Of a stretch of DNA of 64,000 nt, positions 1 through 64,000 are shown piece by piece. The notes beneath the pieces are model-generated. The model was not told the origin of the DNA, did not search any database, and worked only from the letters and a program-made list of their open reading frames with translations. Made by a program: the position numbers and the translations under genes. The first letter of the stretch is position 1. The number at the start of each line of letters is the position of its first letter. Origin of the DNA: Odiellus spinosus (Eukaryota > Arthropoda > Arachnida > Opiliones > Phalangiidae); NCBI GenBank assembly GCA_963920705.1, contig OY987225.1, positions 8,676,865 to 8,740,864 on the forward strand, written 5' to 3'.

Positions 1-9
1 TGGGGGCGA

Positions 10-235
10 CATAGACAATAAACTGAAGGAATAGAAGGCGTAGGGTTCGTAGTGCATCATCTATGCGGCGCTTTGCGGGGGGGGGGGGTGGGGGGCACGC
101 GCTCCAAACTTCTGATATTCACTTCCGTTTTCACTAGTAACAAGTGGCGCTCTTTCCGGAAGTAGAGTATACCCAGTTTTGTAAAAACGCGGCCAGCTCT
201 AGACGACCTTGTAGTCCTTCTGTTTATTGTCTATG
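10..235. mobile_element. MITE-like element with 21-bp terminal inverted repeats
   Basis: Positions 10-30 and 215-235 are inverted copies of each other with one mismatch (catagacaataaac..gaagga). A direct repeat, tgggggcgac, occurs at 1-10 and 234-243. It overlaps the inverted-repeat ends, so the exact TSD (7-10 bp) is ambiguous. The interior has a G-run at 79-94 and no ORF. The size and long TSD fit a non-autonomous hAT or MULE-like element; no transposase is present to decide. Confidence 0.7.
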
Positions 236-395
236 GGGGCGACGATCACCATCGAGCAAACCGTAAACTCACTCGTACCAATTTTTAAAACTTTGGATTT
301 TAAGAGAGACAAAGGCATTTACGCTTGTGGAGCAAGGGAGTTTCTACTCCTCCTTTGTATTCTCTATGCCGACAGCGCGCTATAACTCGGTATAA

Positions 396-794
396 TCAGA
401 GAAAATATACTACAGGAATTGAAGGTCCCCCGTTTGTACAGGCATGCTATAGACTTTTTGCCGGCTATTGTTGACTGGGGGCCGCCATTACCCTCCGACC
501 AATGGGATGATGGTCACTTTTATGACGTTTCTCACCATTTCTAACTTTACGCCGTGTAGAGATTTTTCCCTCCCGCGAAAAGACGGGGAGGGGGACCACG
601 CCTAGCCGCAAAAAGTCTATAATACCACGAGCGCCCCTCGTATTTCACACCCTTTTTATGAACTCCTCTCTTCCGGTTGCCTCTCATTGGCTGTCATTTG
701 TGAAGCTGATGCCATAACCGGAAATATAACTTTCGCCATTTGGTCGTGGTAGCAAAAACCCACTCCTTCTATTCCTGTTGTATATTTTCTCTGA
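396..794. mobile_element. MITE-like element with 30-bp TIRs and TATAA TSD
   Basis: Bases 396-425 and 765-794 are inverted copies with two mismatches (both begin tcagagaaaatatac). Each end is flanked by tataa, at 391-395 and 795-799. A subterminal inverted repeat (agactttttgc at about 450 and gcaaaaagtct at about 608) lies inside. No coding potential is seen. TSD and TIR do not identify the superfamily with confidence. Confidence 0.75.
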
Positions 795-1001
795 TATAAT
801 CAGCATAAAACATTAAATCCCCGTGAATCCCGGCTAAACCTACGTTTCGAGTAAGTCGAAAATTTATTTCCCACGAAATGTTTATACCCATTTAAAGGGA
901 TAATGAAGCCCTGCAACAACCAATCGATAATCGAATAAGGATAATAAACAAAGTTGGGATTTTACCTCGCTAAGCCTATCTACGTTTAAAACATGAAAAA
1001 T

Positions 1002-1134
1002 TGACAGAAAAGGTGGAGCCAATGGGCATCTAAAAGAGACTTCACGCGAAAAGGCGCGTGCAGCCTTTCTCTGTATAAAAGTCGCGTGATATTAACCCGA
1101 TTTAAGACCCCCATTGGCTGCACCTGTTCTGTCA
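1002..1134. repeat. Short inverted-repeat element
   Basis: Bases 1002-1026 and 1110-1134 are inverted copies with two mismatches in 25. The middle holds a second perfect stem, cacgcg at 1043-1048 and cgcgtg at 1055-1060. It could fold as one long hairpin, as a tiny MITE would. No clear TSD is seen. Confidence 0.6.
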
Positions 1135-1307
1135 TTTCCTCACAATTTGACACCTTTTTTCCATGGTAATGGGCCTTAAGAACCTCGGCACACGTGGCAA
1201 AAACTTCAGCATACATACAACCATAAATAAAAAACGTATTCCGTGTGAACGGGCCTTAAAAACGTTCCCCGGGGTCGGCCGTCGTCGTAATATGTCTGAC
1301 GTCCGAA

Positions 1308-1855
1308 AAACAGGCGGAAATAGTGACTGCCGCGCGGCCAATGCTATTTTAGCCTGATGAAATTTGGGGCCCAAAAATCAGGCGAAAATAGTTCAAATCC
1401 ATTTGCTCACTCTTTTGGCCTACAAATTTGGACGCCCGAAAAACAGGCGAAAATAGTGACCGCCGCGCGGCCAATGCTATTTTAGCCTGAGGGAATTTGA
1501 GTCCAGAAAAACAGGCGAAAATAGCCAGGGCTTCATCGCTTTGCTATTTTGGCCTAAAATGTTTGACGCCCGAAAAACAGGCGGAAATAGTAACCGCCGC
1601 GCGGCCAATGCTATTTTAGCCTAAAAAAAATCAACGCCCGAAAAACAGGCGTAAATAGTCAAACACCGTAGGACGGCTATTTTCGCCTGTTAAAAATTAA
1701 GCCGGAAAAACAGGCGAAAATAGCTCACTTGAACTCTCAAGCTATTTCCGCCTGTTTTTCAGGCCAAAATAGTGGGCCGCTTAAGGGCCGCCTATTTCGG
1801 CCTGAAAAACAGGCGGAAATAGCCCATAGACTATTTTCGCCCGATAAACAGGCCT
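1308..1855. repeat. Tandem array of about nine imperfect hairpins
   Basis: The motif caggcgaaaatag recurs, each time followed 12-25 bases later by its inverted form ctattttcgcctg. Hairpin units lie at about 1310-1357, 1375-1425, 1443-1490, 1507-1553, 1577-1622, 1645-1690, 1710-1756, 1759-1805 and 1809-1853. The loops of units 1, 3 and 5 are nearly identical (CG-rich, ccgcgcggcc); the other loops are unrelated. In unit 8 both arms changed together (ggcc with ggcc instead of ggcg with cgcc). Short ORFs across the array are by-products. The right edge abuts the broken LTR of copia-A. Confidence 0.8.
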
Positions 1856-1867
1856 GGATAGACATGG

Positions 1868-1905
1868 CCCTTTGTTTATGTCAAAGTTCATGGTTATGTT
1901 TTTCA
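1868..1905 (-). repeat. 3' LTR remnant of copia-A
   Basis: These 38 bp match 6600-6637 exactly, which is the first part of the LTR read on the minus strand (starting tgaaaaacataacc). A purine-rich tract on the minus strand (plus 1906-1920, ctccccctctttgac) directly precedes it, as expected of a polypurine tract. The rest of the LTR is replaced by the hairpin array. Confidence 0.85.
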
Positions 1906-1952
1906 CTCCCCCTCTTTGACATAAATATTAAATAAATATACTACGGAATATG

Positions 1953-4445
1953 TTAGTTTTCTAGTTGTAACAGTTTGACACAATTAAAGAAATTATTTTT
2001 ACACAAAATTTTGGTTAAGATATCCGCAACATTATCATTAGACCGAACATATCGTAAATTAAATTCCTTCCTTTCTAAATTTTCACGAATGAAATGAAAA
2101 CGTAAATCGATATGTTTAGTCCGCTGATTTTCAATACTATTTCTTGATAAGGCGATGGCGGATTGATTATCACATAATACTAAGGGTTTTTCTAATTTTA
2201 CATTAAACAATTTCAGTTCATCTAAAATTGGTTGTAACCATAAAAGTTCTTTAATTGCTTCTGTTAAGCCGACATACTCCGCTTCCGTTGTTGAAAGCGC
2301 AACCGATTTTTGTTTCATGGAACGCCACGTTACTGGAGTCGAGCCCATATATGTAATGTATCCGCAGTGAGAATGTCTTGTATCTTTATCGCTTCCCCAG
2401 TCACTGTCACTGTATATGATCATACGAGGATCTTCATTTTGTCTATAAATCAGTCCATAGTTTGCCGTCGACATCACGTATCTGGTTAACTGACATAATC
2501 GAGTCCAATGTGTATATCCAGGGTTACTGTTAAATTGTGAAAACGTTATCACTGCGAAAAGTATATCAGGACGGGTTCGCTGTGCGAGGTACAGTAAACT
2601 TCCAACAAGAGCCCTATATGGGATATTCTTCATTTTCTCCTGATCTTCTTTGGTTACCGGACAATCTCTTCGGGTTAATATGGCGCTCGGTATAATTGGG
2701 AGACTGACTGGTTCTTCTGTGCATATACCGAATTTCTTTCCTATTTTCTCTATATACGACGTTTGTTGAAGTTTTAAAGTATTATCTTTTCTAAATTCGA
2801 ACATAACTCCTAAGAGTTTCTTGATGGGTCCCAGTAGTTTGAGATCGTATTTTGTTGCGATAGTACTGAAGGTATCTTGCAGTAAATCGTTGGTTTTTGC
2901 CAGCACTACCAGATCGTCCACATATACCAAGATTATTACTTTAAACGGTATGTAGTAAATACAGTTAGTCCCTTTTAATTTGGAGAATCCCAGGTCTTTA
3001 AAACTTTTGTCCAATTCCAGGTACCATTGTCTCCCACTTTGGGGTAGTCCATAAAGTGCTTTTTGTAACTGTAAGCAATATTTGGATGAATCTTGTGCTT
3101 CGTAGCCAGGTACCTGTTTCATATACACATCTTCCTCCAGATGTCCGTACAGGTATGCATTAGTAACATCCCCATGACCATGTACCCATCCAAGGCCCAT
3201 AACGAATATAGATATTAAAAGTCTGATCAAAGAAAAGTTTATAACTGGTGCGAAAGCATCTTCGTAATCTTTTCCTTCCGTTTGTCCAAACCCTTGAGCT
3301 ACTATTCTGGCTTTATATCTCAGAATCTTCCCAGTATGATCCTTTTTGAGGGCATACACCCAACGACATCCAATTATTCGCTTCTTGGGAATTTGGACTA
3401 TCTTCGTTACTTCCCGTTCTTCCAAGGTTTTTATCTCCCGGTCCATGGCTAATTGCCATTCTTTCTGTTGCGGTGAATTCATAGCTTCCTGATAGTCCTT
3501 TGGAACTATTATTTCAGTACAATAAGACTCAAAAGCTTCTGAACAATCGTCTACCGTGACGTCAGCTATTAACGTTGATGCATTTGGTTTTTCTTCGGTC
3601 TTGTTTGAAAAATCGAAGAGGTTTATATCCAGCGCTAAACCCTTCTTTTTATTGTACCTCGTTACATCGGCCTGAGATCGCAGTGGATGTCCATCTGGGT
3701 CTTTATAATAAATATCTTTATTTCCAGCGGATTTTCCCTTTTTACGAGTTCTAACTTCTCTTGTCCATCCGTCTGGTAAACCCTGTGGCAATATCGAATT
3801 TGGTTGAAGATCCTGGATTTCATCTTGTTTAGGTTCCGGTAGATCTATCTCTTCCGTGGGTTTTGATGTTTCATCAGGTAAGCTATTTTCAGTCTCGAAT
3901 TCTTCATTATTCTCGTTGTTTTCTGGGACTTCATGTTTTGTTTCATCTTCCGTTTCCGATTGTTGTTCAGAAACCGAGTCTGCTTCTTCTATATCATCTG
4001 TTGAAGAAAAACACGTACTTTTATCTTGTTTTGCTTCTTTAATGTGATCGACGCCCAATTTGTCTTCTATAAAAGTAACGTGTTTCGATTCCACGACCTT
4101 ATGGTCTTCTGGAAACCATATTCTATACCCTCGGGTATTTTTCGCATAGCCTACTAGAATGCCTGGTTTCGCCCTTCTGTGAAATTTGCTATTTTGCTTT
4201 TCACGAGGTATATATTGAAATGCTAAACATCCTATACGTCGTAAATGTCTGGCACTTGGTTTCTTTCCTTGCCAGACCTCTAATGGGACTTTATCTTCTA
4301 ATTTTTCGTGTTTAGAGCGATTCTTCAATTCCGTAGCTGTATGTAGTAGTTCTGCCCATAACGAATGGGGTAATTGACCATCTTCTAAAAACGCTCGTAC
4401 AGCGTTAAGTAAGGTACGATTAAGACGTTCGGAAACTCCATTCAT
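1953..4445 (-). pseudogene. pol: copia-A pol, part 3: integrase end, MBD, reverse transcriptase, RNase H
   Basis: Encodes 830 residues in one frame. Residues 1-20 carry the integrase catalytic Glu context (NGVSERLNRT). About 70-125 is the copia integrase C-terminal region (GYRIWFP). 150-215 is an acidic linker. 223-280 is an MBD-like domain. RT starts near 355 (GCRWVYALKK), with the catalytic YVDD motif in ILVYVDDLVVLAK. RNase H has SDSDWGSDKDTRH, STTEAEYVGL and CDNQSAI. The open frame runs upstream of the first Met, so 4445 is the edge of a frame break, not a true start. The stop at 1953 is the natural polyprotein end just before the polypurine tract. Confidence 0.93.
3606..3779 (-). other. 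Methyl-CpG-binding-domain (MBD)-like domain in copia-A
   Basis: Residues 223-280 of the pol fragment run LPDGWTREVRTRKKGKSAG, then KDIYYKDPDGHPLRSQ, ending NLFDFS. This follows the MBD pattern of MeCP2 and MBD1-4: GW-x-[RK]-x(3)-R-[KR]-x-G-x-SAG-x(2)-D-[VI]-YY-x(2)-P-x-G-x(3)-RS and FDF at the end. The Arg, Asp, Tyr and Arg residues that read methyl-CpG in known MBDs have counterparts. It sits between the integrase C-terminus and RT, in the variable linker of copia polyproteins. The family call rests on motif recognition, not on a profile search. Confidence 0.88.
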
Positions 4446-4477
4446 CGCGGGGGAATAAATATTGGTTCGTTCATGTT

Positions 4478-4741
4478 TTATTCCATTATCGTAAATTCGT
4501 TGTTACAATATTCGGTTCCATTGTCTGTTCGAATGGCTTTAATCATATTACCGGTTTCTTTTTCGACTCTTTTCTTGAACGTCTTAAAATAATGAAGTAC
4601 TTCGTTTTTCTTTGCCATTGTGTAAACTCGGACGTATCTGCTCTTGTCATCAGTAAATGTGACAAAATACTTCGCTCCCCCTTGAGAGGTGACCTTAGCT
4701 GGTCCCCAGACGTTCAAGTAAATCGTTACTTCTGATTTCAT
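4478..4741 (-). pseudogene. pol: copia-A pol, part 2: integrase core
   Basis: Contains the copia integrase core from VWGPAKVTSQGGAKYF through TFTDDKSRYVRVYTM to AIRTDNGTEYCNNEF, giving the second catalytic Asp (RTDNG). The first Asp context (HSDVWGP in copia-B) is altered to YLNVWGP, so the first catalytic Asp appears as Asn or falls at the frame break. It overlaps the gag-protease ORF by 47 bp in another frame and is cut off from the Glu-bearing part by a second frameshift near 4480. At least two indels are therefore needed to explain this copy. Confidence 0.88.
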
Positions 4742-6194
4742 TCAGTGGTTTATGCGTACTTCGTGTACATTTTGATAGTTTACACGCAATGCAGACATCC
4801 AGATTCCCTTTCTTTAGGTTTAGTCCTTCTAACATCTTACGCGTGGCCATATATTTAAGGTCATCTTCGTTTAAATGACCCATTCGTTTATGCCATAAGT
4901 CAATGTCGTATGCCGGTCCAGTAGTCATTGACGTTGAATAGTTCTTATGGTTATCGTTACTATCTTCCTGTTCGCGAGATGCCTCCTTGAGCACATGTGC
5001 TTTTACGGTATAAAAATGTTCTTGAGATAACGAAGCCTCAAAACCAAAACTTCCATCGGGGTAGAATACTGTAAAACTTGAATCTTTAACCTCTGCGCTG
5101 AATCCTGCTTCATCCATACAGCGACCAGATATTAAATTCCTACGCATGCCTGGTGCATGTATTACTCCCCTTAACGTGAAAGTATTTCTGCCTCTACCAT
5201 CCATTTGTATCCTAATATCCCCTTTGCCTTCAATTTTGGACGTTCCTTCGCCGACTATAGCTTCTGTCGTTAATGCCGAATAGGTATGAAACCATTCTCT
5301 CTTGTTGCAAAAATGGTGGGTTGCAGCTGAGTCTATAATCCATTCATCTGATGTTTTAGCGATACATAAGGCGGATGCGTAAAATGATTGTTTCTTTTCC
5401 CTTTTTACTTTTTCTTTAGGTTTTTCTTTTATCGTTTCTTGATTTAATTTCTTCCTACATTCAGATGCACGATGCCCATATAAATTACAAAAATTACATT
5501 TTCCTTGAAAACGTCGTCCTTCGTTATAATTCTTTGAATGCTTTTCATACTTCTTTGTTTGTATATGAAAAGCATTAGCGGAGTTATCGTTTAAGGATTC
5601 TTTAATATTCTGACGACTGTATTCAGCGATTAATTGATTCTTAATTTTTTCTGGCGTAAAATCGGCATCAGATGCGTTATAGATAATTGAAACGAGACTT
5701 TGATACGTCTCGGGAAGAGATCCTATCAACTGATATGACATATCTTTGTCTGTTACTATTTCACCGGCTTCAATTAATTGTCTCTTGGCGTAAAATAATC
5801 TTCCGATAAAAGAAGGCATTCCTTCATTCCCTTGATATTCAATGTTATAAAATTCTTTCCTTAACTGGCCAATTCTTGCTCTAGAAACAGGTTCAAACGC
5901 ATCTTTCAATGATTTCCAAATGCCATCAGGCGTTGTTTGTCCCTCAATTAGGCTACGTAAATCTTCAGATAATCCCAGCGCTATGCTTGAATAAGCCTTG
6001 GCTACTCTATGTTTATATTTTTGTTTAATATCTCCTGTAGCGTCAGCCGCTGGAGGGGATTCTGTTCCATCAACTATTTCCCACAGGCCTCTGTCTCTCA
6101 ATACCATTTCCATTTCGAAACGCCAGCTCCGATAATTATTTGAAGTTAATTTAGATACCTGATTGATCAGGGCTAGTGCTCCTCTTTCTGCCAT
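4695..6194 (-). pseudogene. gag: copia-A gag-protease and pre-integrase (part 1)
   Basis: 499 residues starting MAERGALAL. Residues 15-200 are the copia gag (UBN2) region (LTSNNYRSWRFEMEMVL). A CCHC zinc knuckle is at 233-246 (CNFCNLYGHRASEC). The protease active site is IIDSAATHHF at about 286-295, with Ala where Gly is usual (DSG). The gag-pre-integrase zinc motif follows (LWHKRMGHL and CIACKLSKC). The frame breaks just after this, near the start of the integrase core. The start is supported by the equivalent MAERE in copia-B. Confidence 0.92.
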
Positions 6195-6373
6195 TTCGAT
6201 TCCAGTTAAATCCAGTAAAAAAAATGTATGTTAATATCACCACAGGTTTCAGCGTGTCCCTAGGTTTCAGATTCCAAAAACGTGCATTGTCGATTTAAGC
6301 CTTGGCTCCATTCTCCACTTGATAACTACGTTTTTGCTTTACTTTATTAATTTAACTTGAAACCGCGAATAAG

Positions 6374-6388
6374 CCACGCTCTGCTACC
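6374..6388 (-). promoter_or_regulatory. Primer binding site of copia-A (tRNA-iMet type)
   Basis: On the minus strand ggtagcagagcgtgg lies three bases inside the 5' LTR. This is the usual copia-type primer site, complementary to the 3' end of animal initiator tRNA-Met (ends in CUACCA). Copia-B has the same sequence in the same place. Confidence 0.8.
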
Positions 6389-6391
6389 CCT

Positions 6392-6637
6392 TGTTAGAGG
6401 TGTCAACCAATAAAAATAAACTATGGTTTTAATATTAACAATAACTTTAATTAAATTAATAGAGCAACCGCTGTATACCGAAATTCATACAAGACTGGGT
6501 TAGTTAGAGATTTTTCAGAGAGAGTGAACCTGATCATGATGACGTCATCAGTCACATGGTTATATAAATAAGTCTCCATCTAGTGGAGGTGCTCTTTGAC
6601 CCTTTGTTTATGTCAAAGTTCATGGTTATGTTTTTCA
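6392..6637 (-). repeat. 5' LTR of copia-A (246 bp)
   Basis: On the minus strand it begins TGAAAAACATAACC and ends CCTCTAACA, so it has TG..CA ends. A TATA-like tatataaata (about 6560) lies inside. The first 38 bp are repeated at the far end of the element. The right flank is a DNA-transposon remnant. Confidence 0.85.
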
Positions 6638-7492
6638 AAAAGAACTACCTTCCAACAGCGCCTTTGTGGACCAGGCTAATCGCGGGGGATTTAAGCAGGC
6701 ACTATAAGGAACATTTTAAATTGGTGCCAGCGACTTACCAGCCTAGGATTCATTTCAAAGAGGGATTAGTTAACTATTTGGATCACGAGGCACCAACTCA
6801 GGGTCACATGGAAAGTTTCAATAGGGTTGTAAAAGAAGATGCTCTATACGATAAAGTACCTCGATTAGATATAGTCATGAATTTATACATGTTAATACGA
6901 ATAAAAAAACTTTTTTTTAAGTAAAAATTTATACATGTTAATACGAATAAAAAAAACTTTTTTTAAAGTAAAAATTTAGCAGTTTTTTTTTAAATTACGT
7001 TTTCGGGGCTTAGGAATACCCCAGCAAGGTTGTATATCGTTGGAAAGGTCTTGCCAAGACTCAAATTTATAGACATTAATAAAAAAAAAAATCGAGTTGC
7101 ACTTTTTGTGCTACTGGCCGGAAAATGGTACCGTCGAAAGAATTTTTTTCCGCAAATATGGTTCTGTAACTCAAGAGCCAAAATAGGTACGTCACTTTTG
7201 AGTAGCTAAACGTTTTTGGCAGCCTATATTACGTATAATGTCCAAATTTGATTGAATTCGATCAGAAATTATGGTTTGGTATTGGATATTTTCCAAAAGG
7301 AACCAAAAGGAGCTTCAAGATACACGATTTTTCTGGGGTGTTGTATAAATTTACATTAAAAAAGTTTCCAATATTTTTCAGAGATAACTTAGATTTGGTT
7401 TTTATATAGGTAAAGTACCATCTGTACCAATTTTCATCAAAATCGGCCGACCCATGGTATTACGACTGGTCGTTTCTGCATGGAATGACCCA
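6638..7492 (+). mobile_element. Remnant of a DNA transposon with a transposase-like C-terminus
   Basis: An open frame from 6638 to 6924 encodes about 95 residues, including PTAPLWTRLIAGDLSRHYK and APTQGHMESFNRVVK. The Glu in HMESFN could be the last acid of a DDE transposase, but I do not recognise the family. The remnant ends at 7466-7492 with tggtcgtttctgcatggaat followed by gaccc, which closely matches the terminal repeat of the foldback element at 22495-25086. The first codons of the ORF come from the copia-A LTR, so copia-A cut this element and its 5' part is missing. Repeats near 6905-6970 duplicate the ORF's 3' end. Confidence 0.55.
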
Positions 7493-8160
7493 CTTGCCCT
7501 TTAAAAGTGCTCAGTTAAATATTTAATTTGAAATTCTGGACAAATTATTCGTTTTTTAATACCAATATTCAAAATCAACACACTAAACCCAATGAAAGGA
7601 TGAAGTGCAGCCAAATATTTAATTTCAAATAACCCTTGGCTAGATTTTTTTTGCTAGAGGCAATAATCGGTCTAGATTTCATTAAAACATCTAAACCAAC
7701 TGGAGGGAGGAAGAGTAGCCGCATTATTAACAATTTTCATCTAAGCCTTGTCTAGTTTTGGGTGGCACAGATTTAAAGAGGCAATAACAGGTCTAGATTA
7801 CATAAAAGCCCGTAACTCCACCAGAAAGGCGAAGTGCAGTCAAATATATAAGCAGTTTCATCTAAGCCTTGCCTAGTTTGAGGTTCCTAGGCTTGAAAAA
7901 TTCAAGAGGTTCGAAAGTTCAAATTCTGCGTTTGAATCCAAACTTCTGCGTTTTAACTCTTACAGAGGTTACGCAAATCACACATCATTTGGCTACTTTC
8001 ATTTTAGTTTAAACATCTCGACACAAGCAGACATCAATTTAGACAATTTTTGTGTTAAATTATTATCAAATAGTGATTATTTTTCACTTTGGTCAAAATA
8101 CTAAATTGTTTCTTAATAGACCTATCTTCATATTCTGGGGAAAAGACCCTTTCACAGGGG
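7493..8160. repeat. Non-coding stretch with a diverged ~120-bp repeat
   Basis: Two to three diverged copies share the words ggtctagatt, gaagtgcag and catctaagccttg..tagtttg, spaced by about 120 bp (about 7660 and 7780, with a weaker copy near 7590). No ORF of note. The rest is AT-rich with no recognisable feature. Confidence 0.5.
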
Positions 8161-8310
8161 GCCACCCTAGGGTGTCAATAGTTCTATAGCTATTGACACC
8201 TCTTGGGTGGCAGTTCTTAGTCCTGAGGCTGCTGCCACTCTAGGGTGGCAGTAGTCCTGAGGCTGCTGCCACTCTAGGGTGGTAGCAGTCCATGGGCTAT
8301 TGCCACCCTA
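8161..8310. repeat. Cluster of short hairpins with 33-bp direct repeats
   Basis: Bases 8161-8181 (gccaccctagggtgtcaata) pair with 8190-8211. Next come 33-bp direct repeats (agtcctgaggctgctgccac..) at about 8219 and 8252, each containing the hairpin ctgccactctagggtggcag. The words gacacc and caccct recur in the adjoining 41-bp array. Confidence 0.65.
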
Positions 8311-8369
8311 CCATGTGATATGCAGTAGCCAATCACATCTCATCTATTTAATACATTCTTTGATGTCGG

Positions 8370-9076
8370 TTCTTATTGACACCCACCCTAATATCTTACT
8401 AAATATTGATTTCTTATTGACACCCACCCTAATATCTTCCCTAATAATGATTTCTTATTGACACCTACCCTAATATAATCCCAAATATTGATTTCTTATA
8501 GACACCCACCCTAATATCTTCCCTAATAATGATTTCTTATTGACACCTACCCTAATATAATCCCAAATATTGATTTCTTATTGACACCCACCCTAATATC
8601 TTACCAAATATTGATTACTTATTGACACCTTCCCTATTATAATACCAAATATTGATTTCTTATTGACACCCACCCTAATATCTTACCAAATATTGATTTC
8701 TTATTGACACCCACCCTAATATAATTCCAAATATTGATTTCTTATTGACACCCACCCTAATATCTTACCAAATATTGATTACTTATTGACACCTTCCCTA
8801 TTATAATACCAAATATTGATTTCTTATTGACACCCACCCTAATATAATACCAAATATTGATTTCTTATTGACACCCACCCTAATATAATTCCAAATATTG
8901 ATTTCTTATTGACACCCACCCTAATATCATACTAAATATTGATTTCTTATTGACACCCACCCTAATATCTTACTTAATATTGATTTCTTATTGACATCCA
9001 CCCTAATATCTTACCAAATAATGATTACTTATTGACACCTACCCTAATATAATACCAAATATTGATTTCTTATTGA
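8370..9076. repeat. 41-bp tandem repeat, about 17 copies
   Basis: The unit attgacacccaccctaatat + cttaccaaatattgatttctt repeats from about 8370 to 9076. Variants alternate between a cttacc and an ataattcc core, and between cccaccct and cttccct. There is no coding capacity beyond chance. Confidence 0.9.
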
Positions 9077-10130
9077 ATTCTTTAATTTAGAAGTTTCTTA
9101 ATACCTAGATAGTATGAAAAAATTTAAAATGTATTTAATAAGCCATAAAAAAATGGTCACATCATCACTTTAGCTACAATTACATTTTAGGTAAAGCGTT
9201 TGTTTGGGAACAAACAATTTAATATAATGAGATGTGAAAACAAAAGTTCAGGCATTTTTTGAAAATACATCAATCTTGGGTTCATTACGCCTGAACTGGC
9301 AGAATTACGCACGAACAAGCTTCATTTAGCCTCTTAGTTAATGTGATCTAGGGAATATGTTAAAAATTAATTTTCAACTGATTTTACGCTCAAGTGTGAT
9401 TTGCATGCACTGCCAACTCAAGGTGGAATTGCAATGCCAATAATATATATTTCAGTATTATTTACATATTTCCACCATCTCAAAAATTTAAGACTAGAAT
9501 ACGATTAATTAATGTTCTTATGGTATAATACTAGTAATAATGTAATATCTTTATTTAATATATGCAATGTCTGATCATATTATCATACGAGTTGAAAAAT
9601 ACAGAAAATAGAAAAAGTGCTGTTAGCCACTTGCTCATTTTTAAATAAGCAAGTGTTTCCACTCTCGCCACGAGGAGGCCACACTTATGAGAGCAAAACC
9701 CACATCAATGCCAGTAAAACAAAACACACAATATGAGTCAAGTCATATTCCTGCATAATTTTTGCTCGTGCCAATAGAAATTGTTCCAACCATCACACAT
9801 TTCTACAGGTATAAGAAAAATATACACAAAAAATGATTTGGCTAGTATGTTTGGTTTTCATTGCATATATCATAATCAAAAGTTTTGACAAAATCATAAA
9901 ATGATTTTAGCAAAGCTTTACGATTATGACTGGTAAAAAAATGACTGTTTAATATTTTCTTGATTTTTCATCGGTAAAATATTAAACATTATTTTTTTTT
10001 ACTATTTACATTACTATACTGCTATTTAACTTTTTAAAATTCACATACATTAAATAAAACAAATTAAAATTATATACTTTATTATATTACATTCATCTTA
10101 TGGGATAATTTAGTTTTAAGAACTTCACGT
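9077..10130. other. AT-rich spacer, no gene seen
   Basis: No ORF or repeat array here. Only small stems are visible, for example gtttaatatttt at about 9946 pairing with aaaatattaaac at about 9976. It lies downstream of the MULE-like gene and may hold its 3' untranslated region; no TIR was recognised. Confidence 0.5.
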
Positions 10131-10574
10131 TCATTTTAACTTTTTGCATGTTTCGCTACAAAAATATTTAATGGAAGAGTTCGTGAAGAAAATTTCATCT
10201 ACGCCTTTACACTTTTGATGGTACCAATTTTTACATCCATTACAGGAAATCATGTTTCCTAGCCTTCTTAAAAAATAAAGGTGCTTAACTTTCTCAAAAT
10301 TCTGGGACGTTTGCCGACAATTGTGGGTGCAATAAAGCTCAATTATCTCAGTTTTGCTTACTCCAACTTCTTTGACTTTTATACTTCTTTCAAACACTTT
10401 AGGTGGAAACTCTAAAAACTGTCCGGCATCCAAACATGACTTAATGTGTCTTCTCAACTCTATTTTATTAAATCTAACTGCAGAAGGATTTAAATCGGCG
10501 GCTAATGCATAGGCAAAACCTAAAGATAATGGACCACAACTATGACCATCAGACTGTTTTTGGATGCTAACAAA
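10131..10574 (-). pseudogene. MULE-like gene, C-terminal part: protease Cys motif and PHD-like finger
   Basis: In the same frame as the middle part, after one TAA, the sequence reads KQSDGHSCGPLSLGFAYAL: the Gln and Cys of a Ulp1/C48 active site. About 100 residues on come Cys/His pairs ending MISCNGCKNWYHQKCKGV and FCSETCKKLK, which resemble the second half of a PHD finger. The natural stop is at 10131. The first Met in the frame (10457) is inside the domain, so it is not a start. Confidence 0.8.
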
Positions 10575-13295
10575 TTATATTTTTAGTTTTCTACCTTTAA
10601 ATTTTAATATGTTACAGACCTGATAGTAGACTTCGGCCCTAAAGCAATCGGGCAGGGTATTATAAATACGGACAGTCCCCTGAGCGCAGCCAACATTCGA
10701 TACCGTTAGCCAGTGTTCTGCTGAAATACAATGCACCACTTGTATAAAATTCTCTTTTATGGTCTCAAATTTTAGTTTAAAAGCCCTGTTTATGGGTTGA
10801 AAGCCATTTTTGTTAGGAAATCTTTTAGCCAATAGGTTACAAAACGACTCGACTATATTATTACAATACCAACTGGTTGGATTTTCTAATCTTTCCTGTA
10901 TTTCCTCCAACTGACACTCATAAACATTGGGGATAGACTCCTGAACAATTGATGGCATTAGTTTAGGCTCCTTAGTACTTCTGATTGGCTTTTGATTTTC
11001 ATTCCCATCCAATTCTAAAGCTCTTTTACCTACTTTAGTTTTGGTACCTGTGTTGGAAAACTCACTCCTACGTTTTGTAGTTTTCTTGGGTCTGCCTCTA
11101 CGATTCAAAACTACTGGAATCTTCAACTTATCTCTAAGGCCTGATAAACTCATCCTCTCAGATTTTATACTACGTGGTACAGTAATTTTAGGCTTGGGAT
11201 GTTCAACAGCTATAAGGTCTAATATTTTAGGTGAACTCTTTGCAAGTGGTTCTGGTACTGAAGACGTATTTTTAAAACTTTCAATGCCCTCAAAAGAAAC
11301 CGGACTAAGTATAGTAGTATTAACAATAAAAGATTCTATATTTATGTTATTAAAAGGCAAAACGTTTAGATTAACAGGATCCAAATCAGTATTAGAAATT
11401 TTAAAGCTTACATTATCCAGGTCTCGAACCACAGAACTCTCCAAAACAGACTTTTGATGAAGAATACTTACTCCTACAAATGAATTATTGAAGGATTCAA
11501 GGGACGAATTTGAGTATTGAACTAAAGGCATAAATTCCCTTACCTCTGAAGTAGGACATTTCTGGTGAAAGATTTGATGCTTCATTTTCTTAGGTGCTGA
11601 AAGGTTATTTACTATTTTACAAGGCTCTAAATCTATATTCTCTGACCCTACTAATTCAACAGGATCCTTAACCTTAGACCCTACTAGTTTAATAAATAAC
11701 CCGTCCTCCAACCCTACTAATTTGACAGACTCCTCATTCTCCGACCCTACTACTCTAACCGGCTCCTCCTTCTCCGACCCTACTACTCTAACCGGCTCCT
11801 CCTTCTCCGACCCTACTACTCTAAACGGCTCCTCATTCTCCGACCCTACTACTTTAAACGGCTCCTCATTCTCCGACCCTACTACTTTAAACGGCTCCTC
11901 ATTCTCCGACCCTACTACTCTAACTGGCTCCTCATTCTCCGACCCTACTACTCTAACCGGCCCCTCATTCTCCGACCCTACTACTCTAACCGGCTCCTCA
12001 TTCTCCGACCCTACTACTCTAACCGGCTCCTCATTCTCCGACCCTACTACTCTAACCGGCTCCTCATTCTCTGACCCTACTACTCTAAACGGCTCCTCAT
12101 TCTCCGACCCTACTACTCTAAACGGCTCCTCATTCTCCGACCCTACTACTCTAAACGGCTCCTCATTCTCCGACCCTACTACTCTAACCAGCTCCTCATT
12201 CTCAGACCATATTAATTTATCAGAGTTTTGTGTTTCTACAAACTTCTTAGACTCCCAACTTGTTGACTCCACAAGTTTGCATGTTCCCCCCACAGTATCT
12301 AATGAATGTTTTTCCAAGGTTTCTAGCACCGATTTTTTGGGTTCCAGGGTCTCCGAAACAGATATTTCAGGATCCATAGTATCTATCATAGATTTATCGG
12401 GCTCCAAGGTCTCTAATACTGATTCTAAGGTATCTGGTCCTACAGTACCAAACCCTGACCCCAACGTGTTTAAATGCTCTGATCCTCCTAGTGCAATGGG
12501 CTCTAACCCAGACCCTTCTAGCTCTGATGCCTGTAGCTCATCTTCAGTTAGAAAAATATCTTTATTAAATTCCCAACGTTTCTTGACATCTAATAAAAAT
12601 TTATATTTTTCATCATACTTCGCCATTCCTTCGCTTGAAGCTAAGTCACAAATCTGCTTTGCAAGTACTAAAAGAGTGTTGAACTTTTGCTCCTTAGTTA
12701 AAATTTTCTTAAAACCTTTGCAAGATTTGGTAACAGTAACTGGAATATGCTCGTGCATAATTGCATGTTCAAACATATAAGCTTTTCGCCACCTGTCTTG
12801 CACTAAATTCTCACAAAATATATCCATTACATTTTCTCTTCTGGCGGAAAATAAATGGGAGCAAGGGAGGCCATAATTTATGTGGAAAGTGCAAGAACAC
12901 TCACTTAAATTTTCATTTAAATGATACACTTTCTTTTCAAAGTTGCTTTTTGAAACTTGAACCTCTAATTTTAACTTGTCAAATTTATAATTCTTACCCA
13001 AGTTTTCCAATTTACTAAGCTGAGAAAAAACTACTCTTGTGGCACCCACAGAACAAACTTCGGTAATTTGCAAATGCAAAGCATCAACATGCCTAGTATC
13101 AACTGTAGTTTTAATTTCTTTATAACATGTAAGTGCCAAATCAGTTTCAATGTGCTTTTCAAATTTGATTAGTTCTCCAATTGCTTCAGATAATTTCATT
13201 CTTGAATTTAGATAATGTTTTATTTTACTGTTATGGCTTTCAAGGTAATTGTTAGTGTTGTTACCCAACGTTTTTAAACTAGCTCTATATGCCAT
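10575..13295 (-). pseudogene. MULE-like gene, middle part: DDE end, SWIM finger, 11-residue repeats, Ulp1-like domain
   Basis: 906 residues. The DDE Glu is in TNNYLESHNSKIK near residue 18, and the frame is open upstream of the Met into WDGCKNKWV, so this is a continuation and not a new gene. The SWIM motif is CSCTFHINYGLPCSH near 132-147 (CxCx(n)CxH). About 380-530 is a run of roughly 14 GSENEEP(V/F)RVV units. The C-terminal 100 residues resemble a Ulp1/C48 cysteine protease, with the catalytic His in AEHWLTVSN. The usual Asp of the YDS motif reads Asn (RIYNTLP). The frame ends at an in-frame TAA before the Cys motif. Confidence 0.85.
11730..12200 (-). repeat. 33-bp coding minisatellite in the MULE-like gene
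   Basis: About 14 copies of a 33-bp unit (ctcattctccgaccctact on the plus strand), each encoding GSENEEPVRVV or a close variant. Units stay in frame. The plus-strand ORF over the same bases is a mirror of the repeat and is not taken as a gene. Confidence 0.9.
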
Positions 13296-13324
13296 TACCC
13301 ATTTATTTTTGCAGCCATCCCAGT

Positions 13325-15112
13325 TTATTTAAAAATACGAAAAAAATCGTTATTAGCAACAGCTCTAAAATTTTGTTTTTGTAGCTCATAGTTCTCATCA
13401 TTATCTGAATATAGCATAGCCATCAAATGTGTCATTAAGACCCTCTTAATATCCTTATTTGGAGCATATTCATTAACTTTTCGTTTAAATATATTTAAAA
13501 CGTGGAAAGTACATAGTAGAACTTGAGCTGAAGGAATATGTTTTCCGACTAGATTCATTTCAATAAAATCTTTATCAACCATGACCACTTTGGTTTCACT
13601 AACACAAGTATTAACTGAAACAAATTTCGATATGCACTTTTCTATGGTACTACTATCTTCCCTTCTAACAAAAAAATAACATACAGGTCTTCCGATTAGG
13701 TTTGCGTCTTCACAGAGGATGACGCAGAGGGGAAACCCTTCTATATTTAGCTTGTATGTGCCATCCATAAAAAGCATATCGTGATATTTTTGACAAGATT
13801 CCCGCATTGATGGTGTTTGAAACCAAACATACTCCAGTTCATCATTTTCATCGGTACCAATATCAATAATACTATCCTTGGGTAACATTAATTTTAACTG
13901 ATCAATCAAAATTTGACCTTGCGTTCTCCCCCCCTCCTTAAGAAGCCTATTCTTAGCTCTTAAATTTTGAATGTCTTTTGAAGTGACTAGTTTCCCATAT
14001 TTGTCACTTACATATTCCTTAATTTTCAATGTTGGAACATGTAAATCACAAAGCAATCCCGCATCTTTTTTACCAACATCATCTAGTCGTCGGTTAGAAG
14101 GATACTTATTGAATATCGATGGTTGAACAGGGTGATTATGAACCAAGTTTGCTGAATTTATATGGTACTTTGAACCCCGACATGAAACTTTAAATCTAAA
14201 AGCACAACCTCTAGAATTATGCTGCTGATTTGGCCTAATTCCTTCACTTCTACATCTAACCTGTCCATAATGCTTACAAGTATAAATAACAAATTTATAC
14301 GAACCATCTGCTTTTCGTTCCGAGCGGAGCTTTGATAAAGGATGACTGTTTGTGTTACTCCAATCTTGCAGCTGTTGTTCAAACTCTTTGAAACTATCGA
14401 AAGTTGCACCAGTAAAGATAACATCTTTAGATTTATTTTTAGATGAGGTACATGCCTCTCCAGAATCCATTGGAACACATTCAGTGCCATTCATTTCACA
14501 TTGTAGGGCCGGATCTCCTCCTCCAAGCACTACTGGATTTGAAAGAGGCTTCTTGTAAATATTGCGGCGCCTACTCTGAAAATAAATAAATTCGCACTCT
14601 CCAGCGCTATTAGTTAAATTCAAGTTTGATATAGGTGAAAGACATTGAAATCGATTACTTGTAGAAACTGAATACACTGGTAAAGGAGAGGCCACCTTTG
14701 AAGAGAAGTTTTCTAGAGTAGGTTCTTTCGCAGAGGAGGCCGGTCGAGAAGGCGCCCCCGAAGAGGAGGCCGGTCGAGAAGGAGCCCCCGAAGAGGAGGC
14801 CGGTCGAGAAGGCGCCTCCGAAGAGGAGGCCGGTCGAGAAAGGGAAGGAGCCTCCGAAGAGGAGGCCGGTCGAGAAAGGGAAGGAGCCCCCGAAGAGGAG
14901 GCCGGTCGAGAAAGGGAAGGAGCCCCCGAAGAGGAGGCTGGTCGAGAAAGGGAAGGAGCCCCCGAAGAGGAGGCCGGTCGAGAAAGGGAAGGAGCCCCCG
15001 AAGAGGAGGCCGGTCGAGAAAGGGAAGGAGCCCCCGAAGAGGAGGCCGGTCGAGAAGGGGAAGGAGCCAATCGCGAAACCTTTGAAAAGGCTCGTCGAGA
15101 GGGAACCTTCAA
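13325..15112 (-). pseudogene. MULE-like gene, N-terminal part: SRPASSSGAPS repeats, zinc-binding region, DDE start
   Basis: 595 residues. Residues 20-130 are repeats of SRPASSSGAPSL and its short form. About 235-345 is a FLYWCH/FAR1-type DNA-binding region with spaced Cys/His (YTCKHYG, CRSEG, GCAFRFKVSC, LVHNHP). About 440-560 is MULE transposase: first Asp in LFMDGTYKLN, second Asp in VVMVDKDFIE, then the conserved LLCTFHVLNIFKRKV. The frame ends at TAA in an A/T-rich run, with the DDE domain continuing in the next frame. The ATG may not be the true start because another frame stays open upstream through the minisatellite. Confidence 0.85.
14730..15060 (-). repeat. 36/27-bp coding repeat at the MULE-like N-terminus
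   Basis: About six 36-bp units (gaagaggaggccggtcgaga + aagggaaggagccccc) and three to four 27-bp units lacking the middle. They encode SRPASSSGAPSL and RPASSSGAP. Unit length stays a multiple of three. Confidence 0.85.
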
Positions 15113-15204
15113 AGAAAAGGCGGGTAGAGAGGGTGGAGGTAAATGAGGAAATTCCTCTAAAGAGAAACGAGGAAGTGTACAAATAACAAAAGAAACAGAA
15201 GGGG

Positions 15205-16317
15205 AGGATGGGGAAACGGACGAGGAAGGGGAAACGGACGAGGAAGGGGAAACGGACGAGGAAGGGGAAACGGACGAGGAAGGGGAAACGGACGAGGAAG
15301 GGGGAAACGGACGAGGAAGGGGGAAACGGACGAGGAAGGGGGAAACGGACGAGGAAGGGGGAAACGGACGAGGAAGGGGAAAACGGACGAGGAAGGGGAA
15401 AACGGACGAGGAAGGGGAAAACGGACGAGGAAGGGGAAAACGGACGAGGAAGGGGAAAACGGACGAGGAAGGGGAAAACGGACGAGGAAGGGGAAAACGG
15501 ACGAGGAAGGGGAAAACGGACGAGGAAGGGGAAAACGGACGAGGAAGGGGAAAACGGACGAGGAAGGGGAAAACGGACGAGGAAGGGGAAAACGGACGAG
15601 GAAGGGGAAAACGGACGAGGAAGGGGAAAACGGACGAGGAAGGGGAAAACGGACGAGGAAGGGGAAAACGGACGAGGAAGGGGAAAACGGACGAGGAAGG
15701 GGAAAACGGACGAGGAAGGGGAAAACGGACGAGGAAGGGGAAAACGGACGAGGAAGGGGAAAACGGACGAGGAAGGGGAAAACGGACGAGGAAGGGGAAA
15801 ACGGACGAGGAAGGGGAAAACGGACGAGGAAGGGGAAAACGGACGAGGAAGGGGAAAACGGACGAGGAAGGGGAAAACGGACGAGGAAGGGGAAAACGGA
15901 CGAGGAAGGGGAAAACGGACGAGGAAGGGGAAAACGGACGAGGAAGGGGAAAACGGACGAGGAAGGGGAAAACGGACGAGGAAGGGGAAAACGGACGAGG
16001 AAGGGGAAAACGGACGAGGAAGGGGAAAACGGACGAGGAAGGGGAAAACGGACGAGGAAGGGGAAAACGGACGAGGAAGGGGAAAACGGACGAGGAAGGG
16101 GAAAACGGACGAGGAAGGGGAAACCGGACGAGGAAGGGGAAACGGGACGAGGAAGGGGAAACGGGACGAGGAAGGGGAAACGGACGAGGAAGGGGAAACG
16201 GACGAGGAAGGGGAAACGGACGAGGAAGGGGAAACGGACGAGGAAGGGGAAACGGACGAGGAAGGGGAAACGGACGAGGAAGGGGAAACGGACGAGGAAG
16301 GGGAAACGGACGAGGAA
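15205..16317. repeat. 18/19-bp purine-rich minisatellite, about 59 copies
   Basis: Units are gaggaaggggaaacggac (18 bp) at both ends and gaggaaggggaaaacggac (19 bp) through the middle. The plus strand is almost pure purine. Both strands stay open for hundreds of codons (RTRKGK on plus; SVSPSSS and FPLPRP on minus), as expected of a stop-free repeat. The 19-bp form cycles through frames, so a real protein here is unlikely. Confidence 0.92.
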
Positions 16318-16477
16318 ATGGGGAAAAGGGAAGGGTGTAACGGACCTAGGCTTAATCGGTTCTCCTTAAGGATAATTGCGCGAAGGAGGTAATATCCTTT
16401 TGTGGGATTTTGAGATGTAAATAAAGATCGCTCACCATTTTTATCCAATCCTTAATGCTTATTTATTTGGTAACAGT

Positions 16478-19466
16478 AATTCAGGCAGTTTAATCCGCTT
16501 TTATTAAAGCGTAATTCTGGCAGTTTAATCCGCTTTTATTAAAGCGTAATTCTGGTAGTTTATACCGCTTTTATTAAAGCGTAATTCTGGCAGTTTAATC
16601 CGCTTTTATTAAAGCGTAATTCTGGCAGTTTAATCCGCTTTTTTAAAGCGTAATTCTGGCAGTTTAATCCGCTTTTTTAAAGCGTAATTCTGGCAGTTTA
16701 ATCCGCTTTTATTAAAGCGTAATTCTGGCAGTTTAATCCGCTTTTATTAAAGCGTAATTCTGGCAGTTTAATCCGCTTTTATTAAAGCGTAATTCTGGCA
16801 GTTTAATCCGCTTTTATTAAAGCGTATTTCTGGCAGTTTAATCCGCTTTTATTAAAGCGTAATTCTGGCAGTTTAATCCGCTTTTATTAAAGCGTAATTC
16901 TGGCAGTTTAATCCGCTTTTATTAAAGCGTAATTCTGGCAGTTTAATCCGCTTTTATTAAAGCGTAATTCTGGCAGTTTAATCCGCTTTTATTAAAGCGT
17001 AATTCTGGCAGTTTAATCCACTTTTATTAAAGCGTAATTCTGGCAGTTTAATCCGCTTTTATTAAAGCGTAATTCTGGCAGTTTAATCCGCTTTTATTAA
17101 AGCGTAATTCTGGCAGTTTAATCCGCTTTTATTAAAGCGTAATTCTGGCAGTTTAATCCGCTTTTATTAAAGCGTAATTCTGGCAGTTTAATCCGCTTTT
17201 ATTAAAGCGTAATTCTGGCAGTTTAATCCGCTTTTATTAAAGCGTAATTCTGGCAGTTTAATCCGCTTTTATTAAAGCGTAATTCTGGCAGTTTAATCCG
17301 CTTTTATTAAAGCGTAATTCTGGCAGTTTAATCCGCTTTTATTAAAGCGTAATTCTGGCAGTTTAATCCGCTTTTATTAAAGCGTAATTCTGGCAGTTTA
17401 ATCCGCTTTTATTAAAGCGTAATTCTGGCAGTTTAATCCGCTTTTATTAAAGCGTAATTCTGGCAGTTTAATCCGCTTTTATTAAAGCGTAATTCTGGCA
17501 GTTTAATCCGCTTTTATTAAAGCGTAATTCTGGCAGTTTAATCCGCTTTTATTAAAGCGTAATTCTGGCAGTTTAATCCGCTTTTATTAAAGCGTAATTC
17601 TGGCAGTTTAATCCGCTTTTATTAAAGCGTAATTCTGGCAGTTTAATCCGCTTTTATTAAAGCGTAATTCTGGCAGTTTAATCCGCTTTTATTAAAGCGT
17701 AATTCTGGCAGTTTAATCCGCTTTTATTAAAGCGTAATTCTGGCAGTTTAATCCGCTTTTATTAAAGCGTAATTCTGGCAGTTTAATCCGCTTTTATTAA
17801 AGCGTAATTCTGGCAGTTTAATCCGCTTTTATTAAAGCGTAATTCTGGCAGTTTAATCCGCTTTTATTAAAGCGTAATTCTGGCAGTTTAATCCGCTTTT
17901 ATTAAAGCGTAATTCTGGCAGTTTAATCCGCTTTTATTAAAGCGTAATTCTGGCAGTTTAATCCGCTTTTATTAAAGCGTAATTCTGGCAGTTTAATCCG
18001 CTTTTATTAAAGCGTAATTCTGAGAGACTAATCCGCTTTTATTAAAGCGTAATTCTGACAGACTAATCCGCTTTTATTAAAGCGTAATTCTGGCAGTTTA
18101 ATCCGCTTTTATTAAAGCGTAATTCTGGCAGTTTAATCCGCTTTTATTAAAGCGTAATTCTGGCAGTTTAATCCGCTTTTATTAAAGCGTAATTCTGGCA
18201 GTTTAATCCGCTTTTATTAAAGCGTAATTCTGGCAGTTTAATCCGCTTTTATTAAAGCGTAATTCTGGCAGTTTAATCCGCTTTTATTAAAGCGTAATTC
18301 TGGCAGTTTAATCCGCTTTTATTAAAGCGTAATTCTGGCAGTTTAATCCGCTTTTATTAAAGCGTAATTCTGGCAGTTTAATCCGCTTTTATTAAAGCGT
18401 AATTCTGGCAGTTTAATCCGCTTTTATTAAAGCGTAATTCTGGCAGTTTAATCCGCTTTTATTAAAGCGTAATTCTGGCAGTTTAATCCGCTTTTATTAA
18501 AACGTAATTCTGGCAGTTTAATCCGCTTTTATTAAAGCGTAATTCTGGCAGTTTAATCCGCTTTTATTAAAGCGTAATTCTGGCAGTTTAATCCGCTTTT
18601 ATTAAAGCGTAATTCTGGCAGTTTAATCCGCTTTTATTAAAGCGTAATTCTGGCAGTTTAATCCGCTTTTATTAAAGCGTAATTCTGGCAGTTTAATCCG
18701 CTTTTATTAAAGCGTAATTCTGGCAGTTTAATCCGCTTTTATTAAAGCGTAATTCTGGCAGTTTAATCCGCTTTTATTAAAGCGTAATTCTGGCAGTTTA
18801 ATCCGCTTTTATTAAAGCGTAATTCTGGCAGTTTAATCCGCTTTTATTAAAGCGTAATTCTGGCAGTTTAATCCGCTTTTATTAAAGCGTAATTCTGGCA
18901 GTTTAATCCGCTTTTATTAAAGCGTAATTCTGGCAGTTTAATCCGCTTTTATTAAAGCGTAATTCTGGCAGTTTAATCCGCTTTTATTAAAGCGTAATTC
19001 TGGCAGTTTAATCCGCTTTTATTAAAGCGTAATTCTGGCAGTTTAATCCGCTTTTATTAAAGCGTAATTCTGGCAGTTTAATCCGCTTTTATTAAAGCGT
19101 AATTCTGAGAGACTAATCCGCTTTTATTAAAGCGTAATTCTGACAGACTAATCCGCTTTTTTTAAAGCGTAATTCTGACAGACTAATCCGCTTTTATTAA
19201 AGCGTAATTCTGACAGACTAATCCGCTTTTTTTAAAGGGTAATTCTGACAGACTAATCCGCTTTTTTTAAAGCGTAATTCTGACAGACTAATCCGCTTTT
19301 TTTAAAGCGTAATTCTGACAGACTAATCCGCTTTTTTTAAAGCGTAATTCTGACAGACTAATCCGCTTTTTTTAAAGCGTAATTCTGACAGACTAATCCG
19401 CTTTTTTTAAAGCGTAATTCTGACAGACTAATCCGCTTTTTTTAAAGCGTAATTCTGACAGACTAA
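16478..19466. repeat. 35-bp satellite, about 85 copies, each with a hairpin
   Basis: The unit is aattctggcagtttaatccg + cttttattaaagcgt. Each carries the stem cgcttt / aaagcg with a tatt loop. The centre is nearly homogeneous. The right end (about 19100-19466) is a variant, tgacagacta with ctttttttaaag. Single variant units (gagagacta) also occur near 18020. The left end has 33-bp versions (ctttttt). This fits unequal crossing-over with a homogenised core and diverged edges. Confidence 0.95.
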
Positions 19467-19868
19467 TCAGAAAAGATGAAAAAGAGTTAAAAGAAACAGT
19501 TAAAAGAAAGAAAACACGCAGAACACGTCTTGTCGTCCCTAAATAATCCTAAATAATCTAAATTTCTAATGAAAAGACCAGAGAGCGGACAAAAGTGTGC
19601 TAAGAAATTCCGCTAGATGTCTATATTGTATTAGGTCCACGCCGCTCAGGTTGCCGTACATGCGGCTCCCCTTTTTCTGTTCCAGGAGACGAAGTATTAT
19701 ATTCCTAGGTAAAAGTAGCTAATAAAAGATATTTGCCACCGCACTGGGTGCAGGAACCGTGCTGCCAGGGAGTTTAATTGACGAGTAAGGACTGCGTGGT
19801 TTGATACAGCGATTAATTACCCTTACGGAAAACAGTCAGATCTGAAGAGGTCTTCAAGAACACTACAA
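19467..19868. other. Unique spacer after the satellite, no gene seen
   Basis: About 400 bp of ordinary composition between the satellite and the LINE fragment. No ORF or repeat was recognised. Confidence 0.5.
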
Positions 19869-19906
19869 AAGTCTTGGGGAAGTCTTTAAGACTTCCCCAA
19901 GACTTA
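19869..19906. repeat. Perfect short palindrome
   Basis: aagtcttggggaagtc and its exact inverted copy are separated by tttaa. Outer words agaggtcttc and aagacctctt extend the symmetry weakly. It lies at the truncated end of the LINE fragment. Confidence 0.75.
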
Positions 19907-20311
19907 TTGACATAATGGAAGACTTCTCCAAGACCTCTTAAGACTAACTTTTTTTGGTAAGGGTAGTTTCCAGAAAGAGCTTGGGTTAGTTTTTAAGTTA
20001 TTTAGCTTTCTGGCTTCTTGTCGTCGCTTCGCCTGATATAGTTCTCGTTTGACATCTGAGAGGGTAGACTTATAAAGGAGTCTGAGATTAACAACAGGAG
20101 AAGGCATGTTAAGGGCAATTGCTCTTTAATTTTTCCCATAACTTCTCTTTCTTGCGAAGGAGGCGGCGAGTGTGTTTAGAGAGCCATGGGCGAGATGCTC
20201 TATTATTAGACGAGTTAAATTTCGGGACATGTTTGTCTATTATGGAGAAAATGTGGTCTTTAAATATATTCCAGGCCGCATTGATGTCGTGATTGACTAA
20301 CTAAGTGTTCC
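19904..20311 (-). pseudogene. Fragment of a non-LTR (LINE) ORF2, endonuclease-to-RT linker
   Basis: One frame (20311-20109) reads DINAAWNIFKDHIFSIIDKH, then PWLSKHTRRLLRKKEKLWEK. A shifted frame continues with LYKSTLSDVKRELYQAK and NPSSFWKL. This is the pattern of the segment between endonuclease and reverse transcriptase in CR1/L2/Jockey-like LINEs (W..f....i..hvP, PW...., kK..lw..y, NP..FW). No RT catalytic motif follows: the fragment ends at the palindrome. One frameshift and both-side truncation mark it as dead. Confidence 0.7.
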
Positions 20312-20679
20312 AATTAACTAATGCAATGGCTTGAAAGATTTTTTTTTCGAAATTATTGAATTTTTTCTCAACTTCTAAGGTAAATCAACTTGAATAATTA
20401 TAAATTAATCATTATTACATATATTTTTAACCCTAATATTAACCTTTTTTATTTTTTTACTAATTTAAAATTATGTTAGGCCTTAGGCTCTATAGGTAAC
20501 CATTCTTATATTAAGTGTTCTTTTTGGGATATTAAGCCCTATATTATTGATTATCATGTTTGGATTAACGAATTTAGATTGGGAACTTGTAGTGGTAGTT
20601 ATGTTTCATAGTAATGATACATGGATGATTTTTCCCTGGGACGTATCGACAAATTGATCCTATTCTACAAGCTGGTGTA

Positions 20680-21900
20680 ATCCCACCAACATATCATTAC
20701 TCCAGAAGAAACTCATTATCATACCCCTGCACCAACTCCTCATAGAACCCCTTTACGTAGGGCAAGATTTAGAAGGTTATCTGATTTAACTGACAGAAAT
20801 ACCGTTCAAAATGCTGATAGAGAACTATTTAACGAGGAACGATTAGTTGAAGCCATTTCCAGTAGAGTTTTTGATAAATTTAGTAATAGACTAAAACATA
20901 CGGAGAAGGAAATCCGGGTATTGACGCGAGCAGCTAAAGAGAAACCCGTAAATAATCCTATACAATCAAATACACCAACTAATACTAATTCAGGAACAGT
21001 TGGCTAGGGTACGAGAGGGGATTATTCGAGAACGTAGTGAGTTGGAACAACAACACATAGTTACTAAAGGCTAAAGAAGCCTTTGATCAGCAAACATTGG
21101 GTGTCCAGAATAGAATTATACAGGATAGAAAGACACTTAATCAGGAACGGTTGCTATTTACAACCGTAAATAGCAACCGTACTATGCCCATTTACAAAGT
21201 AGATTACAACAGTTAAATTCCCTTGAAAGAGACCCCCCTCCACCAGAACTAATGGAAACTTCAAACAGTGAAGGTAGTATTACTGATCCACTAGAAAATG
21301 AAGTTAATTTACCCCAGAGTTCACGAGAAAAGGCTAATTCAGTCACAATAAGGCATATGGGAACTGACCCTGATTATGGATTTAATGTATAAAAATAATC
21401 GTAGATTAACATGGCAAGTTCACGACGGAATTTCATATTAAATATTTATCCGATGATAGAGAAAGTTGTTTGGAAATGGCTCTTTTTGGAGCTTTAGCCC
21501 AGGATACGGATGATCTTTTGGATTTTAGACATAAGGTAGTTAAATTGAATTGGTCATTACGGGAACCTTTAACTGAAGATAGATTGGTTCGCTTATTGGT
21601 AGCAAAAATCAGTTAAAATGTTGTTGCCTAGGAATACCTAGGAACCATGGCCCAATTTGATAGTGAAATCCTACAAATTCAAGAATCACAAAATAGTGGT
21701 GCTGCGCTCCCTAGTCAAGATACGGGCATAGTTACCCAAGGTCGATATATCCCCCCTCTTGCACCACGATGATCCAGTCCTTTACAAAGAACAAATTACC
21801 CAAGGCCTACGGGGTCATCTAATTTTACCCCAACCTGTTTCAAATGTCATGAAGTTGGACATATTAGTAGAAATTGTCCCAATGTCACAACCCAAACTGG
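20680..21900 (+). pseudogene. gag: gypsy-B gag remnants with CCHC zinc knuckle
   Basis: Pieces in several frames: a charged N-terminal stretch near 20760-20990 (TPLRRARFRRLSDLTDRN, then NRLKHTEKEIRVLTR), a capsid-like piece near 21440-21615 (ESCLEMALFGALAQDTDDLL), and a CCHC knuckle at 21836-21877 (CFKCHEVGHISRNC). Gag is too broken to give a start codon or length. Confidence 0.75.
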
Positions 21901-22090
21901 TACACCTAATTCAGTACAGCAGGTTTAAAGGAGGATTACTCCAAATAGTACTTCTTCGGGAAACGAAATTACAATTCTTTGAATGGACCGAAAGGAGCTG
22001 GACAGGGTCCATCAATTAATTTAAATATGTACGAAGCCAACCAATCAAGACAAAATTATTATTAGAATTATAATATGTAATAAAAATATA

Positions 22091-22510
22091 GTGGCATTTC
22101 TCGATTCAGGAGCTGATAAATGCGATATTTCCGAAGAATTAGTTTATGTAACAACATTAATAGAATACAGGCCTAGAGTTGTACAAATGGCAATCGATAA
22201 TTTAACGGAAGAAACTTTGGGACATGTTACTCTTGAGATAGATTTGGGAGTAAATATGGGCATTATTCCCGTAAAGTTTCATGTAATACCAGGATTACGT
22301 CATCCCCTTATCTTGGGTAACGAATTAATTAGAGGTATGAAAGCAATTATTGATTATGATAATGACACATTTTCTTATTGTGGGTTTACTTTGCCTTTAA
22401 TACCCTTGAGTTCAAGTCAACCAACTCCATTTATGGATTTAACGAAAATCCCTGAGGTTAACGTAAACCAATTAAACCTAGGAGAATTATTATTGGGTCA
22501 TTCCATGTGA
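22091..22510 (+). pseudogene. pol: gypsy-B aspartic protease
   Basis: About 135 residues with the active site AFLDSGADKCDIS, a retroviral-type DSGA, and the second hallmark PLILGNELI (the hydrophobic-hydrophobic-G motif). The ORF ends a few codons after the left TSD of the foldback element (22491-22494), which truncates it. Confidence 0.85.
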
Positions 22511-25086
22511 AAACGACCAATGTCCCCGCGGCACCGACTCCGATTTTATTTAAACTCCACACATAACTAAAATGGTCATATTTAGTGGGAAATCCCAAGT
22601 TTCAAGTGAAAATTCCTGTAATTTTCGAAGATATGTGCTTTGGAAGTTTCGTAGTAGCGGAGCTATTTCTTAAATCCATTAAATATGCCAATTTTATGTA
22701 TTTATATCTAACTAATGAATTAATGCATATCTATGAAATAAATTGCACTTATTCTAGGCTTGGTGGAGATCAGTTAAAAAATAATAGGACCTCCTTCTGT
22801 GAAATAGATTTCTCAGTATAAATTCATAAAGTCGCCAAAAAACTCGCAGTGACCCCCAAAGTGGATAACTTTAATTGCCTAAAACTAACAGTTATCTTAT
22901 TTCAATTGAAATTAAATTACTATCAATAAGATTTATTAATGTCCTTTACAGGAAAAGACATCCAATTCGGCAACTGAGAAAATGGTTCTTACGTAAACTG
23001 TCTCCGAAATAAATGTTTTTACGAAAAATGTTAAAACATGGTAGTGGTTTTAGTGTTATAAGGCTTGTTGGGATTCTAATATTCATAACAAAAGCTAGTT
23101 CATTAGAAAGCTTAGATTTTAAGCTACAACATGCAAAAATAAAAAGTTTGTCTATAGGGCTTTTTCTTGCCCAAAAATAATGCTCAATTATGGGATTTTT
23201 TCTCATATTTATTTGTCAAGTTTGAGCCTACTTAATATTATTATTACATTATTATTATAAATTATTGTTACAGTTATATCTGAGATGGTTAGTTTCTATT
23301 AGATAAACAATTTAAGAAGTTATATGTGTTACTGTTATAACATATTTGTGAAATTGAACACCCCTTAAAAACTATAATGGTTTAGCCCTAGTCATGTATA
23401 TTATTTCTCGACATTTAGCCGTATAAAGAGGCCCAAATAAGGGGAACCATACCACTGTTTTTTACTCTGAGTTATACCCTTTTCAAACGAGGCCTAACTA
23501 GCCGGTTTTATCAGATTTAACTGGTGTTTAATCACAATTAACCGAGGTTTTTTGAACTGAGAAGGCTTTGTAAACCTCGATGAAATCTAGTTAAACCACG
23601 GCTAAGTACGCCTCGTCTGAAGAAGGTAAAAGTAACTCATCCTGTATGTTCATCTGGGCTGCTGGGCATCGTTTAAAAGAAGCCTGCGATAGTATGAAGC
23701 TATACAGTTCGCTGTGTTAGTTCCATATTATCGCGAGTTTCTTTTGAAAGATGCCCAGCTGAACATAAAGGATGAGATACTAGTTCATTCATTTTTAATT
23801 TTAAACTAGGAAATCACTGTTATAGTGTAGCAGACCTATATACTTTATTAGAATTCTAATGAATCACGCCACGCAAACGTAATTATTAATATACGAACTT
23901 TCCTCTATGAAATTTATTTTTAGAATGAATCAGAAGAATGAAATTGCTCCTTATAGCCTCTTCAGACGAGAAGCAATTAGCCATGGTTTAATTAGTTTGA
24001 ACTGTGGTTTACTTACCCTTCTCAGTTCTATAAACCTAGGTTAATTGTGATTAAACCACGGTTAAATCTGATTAAACAGGCTAGTTAAGCCTCGTTTGAA
24101 AAGGGTATAACTCAGAGTAAAAAACAGTGGTATGGTCCCCTTATTTGGGCCTCTTTATACGGCTAAATGTCGAGAAATAATATACATGACTAGGGCTAAA
24201 CCATTATAGTTTTTAAGGGGTGTTCAATTTCACAAATATGTTATAACAGTAACACATATAACTTCTTAAATTGTTTATCTAATAGAAACTAACCATCTCA
24301 GATATAACTGTAACAATAATTTATAATAATAATGTAATAATAATATTAAGTAGGCTCAAACTTGACAAATAAATATGAGAAAAAATCCCATAATTGAGCA
24401 TTATTTTTGGGCAAGAAAAAACCCTATAGACAAACTTTTTATTTTTGCATGTTGTAGCTTAAAATCTAAGCTTTCTAATGAACTAGATTTTGTTATGAAT
24501 ATTAGAATCCCAACAAGCCTTATAACACTAAAACCACTACCATGTTTTAACATTTTTCGTAAAAACATTTATTTCGGAGACAGTTTACGTAAGAACCATT
24601 TTCTCAGTTGCCGAATTGGATGTCTTTTCCTGTAAAGGACATTAATAAATCTTATTGATAGTAATTTAATTTCAATTGAAATAAGATAACTGTTAGTTTT
24701 AGGCAATTAAAGTTATCCACTTTGGGGGTCACTGCGAGTTTTTTGGCGATTTTATGAATTTATATTGAGAAATCTATTTCACAGAAGGAGGTCCTATTAT
24801 TTTTTAACTGATCTCCACCAAGCCTAGAATAAGTGCAATTTATTTCATAGATATGCATTAATTCATTAGTTAGATATAAATACATAAAATTGGCATATTT
24901 AATGGATTTAAGAAATAGCTCCGCTACTACGAAACTTCCAAAGCACATATCTCCGAAAATTACAGGAATTTTCACTTGAAACTTGGGATTTCCCACTAAA
25001 TATGACCATTTTAGTTATGTGTGGAGTTTAAATAAAATCGGACTCGGTGCCGCGGGGACATTGGTCGTTTTCACATGGAATGACCC
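22495..25086. mobile_element. Foldback element with ~1.1-kb inverted arms, TSD tatt
   Basis: The left arm (22495 to about 23620) and right arm (about 23965 to 25086) are near-perfect inverted copies: small differences such as codons for Ala/Asp and Glu/Gly in mirrored ORFs, with divergence rising inward. Ends are gggtcattccatgtg and its complement. The 4-bp direct repeat tatt flanks at 22491-22494 and 25087-25090, and gypsy-B coding picks up again directly after it. The centre contains a second hairpin (about 23637-23790). The mirrored ORFs (86 and 78 residues) match no family I know and are probably not genes. No transposase is present, so it is non-autonomous. Confidence 0.9.
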
Positions 25087-25384
25087 TATTGGAGTCTGAA
25101 ACCAATGATCTGTTATTATTAAGCCAAGAATTGTATACATTGTTTTCTGGAAAACCTGGTAGAACCCACTTGGTTAAACATCACATTCGACTTAAACCAG
25201 GCACGATACCTGTTGGTAAACAGCCCTATTCTCATAGTAGGTTTGTTAACGAGATAATAGATAACCAGATTCAAGATTTATTGAAACAGGGAATGATACG
25301 ACCTTCAGAGAGCCCATGGGCTTCACCCATAATAATGGTCGATAAAAAGGATGCTATAAAGGGAGGTGGAAGAGATAGACGTAT
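25087..25384 (+). pseudogene. pol: gypsy-B segment between protease and RT
   Basis: Encodes LESETNDLLLLSQELYTLF and later GMIRPSESPWASPIIMVDKK, the conserved entry to gypsy reverse transcriptase. The reading is cut where gypsy-C begins, inside the RRxCI motif. Confidence 0.9.
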
Positions 25385-25631
25385 TGTATCAATAACATTT
25401 TTGTATTTCGCGGGACTTTAGTAACTGGTAGATGGCGTAACCATCTTGTATAACAAAACCTGATCAGCAGGGAGGCTGAAAGCGATCAGTATCAACTACA
25501 CATCGACACAAAAAGATTAAACTAGTTACTGTTATAACTGTTGTCCACTACTTTCTAGACAATTAGTGATTCACTACTTTCTAGACAATTAGTGATTAAG
25601 TACACTAATTAGTAAGACAGTAAACGATACA
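25385..25631 (+). repeat. 5' LTR of gypsy-C
   Basis: About 247 bp, starting tgtatc and ending gataca (TG..CA with a 6-bp terminal inverted repeat). The sequence ctactttctagacaattagt is duplicated in tandem near 25550-25590. tggtgccagaatcac follows at once as the likely primer binding site. Confidence 0.8.
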
Positions 25632-25692
25632 TGGTGCCAGAATCACTATTCTTACGCCTATTGCCGTTTTTTGTTCGTTCGACGGTGGTAAA

Positions 25693-26904
25693 ATGGGTGG
25701 TCTAGCTGCGCCACAAGAGCTAAGCCTTAGCGGTAATGTAGATCACAACTATAAAGTTTTCAAACAAAGGTTTCTCTTCTACGAGTCAGCGAGTACTGGA
25801 GCAAAGGCAAGGGCTGACACTCAAAAGATAGCCTTGCTATTACATGTCGCTGGACAGGCGGCTATAGACGTTTATAACACGTTTGTCTTCGATCAAACAA
25901 CTCCAGAGACCTTTGACAATGTTATCGCTAAGTTTGACACCTATTGTGTTCCTATCAAGCATGAAGTTCATGAGCGGCAAGTTTTCTGTTGGAGAATGCA
26001 GCTAGCGGGGGAATCCATAGAACAATACGTCACTGATCTGCGGCTGAAGGCTAAATCGTGTAACTTTTCAGAAGAAGAAAACAAGATCCGAGATCAAATA
26101 GTCACAGGTATTACGGACAAGAAACTACGAAAATTATTAATGGCAGAGGACGCAGGGGTTCTTACTCTATCAAAAGCAGTTTCAATATGTCAAGCTGCCG
26201 AGACCTTATCTATGCAGTTACAAACATGGGGCGAAAATGCCACCAATACTGAAATAAAAAAAGAGAGTGTAGATGCTATTAGATATCGCCCACAACGGAC
26301 CGATTCAGCAACTAATCAAGTGCAGCCAACAGTTCGTCAAGGATCGCGATCAAAGCCTGTAACTACACCAAAGAAACAAGAACCGAGCTCTTCTAAGAAT
26401 ACCGTAAAGAACTGCTACCGATGTTTAGGCAAGCATGACCAAAATAAATGTCCTGCATATGGACAACAATGTAGTTATTGCAAGGGTAACAATCATTTCG
26501 CAAAAGCATGTAGAAAAGCCAAGAAAAACAAGAGTACTGTTAATGTAGTAGAGCAAAATGATAGCAATAGCGATGATTATCTCTTAGGAGCAGTAGAAGT
26601 ATCCACGATGGCAGGAAACAAGCCTCATTGTGAACATCGCAACGACGAAACAGTTACTTCCAGAGATTGGATAGTAAACGGAAAGGTAGGAGAAATGATA
26701 GTTCCTTTTAAAGTGGATACAGGAGCACAAACAAATCTCCTCCCTCTGAGCTACTATAAAACTATCAGTCCAAAGCCACAGACCAAAGCGTACAAGAAAA
26801 CTGTCACAGGCTACATGATAGAAATTATCCCCACATGCGGATATATACGTTTGCCAATACAAGTTGGTAACGTCAGAGTTTTAACAACGCTAGTACATAC
26901 ATAA
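25693..26904 (+). CDS. gag: gypsy-C gag-protease polyprotein
   Basis: 403 residues from ATG at 25693. Residues 1-190 are retrotransposon gag (DHNYKVFKQRFLFYESA, then ERQVFCWRMQLAGESIEQYV). Around 240-275 are two zinc knuckles (CYRCLGKHDQNKCPAYG and CSYCKGNNHFAKAC). The protease active site is FKVDTGAQTNLLPLSYY near 343-359. Intact to the deletion junction; the stop at 26902-26904 lies at or just past the junction. The Met follows the primer site by about 45 bp. The element could still make Gag and protease. Confidence 0.88.
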   Translation: MGGLAAPQELSLSGNVDHNYKVFKQRFLFYESASTGAKARADTQKIALLLHVAGQAAIDVYNTFVFDQTTPETFDNVIAKFDTYCVPIKHEVHERQVFCWRMQLAGESIEQYVTDLRLKAKSCNFSEEENKIRDQIVTGITDKKLRKLLMAEDAGVLTLSKAVSICQAAETLSMQLQTWGENATNTEIKKESVDAIRYRPQRTDSATNQVQPTVRQGSRSKPVTTPKKQEPSSSKNTVKNCYRCLGKHDQNKCPAYGQQCSYCKGNNHFAKACRKAKKNKSTVNVVEQNDSNSDDYLLGAVEVSTMAGNKPHCEHRNDETVTSRDWIVNGKVGEMIVPFKVDTGAQTNLLPLSYYKTISPKPQTKAYKKTVTGYMIEIIPTCGYIRLPIQVGNVRVLTTLVHT

Positions 26905-27677
26905 GCTCAAGGGCATATTCGCTCGTCATGGCATACCTGTTGAACTGTTATCGGATAACATGCCTTTCGACTGTACCGAATTTCGCAGGTTTGCCATTAC
27001 ATACGATTTCAAATCGACTAAGTCAAGCCCTAATTACCCACGTTCCAACGGGTTAGCAGAAAAAGAGGTTCAAGTAGCCAAGCGTTTACTAAGGAAAGCT
27101 ATCGAATCAGGAGAAGACTTTTCGTTATGTCTATTAAGTTACCGGAACACGCCATTAGATCATGGAGATTCTCCAGCCCAACTTCTCATGGGTCAAGCAC
27201 TACGTACACGACTACACGGCTGCCAGTACTAGATACACCAACTGTTCCCAAAGTACTAAAGAAGCACCCTCAGACAAACAAAGGACGTCGTCTGAACCCA
27301 CTCAAACCCAAAGATGTGGTCAGAATCAGAACAGCAACGAATCGCAGAGAAAGGGCAAGGTTCTAAAACAAGTAGCACCACGCTCATATACAATACAACT
27401 GGACGATGGTGCTATTCTCCGACGAAATAGACGTCAAATATTGAAAACCGAGGAACCTGCAACGAGTTTGTCTACTTCACAAGCAACTGACACAGAAAGC
27501 GAACCAGAGCTTACAGAACAGGAAACAGTCCAGAACAAATCACCAGTTAAAACACAAACACCGTCCCAGGGTTCTTCATCGTTGAGGTCTCAATCTAATC
27601 AACCGCAAACTACGCCACAACCAACGTTGCGTCGTTCAGCACGAGTGATTAAACCACCACAACGATTGAACATTTAA
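26905..27677 (+). pseudogene. pol: gypsy-C integrase fragment and C-terminal tail
   Basis: Begins mid-domain: FARHGIPVELLSDN (second catalytic Asp), then SSPNYPRSNGLAEKEVQ with the catalytic Glu, then SLCLLSYRNTPLDHG. A frameshift near 27230 moves reading to the tail, KVLKQVAPRSYTIQLDDGA, and a basic end RRSARVIKPPQRLNI, typical of this family. The first Asp and the zinc domain are lost with the deletion. Confidence 0.85.
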
Positions 27678-27770
27678 ATAAAGAACTATAACGGGAAATA
27701 TATCAAAAACTTTTTATTCAATATTCATAAATCATAACATAAAACTAAATATCTGAAAATATTTAACATG

Positions 27771-28237
27771 TGTATCAATTTAACCGCAGTGAATGCCGAA
27801 ACCATTAATCATCCCTACCCTATTCCGAAGATAGATGAAATAATAGATTCCCAAATATATTACTAAGTTCGATTTTAAATCAGGTTATTGGCAAATTTAA
27901 ATGGCCCCTGAAGATATAGAGAAAACTGCCTTTGTAACTAGGAATGGTAAATATGAATGGTTAGTCTTGCCATTTGGTTTCAAAAATGCCCCGTCGAGCT
28001 TTATGCATTTGATGAATAGAGTTCTAAGATATGCCGGAAGATACGGTATGAGAATTTACCTTGATGACATAATTATTGATAGACAAACCTGGTCGGATCA
28101 TTTAATAGCCTTACGCTATGTGTTTTCCCAATTGAAGCATGAAGGCCTAACCCTTAATCTAAGTAAAAATTATTATGGCATATCACAGGTTTCAGTATTG
28201 GGATATATTGTTAGTGACAGGGAGTTCAAATAGACCG
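27771..28237 (+). pseudogene. pol: gypsy-B reverse transcriptase
   Basis: Carries AVNAETINHPYPIPKIDEI, FDFKSGYWQI, LPFGFKNAPSSFMHLMN and the catalytic RIYLDDIIID (YLDD). A stop follows GYWQI and a frameshift follows VLGYIVSD. The upstream RT start was separated by gypsy-C. Active-site acids are present, but the frame is broken. Confidence 0.9.
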
Positions 28238-28850
28238 TGATAAAGTTAGAGCTATTATTGAATTTCCAAAACCCCGAAATGTCAAGCAAGTATCTTCCTT
28301 CTTAGGTATGTGTGGATACCACACTAGATTTATTTCCCGATTAGCTGATCTTACAGCTTCCTTGAATAAATTAAAAAGGAAATATTATAGATGGCGCTGG
28401 GGTGAAGCTGAACATAATGTTTTTCAGGAACTGAAATATTTAATTGCTAATGCAGCTATGCTTCAGGTGCCCACCCCCGATGGAAAATATGCTAGTGGGA
28501 CAGGTATTGGGGGTATGTTAAGTCAAATTCAGGGTGAAGACGAAGTTACTTTGGCCTATTTTAGTAAATTATTGACCCCAGCACAGTTAAAGCACAGTAC
28601 ACCAGAACAAGAAGCTCTAGCGGTTATCGAAACAGTTAGAAAATTTTGACATTATATAGAGGGAAGAAATTTTGCGATTTTCTCCGATCATCGTGCCCTC
28701 TGCTGGTTACATAAACTTAAAAATAAAAAGAGTAGATTGATGAGATGGGCCTTAGAATTACAAGAACTATGCCATTTGAGATTTTACATAAATCAGGTAG
28801 TGAAAACCATGTAGCTGATGCCCTATCAAGATGTCCCGTATCTGATTTAC
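28238..28850 (+). pseudogene. pol: gypsy-B RT connection and RNase H
   Basis: After the frameshift comes VRAIIEFPKPRNVKQVSSFL, then RNase H. The first RNase H acid, normally in TDASGTG, is lost: the sequence reads GKYASGTGIGGMLSQ. Later motifs SDHRALCWL and NHVADALSRCP remain. One stop lies at about 28650 and another frame change follows near 28770. Confidence 0.88.
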
Positions 28851-29040
28851 AATCTGTTAGTCCTAAGAATTTTGATACGCAAGAACCCGAGGATTTAAGA
28901 CCCATTAATTTAAATGTCATAGCATGTAACCCAGGTCCTAATGTATCGCATCAGGATTTCGTTACAATGGATGAAATCAAAGAAGCTCAAAAATCTGATC
29001 CCAAATTGACTGAATTAATAACTAAGTTGGATAACAATTA

Positions 29041-30281
29041 ACTATCAAGAGTATATGAAATCAAAGATGATGTAATTTATCGAAAGCCTGAGGGCTTTCA
29101 ACCAGCGAAGGTGGTGATTCCTTCATGTTTATTTCCCAGAATACTACAAGCATATCATGACCATCCTTTGTCAGGTCATAGAGGTAGAACTGCTACCTAT
29201 GCCAAAATTAGGGCTCGTTATTATCATCCCCAATTATATACACTGGTCAAGAAATATGTTAAGGAATGTGAAGTCTGTCAGCGATATAAGAGCGGAAATA
29301 CAAAGCGTCCTGGTCTTATGATACCCTCGTATAAAATACACCCAGGAGGTTTAATAGGAATAGATATTATGGGTCCATTACACTGTACAAACAACCAAAA
29401 TCGATTCCTAGTAGTAATGGTCGATTATTTTACGAAATATGTTGAAGTTTTTCCCGTCAGAAGTATTACAGCTCCTATATTGTGTAAAGTATTGCTCCAA
29501 TATATTTCTAGGCATGATACTATGGCTGCCATTTTGTCAGACAATGGGTCCCCATTTACATCTAACCTTTGGAAACAATTATGTCATAAGTTGAAGATTA
29601 AAGGCCAATATGACTGAGCGAGTGAATAGAGTTATGGGAGAAATTATGAGTATATATACAGGAAATGTACATACAAAATGGGATGAAAATTTACCATTAA
29701 TTCAGTTAGCTATTAATAGTACAGTACACGCATCTACTGGATATTCCCCCTTTTATCTCCACCATGATTATGAACCTACATTGCCCTGGGACGAAAGAAG
29801 TTTTGAGGGAGTACCAATTAATGTAGAAACAGTTTTATAGTACGAAAAAGGACCTATATATGATTAGAAAAAAGCTATAGATTTCGCACAAGAAATAAAT
29901 GAGTTGGCTAGCATGAAACAGAAGTATTTTTATGACAGGAATTATACAAACGGAGAACTTGAAGTGGGACAGTTGGTATCGAAATTGGGACATAGATTGT
30001 CAAATGCTGCTGCCAAGTTTTCTGCTAAGTTTGCACCTCGTTGGGAAGGGCCTTATCGAATTGTTGAAAATATTTCTCCTGTGAGTTATGTAATCATGGA
30101 GATGAGTACAGGAGCACTTGTTGGCACTTGGCACATTAATCAGTTAAAATTGTATATGTGTACTGCATCCCTAGACACACAGGAAGTCTTAGAACCACAG
30201 ATTAACCCAACCGTTGTTACAGAACCAGTTGCCAAGGAACCACCCATAGACCCGGATCAAACTTTTGTCATGTTCCTGTAA
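29041..30281 (+). pseudogene. pol: gypsy-B integrase
   Basis: Three frames in sequence. The zinc domain is HPLSGHRGRTATYAK with CEVCQRYK. The core has catalytic Asp in IGIDIMGPL and in LSDNGSPF. The Glu is in MTERVNRVMGE at 29610, but the stretch before it (TPYHPQ in relatives) is deleted at a frameshift. The C-terminal GPY/F-like segment is PRWEGPYRIVENISPVSYVI and HINQLKLY. The frame breaks again near 29840-29900. Confidence 0.9.
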
Positions 30282-30550
30282 CGTGCTATTTCATTAACTG
30301 ACTTGGAAGGGGAGCTTAATCCAGTGGAATTCTTTTTCTAATTAAAAGCACTTACTTTAATAAATCCAATTCAACTTTTATTAATCTACCACTTAATCTT
30401 GGTTGGCGATCTCAGTCAGGGAATCTCCTTTTCGAGCACCTTCTCTCTTTGCCTCCTCAAAACCAACTGGGGTTCTTCCCCCTCTATTTTGTTTTTGTCA
30501 GTCCTCACTGAAAGCACCCCCCTAGCGGCTTCTTATGGCGACAACATCCC

Positions 30551-31213
30551 ATGGCGGTTACATTCCCTCCCACCAGAATTGCTTCTTATGATATAGACAA
30601 TGATTCAGAATTATTAGAAGTTATTGTAGTACCTGATTCCGTAGAACAAATAGAATCTTCCTCGTCTTTAGACCCATATTTTACCCCAATAGATAACAAC
30701 TTTGATAATTCGAATGATAATGATACTGATGATCCTTGGAATGTCAGAAATTTAAATGATCGAATAGGCAGCTCCATAATTGTCGAGGAACCCTCTAGTG
30801 AAAGTGAAAATGAGGAACCTCCCCGTTATAATTTAAGATCAAGAGTCATATTTTCGAGTCCCCTTATAGAGGAGATTCAAGTTTTAAATCCAGTAGTAGA
30901 TCAACAACCACTTGTTGTTAGTGCTGACCCCGTTGTAGCTACAGATATGGTAGAAATGGATAACCCTTTGTTAAAACGTTTTTCTTATGGTTGGCATAGG
31001 GAAATAGTATTCCGTATATCCCAAGTTTCTCGTATTGGGGACGTCTACTATTATACCACGGGCCCTAATGTTCGAAAACTACGGTTATTTCCTGATATTG
31101 AAGATTATCTCTTATTACATGCCATTGCAACCAAGATTTTAAATAGGTCTAACTTTTCAATGAGACCTATACCTATTGCTTATCCCCCATATGAATCTGT
31201 ACGACACTCATGA
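30551..31213 (+). CDS. gypsy-B C-terminal ORF with MBD-like domain
   Basis: 220 residues. The first 140 are acidic and Ser-rich, with ENEEPPRYNLRSR, a motif common near the end of gypsy integrases. About 143-205 is MBD-like. It lies after the integrase GPY/F region, with about 270 bp of broken sequence between. In gypsy-A the equivalent region is continuous with integrase, so this ORF is probably the last part of pol. The Met at 30551 may be only the first in an open frame. The ORF is unbroken in an otherwise damaged element. Confidence 0.7.
   Translation: MAVTFPPTRIASYDIDNDSELLEVIVVPDSVEQIESSSSLDPYFTPIDNNFDNSNDNDTDDPWNVRNLNDRIGSSIIVEEPSSESENEEPPRYNLRSRVIFSSPLIEEIQVLNPVVDQQPLVVSADPVVATDMVEMDNPLLKRFSYGWHREIVFRISQVSRIGDVYYYTTGPNVRKLRLFPDIEDYLLLHAIATKILNRSNFSMRPIPIAYPPYESVRHS
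30977..31165 (+). other. MBD-like domain of gypsy-B
   Basis: Residues 143-205 read RFSYGWHREIVFR, then GDVYYYTTGPNVRKLRLF, IEDYL and SNFSM. They align along their length with the gypsy-A domain (GWSRAV.., DIYYYPP.., RLRS.., YL, NFDF) and less closely with animal MBDs. The SAG turn is lost and FDF is FSM, so methyl-CpG binding is doubtful for this copy. Confidence 0.62.
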
Positions 31214-31559
31214 TTATATTGTTGTCCTATATTTCTGTAGATGCCTTTACATAGAGGTGTATAACGTGGGCGTAACTCCTCTTCAAGGGTACCTGACTCT
31301 CCTTTGGATGCTTTCTTACATGATACAATCCGTCCTCTAGAGTTATTAGAGCTTCAAAATAGGACCCGACTGTTATGCAATATCAATGATTCATCACCTG
31401 GAGAGGTCCAGAGGGACATTGGGATTTCACCACCTACTACCACACAACAACCTAGTGCAATACCTGAGACTGATAATGCCACCCAGACCCCTTGTAGATA
31501 GTCCCATAAATGATTCCACCTCTTGTGTGGACAAGGCCACACAGTTTTCTCCACCTTCG

Positions 31560-32263
31560 CTCGATCAAGATATGCTATATGTGGATGCATTATTTTCTTT
31601 AAACCTGTTTTACCGAAAAACGGGTTTACAAATATGGGCTGAACAATCCGACGTTATTTCTCGGAAAATTAGAGGGTTGCTTGGTTCATGTGGGGAATCG
31701 ACCCGACGAATTGACTTCATCAACTCTCCTCCACTTTGGGAAAATTCCTGGAATCTATTTGGTAGTAGGGGTGTCTCCAGCATTTGCCAGACAATTTTGT
31801 GAGAACGCGATGGAAGATATTGTTCGACAATGTTTGCGATTTTCTCGTGTCCGCGGAATCGGAAATGTTGGACTAGACTATACCCCGGACGTTCTGGAGA
31901 ATTGTTCTAAGATTCAGCAACAAGTCGCGTTTAGGAAGCAACTGGGCATTGCCAAGGAATTTGGGCAACCTGTGTGTGTCCATTGCCGTTTTGCATTTGG
32001 AGATTGTTTTACGATCTTACAACAAGAACTGGTCCCTAGCCACCCCATACTAATATTGACTTTCCAGGGTACAAATCCCCAGATTAGTGGAGTCTAACTC
32101 CCCCATGATCCAGCCATTAGCCCTACCATTTCTAAAGGGTATCCCCAGTGTATCTCACCCTGGTGTGACTTACTTGCGCATTATATAGCCAACCTTAGGG
32201 GAGAGCAGGTATCGGAATTGGTGCGTCAGATTTGGGAAAACACCAATCGAGTTCTTGGTATAT
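31560..32263 (+). pseudogene. TatD (TATDN2-like) nuclease region between gypsy-B pol and 3' LTR
   Basis: Recognised by YVDALFSLNLFYRKTG (where TatD has VDxHxHLD), GIYLVVGVSPAFARQF (where TATDN2 has a GxHPHFA motif), IGNVGLDYTPDVL (where TatD has GEIGLDY), QQQVAFRKQLGIAKEFG, QPVCVHCR, and the C-terminal ELVRQIWENTNRVLGI. TatD enzymes are metal-dependent DNases. Here the HxH pair, the metal-binding Glu (now Asn) and the HPH motif are all replaced, while one His (VHCR) remains, so catalysis is unlikely. Frames change near 31680 and 32090. The position before the polypurine tract suggests an accessory gene of the element; an old host copy cannot be excluded. Confidence 0.75.
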
Positions 32264-32667
32264 GATGGGATTTAATATTTAGGGATTAGTTTAGGTGCCC
32301 CCCCCCCTTCTAGTAAATTTTTTGGATTTTGTATAACCCACCTAATAAGGGATAATCCCTTCAGAATTAATGGGATTTAAGGGGAGTATATATATTTTTT
32401 TCTATTTCTTTCAGTTTCGAGTAACCTAGTTTGGTATCTTTTTTTGTAATTTTCTGGTTTCACCCATTTTTCTTTTGTTTACTTTTTGTGTGCAATTTTG
32501 GCACTTTATGTTTAAACAAAATTTTTTTTTGTACTTTTGTATTTCGGTACTCCTTTTGTTGTTGTTTCCTCTCCCGATATTAAAACCCTCTATCTACCTC
32601 TTTGTTGTTTTTTTTTTTTTTTTTAATTTTATTTTCATGGTCTTTCATTATTTGTGGCGGGGGGTAT
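32264..32667 (+). other. T-rich 3' untranslated tract and polypurine tract of gypsy-B
   Basis: About 400 bp rich in T with a C8-C9 run near 32300, ending in gtggcggggggta, a likely polypurine tract directly before the putative LTR. The 36-kb relative has the same arrangement. Confidence 0.6.
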
Positions 32668-32960
32668 TGTAATGGGGACCCCTTTTATACCTTTAATGAA
32701 AGACCAAAAGGCTTACCTAGGTTCATGAACTGCAGGCTGTCAAACGGGACTTAATCATAGTTTCAACCCTTGAGGAAACCTCCTAGAGGGCGCTACCTAT
32801 GTCATGAGGATTCATTGTCACCCAGAATGTCACGTGACTACCAGGACGACCTTCTATATAATCTGGGGAAACCTACAGACGGGGGCCGATCGTAACTAGT
32901 GGGAAATAGAAGAGATTCGAACTCAGGACTCCTGTCTATTAAATCAGAGAATTTAGAAAG
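32668..32960 (+). repeat. Putative 3' LTR of gypsy-B
   Basis: Begins tgtaatggggaccc after a purine tract, contains agagggcgctac and a TATA-like tctatataatc (about 32852). The start and several blocks match 35868-36170, which follows a second TatD-like region. The right end is not defined and no partner copy was found upstream of gypsy-B. Confidence 0.6.
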
Positions 32961-32984
32961 GTAGTGGAAGGTGGGGTTTTTAAT

Positions 32985-33165
32985 GTAGCGCAACGTCGTC
33001 TGCTAAACTTATCTGGCCAGGTCGATTTCCGGCATGATGTGTTTGTAAGCTATCTAAACCGGAAATTCGCCTGGCCTGAAAGCTCGACATTCAAGGAACG
33101 CGACGACGTTTTGGGCGTCATCACGTTTAGTAGAGTGAAAGGGGGGACTTCACTCCCTTTCTAAA
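32985..33165. repeat. Imperfect inverted repeat and short hairpin
   Basis: ggccaggtcgatttccgg and ccggaaattcgcctggcc are inverted with two mismatches (about 33017-33082). Outer words aacgtcgtc and gacgacgtt extend the stem. A second hairpin, aaaggggggacttcactcccttt, lies at about 33140. The 66-residue ORF over it is not supported as a gene. Confidence 0.55.
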
Positions 33166-33468
33166 TTCATACAAAGATATTGAATTTTATTTTTCACAAC
33201 ATCCAATTCAAGCTAAATCTTTGTCACTCGTAAATTGCTCCATGTCTCCGCCTATTGCTTATAATTCTTTAGACTATTCGACATTGTAGAGGACTTTCAA
33301 CCCTGGATATTATTAAGGGCTCTTTTCCATTATATTTTTATATAGACGCAGCGCCTTCCTCCTGCACTACTTAAAATTATCATAGGCTCACTCGTCTCTC
33401 AGAAAGCCAGCGAATATTTATGAGCCACTAAATAGTTCCTATCCCTCCTGAACCTGTCTCTGCTGAGG

Positions 33469-34830
33469 ATGCCCAGCAATGGTTGGCACACCATACTGAG
33501 GAAGATCACTAATTTTGGCCATACTCATGGATATCATCCCCCGTTAGGGTTTAGTGACCTGCCTATTCTGGAACTCAGTACTCCTATAACAACCGGTATT
33601 GATGTTCAAGATGTGGGTCAGGCAGATTCATCACGAACCATGGCTTCTGAACCGGAACATTCAGGAAATGCCAGTCAAGGACCAGACGTCCTATCAGGAA
33701 ATGCCAGTCAAGGACCAGACGTCCTATCAGGAAATGCCAGTCAAGGACCAGACGTCCTATCAGGAAATGCCAGTCAAGGACCAGACGTCCTATCAGGAAA
33801 TGCCAGTCAAGGACCAGACGTCCTATCAGGAAATGCCAGTCAAGGACCAGACGTCCTATCAGGAAATGCCAGTCAAGGACCAGACGTCCTATCAGGAAAT
33901 GCCAGTCAAGGACCAGACGTCCTATCAGGAAATGCCAGTCCAGGACCAGACGTCCTATCAGGAAATGCCAGTCCAGGACCAGACGTCCTATCAGGAAATG
34001 CCAGTCCAGGACCAGACGTCCTATCAGGAAATGCCAGTCCAGGACCAGACGTCCTATCAGGAAATGCCAGTCCAGGACCAGACGTCCTATCAGGAAATGC
34101 CAGTCCAGGACCAGACGTCCTATCAGGAAATGCCAGTCAAGGACCAGACGTCCTATCAGGAAATGCCAGTCAAGGACCAGACGTCCTATCAGGAAATGCC
34201 AGTCAAGGACCAGACGTCCTATCAGGAAATGCCAGTCCAGGACCAGAGGTTCCATCAGAAAAAGCCAGTCCAGGAGCAGAGGTTCCATCAGAAAAAGCCA
34301 GTCCAGGACCAGAGGTCCCAACAGGAAATGCGGGTCCAGGACCAGAGGTCCCAACAGGAAATGCGGGTCCAGGACCAGAGGTCCCAACAGGAAATGCGGG
34401 TCCAGGACCAGAGGTCCTATCAGGAAATCTCACTCTCATACCAAAGGTTCCCTCAGGAAATATAACTCCTGCACCAGATAAGGATACCCCGGTGATCCCT
34501 TATGTGGATATATTCCTCTCACTGAAATATTTTTTCTAAAGAACCATGTTAAAACCTTGTTTTCGCTAGTTTATAATTAACAATGGAGCTTTGTTTCCAG
34601 GTAACTTTGAGGCGGGTGTAACTCACCTTGGTGTTTTCCCTGAGGAACTTTCAAAGGTCACTTTGTTAAAGCATGGAAAAACGGAAGGTATTTTTACAAT
34701 GGTGGGTGTGCCACAAACATTTGCTCGAGCGTTTGAAGAACGCCATTTGGAGGATCAGGTACGACAGGCATTGGCGTATAGTAATGTTCGCAGAGTGAGT
34801 GCCATTGGATTGACTATGTTAAGGCTATAG
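33469..34830 (+). pseudogene. Second TatD-like region with an 11-residue repeat N-terminus
   Basis: The ORF 33469-34539 starts with an ordinary stretch, then about 18 units of GNASQGPDVLS or GNASPGPDVLS, a few diverged units, and ends VIPYVDIFLSLKYFF. That end aligns with the YVDxHxHLD start of TatD and with the first region's YVDALFSLNLFY, again without the metal-binding His pair. After a break, 34591-34830 continues with LLKHGKTEGIFTMVGVPQTF and NVRRVSAIGLTML, the same order as the first region. It stops at the place of the GEIGLDY motif. It appears to be a degenerate relative of the 31560-32263 region. Confidence 0.65.
33659..34437 (+). repeat. 33-bp coding minisatellite
   Basis: About 18 near-identical units (tcaggaaatgccagtcaagg + accagacgtccta) followed by five or six diverged units. 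Variants come in blocks: eight with agtcaagg, six with agtccagg, three with agtcaagg, one with agtccagg. This fits block duplication by unequal exchange. All three frames of the plus strand and the minus strand stay open; only the frame leading into the TatD motif is taken as real. Confidence 0.92.
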
Positions 34831-34839
34831 GATCGTGTC

Positions 34840-35085
34840 CCAGGAATGTTGATGTAAATCAGTTTGAGTAGGTACTACGGACCAGTGATTCTAAAATCAT
34901 CATGTCAGCCGGCAGAAAATGCAATGCTATTTGGTATAGTTTCACCAAGATAAAGCATAAATTTATTCCCATGAAAATCCCAAAAATTAATGAGAATTCA
35001 AAAAAAAAAAAAAAAAAAAAAATCAATAGAAATCATAAAAATTAATAAAAATCAAAAACATCTGATTTAAATCAAATAAATTTTT

Positions 35086-35116
<31 letters not shown>

Positions 35117-35867
35117 TCAAATAATCAAATCATCAACCCCATCTTGTCCTTAACAATTGCAACAATCAGCCTTTTGTAAACAAATGGGTATAGCTCGGGG
35201 TTTTGAACAACCTATTTTGTTAAATGCCGGGATGCATACCCCGACTGTATCACGATTCTACATTAGGAATTACCATCGGATTACCCATTAATTTTACTAA
35301 CTTCTACGGGAAGCATAGCGTTTAATTATGAATTTTTGGCATATTTTTCAATTGTGTAAATTTTTCCCGTTGATTTGTGTGACACATTTAACTAGTCCCT
35401 AGGATTCTCTGCAGGTTATTCCCCCCTCTCGAATTATAGTAGAATCAAATTCCCCTATTTCGAGTGGATCACGTTAAGTTGCTATTTCTGGCGTTATTTA
35501 TACTGTTTTGAAAACATGGGAGGGGTACGATTCTCTGAAAGCGCTCCAACTATTCGAAATAATACTCATACTATTCTTCGCGCATAATTTTTTGGCCCTT
35601 CATTTTTCTAGAGTGTCTGTTTTCGTTTTTTTTTCTTTTTTTTTTTCAGGTTAATTTTTGCCAGTTTTTTCTTTATGGTTCTATATGATGACCTGGTCAC
35701 AGTGTTTGTGCACACACATTAGTTGTATTTTTTTTTTCCTTGCTTCAAAATTTTTTTGTACCGTTTTGCGAGTTATTAAAATTGGATTACTCTTGGTTTT
35801 TGTTTCGTTTTTTTTTTTTTCTTTTTTTTCCCCCCAAGGGTCTTTCCTTTTTGAAGGGCGGGTTATT
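34840..35867. other. AT-rich stretch with homopolymers, no gene seen
   Basis: Contains A-runs at about 34999-35022 and 35094-35117 with repeats of atcaaataaa and gatttaaa, then a long T-rich tract to about 35840. The T-rich part ends in ccccccaagggt and gaagggcgggttat, parallel to the polypurine tract before the first putative LTR. Confidence 0.5.
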
Positions 35868-36200
35868 TTAAGGGGTGCTTCTTACCAGAAGAAGGAAAGT
35901 CCCTAGGTGTTCTTTTATCGAGACATCGTGGCCAAGCACAAATTGAGCACCAACCCTGTATTTATCACTTGGGTTAGAGGGCGCTACAGGGAACTCCTTA
36001 GGTCAAGTGATGAGGCGTTAATAAGGAATGATATATAAAGAAGATCTGGAGTATTATAAAGGCAGTTGGCGGGAGGCTGGTTTATTTATGTTTTTAATTA
36101 ACATATTTTGTAAAGTTCATTTTAGAAAATAAGTTGGTTGTGTTAAACAGTACCATCATTATTTTAATTTAGCCTATGAACAGCTGCCCAGCTAGAAAGC
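35868..36200 (+). repeat. Putative diverged 3' LTR related to 32668-32960
   Basis: Shares with the first putative LTR the start (ttattttaaggggtgc), ccctaggt, the block ttagagggcgctac, gatgagg and a TATA-like atatataaag (about 36031). Divergence is high, so the two are relatives and not a recent LTR pair. The bases from 36200 to the copia-B edge show no feature. Confidence 0.5.
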
Positions 36201-36763
36201 GATAAGTACTCCTCTAGCGTTCTGCGTAGCCACAATAACTAGGCCCAGAGGTTTAGGAATATTGGTACGAATCAAATGAACAACAATGAGTTTTCTGATA
36301 TCCCAGTGAAACGAGTTCTTCGCTTCTCACTGAAATCAGGCTTTTTTAAGCCTTTGACTGCCTGGGGTTGCACAATGGTCTACTAGATTAAGTACATGGT
36401 TGGCTTTATCCAACGACCCCTCTCTTAATAAACATTACAGGTTATACCTAAGTAACAAATCCAAATCTTCTAGTTAATGGCGCGAAAAATTATCTTTGCC
36501 ACTGAGGTCTTCGAACTCCAGCTAATGGGTCCTCGACACTCGTGGCCACAGTAGCTTTTCACAGGTGATTCATTGTAACATTGCGAATTTAGGACCTATT
36601 GGCCTTTTGTGTAATTATGAGGTTCTCTTTAGTTGGCGCCACCAACTGGTTTAGTTATAGATTTCTTGGCGGTTTTCTATAGTCTCTCTCCTGCTCTAAT
36701 TAATGAGTTTTATTTGAATAATAAGTAATGTTTCAGATGTTTTTTAATAGATAGTTTTAGTTC

Positions 36764-37081
36764 TGTTACCGTGAATTTTGCAAGTTAAATAAATAAACCG
36801 ACTTTATAATAAACAACATATTTATTAAGTTAAATTATTCAAGTTAAATTACTACATAACAATTATGAGAGAGAGAGTGCTTGAGAAAGACTGACTAGTT
36901 GAAGAGCTGACAGCTAACTGACTTTAGTGTGTAGAAGTATAGCAGACGACGCCTACCTTTGACCCCATGACCTTAAGAGAGTACCGCCACCTATCATATC
37001 TATTTTTGTGATGGTGTCAAAGGTCAACCTATTATACTTTTATTTTGTGATAGTGTCAAAGTTCAACCTATTATACTTTCA
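36764..37081 (-). repeat. 3' LTR of copia-B
   Basis: 318 bp with TG..CA ends (plus strand tgttaccgtg..tactttca). Contains gagagagagagtgc and a duplicated word gtcaaaggtcaacctattat near 37017-37075. A purine tract on the minus strand adjoins it. Confidence 0.95.
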
Positions 37082-37120
37082 CTCCCCCTCTTTGACAATA
37101 TCTTTAGAATTTGATAATCT

Positions 37121-38293
37121 TTATAATACGTTTAAATTTAATCTTTTCACACAATTATCAAAATTGGTTTTAGATAATAACTTTGTAAAAATATCCGCGA
37201 CATTCTTATTAGATTGAATATATTTTAAACTAAACATTTCTTCAGTTAATTTATCGCGAATGAAATGATATTTAATGTCAATGTGTTTTGATCTTTGATT
37301 TTCAACGTTATTGTGTGAATAAAAGATTGCGGATTGATTATCACATAAGATCACTGGTTTCTTAATATTACCCATTTTTAGTTCGTTGATTATCGGCAGG
37401 ATCCATAACAGTTCTTTTAAGGCTTCAGATATTGCGACGTATTCCGCTTCCATGGTTGAAAGCGATACAGACTTCTGTTTAACAGATCTCCAAATTATAG
37501 GGCAATCTCCAAGAAATAATACGTATCCAGATGTTGACTTTCGAGTATCGCGATCAGCACCCCAGTCGCTGTCACAATACATTGTAAATTGTAACTCTTC
37601 ATTTTTGTGGTACGTTACTCCAAGATCTGACGTAGTAAGGACATAACGTAGTAATTGACATAGCCTAGTCCAATGTGTATAGCCCGGATTGTTGTTAAAT
37701 TGAGATAATGCTATTACTGCGAAGAGAATGTCAGGTCTAGTCTTTTGAGCTACAAATAATAAGCAGCCGATGAGTTCTCTGTACGGTACGTTTTTCATAC
37801 GATCTTTATCTTCATCTTTATCCGGACAGTCCATTCTTGATAGGATTGTAGATGATGGAATCGGTAAGCTTACTGGCTCTTCGGCATTTACATTAAATCG
37901 TTCAGCAACTTGTTTGATATAGTTAGTTTGACTCATTTTTAAAGTGCCGTCTGATAAGAATTTAAATTCCACACCTAACAATTTCTTTATAGGTCCGAGT
38001 CGTTTAACGTCATATTTTGTTGATAGTAGTTGATATATATTTTCCGTGATTTCGTCGTTCTTGGCTAGTACTATTAGATCATCGACGTAGACGAGGACTA
38101 TCGCTTTATACGGCATTATATAAATACAATTAGTACCCAATAACTTGTTAAAACCTAATTCTTGAAAAGTTTGATCTAGAGCCAAATACCACTGTCGTCC
38201 GCTCTGCGGCAAGCCATAAAGTGCTTTGTATAGCTTGATACAAAAGTTCTTCGGGTTTTTCGTTTCGTAACCAGGTATTTGTTTCATGAAAAC
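37121..38293 (-). pseudogene. pol: copia-B pol, second part: reverse transcriptase end and RNase H
   Basis: Copia-derived coding starts at about 38293 with VFMKQIPGYE; the preceding residues in the open frame belong to the gypsy-A LTR. RT has ALYGLPQSGRQWYLALD and LVYVDDLIVLAK (YVDD). RNase H has YCDSDWGADRDTRKSTSGY, STMEAEYVAIS and CDNQSAIF, ending NVADIFTKLL. About 390 copia residues with no internal stop. The coding is sound but separated from its N-terminal part by 10.7 kb. Confidence 0.95.
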
Positions 38294-38297
38294 AGTC

Positions 38298-38932
38298 TGT
38301 AACCGGTTCCTATTCTCAGGATTCCATTTGTCAAGGAATTTAGGAATGGATACAGCGAATTTTCCCATTAATGGTTCAAACCCCTTTCTCTTTAAAATAA
38401 TAAATATCTATCGTAAAGCTAATGAGTTAGAGATACCTGATTCTCTTCGTCCGATGATGGTGAATTCTCGCCGGCCGGTATCCTGTCTGACCATTTATTC
38501 TCCCTCGACATAATTTTAGATTAATTCAAGTTGACCAATATGCTCAGAGGGATTTTATTTTCTTAACAACGAACAAAAACAGATTATCTTGACTACTAGT
38601 CTTAAAGCTACTAAACAAAAACTTTTTGTTTAACTAAAGTGGGTTTCCTCTTCCAAGGTTGGAGATCATCTGATCTTATTTTCAACTTAAGTTTTTCTGG
38701 GGCGAGAGAAAGTGACGGTCAGCGCAGGGGGTTAGTTTTTCTAATGTGAGTTCTTTTTATCGGGTAGCGTGGGGATAGGGGGGCTAGACATAAGAAATTT
38801 AAAAATGTTTTTTTTTTTTTTTTTTTTTTATTGTTACGATTCTTTTAATTGGGGTTGTTTAATAGTAGAAAAATTGGGAAAGGGGGCTAAATATTCTAAT
38901 TAAATTTTATTGATATGCGGCTGGCCGTCGCA
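38298..38932 (-). repeat. 3' LTR of gypsy-A (635 bp)
   Basis: Plus-strand ends are tgtaaccggt and gccgtcgca. It carries a T-run of about 23 near 38808-38830. The first bases extend the interrupted copia-B frame by about 25 codons, a by-product. On the minus strand it is preceded by a tract ending in eight G (plus 38935-38944), the likely polypurine tract. Confidence 0.95.
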
Positions 38933-39030
38933 ATCTCCCCCCCCAAAAAAAAATTTTTTTTTTTTTTTTTTTTTTTTTTGTTTACAAAATATAATTAGAA
39001 AGAGTTAGGCAGAAAAATCAATAGTCAAGT

Positions 39031-40206
39031 TCAAATTGAGCCGGAAGGATGTCCTCCTGTTGGTGAATCATCTGGTCCTTTTGGTTCATTTCTCGGTGGG
39101 TTTTGGGGTCGTTTATCTTTTTCCTTTCTTTGCGATTTTAGTTCTCCTATACGTTGTCTGATTTTGTACCTGCGAGGGCACCACTTTGCAAAGTGCTTCC
39201 CAAAGACGCCGCAGGCAACGCAGGGTTCGTTTTCTTTGGGAGTCTTGACTACGGGCCATCCCTCTTCGGTTATTGGATACCATTGGGTTTCCTCCATTCT
39301 AGTTATCCCTGGCCAGACGATTGGGAAGAATTGTCTTCCCAGTGGCGCTGACGATTGCAAAGGAGGAGGATGTCTTTTTGCTTCGTCTGATAGGAGTAGA
39401 AAGCGATACGGTGGGACAGGCAACGATCCATAGGCCTTGAAGAGGGTTAGGGTGTGATTATCATTGACCGGATTATCTCGAGTGGAGAAAGGGCTTATGG
39501 TGTCCCTAAGAGGACGTTCTTGTGAAGAGCGGACTCCTTGTGGTTCCTGGTTTCTTGTCGTATTTCGGAGTACTACCGATGAAGATTCCTCGTTTCTCTC
39601 CTTGGTAGTATTATGATTCGAAGGTGATTGGAGAGGGCCTACCATGATTCTTCGGGTTTCTAATTGTTGATTCAAGTCTGAAGTAGAGTCGACGTGGTTA
39701 TGGGAGACAGTATACATTATTTCCAGTCTTTGTGACTCGAGGCGTATGTCACTGGAATGCAGAGGAGAATTTATTTTTTCTTTTTTCTTTAGATTCGTGA
39801 CTCGTGATGCTGTATCTCCTTCTCCTGAACTGGAAGATTGTTGATAAGCAGTTATGGTCTCGTAGCTCAATTCTTGTAGTACGGTTTTTTCTTCTCGAGT
39901 GATTCCAGATCGGGAAATTGAACGAAGAGGGAGGGGCATCGCACAGGCTCCCAATTCTGAGTCTGAAACGTCTTCGAATTGATCTGACTTAGGGGCGACT
40001 TGAGTAATTTGACTCCCATCCGATTCGACGCAACGATTGTGTTCAGTATCTTTCGCGAGGAAATCGCGATACCAATCGAATAAAATTCCACGACCTTTGT
40101 TGTATGGGATTTTTGGATCGTTGTGTTTGTTAGGGCTCCCGCGTCCGGCTCCGGTAGACCATTCTCTTCTCCCTTCTTTGCCATAATGATCCGTAGATAG
40201 TTCCAT
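39031..40206 (-). CDS. gypsy-A ORF3, unknown protein with zinc-knuckle-like motif
   Basis: 391 residues, intact, from ATG at 40206. It starts just past the end of pol, in the place where some gypsy elements carry env. It has no signal peptide or membrane segment, so it is not an envelope protein. Most of it is hydrophilic, rich in Ser, Thr, Arg and Glu. Residues about 285-325 have PVPPYRFLLLSDEAKRHPPP and QFFPIVWPGI. Near 335-355 is CVACGVFGKHFAKWCPRR, a C-x2-C-x5-H-x4-C pattern one residue longer than a retroviral knuckle. The C-terminus is basic, then Pro/Gly-rich. It may bind nucleic acid or act as an extra gag-like protein; I do not recognise the family. Confidence 0.75.
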   Translation of the reverse strand: MELSTDHYGKEGRREWSTGAGRGSPNKHNDPKIPYNKGRGILFDWYRDFLAKDTEHNRCVESDGSQITQVAPKSDQFEDVSDSELGACAMPLPLRSISRSGITREEKTVLQELSYETITAYQQSSSSGEGDTASRVTNLKKKEKINSPLHSSDIRLESQRLEIMYTVSHNHVDSTSDLNQQLETRRIMVGPLQSPSNHNTTKERNEESSSVVLRNTTRNQEPQGVRSSQERPLRDTISPFSTRDNPVNDNHTLTLFKAYGSLPVPPYRFLLLSDEAKRHPPPLQSSAPLGRQFFPIVWPGITRMEETQWYPITEEGWPVVKTPKENEPCVACGVFGKHFAKWCPRRYKIRQRIGELKSQRKEKDKRPQNPPRNEPKGPDDSPTGGHPSGSI

Positions 40207-40257
40207 CTGAAAAATTTATCGTTAATGTTTGTCTCCTCAATAGGATTAGAATAAAAA

Positions 40258-43011
40258 TTAACAAGCTGTAGGGTTTTGTTTTCTTTCTTTCGCGGTTGTA
40301 ATTCTTTCCCAAGGGGAACAAGCTATATGACGGCGTTTAAAATCGAAATTGTCTACTGAAACATTTTCTATATTATGTTTTCTTAAATAAGCTTGAACTT
40401 CATTCGGAGAACGTAATCGTTTCCTAGGAGCTACTGGAGGATAATAATATATATCCATAATTGGCTTTCCGGGGTGTGTTGTGTGTCTGTAGCACACTGC
40501 TCGACTCCATCCTTTTCTAAAGGGTAATTCTAAGCGTGTCTCCATTTCCGGAAGTAATTCTGGATCTTCGGTTTCCATATGTTCTTCGTTTGAGACGTGA
40601 CCAATCATGCTAGTACTTGGCATATCCTCTCGTATTCTTCTTAAATAAGGAATTTCTTTTCTTTGTCGTTTCCTTTTTAGAATCTCTCGCCCTCTTTGTA
40701 TAGCGGCTTCCAATTCTGGTGGAGATGATGAAATTTCTCGTTCACGTTTCTTCGTTTTGGGTTTCGTGTCACTTTCCCTTGATTTTTCTTTTTCCTTTCT
40801 CGTACTGAGCGACGTTGATTCCTGTTCTGAGGAGCTTCGACTCGGACTTAAAGTATGAGTGACACGACTCGATTTTAAACGTTTATCCTTTTGTTTTTCA
40901 GAGTTCATTGAAGATGATTCTCTTATCCGTTTTTGAGTTTCTACTCTGTCTAGATCTTTATTGGACTCCTTTCGAGGTGACTCTAGTAAAGATTGTTTCT
41001 CCTTGAGTCGTATATCTTCCTGTCTGAGGTCTTCACTTGTCGAAGAACCTGTGTATAGGATAGGGTATTCTTCTTCCCACTTTCTTCCTGAGGAAATTTC
41101 GCTAGAGCTAAGATCCGGGGTTTTTCGTAAAGTTTTCTTGCTTGATTCAGCAGTTGGCTTTGTTGGTGTATCCGTGCTCGTCTTCGGTAAAGGTATGTCC
41201 TTTGCTAGCGCTAGTCCTGTTGATGGTAAACCAATTTGTTTTGGTACAGTCTCTTGTTGCTTCTTCAATTTAGCTATTCGTTTTCCTCCTGAATCATCGT
41301 CACTGTCAGTTCCTGATTCTGAACTTTCTTGAGGTCGCCTAAGGAGTACGTTTGGGCTCCTTTGTTGGGGAATCCTTGGAGGAGTTTTTGCTTTTTTCCT
41401 AATAACAGGTGATGGTATTTCATCTTCTGATGACGAGGAGGATATATATCGACGAGGTCTCTTTTTCCTTAGATGTCGACGCATACGTTCGCTTGAATCA
41501 GTCGCAGGAGCCTTCTTCTTTTCTTGAGATATTTGCCATTCTTTTGTAAGTACTCGGACTTGCGATCCCGAGGATCTTCTGTCTTTGTCTCTATCAGATA
41601 TTTGTGGAGGTTCTACTTCATTCTCTCTTGGTAAGTTTTCTTCGGGTGGAAGTACTTCCGGTTCCGGAGCAGCAGGTAAAGGCTGTTCTATTTCCTCGAT
41701 TTGAATATCTTTCGCATGATACAATTTTAATTGGGCAATGTTTATTGGTCCAATATTTTTTCCAGTAATAGCGTCTTCCAAAATATATACTAATGGATTT
41801 CGTTTTTCGACTATCCTATGGGGACCTGACCATTTCGGACATAACTTTGCCATCCTTCCGATATTGGCTCTTGACAATGGATGAGTCATTTTCCAGACTA
41901 GCATTCCTGGTTCAAATTCAAGATCCGCTCGTCTTCGGTCATAATACTTCTTTTGTTTAGCTTGGGCTAGTCTGGAAAATCCTTTAGTTAATTCCCATTG
42001 CTCTCGAAGAGTTCTTAAAGTTTCTGATCGATCTTCGAACTCCTCTACAGGCATTCCGATATCGAAATCCCATGGAAGCCTGGGCTCTCGTCCCATATTT
42101 AGATAAAATGGTGAGCGTCTTGTAGTATCGTGCGGAGTGGAGTTTATAGCGAAAGCTAATGAATTTAACGTTTCGTCCCAAGTTCGATGGTTATTTCCGA
42201 CGTAAATAGAAATCGTTTCTCCTAGGACTCGATTGACTCTTTCAGTCAAATCCGATTGTGGGTGATACGGCGTAGTGTATATAGGAGTTATCCGGAATAG
42301 CTTGCAAGTATCTTTCCATAGAGTTGAGACGAATTGAGTTCCACGATCACTTAGTATTTGCTTGGGAGCGCCCCATCGACAGATGACCTTCTTCAGAGCT
42401 CTTGCGCATGCGTCAGCTGTCATGGCGACTATAGGAACCAGTTCGACGTATTTGGTCATATAATCGACGAATACGATCAAGTATCGGTATCCCTTTCTAC
42501 TAATTGGGAATGGACCCATTATGTCCACGCCTATTTTATCCCATGGAGCCGTTGGTTCGGTCGACTTCATGAGTCCGGGAGTACGAGTGTTCCTTATCTT
42601 ATACTGCTGACATAGGAGACATTCCTTCACGTATTTCGCTACGTCTGCTCGTAGTGAGGGCCACCAAAATCTTGCTTCTATTTTTGCAATAGTTTTATCT
42701 CTTCCGCGATGACCAGCGAGAGGATGATCGTGAAGTAAACGAAGAGTTTCTGGTCTTAATCTTGTTGGAAGATATATTCGTTCAGGATATCTGCCAGTTT
42801 CTCTTCTGTATACGAGATTATTGCGCAATATATATATCCGATCTCGGGGAGCATTTTCTCTTGATAGTCTTTCGATGATTTCCTCCATGCTTGGATCTTC
42901 TCGCTGAGCAGTAACGATGTCATTTCTATTGAAGATATGGAAATTTGCGTGTGGAAATGGTGGTAAAACATTCTCCCTTGGATTTTCTCTATTTTCTTCG
43001 TTGTCGGAGAT
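40258..43011 (-). CDS. pol: gypsy-A pol, second part: integrase, Ser/Arg-rich linker, MBD-like domain
   Basis: In the same frame as the RT part, after one TGA. Numbering from the Met at 42888: zinc domain with HPLAGHRGRDKTIAK and CLLCQQYK (C90, C93); core with D122 (GVDIMGPF), D181 (LSDRGTQF) and E216 (LTERVNRVLGE), so the catalytic triad is intact; GPY/F-like region at about 330-375 (PKWSGPHRIVEKRNPLVYIL). About 380-780 is a low-complexity Ser/Arg/Glu/Lys linker with basic clusters that may act as nuclear signals. 790-852 is MBD-like. The Met lies inside an open frame that continues upstream to the TGA, so this is not a separate gene by design. Stop at 40258. Confidence 0.93.
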   Translation of the reverse strand: MSDNEENRENPRENVLPPFPHANFHIFNRNDIVTAQREDPSMEEIIERLSRENAPRDRIYILRNNLVYRRETGRYPERIYLPTRLRPETLRLLHDHPLAGHRGRDKTIAKIEARFWWPSLRADVAKYVKECLLCQQYKIRNTRTPGLMKSTEPTAPWDKIGVDIMGPFPISRKGYRYLIVFVDYMTKYVELVPIVAMTADACARALKKVICRWGAPKQILSDRGTQFVSTLWKDTCKLFRITPIYTTPYHPQSDLTERVNRVLGETISIYVGNNHRTWDETLNSLAFAINSTPHDTTRRSPFYLNMGREPRLPWDFDIGMPVEEFEDRSETLRTLREQWELTKGFSRLAQAKQKKYYDRRRADLEFEPGMLVWKMTHPLSRANIGRMAKLCPKWSGPHRIVEKRNPLVYILEDAITGKNIGPINIAQLKLYHAKDIQIEEIEQPLPAAPEPEVLPPEENLPRENEVEPPQISDRDKDRRSSGSQVRVLTKEWQISQEKKKAPATDSSERMRRHLRKKRPRRYISSSSSEDEIPSPVIRKKAKTPPRIPQQRSPNVLLRRPQESSESGTDSDDDSGGKRIAKLKKQQETVPKQIGLPSTGLALAKDIPLPKTSTDTPTKPTAESSKKTLRKTPDLSSSEISSGRKWEEEYPILYTGSSTSEDLRQEDIRLKEKQSLLESPRKESNKDLDRVETQKRIRESSSMNSEKQKDKRLKSSRVTHTLSPSRSSSEQESTSLSTRKEKEKSRESDTKPKTKKREREISSSPPELEAAIQRGREILKRKRQRKEIPYLRRIREDMPSTSMIGHVSNEEHMETEDPELLPEMETRLELPFRKGWSRAVCYRHTTHPGKPIMDIYYYPPVAPRKRLRSPNEVQAYLRKHNIENVSVDNFDFKRRHIACSPWERITTAKERKQNPTAC
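40333..40521 (-). other. MBD-like domain at the C-terminus of gypsy-A integrase
   Basis: Residues 790-852: FRKGWSRAVCYRHTTHPGK, then MDIYYYPPVAPRKRLRSP, EVQAYLRKHNI and DNFDFK. These match the MBD order GW-x-R, D-[IV]-YY-x-P, [KR]-x-LRS, YL and FDF. The central SAG turn is replaced by PGKP. The position, right at the integrase end, is where chromoviruses carry a chromodomain. No chromodomain is seen here. Confidence 0.8.
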
Positions 43012-44928
43012 TCACAGTGATTCTTCAGAAGTTGATAATCGATGAAGCGGCATTACTAATAATCCCAATGGGGCTCGAGATAAAGCGTCTGCTACGACAT
43101 TTTCAACTCCTTTCTTGTGCATTATTTTAAAATCGAATGTCTGCAGGTACATAGCCCATTTTACCAATCTTGAATGTGGTTCCTTTAATGTGAATAGCCA
43201 TTGTAAAGCTTTGTGGTCCGTAATGACGGTGAACGGAAGCGTTTCCAAGTATGGTCTAAAATATCCCACGGCCCAATAGATTGCTAGGCATTCTCGTTCG
43301 GTGTTACTATAATTGGTTTCGGCTTTGGATAATCTTCGGCTAGCGTATGCTATTGGTACTTCTACATTTTCTTGTACTTGGGAAAGCATTGCTCCCAATC
43401 CGGTTCCGGACGCGTCGGTTGTTAGAATACATGGTATATCCGCTTTATACGGAGCTAAAGCTGGTGCTGTTGCAATGGCGTCCTTTATTTGTTGGAAGGC
43501 TTGTTCTTGATCTTCTTCCCAACGAAATGGAACATTTTTCTTCTTGAGATGATTGATGGGTGCTACTATTTCGGAGAAGTTTGGGATAAACCGGTGATGC
43601 CAACCGGCCATACCGAGAAAACGTTGGATGTGTCTTATTGTTTTTGGTCTTGGGAATTCTTGGATGGCCTTTATTTTCGAAGGGTCGATGAATATCCCTT
43701 TTTCATTGATGATATGTCCTAGGACAATGGTCTCGGACTTGGCAAAGCGGCATTTCTTCAACTGTAAAGTTAATCCCGCATTCTTGAGACGATTCATTAC
43801 GTATTCCAGAGCGTTTAAGTGCTCTTCCCATGTTTCGGACGCTATGAGGATATCATCAAGATAGACGACGATGGAAAATGGTTCGCCATCTCTGAAGATT
43901 TCATCCATAACCCGCTGGAACGTACTCGGAGCGTTGCATAAACCAAAGGCTAGTACGTTGAACTCGTATTTACCAGCGTGGGTAATGAAGGCGGTCTTCG
44001 GTTTGGCATCAGGAGCCAATTCAACTTGCCAATATCCACTTTTTAGATCCAGTGCGGTGACGTATTTTGGCTTGCCCATCTTGTTTAGGGTTTCTTCTAT
44101 TCGAGGAATCGGGTAAGGATCTTTTGTGGTAACTGCGTTGACCTCTCGGAGATCCACGCAAAATCGAGTTTTAGTTTTTCCGGTTCCGGATCCATCGTAT
44201 TGTTCGATAATAACGACAGGAGAAGCCCATGGCGAGGTAGAAGGTCGTATGATGCCGTCCTTTAACATTTCTTGAATATTATCTTCGATAATCCGTTTTT
44301 TGGCATCGCTGACTCGATATGCTCTTTTGTTAACCGGTTTCGCATCTCCTGTATGGATTTCGTGTACGACGAGACTTGTATGGCCTAATTTGTCGCTAAA
44401 GAGGTCCGGAAAGTTTAGCAAAAGATCCTTTAATTCTTTCTTCTTTTGATCTGGCAATCCTGTTGCTTCGACAGCTTCGGTTACGTTCTTTACCATGGTT
44501 GGGGACGGGGGTCCTTTATCTTTAGACCATCCAATGAACTTGAGAGTTTCTCCTTGAATCGAGCAAGTTAAATTCTCGAAATCGATTTTCATTCCCCAAT
44601 CCTCTAAGAAGTCTTGACCAAGAATGGCATCGCATAAGAGAGACGGAACGATGTGAAATTCATGGGTGAACATCCGGTTCTTCTGATTTTCGAAGATGAT
44701 TTCGAAATCCAAGAGAATGGATCCTTTTGTGAAGGTGTATCTTCCATCACCCATAACTATACATTCAGATATCTTCTCGAAGGGGACATACGCTTCGCCT
44801 CTAAATTGTCGTATCTTCATCCATTGGTCAGCGCTAATCATGGAGACTTCTGCTCCATTGTCTATTCTTGTGTTTAATTTTCCGTGTTCGAATATTGTCG
44901 TGATCGTATGAGGTTTCCTTCTCTGCAA
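43012..44928 (-). CDS. pol: gypsy-A pol, first part: protease, reverse transcriptase, RNase H
   Basis: 638 residues as counted from a TTG at 44928; there is no ATG at this point, and the frame stays open upstream, overlapping the end of gag in the -1 frame. This suits expression by -1 frameshifting. Protease active site RIDNGAEVSMIS at about 21-32, with DNGA in place of the usual D[ST]GA. RT about 200-400: RFCVDLREVNAV, LDLKSGYWQVEL, FGLCNAPSTFQRVMD and VVYLDDILIAS (YLDD 356-359). RNase H about 500-625: LTTDASGTGLGAMLSQ, NYSNTERECLAIYWA, TDHKALQWL and ENVVADALSRAP. It ends at TGA 43012-43014, after which the frame continues. Confidence 0.95.
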   Translation of the reverse strand: MQRRKPHTITTIFEHGKLNTRIDNGAEVSMISADQWMKIRQFRGEAYVPFEKISECIVMGDGRYTFTKGSILLDFEIIFENQKNRMFTHEFHIVPSLLCDAILGQDFLEDWGMKIDFENLTCSIQGETLKFIGWSKDKGPPSPTMVKNVTEAVEATGLPDQKKKELKDLLLNFPDLFSDKLGHTSLVVHEIHTGDAKPVNKRAYRVSDAKKRIIEDNIQEMLKDGIIRPSTSPWASPVVIIEQYDGSGTGKTKTRFCVDLREVNAVTTKDPYPIPRIEETLNKMGKPKYVTALDLKSGYWQVELAPDAKPKTAFITHAGKYEFNVLAFGLCNAPSTFQRVMDEIFRDGEPFSIVVYLDDILIASETWEEHLNALEYVMNRLKNAGLTLQLKKCRFAKSETIVLGHIINEKGIFIDPSKIKAIQEFPRPKTIRHIQRFLGMAGWHHRFIPNFSEIVAPINHLKKKNVPFRWEEDQEQAFQQIKDAIATAPALAPYKADIPCILTTDASGTGLGAMLSQVQENVEVPIAYASRRLSKAETNYSNTERECLAIYWAVGYFRPYLETLPFTVITDHKALQWLFTLKEPHSRLVKWAMYLQTFDFKIMHKKGVENVVADALSRAPLGLLVMPLHRLSTSEESL

Positions 44929-45002
44929 GCCCCGTCTTCGTCGTATTGCTGATAGTTGATAGGTTTGGGGCCTTGGAGCAGTACGACTGAGTTCCTGTTG
45001 GG

Positions 45003-47885
45003 CTATTGGTTCGGTGCGGGAGGGCGTTGGCCCTGTTGTTGGCCTCCCGCTCCGATGTTTTCCGGACGAGTCGTTCTTGGTACTCGAACTGTCGGACAGT
45101 CTCTTGAAAGATGACCTCTACCGTTGCAGGTGAAACACGTGAGATTCGGTTGTAGAATTGCCGGTCTGGTAAATTGTTGTCCTTGAGGTCGATTATACGA
45201 AGGAGTAATTACTCTCGGTGTCCTTGATGGAATTCGTTGTTGTCCCTGAACATTTGATCGTGCTGTGGTTCTTCTAACTGGTTGTGACGGAGTTTGTCCT
45301 GTTCCTTGTTCTACTAATGGATACGTCGGAGCAACGGGTTGCGGTTGAACTGTATATCCTGTCTGACATTGAGGGATTTGTTCAAAAGGACCGGGAGTCG
45401 TTGGTCGTATTTGCGGAAACGTATTTGCTGATATAGTAGTAGGTTGTAGTTGTTGTAGATAATTCAGCCATGATGCTCCAGGTGTAGGTAACTGAGGATT
45501 TCCAGTAGGAATATATATTTGCGCTGGTAATCCTGTGAGCGAAGGACTTGATTGAAGAATTCCTGCGGTAGGATACTGCGCTTGAGGAGTTTCCTTCGGT
45601 AAATACATCGTTGGAGTCGAACTTGGGGTCGTTGGAGTATTTATATGTTGCGTCGCCGGAGAAGGTTGAATCGTTGCCGTTGAGTATTGCGGAATTGTTG
45701 AAAACTGTTGAAATTGAAACGGTTGGGCTGGTAATTGAGGAACCTGAGTAGTCGGTTGAAGCGTTGTTGTATATTGTTGAGAGGTCGCCATAAGTTGTTG
45801 ATATGGAGATGGTTGAAATGGTGGTTGAGGGATCTGAGTAGTCAATTGACCTTGAGATGTTAATTGAGGAAGGTATGTTCCGTACTGTTGAATAGTTGTC
45901 CCATACATAGTAGTTCTCGTTAGTCCAAGACTCTCTTCCAACTTGAGGCAGTGATCATGAAGATCTCCGACGGTAGCGGCACTCATGAAAGTTAGAATTC
46001 CTCTAAATTCAGGACGAATGTTTCTCCTGATCATATCTTGTAATTCCTTATCCGGGATAGGAGGTGTCAAACTTTGATTTACTCTTGCATAGTGGCTGAA
46101 AAATTCCTCTATGGTTTCATTTGGCCGATGAAACCGAAGATTTAGTTCGGCCTTGGCTAAAGCTTCCTTCTGTTCGGCTCGATAATGTCGCTTCATCCTC
46201 CCTTCGAATTCATTCCATCCCATCGGCTGGGGTAAACCTCTGTACCAGGTCTGAGCTTGTGCCTTTAACACCATTGGCAAGAGTCCCATCTTTTGGTTTT
46301 CCGTTAGCTCATTGAATTTAGCATATTCATCCAGATCCCGCAAGAATTCAGAGACCTTCTCTTGGTGCGTCCCATAGAAGACTAAACGGGCAGGAGGTTC
46401 CTTTAAACTGCGGCCTTTATTCTCCTTCAAGACCTTAGTCACGGTCCTTAGCATAGATGTAGATCGAGGAGACAAAGGTGGAGATATTTGTCCTTGACCT
46501 TGACCAGGTGTCCCTTGAATTGGAGATATTCCCTGAATACCTGGGGGTTGAGAAGCCGCAGGGAATTGCGAGGGAGGACCTTGTTGATAGTGTGTCTGGA
46601 TTGGGAACCATCCCGGTTGTGGTTGAGTTGGATAAGTTGGTTGTGGTGGCAACTGTGTTTGTGGAGGATACCATCCTTGATAAGCTTGAGCAGGTGTAGA
46701 TGTTATAGAAGGTCCTTGAACAAACGTACTCGTTGCTTGAGGATTAAATCCTATGGGATGCGTTATTTGCGTTGTCACTGGTTGAAATTGTTGTTGTTGG
46801 ACGCCTGGAATTTGATATTGCTGCTGTTGAGGAACTTGACCTTGAGTTAGTCCAGATATGGCGCCTGTATAAGGTATCTGACCAAGACTTCCTATTGGAT
46901 TCATTGGTTTTGACACTGTTGTCTGTTGTAATACTTGAGGACCTGAAACTCCAGCAACGTTCGGCGTTATCGTTGGAATAAATGATATTCCCGTTGGATG
47001 AACAATAGGCGTTGATATAGTTCCAGTTGCCATTGCTGTTACAGTTGTTGCGGTCAATGTCATTGGTTGTGATTGAAGTTGAGGTATCATGAATCCAGGA
47101 TATTGATATGGAGCTTGGGTTTGTGACTGTTGTCCAAATGTGGTACTAACAGAAGGTATCTGTCCATAACCTCCAGTTTGAGCGATGGACTGTGTACTTG
47201 ACGGTTGTTGAGACGCTTGAAGACCAGTCAGACCCGAAGTACTTGAAGTTAGTGTTGATATAGGTAATATTCCCGATGGTTGAACCAAAGATGTTGTCAT
47301 GGTTCCAGTTGCCATTGTTGTTGTAGTAGTCGTAGTTAACATCGCTTGTAGCGAGCCAGTAAGGTTGGCATGCCCAGAGGCATTAAGTATAGGCATACCT
47401 GAACCCAACTGGGTGTTCCCTAATATACTACCAAACGGTAATCCCATTGCGGGAGGAGATGATGACACTGGAGACCCAGGGCTCCCTGCTATACTTCCCA
47501 CACTTGGTATGGTACCAACTCTGATTAAACGTCTTTGATTCCCAGGTGGGGAATTTATTGTTAATATATTTACTGCAGAACTTAGTGAACTTACTATCCC
47601 AGCCATGGTTAATGGTGGACTTACTGTAGGAGTATGCGGGGATAGAGGTGGGCTTATTACAGGAGTATGTGGTGAAGGAGGAGGGGTACTAGTAGTTGGC
47701 ACAGTTGTAGTAGGTGGTGATGTCGCCATTATAGATTCTCCCTTATTGATTTGTAATAGTGAAGGGCGTAACAAATTCTGTATATTATAAGTAATTAAAG
47801 GGGAAGGTGATTCTACTGATTGTTCTCCAGAATCGTTTGGTTGTAGTTGTTCCCAATTAATACTAATCTCGGACCCTGATGACAA
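45003..47885 (-). CDS. gag: gypsy-A gag with a long Gln/Pro/Thr-rich N-terminus
   Basis: 960 residues from ATG at 47885, about double a typical gypsy Gag. Residues 1-470 are low complexity (Thr, Pro, Gln, Ser; for example PPTTTVPTTSTPPPSPHTP). The retrotransposon gag core is at about 480-640: EFLRDLDEYAKFNELTENQK, AQTWYRGLP, WNEFEGRMKRHYRAEQ and NETIEEFFSHYARVNQ. After another Gln/Thr/Pro stretch comes one CCHC knuckle near 922-935 (CFTCNGRGHLSRDC). The stop at 45003 overlaps the pol frame. The N-terminal region resembles intrinsically disordered, prion-like sequence. Confidence 0.93.
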   Translation of the reverse strand: MSSGSEISINWEQLQPNDSGEQSVESPSPLITYNIQNLLRPSLLQINKGESIMATSPPTTTVPTTSTPPPSPHTPVISPPLSPHTPTVSPPLTMAGIVSSLSSAVNILTINSPPGNQRRLIRVGTIPSVGSIAGSPGSPVSSSPPAMGLPFGSILGNTQLGSGMPILNASGHANLTGSLQAMLTTTTTTTMATGTMTTSLVQPSGILPISTLTSSTSGLTGLQASQQPSSTQSIAQTGGYGQIPSVSTTFGQQSQTQAPYQYPGFMIPQLQSQPMTLTATTVTAMATGTISTPIVHPTGISFIPTITPNVAGVSGPQVLQQTTVSKPMNPIGSLGQIPYTGAISGLTQGQVPQQQQYQIPGVQQQQFQPVTTQITHPIGFNPQATSTFVQGPSITSTPAQAYQGWYPPQTQLPPQPTYPTQPQPGWFPIQTHYQQGPPSQFPAASQPPGIQGISPIQGTPGQGQGQISPPLSPRSTSMLRTVTKVLKENKGRSLKEPPARLVFYGTHQEKVSEFLRDLDEYAKFNELTENQKMGLLPMVLKAQAQTWYRGLPQPMGWNEFEGRMKRHYRAEQKEALAKAELNLRFHRPNETIEEFFSHYARVNQSLTPPIPDKELQDMIRRNIRPEFRGILTFMSAATVGDLHDHCLKLEESLGLTRTTMYGTTIQQYGTYLPQLTSQGQLTTQIPQPPFQPSPYQQLMATSQQYTTTLQPTTQVPQLPAQPFQFQQFSTIPQYSTATIQPSPATQHINTPTTPSSTPTMYLPKETPQAQYPTAGILQSSPSLTGLPAQIYIPTGNPQLPTPGASWLNYLQQLQPTTISANTFPQIRPTTPGPFEQIPQCQTGYTVQPQPVAPTYPLVEQGTGQTPSQPVRRTTARSNVQGQQRIPSRTPRVITPSYNRPQGQQFTRPAILQPNLTCFTCNGRGHLSRDCPTVRVPRTTRPENIGAGGQQQGQRPPAPNQ

Positions 47886-48049
47886 AGAAGGGGTTGTATC
47901 TTGGGGTGTAGTAAAAGCTAAATTTTTATTTGGTGACGTCAGTTTTATGCCACAATAATATTTTCGTTTATTAAATAAAAGTGTTTGAATAACCTGCTAT
48001 TAATAGGAAAATATTTCTCAAAATTGTGTGTTTAATTCATCTAAGTTTT

Positions 48050-48328
48050 GTTAAAAAGGTTTTATAATTATAAATATCAAAATCAAAAGTAATAGATCAG
48101 AATGATAATGTCGTGGAAAATTTCCATTAACTAAAATAAGGAATTTTTGAAAAGAATAGGCGAGATAACGCCTATCACCACCCCCATCAAAAAAGAACGG
48201 GCCGAAAAAGGCGAACGGAAAAAAATTGAAGCCCAGGTCGGGGAGGCCAAGATGGCGGACCGGGAAGGCGAGGAGAAGAAAAGCCGAAAAACGGCGAAGG
48301 GAAAGGGGTATGGTCACGGCACCAATTC
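48050..48328 (-). promoter_or_regulatory. gypsy-A leader and primer binding site (tRNA-His type)
   Basis: On the minus strand tggtgccgtgac starts four bases inside the 5' LTR. It is complementary to the 3' end of tRNA-His (..GUCACGGCACCA), and a tRNA-His primer is known for some LTR elements. The rest of the leader to the gag ATG shows no feature apart from small chance ORFs. Confidence 0.7.
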
Positions 48329-48960
48329 TGTAACCGGTTCCTATTCTCAGGATTCCATTTGTCAAGGAATTTAGGAATGGATACAGCGAATTTTCCCATT
48401 AATGGTTCAAACCCCTTTCTCTTTAAAATAATAAATATCTATCGTAAAGCTAATGAGTTAGAGATACCTGATTCTCTTCGTCCGATGATGGTGAATTCTC
48501 GCCGGCCGGTATCCTGTCTGACCATTTATTCTCCCTCGACATAATTTTAGATTAATTCAAGTTGACCAATATGCTCAGAGGGATTTTATTTTCTTAACAA
48601 CGAACAAAAACAGATTATCTTGACTACTAGTCTTAAAGCTACTAAACAAAAACTTTTTGTTTAACTAAAGTGGGTTTCCTCTTCCAAGGTTGGAGATCAT
48701 CTGATCTTATTTTCAACTTAAGTTTTTCTGGGGCGAGAGAAAGTGACGGTCAGCGCAGGGGGTTAGTTTTTCTAATGTGAGTTCTTTTTATCGGGTAGCG
48801 TGGGGATAGGGGGGCTAGACATAAGAAATTTAAAAATGTTTTTTTTTTTTTTTTTTTATTGTTACGATTCTTTTAATTGGGGTTGTTTAATAGTAGAAAA
48901 ATTGGGAAAGGGGGCTAAATATTCTAATTAAATTTTATTGATATGCGGCTGGCCGTCGCA
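48329..48960 (-). repeat. 5' LTR of gypsy-A (632 bp)
   Basis: Matches 38298-38932 along its length; the only difference I see is a T-run three bases shorter (about 48839-48857). Followed by agtc, the copy of the TSD. Confidence 0.95.
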
Positions 48961-51900
48961 AGTCTTTTCTAGATCGCCGTATAGATAGGCATTCTTGATA
49001 TCCAAATGTTCGTGAACCCAGCCGAAGGTAAGTATAAATATGGCGAAGAACAGTCTTATTAAAGAAAAATTCACGACTGGAGAGAAACTCTGATCATAAT
49101 CTTCTCCTTCCACTTGGTTGAAACCCTGCGCCACTAGTCGTGCTCTGTAACGTACAATTTCGTCGTTGATGTTCTTCTTTACTTGATATACCCAGCGGCA
49201 TCCTACGATTTTCTTATCTTCAGGTTTTGGAACTATTTTAGCGACTCCTCGATGTTTTAACGTTTTAACCTCATCATCCATGGCGCGTTGCCATTCTTCT
49301 TTCTGCGGCGATTGGATAGCCTCATTATAATTATTCGGGATAATAACTTCGGTATGATACGCTTCGAAAACGTTTAGTATGTCTTCTTGAGTTATACTGC
49401 TGATTAACGATGAGGCCAGATTCTTTTTCGAGAAATCGAAGACTTTCGGGTCTATTGCTAAGTTGTTATCTTGAATATGTTTCGCTAGTGATTTGTAAGA
49501 TCTCCATAATTTTCCATCTGGATCCCGATAATATATATCAACTTCTCCAGCTGACGCTCCCTTTTTTCGAATTGGTACTTCACGATGCCAACCTGTAGGT
49601 ATATCTTGAATACCCTTTTTAGCTTCCGTTTGAGTTATATCGTTCTTGGACTCTTCTAGGATGACTGAATGTGGTTGGTCCTCTTGTTCATCATCGTCGC
49701 TTAACTGTAATCGTTCTTCAGCAGGAGATTCATTCGCGTTTCGAATAGATATTTTTCTTTGCGGAGTCTTTGGTATTTCCTTTTTCTTAGGAATTATTTC
49801 GTCATCTTCTTCTTCGTTCTCTCTAGGCCAATTCATTAATACTACTTCGTTTTGTGGAAGTTTATACTGTTCTATGCCAAGTTCATTTTCGTTAAACGTT
49901 ACGTGCTTAGTTTCCTCGACAGTTCTTTCCTTTGGGAACCATATTCGATAGCCTCTTGTGGTACTTGCGTATCCTACTAGTACACCCAACTTCGCTCTAT
50001 TCTGGAATTTGTTTCTACGATGTTGCGGTGGAATATGAGCAAAGGCTAAGCACCCAATTCGTTTCAAATAGTTAGCGCTTGGGGTTCTTTCCATCCAGCA
50101 TTGAAGTGGAACTCTATCCAAAAGCGAATGTCTTGATCGATTCTTTAAATGAGCGGCTGTCAATACGAGTTCTGCCCATAACATCTCCGGCAACTTGGTT
50201 TCTTCCATGATGGTGCGGACAGTATTTAATAAAGTGCGATTTATGCGCTCTGCGACCCCATTCATGGGTGGTGAGTATACATTGGTCCTTTCTAATTTGA
50301 TACCTTCCGTTTGACAGTAATTAATAAACTTGTTGGAGCAATACTCCAAACCGTTATCAGTACGCAGCGCCTTGATTTTCTTTCCTGTTTGTCTCTCTAC
50401 CTGGGCTTTATAAACTTTGAAACAATCAAATGCTTCACTTTTGTGGGCCATAGTTAAGACTCGAATCATCCTGCTCCTATCGTCGATAAACGTGATAAAG
50501 TATTTAGCTCCCCCTAGCGAAGCCACATTGGACGGTCCCCATACGTCGGAATGTATTAGATCCAATATTTCGGTGCTTCTGATTTGATTATTCTTCTTAT
50601 ACGGATGCCTTGTACTTTTAGATAATTTGCACGGGATACATGTTGCTAACGTGTCTCTAAATGGTTCTAGTCCCTGCAACATTTCTTCCTTCGCCATATA
50701 TTTAAGATCTTCTTGATTGATATGCCCCAAACGTGCGTGCCATAATTCTATCCCTTTTAAATTTCTTGTAATATTTGAACTTGACGTTTTATACGATTCC
50801 ATTCCCGTCGTTTTTTCTTCGTCATCTTCCGGTAATTCTTTCATTACTTGAGCATTTACGGTATAAAAATTCTCTCGCGTTAAATGAGCCAGAAAAGCTT
50901 TTTCACCATCCGGAAAATAAACTTGAAAGGTTGAATCATTAAACTTGCCAGTATATTTAGCTTGGTCCATCAAACGTACAGACATCAGATTTCTTCTCAT
51001 GCCTGGAGCATATATCGTATTTCGAAAACATATTTGAATCTTCGGTTCATCTAACATTTGAAGCCAAATATCGCCCTGGCCTTCGACTCTCGATTTACCT
51101 TCACCCACTGTCGCTTCGGTACTTAATGGTGTGAAAGTACAAAACCAGTCTCTCTTATTGCAGAAGTGGTGTGTTGCCGCACTGTCCATAATCCAAGTAT
51201 CGGACGAGGTTTCCGATAACATAGCTGATGCATAGAAAGCTCCTTTTCTTTGGCCTTTGTCGTTATTCTGTGGTTTTCTTTTGCTATAGCAATTGCTGGC
51301 TCGATGTCCCTTGCGTCCACATTTAAAACACGTTATCGGTTCACCTCTCTCTGAATTCCTTTCCTGAACTTGAGGCTTTTTATCTGTATATTTTGGTGTT
51401 CGATTCTCGGATTTCTTTACGTTAACTACGAAGGCGTTCGCTGCCTTTTCGTCAGCTTGTCCCATTTGCTTTTGTCGAACTTCCTCAGATAATAAAAGTT
51501 TCTTAATCTTTTCAGGAGTAAAATCAGCATCCTCTGATTGATACATTTGATAAACGAGAGCATCGTACGATTTCGGTAACGAACCAATTAGTATGTAATA
51601 AACATCGTCTTTAATCACAGGACGTCCGGCATTTTCTAGTTGGCGCTTCACATTATATAATCGTCCAATAAACGCTGCCATTTGTTCACCAGGCTGATAA
51701 GTCAACCCATAAAACTCTTTCTGTAACATCGCTATTCTAGCACGGGATTTCGGTTCGTATGTATTTCGTAAAGTAGCCCAAGCTTCAACTGCTGTTGACG
51801 TTTCTTCAATTACGCTACGTAAATCTTCCCCAATTGAAGCAGCAATCGTTGCGTATGCTCTTGACTTTCTTAATCTAAACTTTTGTTGTAACTCTTCAGA

Positions 51901-52074
51901 CTCTGTTGATGCTGGTGCGGTTTCGGTACCCTCAACGATTTCCCAAAGTCCTTTATCTCGTAATATCATTTCTACATCGAATTTCCATTGCTTATAATTG
52001 TCTGACGTTAACTGGATACATTGTCCATGTAGTTTATATTCACGTTCCGCCATATTAAAAGTCGTTATGTTCAA
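48961..52074 (-). pseudogene. pol: copia-B gag, protease, integrase, MBD and start of RT (first part of polyprotein)
   Basis: About 1037 copia residues in one unbroken frame. The Met at 52074 is seven codons upstream of MAEREYKLHG; the latter matches copia-A's start and is the likelier one (52053). Gag (UBN2-like) about 20-200; CCHC knuckle 249-262 (CFKCGRKGHRASNC); protease D297 in IMDSAATHHF; gag-pre-integrase LWHARLGHINQ with CIPCKLSKS (479-482); integrase D510 (HSDVWGP), D573 (RTDNGLEY) and E609 (NGVAERINR), a DD35E triad; integrase C-terminus GYRIWFP; MBD about 825-883; RT start GCRWVYQVKK and LDIKNAYLYGDLEK. The frame then runs into the gypsy-A LTR. Confidence 0.95.
49426..49602 (-). 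other. MBD-like domain of copia-B
   Basis: Residues about 825-883: IPTGWHREVPIRKKGASAG, then VDIYYRDPDGKLWRSYKS and PKVFDFSK. Same place and pattern as in copia-A, with GW-x-RE, R-K-K-G-x-SAG, D-I-YY, D-P-x-G, RS and FDFS all kept. The reading frame around it is intact, so the domain was part of a functional polyprotein recently. Confidence 0.88.
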
Positions 52075-52150
52075 ACTTCGCTAAGCCTTGTATTCCAGCC
52101 TTGCATTAAGTTTCTATTTCGTTTTCGTTTGGCTTTAAATAAATGCAAAC

Positions 52151-52164
52151 CACGCTCTGCTACC
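52151..52164 (-). promoter_or_regulatory. Primer binding site of copia-B (tRNA-iMet type)
   Basis: On the minus strand ggtagcagagcgtg lies three bases (ttt) inside the 5' LTR end (taaca). Same sequence as in copia-A. Confidence 0.8.
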
Positions 52165-52167
52165 AAA

Positions 52168-52485
52168 TGTTACCGTGAATTTTGCAAGTTAAATAAATAA
52201 ACCGACTTTATAATAAACAACATATTTATTAAGTTAAATTATTCAAGTTAAATTACTACATAACAATTATGAGAGAGAGAGTGCTTGAGAAAGACTGACT
52301 AGTTGAAGAGCTGACAGCTAACTGACTTTAGTGTGTAGAAGTATAGCAGACGACGCCTACCTTTGACCCCATGACCTTAAGAGAGTACCGCCACCTATCA
52401 TATCTATTTTTGTGATGGTGTCAAAGGTCAACCTATTATACTTTTATTTTGTGATAGTGTCAAAGTTCAACCTATTATCCTTTCA
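52168..52485 (-). repeat. 5' LTR of copia-B
   Basis: 318 bp, differing from 36764-37081 at one site I can see (tattatcc for tattatac near the outer end). TSD agttc follows at 52486-52490. Confidence 0.95.
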
Positions 52486-52490
52486 AGTTC

Positions 52491-53041
52491 AACGTTTTAT
52501 TTATTATAAGAATGGTAGGGCATAGACCTCAACAAACATCTATGACGTTCTCTCAATAATCCAGTTAAACTTAGTCATCGTAAAGGATAATTAATATCAG
52601 TTACGTTATCAGCAATAACCGTGACTAGACGCTTCCGCCTTCTTGCCCAAAGACGGTCGAGTTTCACACTATAGGCTTGCTTAGGCGTATATAAACCTGA
52701 ACCGTCCTAGACTTTGATCTACTACTTGTGTTAAGGCAAAGCCAAAGAAACGTCGCACAAACCTGAGCATCCCGGAGAAGAATACTCCGAACTTCGACAT
52801 CAGTTTTTGTTCAAGCCGTTTCTCAGCTTTCTTTAATCGATCTGGGATGTAGACATGACTGCTCAAGTCCTGAAAAAATAATAAAATGTAATTACTAAAA
52901 AGAAAAAACACATTTAAACACAATTATTCGGGTAGATTAAAAAATATAGCAAATTTAAAGCATAGAGAAGTTATTAGGGAAGGCTGGTTAAAACCCAAAC
53001 AAAATAAGAATTGTCTACAACGCATTGATGGGCACGCTTCT
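52491..53041. other. Spacer, no gene seen
   Basis: About 550 bp of mixed composition. An 80-codon minus-strand ORF (52681-52923) shows no recognisable motif and is not supported. Confidence 0.5.
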
Positions 53042-53201
53042 GGTTACTTAAAATAATCCGCTTATGGTAGCATTGATAGGATTGCTTCACGTAGTTTATC
53101 ACAGTGGAAGGCTAGTGAAGCGCTTCGCTAGTCTTCCACTGTGATAAACTACGTGAAGCAATCCTATCAATGCTACCATAAGCGGATTATTTTAAGTAAC
53201 C
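53042..53201. repeat. 160-bp palindrome without a loop
   Basis: Bases 53042-53121 and 53122-53201 are inverted copies, with two mismatches near the centre (ggctagtg against gactagcg). Part of the arm (ggttacttaa..ataatccgcttatg) recurs once at about 54791-54822 as a single arm, followed there and here by gcgaatccc. This suggests a dispersed element that was duplicated head to head. Confidence 0.9.
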
Positions 53202-53247
53202 AGATTGCGAATCCCAGACAGGTATCTCAGACGAGTCTCGTGACGTC

Positions 53248-54447
53248 CAGTGGCGGCGATCGCAATAAATATGCCTGGGGGCCCGAGGCTTCAAGCAAAA
53301 AACCTAGCCGGATAAGACACTGAAAATTGCCATTGAATGAAGCGAGACGAAATAAATAGTCCCATAATAATCAGCATGACAAATGATGGTTATGGGTAAA
53401 ACTATTTTATGTTTTTTCGGTTTTTGACGATATCTTGGCCAAATTATCTCGAAATTATCACCATTCTAATATATCTTTTTGAATTAAAAGTCTCTCGAAG
53501 CTCTAGTAGGAATCAAAAACAAATCACGCTCACACCAAATTTTTTACAAGCGTTTTAAAATTTGAAAATAATAAAAAGTTTGGCGCTTGAAAACTTGCCT
53601 TTCTATGAATAAATGATAAAGATGTATGCCCGTCTCGTATTTAAAATATATGGCCGAAAACGCGATTTTTCATTTTTTTGAGTTTGTTCCACAAATTTTA
53701 AAAATCTGAAAAAATTCAGGGGTCAACTTTTACCCAAAATATACATTATATATTTTTCTCGGTAGTAGAAAATTAGCTTTTGAGTGTGATTTTTTTTATA
53801 AAGACCACCAACTAAGGCTTCGAGAGACCTTTAATAAAAAAAAATATTAGATTTGGTGATAATTTGGCCAAGATATCGTCAAAAGCCGAAAAAACACAAA
53901 ATATTTTTGGAGGGTTTTGGGCGCATCTTTTGAGTTAAAATATACACATAACCACCATTTGTCACGTTGATAATGCGACTATTTTTTCGACTCGATTCAA
54001 AGGCAATTTTCACCAATTTTAGGCTGTTTGGTTTCATTACAATATATATAGAATAAATCAGGAAACTATTTTTCCATGTATGAAGTTGTGATTTCACTAT
54101 TTAGTGTTTAAGAGATTATAGCTATATCTGAGTGTGGCAACTCCGAGATGGGTAACGAAAATTCCCATGGAGAATGAGACGAGCTTTCACCTTGAGTCAG
54201 ACCTATTTCCGTCAACTTTCTCATCGTTTTCAAGGAAAGTTTTCGCGTTAGGTCTATATTACGCCTATTCACATCTAATAGGACTTTTTCTCTTGATTTT
54301 TTTAATCGTTACTCCTATAGACTCGCGACGAAAGAATAAAATAAAGTTAGGGTCTTCGACAATTTTCCCTGGGGGCTCCGCCCCCCCCCCCATTATTATC
54401 CGCCTGGGGGCTCTGGCCCCGCAGCCCCCCCAGGATCGCCGCCACTG
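53248..54447. mobile_element. Non-autonomous hAT element (1.2 kb) with 8-bp TSD
   Basis: Ends are cagtggcggcgatc and gatcgccgccactg, a typical hAT terminal repeat (CAGTGGCGG). A perfect 8-bp TSD, gtgacgtc, is at 53240-53247 and 54448-54455. The interior has long diverged inverted arms of about 250-300 bp (about 53325-53600 and 53750-54015, sharing gacgatatcttggccaaatt) and a G/C-rich segment near 54365-54435 (cctgggggctccgcccc). No transposase is encoded. Confidence 0.92.
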
Positions 54448-54455
54448 GTGACGTC

Positions 54456-55980
54456 AGAGCTTGTATAGAGAGAAAGCATGAGAGGAAAATTATTTAAAAT
54501 ATTTTGGTTGAAGTGCCAGCCCAATAAAAAAATTAGAACCACAGAGGCATGCTATAGGTTTTTTGGGGGAAGAAATCGTGGAGTCGTAGGGAGTTTTAAC
54601 CCAAAAGTTCTCTCTGTCATGCGCCAGAGATGCGTTTCAAACCCGAAACATACAGTAGGAGATTAAAGAAACATTAGGTTCGACAGTATAACTTCAGAAT
54701 GAAGTCAAGGTGATACACGGTTTATGGCAATTGTGAAGGGTTGCCAAAACCAGTCTGACAACGATGGGTGTCATATGTAGCATAGCATTTTGGTTACTTA
54801 AGAGAAAATAATCCGCTTATGTTGCTACCAGTGTTGCGAATCCCTTTATAGTATTTATTATTTTATCTAAATCATTGTTTTTTTGTATACGTCATTTTGT
54901 CTACTTCCGCCTGTTTCTCCGCACAAGCTGCTTAACCCCACATAGTTATAAGGCTTATAACCGATCTCTTTTATTCGGGGGGATTCCTCTCGAACGGGGT
55001 TCTTCTCGTCTCTTATTTTGTGACGAAAATCGAACGATCGAGAAAAACAATCCTCCCGAAGAGGGTTATAGAAAAAAGTTTGTTGGGGGCGGGTAAATTT
55101 GATAGAAAGGTTTTTAATTAAGGGGGAGAAGAGGAAAATTGGACTTGATCAGCATTCAGTAATGGAAACTCGTATCACTTGGTAACTCAACACTTCTTTA
55201 TTAAATCAACTACTAATTCACAAATAATAATAATATACACTCGGGGAAATAAACGTTTTAACACATCTTAGGCTATTCGCACGGAGGGTACAATACTATC
55301 CCTTTATGAAGGGGAAGAGGTTTTTCGATCTCTTTTTCTAATTATGGTTTTTCTCTTTAATTCTTTGTTAAAAAGTTCAAACGTTAATTCTAATTTTAAT
55401 CGCGGGGATTCTATAAATGTACGGAAGACGCGATAAGTTCTTTTCACAAAGAATGACATGGAATTAATGGTTTTTCTCAGTTAACTTTAATTTTAATCCT
55501 TTAACAAAATTCTATCAACCACCTTGGATCTTTTGATATAGAGGGGCAGTTTAAAATTTTAATTATTTATAACAATTATCAAGCTTACATTTCTCGTCCT
55601 CGGGAAATCCGGCGGCCATGGTTAGGATCACACAAAAAAACTATGTCCCGGAGGGAAAGAGATATATATATATTGTAAATAATTATCGATACGTCTCTTA
55701 GGAGGTTAGAGTTTAGAATGGCCAACTTTCTCTTTCGGACCTTATCTTTACTCGACAAAAAAAAAAAGAAAAGGGGGGTTCTTTCTGGAAATACCTTCAC
55801 TTTCTCTGTGAATTTCAATACTTTTAACTGTCTAGACCTTTTCTAAAGGGTTAAGGGTACGTTATTTTCTTACTCTCGGATTTTCTACTTTTCTCAACTA
55901 TAACCCGACATTCAATCTGGCTTAAACACGAGGGGAGGGGGGCAAAATCAAAATGTACTCATCACAACGGGTTCAAACGG
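54456..55980. other. Non-coding stretch with a single palindrome arm, no gene seen
   Basis: Holds the lone copy of the 53-kb palindrome arm at about 54791-54822, followed by cagtgttgcgaatccc, which looks like one end of a hAT-type element whose other end I did not find. Short ORFs in this stretch show no motif. Confidence 0.45.
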
Positions 55981-55994
55981 CGATTATAATACAG

Positions 55995-56160
55995 TCTTAT
56001 CCTCAGATTTCGTTGACAACGGACTACACTTCTCAGTCGGTTTCTCGGATTTCCTCTTGGATTAATTAAAAATGGGGGCTTCTTTTCCTGAGATTTCGTT
56101 GACAACGGACTACGCTTCTCAATCGGTTTCTCGGATTTCCACTTGGATTAATTACGTTCT
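55995..56160. repeat. Tandem duplication of about 90 bp
   Basis: tttcgttgacaacggactac and the following cttctca.tcggtttctcgg and ttggattaatta occur twice, at about 56005-56070 and 56094-56155, with a few substitutions. Confidence 0.8.
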
Positions 56161-59100
56161 TCTCATATGATTCTCGTCAGCTTCCTGGTGGATTACTTTA
56201 GTTCGGTTTCGGATCCCAAAGGGATAATCTCGTTCTGTCCTTTAGGTGGGGTTTTCGAAGTCTCTGGCAATGGATTCCTTTTGAAAGCAATGTTTTTCCG
56301 TGATTTGATATATTTTTAAAGTTTAATGTTATAATGTTCCGTCCGTTAAAGGGTTCCGGCCGTGTCTTATTCTATTGTCCCAGCGGGGGATCTTTTCTCA
56401 TCGGCCATAGCCGCCTTCGCGTCGGACTTGGCTTCCGCTCTTTCATCTGCCGATCTTCGTTTATAGCTTTTCGAACCCAACTGTTAATTTTCTCTCCCTC
56501 TTTTTTCTATATATACCCTTTTCATTTTCTTTGTCGCCTGGGCCGAAGCTTCTAGAACATTCCATCCAGAATTCGCTCAGGTGGTTGTGACGCATTTGTT
56601 TTTCTCAACTTCGAACCTCGGTTAACTGACTATATTCGTATCTCTCGACGGAGGGGTCGTTTATCATAATTGGTCAACTCTTAGAGCGACGTCATTTTTC
56701 TACCTGATTATTGGCTCTTAGCTATTGTCGAGGGGAAATGTATCTTAGCTAATTTAAGTGGAAATAGGTCCATGGTGACCCAAAAAAACATTTCTCAGAC
56801 TTTTGAAGTTGATATCAGTCCGACTCTTAAATAATGCCACTGAGGGATAAGGTTTTTCTTAGTTAATGTTCTATAAGATCTGTCGACTTGGGATGACGTT
56901 TAACACTTAGGTGTGAAAAGTTTATATTATATTTTCCCACAGTTTTTAAAGGTTCAGGGGCAGAAAAAAAAGGAAAAACCTTTAAATTATTGGCCTATTT
57001 TGGCCTATTTGTTTTTAATTGAAGGGAATTAAGTTTAAAAGTGATTAAAACGAAAAATTTGAGAGGGATTTGGACGGGAAGGGTTACAGGCTTTGCAGAT
57101 TGACAGATGGGAGAAGGGATTCTAACACTTGACTTTGTAGTGGCTATACTGAGAGAAAGGAAAATATATTTAGCTGCGCTAGTAGGTCAGCTCCCGCCTC
57201 TTTAACCCATCGGCGATGTAGCCATTTCTCGAACGCACATGATATGGTAATCCATGAGATTTAATTTTGATTTGTCAATTCTTTGTTACGTTATTAAATA
57301 GACACCGTGTGATAAATTTTGACTTAATTAATTTAAACAAAGTATAAACTATTAGTAAATTACATTTCATATTAATCACTCAAGCTAAGCATCAAAAACA
57401 CCCGAGTTAAACTCCCAAGAACTATCCACTACCAAACAAGCGTAAGAAGCGAACCCACTATCACGTGTCGAGTCTAGAGGAGGTAAAAAATACGTCTTTG
57501 GGGGCGTGACAATCAAAAGGTCTACCTTTGTCCCTAAAAGGGAGTGGGAGGTCAGAGGTTAGCAAGCCTCGTGAAATCTAGCATTTAACATGGAAATTCA
57601 AAATTTCAAATACGTTAAAAATCCCTTAGATTAGGTTTGTGGGGAAATTTTTAGCGTTAACTAATTTAAGTACCTGGTTAATTCATTTGAATAACTTGTA
57701 TCGGAACAGTAACGCCTTATAGTGAAAGTTAATTCCAAGAGTGAGAGACAACTCCCAAGATACTTTTACTTCCAGTATTGTAGTATCAATAAAGAGTCAT
57801 TTCTACATAGCGCACCTTATTATCAATAATCTAGCAATAATAACAGAAATGACTGCGTTGATTGAAGGTTGGGCTACTGATAACAGTCTTGGTTTCAACG
57901 AATCCTACACCTAACCCGAGGTGTATCAGAAACTTCGCAAGTTAACATTCTCTGAAAATGACTCTGGTGTAAATACGTAACCCAACCTTAAATTCGCATC
58001 CCAAACAAACAAAGTCTGTTTACATTATAAACATTAACCACCATTCTCCCCGTCTCATCGCAACCCTGGCACTTCCCTTATTAGACTATATAGGCTTCCT
58101 CCATTTGGACTCCACCCACCATAGGAGACATTGACTCCTTTCAAAAGGCAAAAATAAAATCACGAAATGAATGCGAAACCTTCACCATTTTGCCGCCCCA
58201 GAAGTTATTGACCTTGCAGCTATACGCCAGAGTATCAACAACCTTTGCCTTTTCCGTAACTTTTTCCATAAGAATTCTTCCATCCTCCCTCCATCTAACG
58301 TTACTCGCGGCTATCCTTAAAAACCCAGAGCGATTACATCTGCTCGTCTACATCACTTCATCCACTAGGTAATAATCGATTGGAATAAACTCTCATCTTC
58401 CATTATTGAATTGGTTTACTGTCAGTATAATTTCATACTGACATGTTACATTAAATTTTAGGCACCCTTAAAGGCCACTCCATCTACTTTCATCTATTGT
58501 ACCCATTAATTACTCTGTACTCCCCGCGCATTACAGGCCTTCATGCCCTCTTGTACGCCGTTCCACTATTAAATATTTATCAAGATTTAATGGCCTTGTT
58601 GTTTAATAAAAAGGCTTTCAATATATTTCAGTTTAAAATATTACGGTTCATGTTTTAACATAGTTTTAGCACCCCAGTTTATTTGATGTTTTTTATCCCT
58701 CGTGTGGGTGGCCAGGCCATTGTTAATATACCTATTTCTGGGGATTAGTACATGGTCAAGGCGTCCTAGAATAGTGTTCCTTAAGGGAATGGAAAATTTA
58801 GATAGTGGGGATGTGCCAGCTTCTGGGAAATTGTTCAGCCAAATAGATTCCCACTTTTCACCATAGGTCAGAGCGTGTACTAAATGATCCTAACTTCGTA
58901 GGTTCACCGAATTGGTTATAAAGTTTAAATTTAAAATACAATTTTCTCAAACTTCCGCTGATCAAATAATTCTTTCTTCGAACTTACCAGCCTTGAATTA
59001 GTCCGAAACTATCGTCAAGGGTTTTGCACCTAGAAGCTAATTTAAATCACTTCATTTTTCAAAATAGTACCGCAGTAGCCTGACAGCAAGCAATAGCCCC

Positions 59101-59277
59101 AACACTGAACATGGGGTCCATTGCCAAACTTAAATGGACAATAAAAGACTATAATAAAGCGTATGTTAAATACTTACATCTTTGGATACCATTTTTTTAA
59201 TTATAGTGGCAATCAAATTAAACTTAGAAAACTACAGATGAAATAAGAACGTTTTCAAAGCAGTCGTAAGTTCGTAA
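56161..59277. other. Long stretch without a recognisable gene or repeat
   Basis: About 3.1 kb. ORFs are short and without motifs. No tRNA, TIR pair or tandem array was recognised. An unrecognised old element or a host untranslated or intronic region is possible. Confidence 0.4.
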
Positions 59278-59290
59278 CTCGTAATCTCCT

Positions 59291-59595
59291 TTTTTTTTTT
59301 TTTCGGCATGTAACGTGAGTCTTTACGCCCGGACGGTGGCCGAAGCGGGGCGTGCGATGACGACCCGGGTGTGGCGCGATGGGAGGGTCAATGGGTTTTT
59401 AGAAACTACACAGGTATGAGGACTGGGAATAGCCCACGCAACGGATGGAGAAGGGAAAGGGAAAGAGGAAGGACCATACCGTTGCGGACCATTCGCAACA
59501 CTCCCTATGGACAAGGGACCTGCGATTCGATCAGGACAATACCCAGACCTTGCCACTGAGACGCCAGTTTACAGGAGTGCGCCACCACTCCCGGC
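59291..59595 (-). mobile_element. SINE with tRNA-like promoter, 13-bp TSD and poly-A tail
   Basis: On the minus strand it starts ccgggagtggtggcgcactc, has an A-box-like gtctcagtggcaagg and a B-box-like gatcgaatcgc about 30 bases on, and ends in A13 (plus 59291-59303). The 13-bp direct repeat ctcgtaatctcct at 59278-59290 and 59596-59608 is a clear LINE-type TSD. Its first 25 bases look like the start of an Alu/7SL element (gtggtggcgcactcctgtaa), which may be chance. The perfect TSD points to a fairly recent insertion. Confidence 0.88.
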
Positions 59596-59739
59596 CTCGT
59601 AATCTCCTAGAGTTGTAAAATAGTAAGAACAACACCACGATTATTTGAAACGATGAGGAGCAAACCCGACAATTTCGACAAATAGGATTTGAGTTTGACA
59701 TTGTGAGATACGGGCCTAGAAATAAGGCCTTCTAATGGC

Positions 59740-60121
59740 GTTTTCCAAGGGGCTACTACGAGAACTCCGGGAGTGCTCTGAATATATTTTTGTCTTTCAT
59801 TGGTAAAATAGAGGACTCCCGAGATGGAGTAACGTCTTCCATCGGGCCTCTCACTCTCTCGCGGAGCACTCCGAGCTGCTCCAGCTTGAGAGACGGAGTA
59901 ATGATTTCGGAGCACTCCGATCTCCAATGAAGATAGAAGTAATTAACCGACGGCAGCCAGGTGCCTCTGTGCGAAAAGATTGACTTTGGAAAACATTTCA
60001 TCATCCTTTGGGAGGTCGCTTGGAGACCAATCCAAGGTCTTCGGAGCGCGAGTATTGACGTTACAAGAAAATTTGGAGCACTCTCCGTGCAGTCCCAATT
60101 TAAAACGCCATAAAAGACAAA

Positions 60122-60173
<52 letters not shown>

Positions 60174-60360
60174 TGACGTTTTCCATTGGGCAATTCTGAA
60201 CACTCCGGGAGTGCTCTGAATATATATATTTTCCTCCATTGGTGAAAAAAGAAAACTTCCGAGATGGTTCAAACGAGACCGTTTCGGGGTCCTCGGAGCG
60301 CGAGTATTGACTTTACAAGAAAATCTGGAGCACTCTCTGAGAAGTCCCTCTCCCTGTCTC
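59740..60360. repeat. Direct repeats built on gggagtgctctgaatatat
   Basis: actccgggagtgctctgaat occurs at about 59765 and 60206, followed in both by cattggt and cccgagatgg or tccgagatgg. ggagcgcgagtattgac and tacaagaaaat.tggagcac recur at about 60036 and 60294. The copies are diverged and mixed in order. Overlapping ORFs on both strands are by-products. Confidence 0.7.
60122..60174. repeat. (AAT)n microsatellite, about 17 units
   Basis: An uninterrupted run of aat between the two copies of the surrounding repeat. Confidence 0.95.
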
Positions 60361-61556
60361 ATCCGCAAGTCACTCTTTGCAAACCTCAACCTTTCCGCCA
60401 TCTTATTCCATCGAATGAAGTTACAACACAAACGCCTTCCAATGTTTGTTTCCCTAGGGTGTGCGCAGCCGACAAAAATGCTTCCCCAACCGACCCACAG
60501 TCCACACTGCTTCCAACTCCACAAATATGTCATCAAACAATTCCAAGGTAACCAACCATGGCGTGCTCAGCCCCTCTTTCCACAGTCAGTCAAGAACTAG
60601 GCGTGGTCACTGTCTGGACGGCAAAGTCCTATACCGGCATGCCATTTTGAGCTTCCTAAACCTCCTAAACTCTTTTGCCCAGATCTCCCCTCAACGCCGC
60701 TTTCCGCGTCCTAATCGAGTCTTCCAAAACGAAACACGCTGTTTTGAACTGAAGGAACTCCTGTTCATTAAGTAGGACAGGGGTATTACTTCACAGCCGT
60801 AAGCCAATACCTCCATAGCCACATTCTCTCCCACAAAGCCCGAGCTACCCAGCTTTTGTTACAACTCTGATCCATTATGTACTTTAACCTACCGAGCAGC
60901 CTACTACTCTGGCCGCTGGACCAGTCCCTGCCCGTTTTATAAATTACGTTGTAAAAAAAAAGGACACGACTGAAGTTTAGTACTATTCAATTTTAGGTTT
61001 CATTTATCAATGTTAGGATCAGTTTGTGACCTAAACCTTGTCTACTCTAGGAGGATGAAGATTCACGAGTATTATATTCCTAGGTCTAATAAGGTGTTAT
61101 GACAAAAACACACTACAAATTTACAATGGGATAATAAATAGGGATAATAAAAAGAAATCTCTTCTTGATAATACGCTAACAGACGACGTTTGGGTCGCGA
61201 ATAGGCAATTTCAACGAGTCCGCGTCACGCGTGCTTTGTTAAATTATTAGGAGCTCGCGCTTTATGTTGTCAATTAAGTTTTGGGGAAATTCGAAGTACT
61301 CAACGAGTAGCCAAGTAGAATTAGCTAATGTATCTTTTCTTTGGGGTGCTCCCACTCCCAGAGTACTCCAAAATACATTGAGTCGATGACTTTTGGAGTG
61401 CTCCGGAGCTGTCGGAGCAGCCAAAAGAGAGCCATAAGACTATTTTACGCCTGAGTTACAAAGAAACTCATTTATATTGTCTTTTGTTCTAAAAATTTCT
61501 TAGAGGATTTGTCCTTAACTGGAGTTCAATAGCTATAAACCCTAACTAGTCTATAA
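60361..61556. other. Stretch without a gene
   Basis: No supported ORF; three overlapping 95-105-codon plus-strand ORFs near 60264-60775 have no motif and differing frames. Near 61340-61425 are palindromic words of the cggagcac / gtgctccg type (for example tttggagtgctccggagctg), related to the 60-kb repeats and to a copy at about 62342-62388. Confidence 0.45.
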
Positions 61557-61846
61557 CAAGAAGGATCAGACAAGGAGAGGAAAAGTAGGGCTGCGTTGAG
61601 TTAGAGAGAGAAGAGCCAACCTCCCACTCGGGTGGAAAGGGGGATAGGAAATTCTCGAGGTAAACTGTTGTCACGTGGTCACTAGCGTCGTCGACTACTA
61701 CGAAGCTGATAAAGGATCAGTTTACCCACGTGACAACAATTTACCACGAAACGTCTCTACCCCCGTTCTCCCAGAGTGGGAGTTTAGGCCGACGCAGTAG
61801 GAACCGCGCCGTCCCCACCTTTCCTCTCCTTGTCTGATCCTTCTTG
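61557..61846. mobile_element. MITE-like element (290 bp) with ~28-bp TIRs
   Basis: caagaaggatcagacaagga and the bases after it at the left are inverted at 61819-61846 (..tccttgtctgatccttcttg). A subterminal pair, ggtaaactgttgtcacgtgg and ccacgtgacaacaatttacc, makes a second stem. The direct repeat tctataa lies at 61550-61556 and 61847-61853, or 8 bp if the next c is counted. Short TSD and TIR suit hAT-type MITEs; no coding. Confidence 0.85.
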
Positions 61847-61853
61847 TCTATAA

Positions 61854-63030
61854 CTACAAGAATAGATTTAACACAAGCATATGGAAGAGCTATACCTTTG
61901 TCTGCGAGCTAGTCATAATCGGGCGGAGCCTAAGGGGGTCTTACGCCGCGCCTCATGTCACGTGTATAGGAAGGGGTTAACGGTTTTCTACGATAAGTGC
62001 GTTGGGTAATAGCAGACTCCGCGGATGGGTGCTGGTGGCAGAGCTCGATGAATTTCGTGGACCTCGAAAGCTCGTGATAGGGTGAAAATCATAAGAAATA
62101 TTACGTCAAATCTAGCCAAGGTTAGTAAAATCTAGCAAACTCCTCCCGTTCATGACTAGCGTTATACTAAAACTATGGCGTACGGTTCAATATTCTTGTG
62201 TTAGATCTATTCTTGATAACACGAAGGATAAAATGCAGAATTTCTATAAAGGTGGAACCTTTAGGCAATCGACTACGAGGAGAATTTGGCACAAAAAAAG
62301 GGGGCAGCCCAAAGAAAAACCCCAACGTTGTGTTTCCTATGGGTTGCTCCGACTGCATCCTTCAACTTTAAGGATGCTCCGGAGTTATGGTATCGCATTT
62401 TTTTTTTGCTTCTCAAAAAAAAAAAAAAAAAAAAAAAAAAAACACGTTAGTTTATAAATTGTTTTGAAAACGAGCTGTAGTGAAATTACGATTAATTTTT
62501 ATTTAAATAGTTTTCATGAAAAAAGAAAAAAAGAAATTTATGCATTTATGATTTATGTTATTGCAATTATAAGCTTTGAGCATCATTCTTGAAACTTTAG
62601 TAATTTCTATTATTTATGTCTATGGCATTTGCTATAAAAAATTGTGGGGCGCGGGACTGGCAGCCTGCTGATGATTTGGCGTCTTTTTGGCGTAATTGCG
62701 CCGCCATATTGTGTTTGTTTCCGAACAGAGAAGGTGAGGGTTAGAAAGACTGAATAAATAGTCTGGTTTTTAACGAAAATGGAAAGCTCGAGTAACATCT
62801 GGAAATTTATGAGACATTTTATAAACCACAACGGAAACTACATCATGGAAGTTACCGAAGTATATACAAAATGATTGTTTTGGAATCAATTGCTTGCTGT
62901 GCCAAATCTCAAGCTCATAAAATGGAACAAGCCTGTAAAGCTTATTATAAGGTGAAAATACCCAAATGAATAGATATCTAGCCAAAAAAAATCTTCGTAT
63001 TCTACGTTTGTACTTTGTACTACTATTCTC
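61854..63030. other. Stretch without a gene, with a poly-A run
   Basis: Contains T9 at about 62399-62407 and an A-run of about 28 at 62417-62444, so it may include an old poly-A tail, though no SINE or LINE sequence was recognised next to it. Short ORFs on both strands show no motif. Confidence 0.4.
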
Positions 63031-63034
63031 AATT

Positions 63035-63925
63035 TATCGGAAATAAGTAGAGTTCTTTTAAGAACTGCTTATGAAGTTATTTGATGGAAACCTGGTCCTG
63101 CGTTCATCAAGTCTGTTGTTCCAGAAGCACAAGTAAACTATCCTAGCCCTGTTCAATGAAAAAAAGTAAAAGAAGGGAAACTCCTAAATAAGTATAGTTC
63201 TTTTTAGAACTGCTTATGGAGTTGAATTCAACAAAAATTCAATTATGTACGTAGCGAAAGTTCCGCAGCTCAAGTTAATATCGAGAAGCCTGTTATTATT
63301 GCTGCAACCCAAGTTAACTATCTCCGTACCTGTTAGAGGTTGAAGCGTAACATTTGGCCAACTCAGAAATATGTATAGTTTGTTAAAGTGTTGCTTATGG
63401 AAATGTTTTGAATAAATCTAGCCAGAGTACGTCCCTTTTATAATCTAGATATAATGGATAATGATCGATGCTAATAATTTTATACGTACCACTTGCGAGT
63501 ACAAAATGTAGCGGGGGAAAGGCTTGCAGTTAAGTTTTATAACTGATTGCTGAACTCACTCGCAAGTTCCTGGTAACCTTGCAAACAAGGGTAGAAAGTT
63601 AAATCTATCATAACTGTGTAGGAGTTTTTCTCATAAGCTCCTCAACATGGGGTTAGGGAGGGAGGGTGATATCCTAGTTTTGACAATATTTGCGATAAAA
63701 TTATTGCAAAGAATGCTTTTGAATCATAAAAGTATATCAAACTGGATGAAGCGAGAGTTTTTTCGATGGTTGAATGATAATTGTATTGACAGTGAGCCGC
63801 TCTTCATTGCAGGGACTCATTAGTTTTAGAAACTATCTAACTGTACAAACTATTGGTCCTTCTTTTGGTTTGCGTTATCGTAATAAGTAAAGTTCTTTTT
63901 AGAACTGCTTACGATGGTATACAGT
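63035..63925. repeat. Four spaced copies of an ATAAGTA..AGTTCT..AGAACTGCTTAT hairpin
   Basis: Copies at about 63043-63073, 63189-63219, 63369-63399 and 63882-63912. In copies 1, 2 and 4 the arms ataagta.agttct and agaact.cttat pair; copy 3 is diverged but keeps agtt and gcttat. Spacings are about 146, 180 and 513 bp. Between copies, words such as aactatc recur, so this may be a decayed tandem array with missing units. It could equally be an array of small structured RNAs; there is no direct support for that. Confidence 0.6.
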
Positions 63926-64000
63926 GATGATAACTCAATGCTGCTACAGCGCAAGCAATCCCAACTGCTATTAGACGTGTAAAAATATTTTGTACTGAAT

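Follow-up and report, generated by a model that had tools for sequence, protein, structure and literature searches.

The window analysed here is a stretch of 64,000 nucleotides of Odiellus spinosus DNA, and it contains an LTR retrotransposon, designated Gypsy-A, whose pol ends in a methyl-CpG-binding domain (MBD) (Table 1). The order of RT, RNase H and integrase, together with the LTRs, a short TSD, and a PBS and PPT at the expected places, identifies Gypsy-A as a Ty3/gypsy element. The LTR pair could be aligned over 638 nt with no mismatches and one gap of 3 nt, the sole difference being the length of a T-run (22 versus 19). A single in-frame stop (43012-43014) splits the pol frame between RNase H and integrase. 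Thus, an earlier sequence-only reading, which described the element as nearly intact with matching LTRs and a TSD, gave a fair account of its state. Two Pfam matches were under the cut-offs of their families, namely Retrotrans_gag in gag (4.6e-4) and Spuma_A9PTase in the first part of pol (0.0011). Beyond the integrase core, the tail consists of a GPY/F-like motif, a charged linker some 400 residues long and then the MBD; the GPHRI motif lies at 41826, and the SH3_Tf2-1 match (E 0.011) was also under its Pfam cut-off. Downstream of pol there is a 394-aa ORF (39031-40215, minus strand) with a CxxC...H...C knuckle-like stretch, in which the Pfam search detected no family. A PHROGs match of 0.32 for the extra ORF was taken as chance.

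Table 1. Features of Gypsy-A and of the other MBD-bearing elements, in positions of the window.
Feature	Position	Strand	Evidence
Gypsy-A, LTR retrotransposon with MBD	38298..48960	-	LTR pair, TG..CA ends, TSD, PBS, PPT
Gypsy-A 3' LTR, 635 nt	38298..38932	-	LTR-LTR alignment; ends fixed by TG..CA
Gypsy-A 5' LTR, 632 nt	48329..48960	-	LTR-LTR alignment; TG..CA
TSD AGTC (4 bp), left copy	38294..38297	.	
TSD AGTC (4 bp), right copy	48961..48964	.	
Gypsy-A gag ORF, CCHC zinc knuckle	45003..47996	-	Pfam zf-CCHC 1.1e-5
Gypsy-A pol first part, RT and RNase H	43012..45117	-	RVT_1 3.3e-34, RT_RNaseH 4.4e-36
Gypsy-A integrase, H2C2 zinc domain and rve core	42259..42768	-	Pfam 4.1e-22 and 2.8e-14
Gypsy-A integrase C-terminal SH3-like / GPY/F-like segment	41776..41862	-	Motif position
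Gypsy-A long S/E/R/K-rich linker	40621..41697	-	Composition; 0 Pfam families
Gypsy-A MBD	40330..40539	-	PF01429 E 4e-12; fold matches; key residues
Gypsy-B integrase fragment, degraded element	29042..29617	+	Integrase_H2C2 1.1e-20, rve 6.1e-12
Gypsy-B MBD, end of its pol	30959..31162	+	PF01429 5.2e-7
Copia-A element, MBD between integrase and RT	1953-6230	-	
Copia-A MBD, between integrase SH3 and RVT_2	3594..3779	-	PF01429 1.8e-14; domain order
Copia-B element, 318-nt LTRs (1 mismatch), TSD AGTTC	36764..52485	-	Self-comparison
Copia-B MBD, between integrase SH3 and RVT_2	49420..49602	-	PF01429 2.1e-12; domain order

The Gypsy-A pol ends in a genuine MBD. In a search with 24,736 Pfam models, PF01429 matched the tail with 46 bits against a cut-off of 21 (E 4e-12), spanning residues 28-97 of the segment 40261-40620 (minus strand), and the only other Pfam row for this segment had an E value of 6.7. 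The structural model of the domain reached a mean pLDDT of 71.9, most core blocks being at 82-89 and the loop of residues 21-30 at 62, and the Foldseek matches ranked 1-13 were all MBDs (best E 6.6e-3). Together, the Pfam score and the Foldseek matches rule out a chance similarity to MBD. The sequence-only reading had placed an MBD-like domain at 40333..40521, at the integrase C-terminus, and the PF01429 match agrees with this; the motifs GWSRAV, DIYYYPP, RLRS, YL and FDF were all found in the order it gave, and both the profile search and the structure prediction that it had proposed came out in its favour. The BFVD library of viral folds contained nothing at E ≤ 0.001 for the model, and a weak match of the MBD to a PHROGs terminase family (0.018) was taken as chance.

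Three further MBD-bearing elements, missed by the sequence-only reading, are present in the same window. Four motif-bearing ORFs were picked out and then scored against Pfam, and all four were above the cut-off. All four MBDs are located on integrase tails, two of them being BAZ2-like and belonging to gypsy elements (Gypsy-A and Gypsy-B), and two being MeCP2/MBD2-like and belonging to copia elements (Copia-A and Copia-B). The PDB sequences nearest to both gypsy MBDs were BAZ2B and BAZ2A, the closest to Gypsy-A being the BAZ2B TAM domain (E 5.1e-5, 26.4 bits), and Gypsy-B scored 23.5 bits against BAZ2B. The best PDB matches of the copia MBDs were MeCP2 (2.1e-12, 50.4 bits) or MBD2 (1.8e-10, 44.0 bits), whereas against BAZ2B they scored 19.7 and 20.5 bits. 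The model of the Gypsy-B MBD was of low confidence (mean pLDDT 63.5); its top four fold matches were MBDs, the BAZ2B TAM domain being the best. Gypsy-B is decayed, and its MBD frame stays open. The integrases of Gypsy-A and Gypsy-B are 44% identical, and the MBD has therefore probably persisted for long in the gypsy lineage to which both belong. Copia-B is divided into two halves (ORFs 48928-52080 and 37121-38407), since Gypsy-A is nested in its RT region; for Copia-A the self-comparison of the window revealed no LTR pair. A further gypsy fragment (25624-27677) had no MBD in its ORFs according to Pfam, and thus the MBD is not a component of every gypsy element of the window. We found no fifth MBD when the 988 stop-free segments of at least 30 aa in the six frames of the window were searched at E up to 10 with a local profile, which was built from the four window MBDs and therefore matches those four by construction.

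To compare the residues, the window MBDs were aligned with solved MBDs, using MeCP2 numbering. In MeCP2, R111, D121, Y123 and R133 contact or position methyl-CpG. The four window MBDs all have R, D, Y and R at these positions, as do MeCP2 and MBD2, whereas the corresponding residues are R, E, A and R in BAZ2B and K, E, W and K in BAZ2A. Only nine columns are invariant across the four window MBDs, which are otherwise 19-44% identical, and all four reader positions are among the nine. The combination of a BAZ2-like overall sequence with intact reader residues implies that the gypsy domain is equipped like a methyl-CpG reader, and these residues are the best evidence here for its putative function.

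Several other features were recorded in the window. A TatD-type DNase ORF (31603-32097, plus strand; Pfam 7.4e-19) is located just downstream of the Gypsy-B MBD and is possibly a further Gypsy-B gene; no open-licence paper on TatD in connection with gypsy retrotransposons and integrase was retrieved. A foldback element (22492-25089) has two inverted arms of 1.14 kb each that are 96.9% alike, and is directly preceded by a retroviral-type protease ORF. At 10575-16345 (minus strand) there is a MULE/ZSWIM-like transposase with long coding minisatellites, adjoined by a 35-bp tandem array (~16400-20000) in which a 300-nt reference was registered in 85 copies, and another coding minisatellite, with the repeat GNASQGPDVLS, occupies 33436-34539 (plus strand). 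No tRNA genes were found within the window.

Outside the window, no relatives were detected in viral contigs by scans with the MBD, the alignment of the four MBDs, the integrase or the integrase alignment, and none in phages by tblastn. In genome contigs, integrase relatives with 33-39% identity were present at three loci, none of which had an MBD when 319 stop-free segments of at least 30 aa were searched in six frames with the local profile at E up to 10. All three are gypsy elements whose contigs are assigned to bacterial MAGs but look like eukaryotic contamination.

The CpG content was also considered as a sign of methylation. The observed/expected ratio of CpG was 0.94 in the window, 0.98 in Gypsy-A and 0.59 in the decayed Gypsy-B, where TpG was 1.10. 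The Gypsy-B values could reflect methylation of old copies, yet the variation among other stretches is just as wide, the ratio ranging from 0.57 to 1.68 over the 15 stretches measured. The window ratio argues against heavy germline methylation but is still compatible with a patchy one. The single insertion site of Gypsy-A has 26 CpG in 500 bp; 16% of positions reach that number, and the site is uninformative as to an insertion bias. The arms of the foldback element differ by 31 mismatches (34 according to BLAST), 11 of which are transitions; 2 of these transitions are at CpG, numbers too small to support a conclusion.

We infer from the sequence that the Gypsy-A MBD binds 5mCpG and steers integration. 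On this view, Gypsy-A is a young Ty3/gypsy element that has captured a methyl-CpG-binding domain at the end of its integrase, attached by the long charged linker. After cDNA synthesis, the MBD would tether the integrase complex to methylated, CpG-rich chromatin, and new copies would consequently tend toward methylated DNA. This would be an analogue of chromodomain targeting in chromoviruses, reading DNA rather than histones, and in the copia elements next door a different MBD subtype may have the same job. On balance, we consider it more likely than not that the domain anchors the integrase complex to methylated chromatin rich in CpG and thereby biases new insertions. The MBD fold also exists without methyl selectivity, as in the BAZ2 TAM domains and MBD3, and it could hold the integrase on chromatin in general as a tether to DNA or nucleosomes. 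The proximity of both gypsy MBDs to BAZ2B and BAZ2A among PDB sequences, and of the Gypsy-B model to the BAZ2B TAM fold, points in this direction; however, the equivalents of R111, D121, Y123 and R133 are all present in both gypsy MBDs, whereas BAZ2A and BAZ2B are devoid of the D and the Y, which makes a tether of this general kind unlikely.

Host MBD proteins are known repressors, and the element-encoded domain could blunt silencing by occupying methylated element copies in their place, with no role in target choice. The PF01429 match and the reader residues are compatible with such a function, but in both superfamilies the MBD is carried by pol, on the integrase side, rather than by gag or an ORF of its own. 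Targeting fits this location better, and we regard a pure effect on silencing as very unlikely. Decay of Gypsy-B and the stop in the Gypsy-A pol could be taken as signs of a functionless passenger or vestigial domain, yet the reader residues are identical in four MBDs that have diverged widely elsewhere, and the MBD frame remains open even in the decayed element; a domain without function is thus highly improbable.

Chromoviruses are Ty3/gypsy elements with a chromodomain at the integrase C-terminus, and targeting modules of LTR elements are located on that tail. Gypsy-A resembles them in having a chromatin-reader domain on the integrase tail, in its case beyond a candidate GPY/F-like part, but the chromovirus tail carries the chromodomain, whereas that of Gypsy-A carries an MBD after the linker. 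No chromodomain was found in Gypsy-A: at E up to 1, Pfam matched no family but the MBD in 40261-41820 (minus strand), a segment that opens just inside the GPY/F-like motif and closes with the stop. The proposal of the sequence-only reading that an MBD stands where chromoviruses have a chromodomain therefore holds, with the addition of the MeCP2 methyl-CpG reader residues. Arthropod copia elements with an MBD (CopiaMBD) were reportedly described by de Mendoza, Pflueger and Lister in 2019 (Genome Res 29:1277), with binding to methylated DNA and an insertion bias. Copia-A and Copia-B, having a copia pol with an MBD, probably belong to this family. A passage of PMC11721087, citing de Mendoza 2019 and another paper, states that copia elements accumulate in CpG-dense regions. 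Gypsy-A shares with CopiaMBD the presence of an MBD in the pol of an LTR retrotransposon. However, it is a Ty3/gypsy element with RVT_1 before the integrase and not a copia element with the integrase before RVT_2, and its MBD is BAZ2-like instead of MeCP2/MBD2-like and is situated at the very end of pol. Some retrotransposons bear a DNMT, according to a passage of PMC5890265 (de Mendoza 2018); these elements, as that passage presents them, have likewise captured a part of the DNA methylation machinery, but a writer, whereas Gypsy-A carries a reader. A methyl-reader in a retrotransposon is not new in itself, because an MBD-bearing arthropod family has already been published. Among the titles and abstract openings listed from the open-licence literature, which leaves out most subscription journals, no Ty3/gypsy element with an MBD surfaced, and the gypsy form, in which a different MBD subtype sits on a tail known to bear chromodomains, may be new.

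As regards the origin of the domains, two separate captures would be the simpler reading. A single capture, after which recombination carried the MBD from one superfamily to the other and mere divergence produced the subtypes, would be consistent with the poorly resolved tree of eight MBD sequences, in which the gypsy pair (77/82) was not joined with BAZ2 and none of the five inner branches reached 95/80. It is nevertheless quite unlikely, as the best matches of the gypsy and copia MBDs are to different subtypes (BAZ2B versus MeCP2/MBD2) and their positions in pol differ. It is possible, although we put it forward only tentatively, that gypsy and copia elements independently captured different host MBD subtypes on the integrase tail, BAZ2-like in gypsy and MeCP2/MBD2-like in copia, and that both domains steer copies to methylated DNA, so that the elements land in one another, Gypsy-A in Copia-B being one case. 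If the gypsy domain reads 5mCpG, integrases of retrotransposons have probably acquired a methylation reader on more than one occasion, and the repeat capture would here have taken place on the tail that bears chromodomains in other elements. LTR retrotransposons would then have come to use methylated DNA as a landing signal repeatedly, and the two reader subtypes within one genome would represent a natural experiment on the evolution of target choice.
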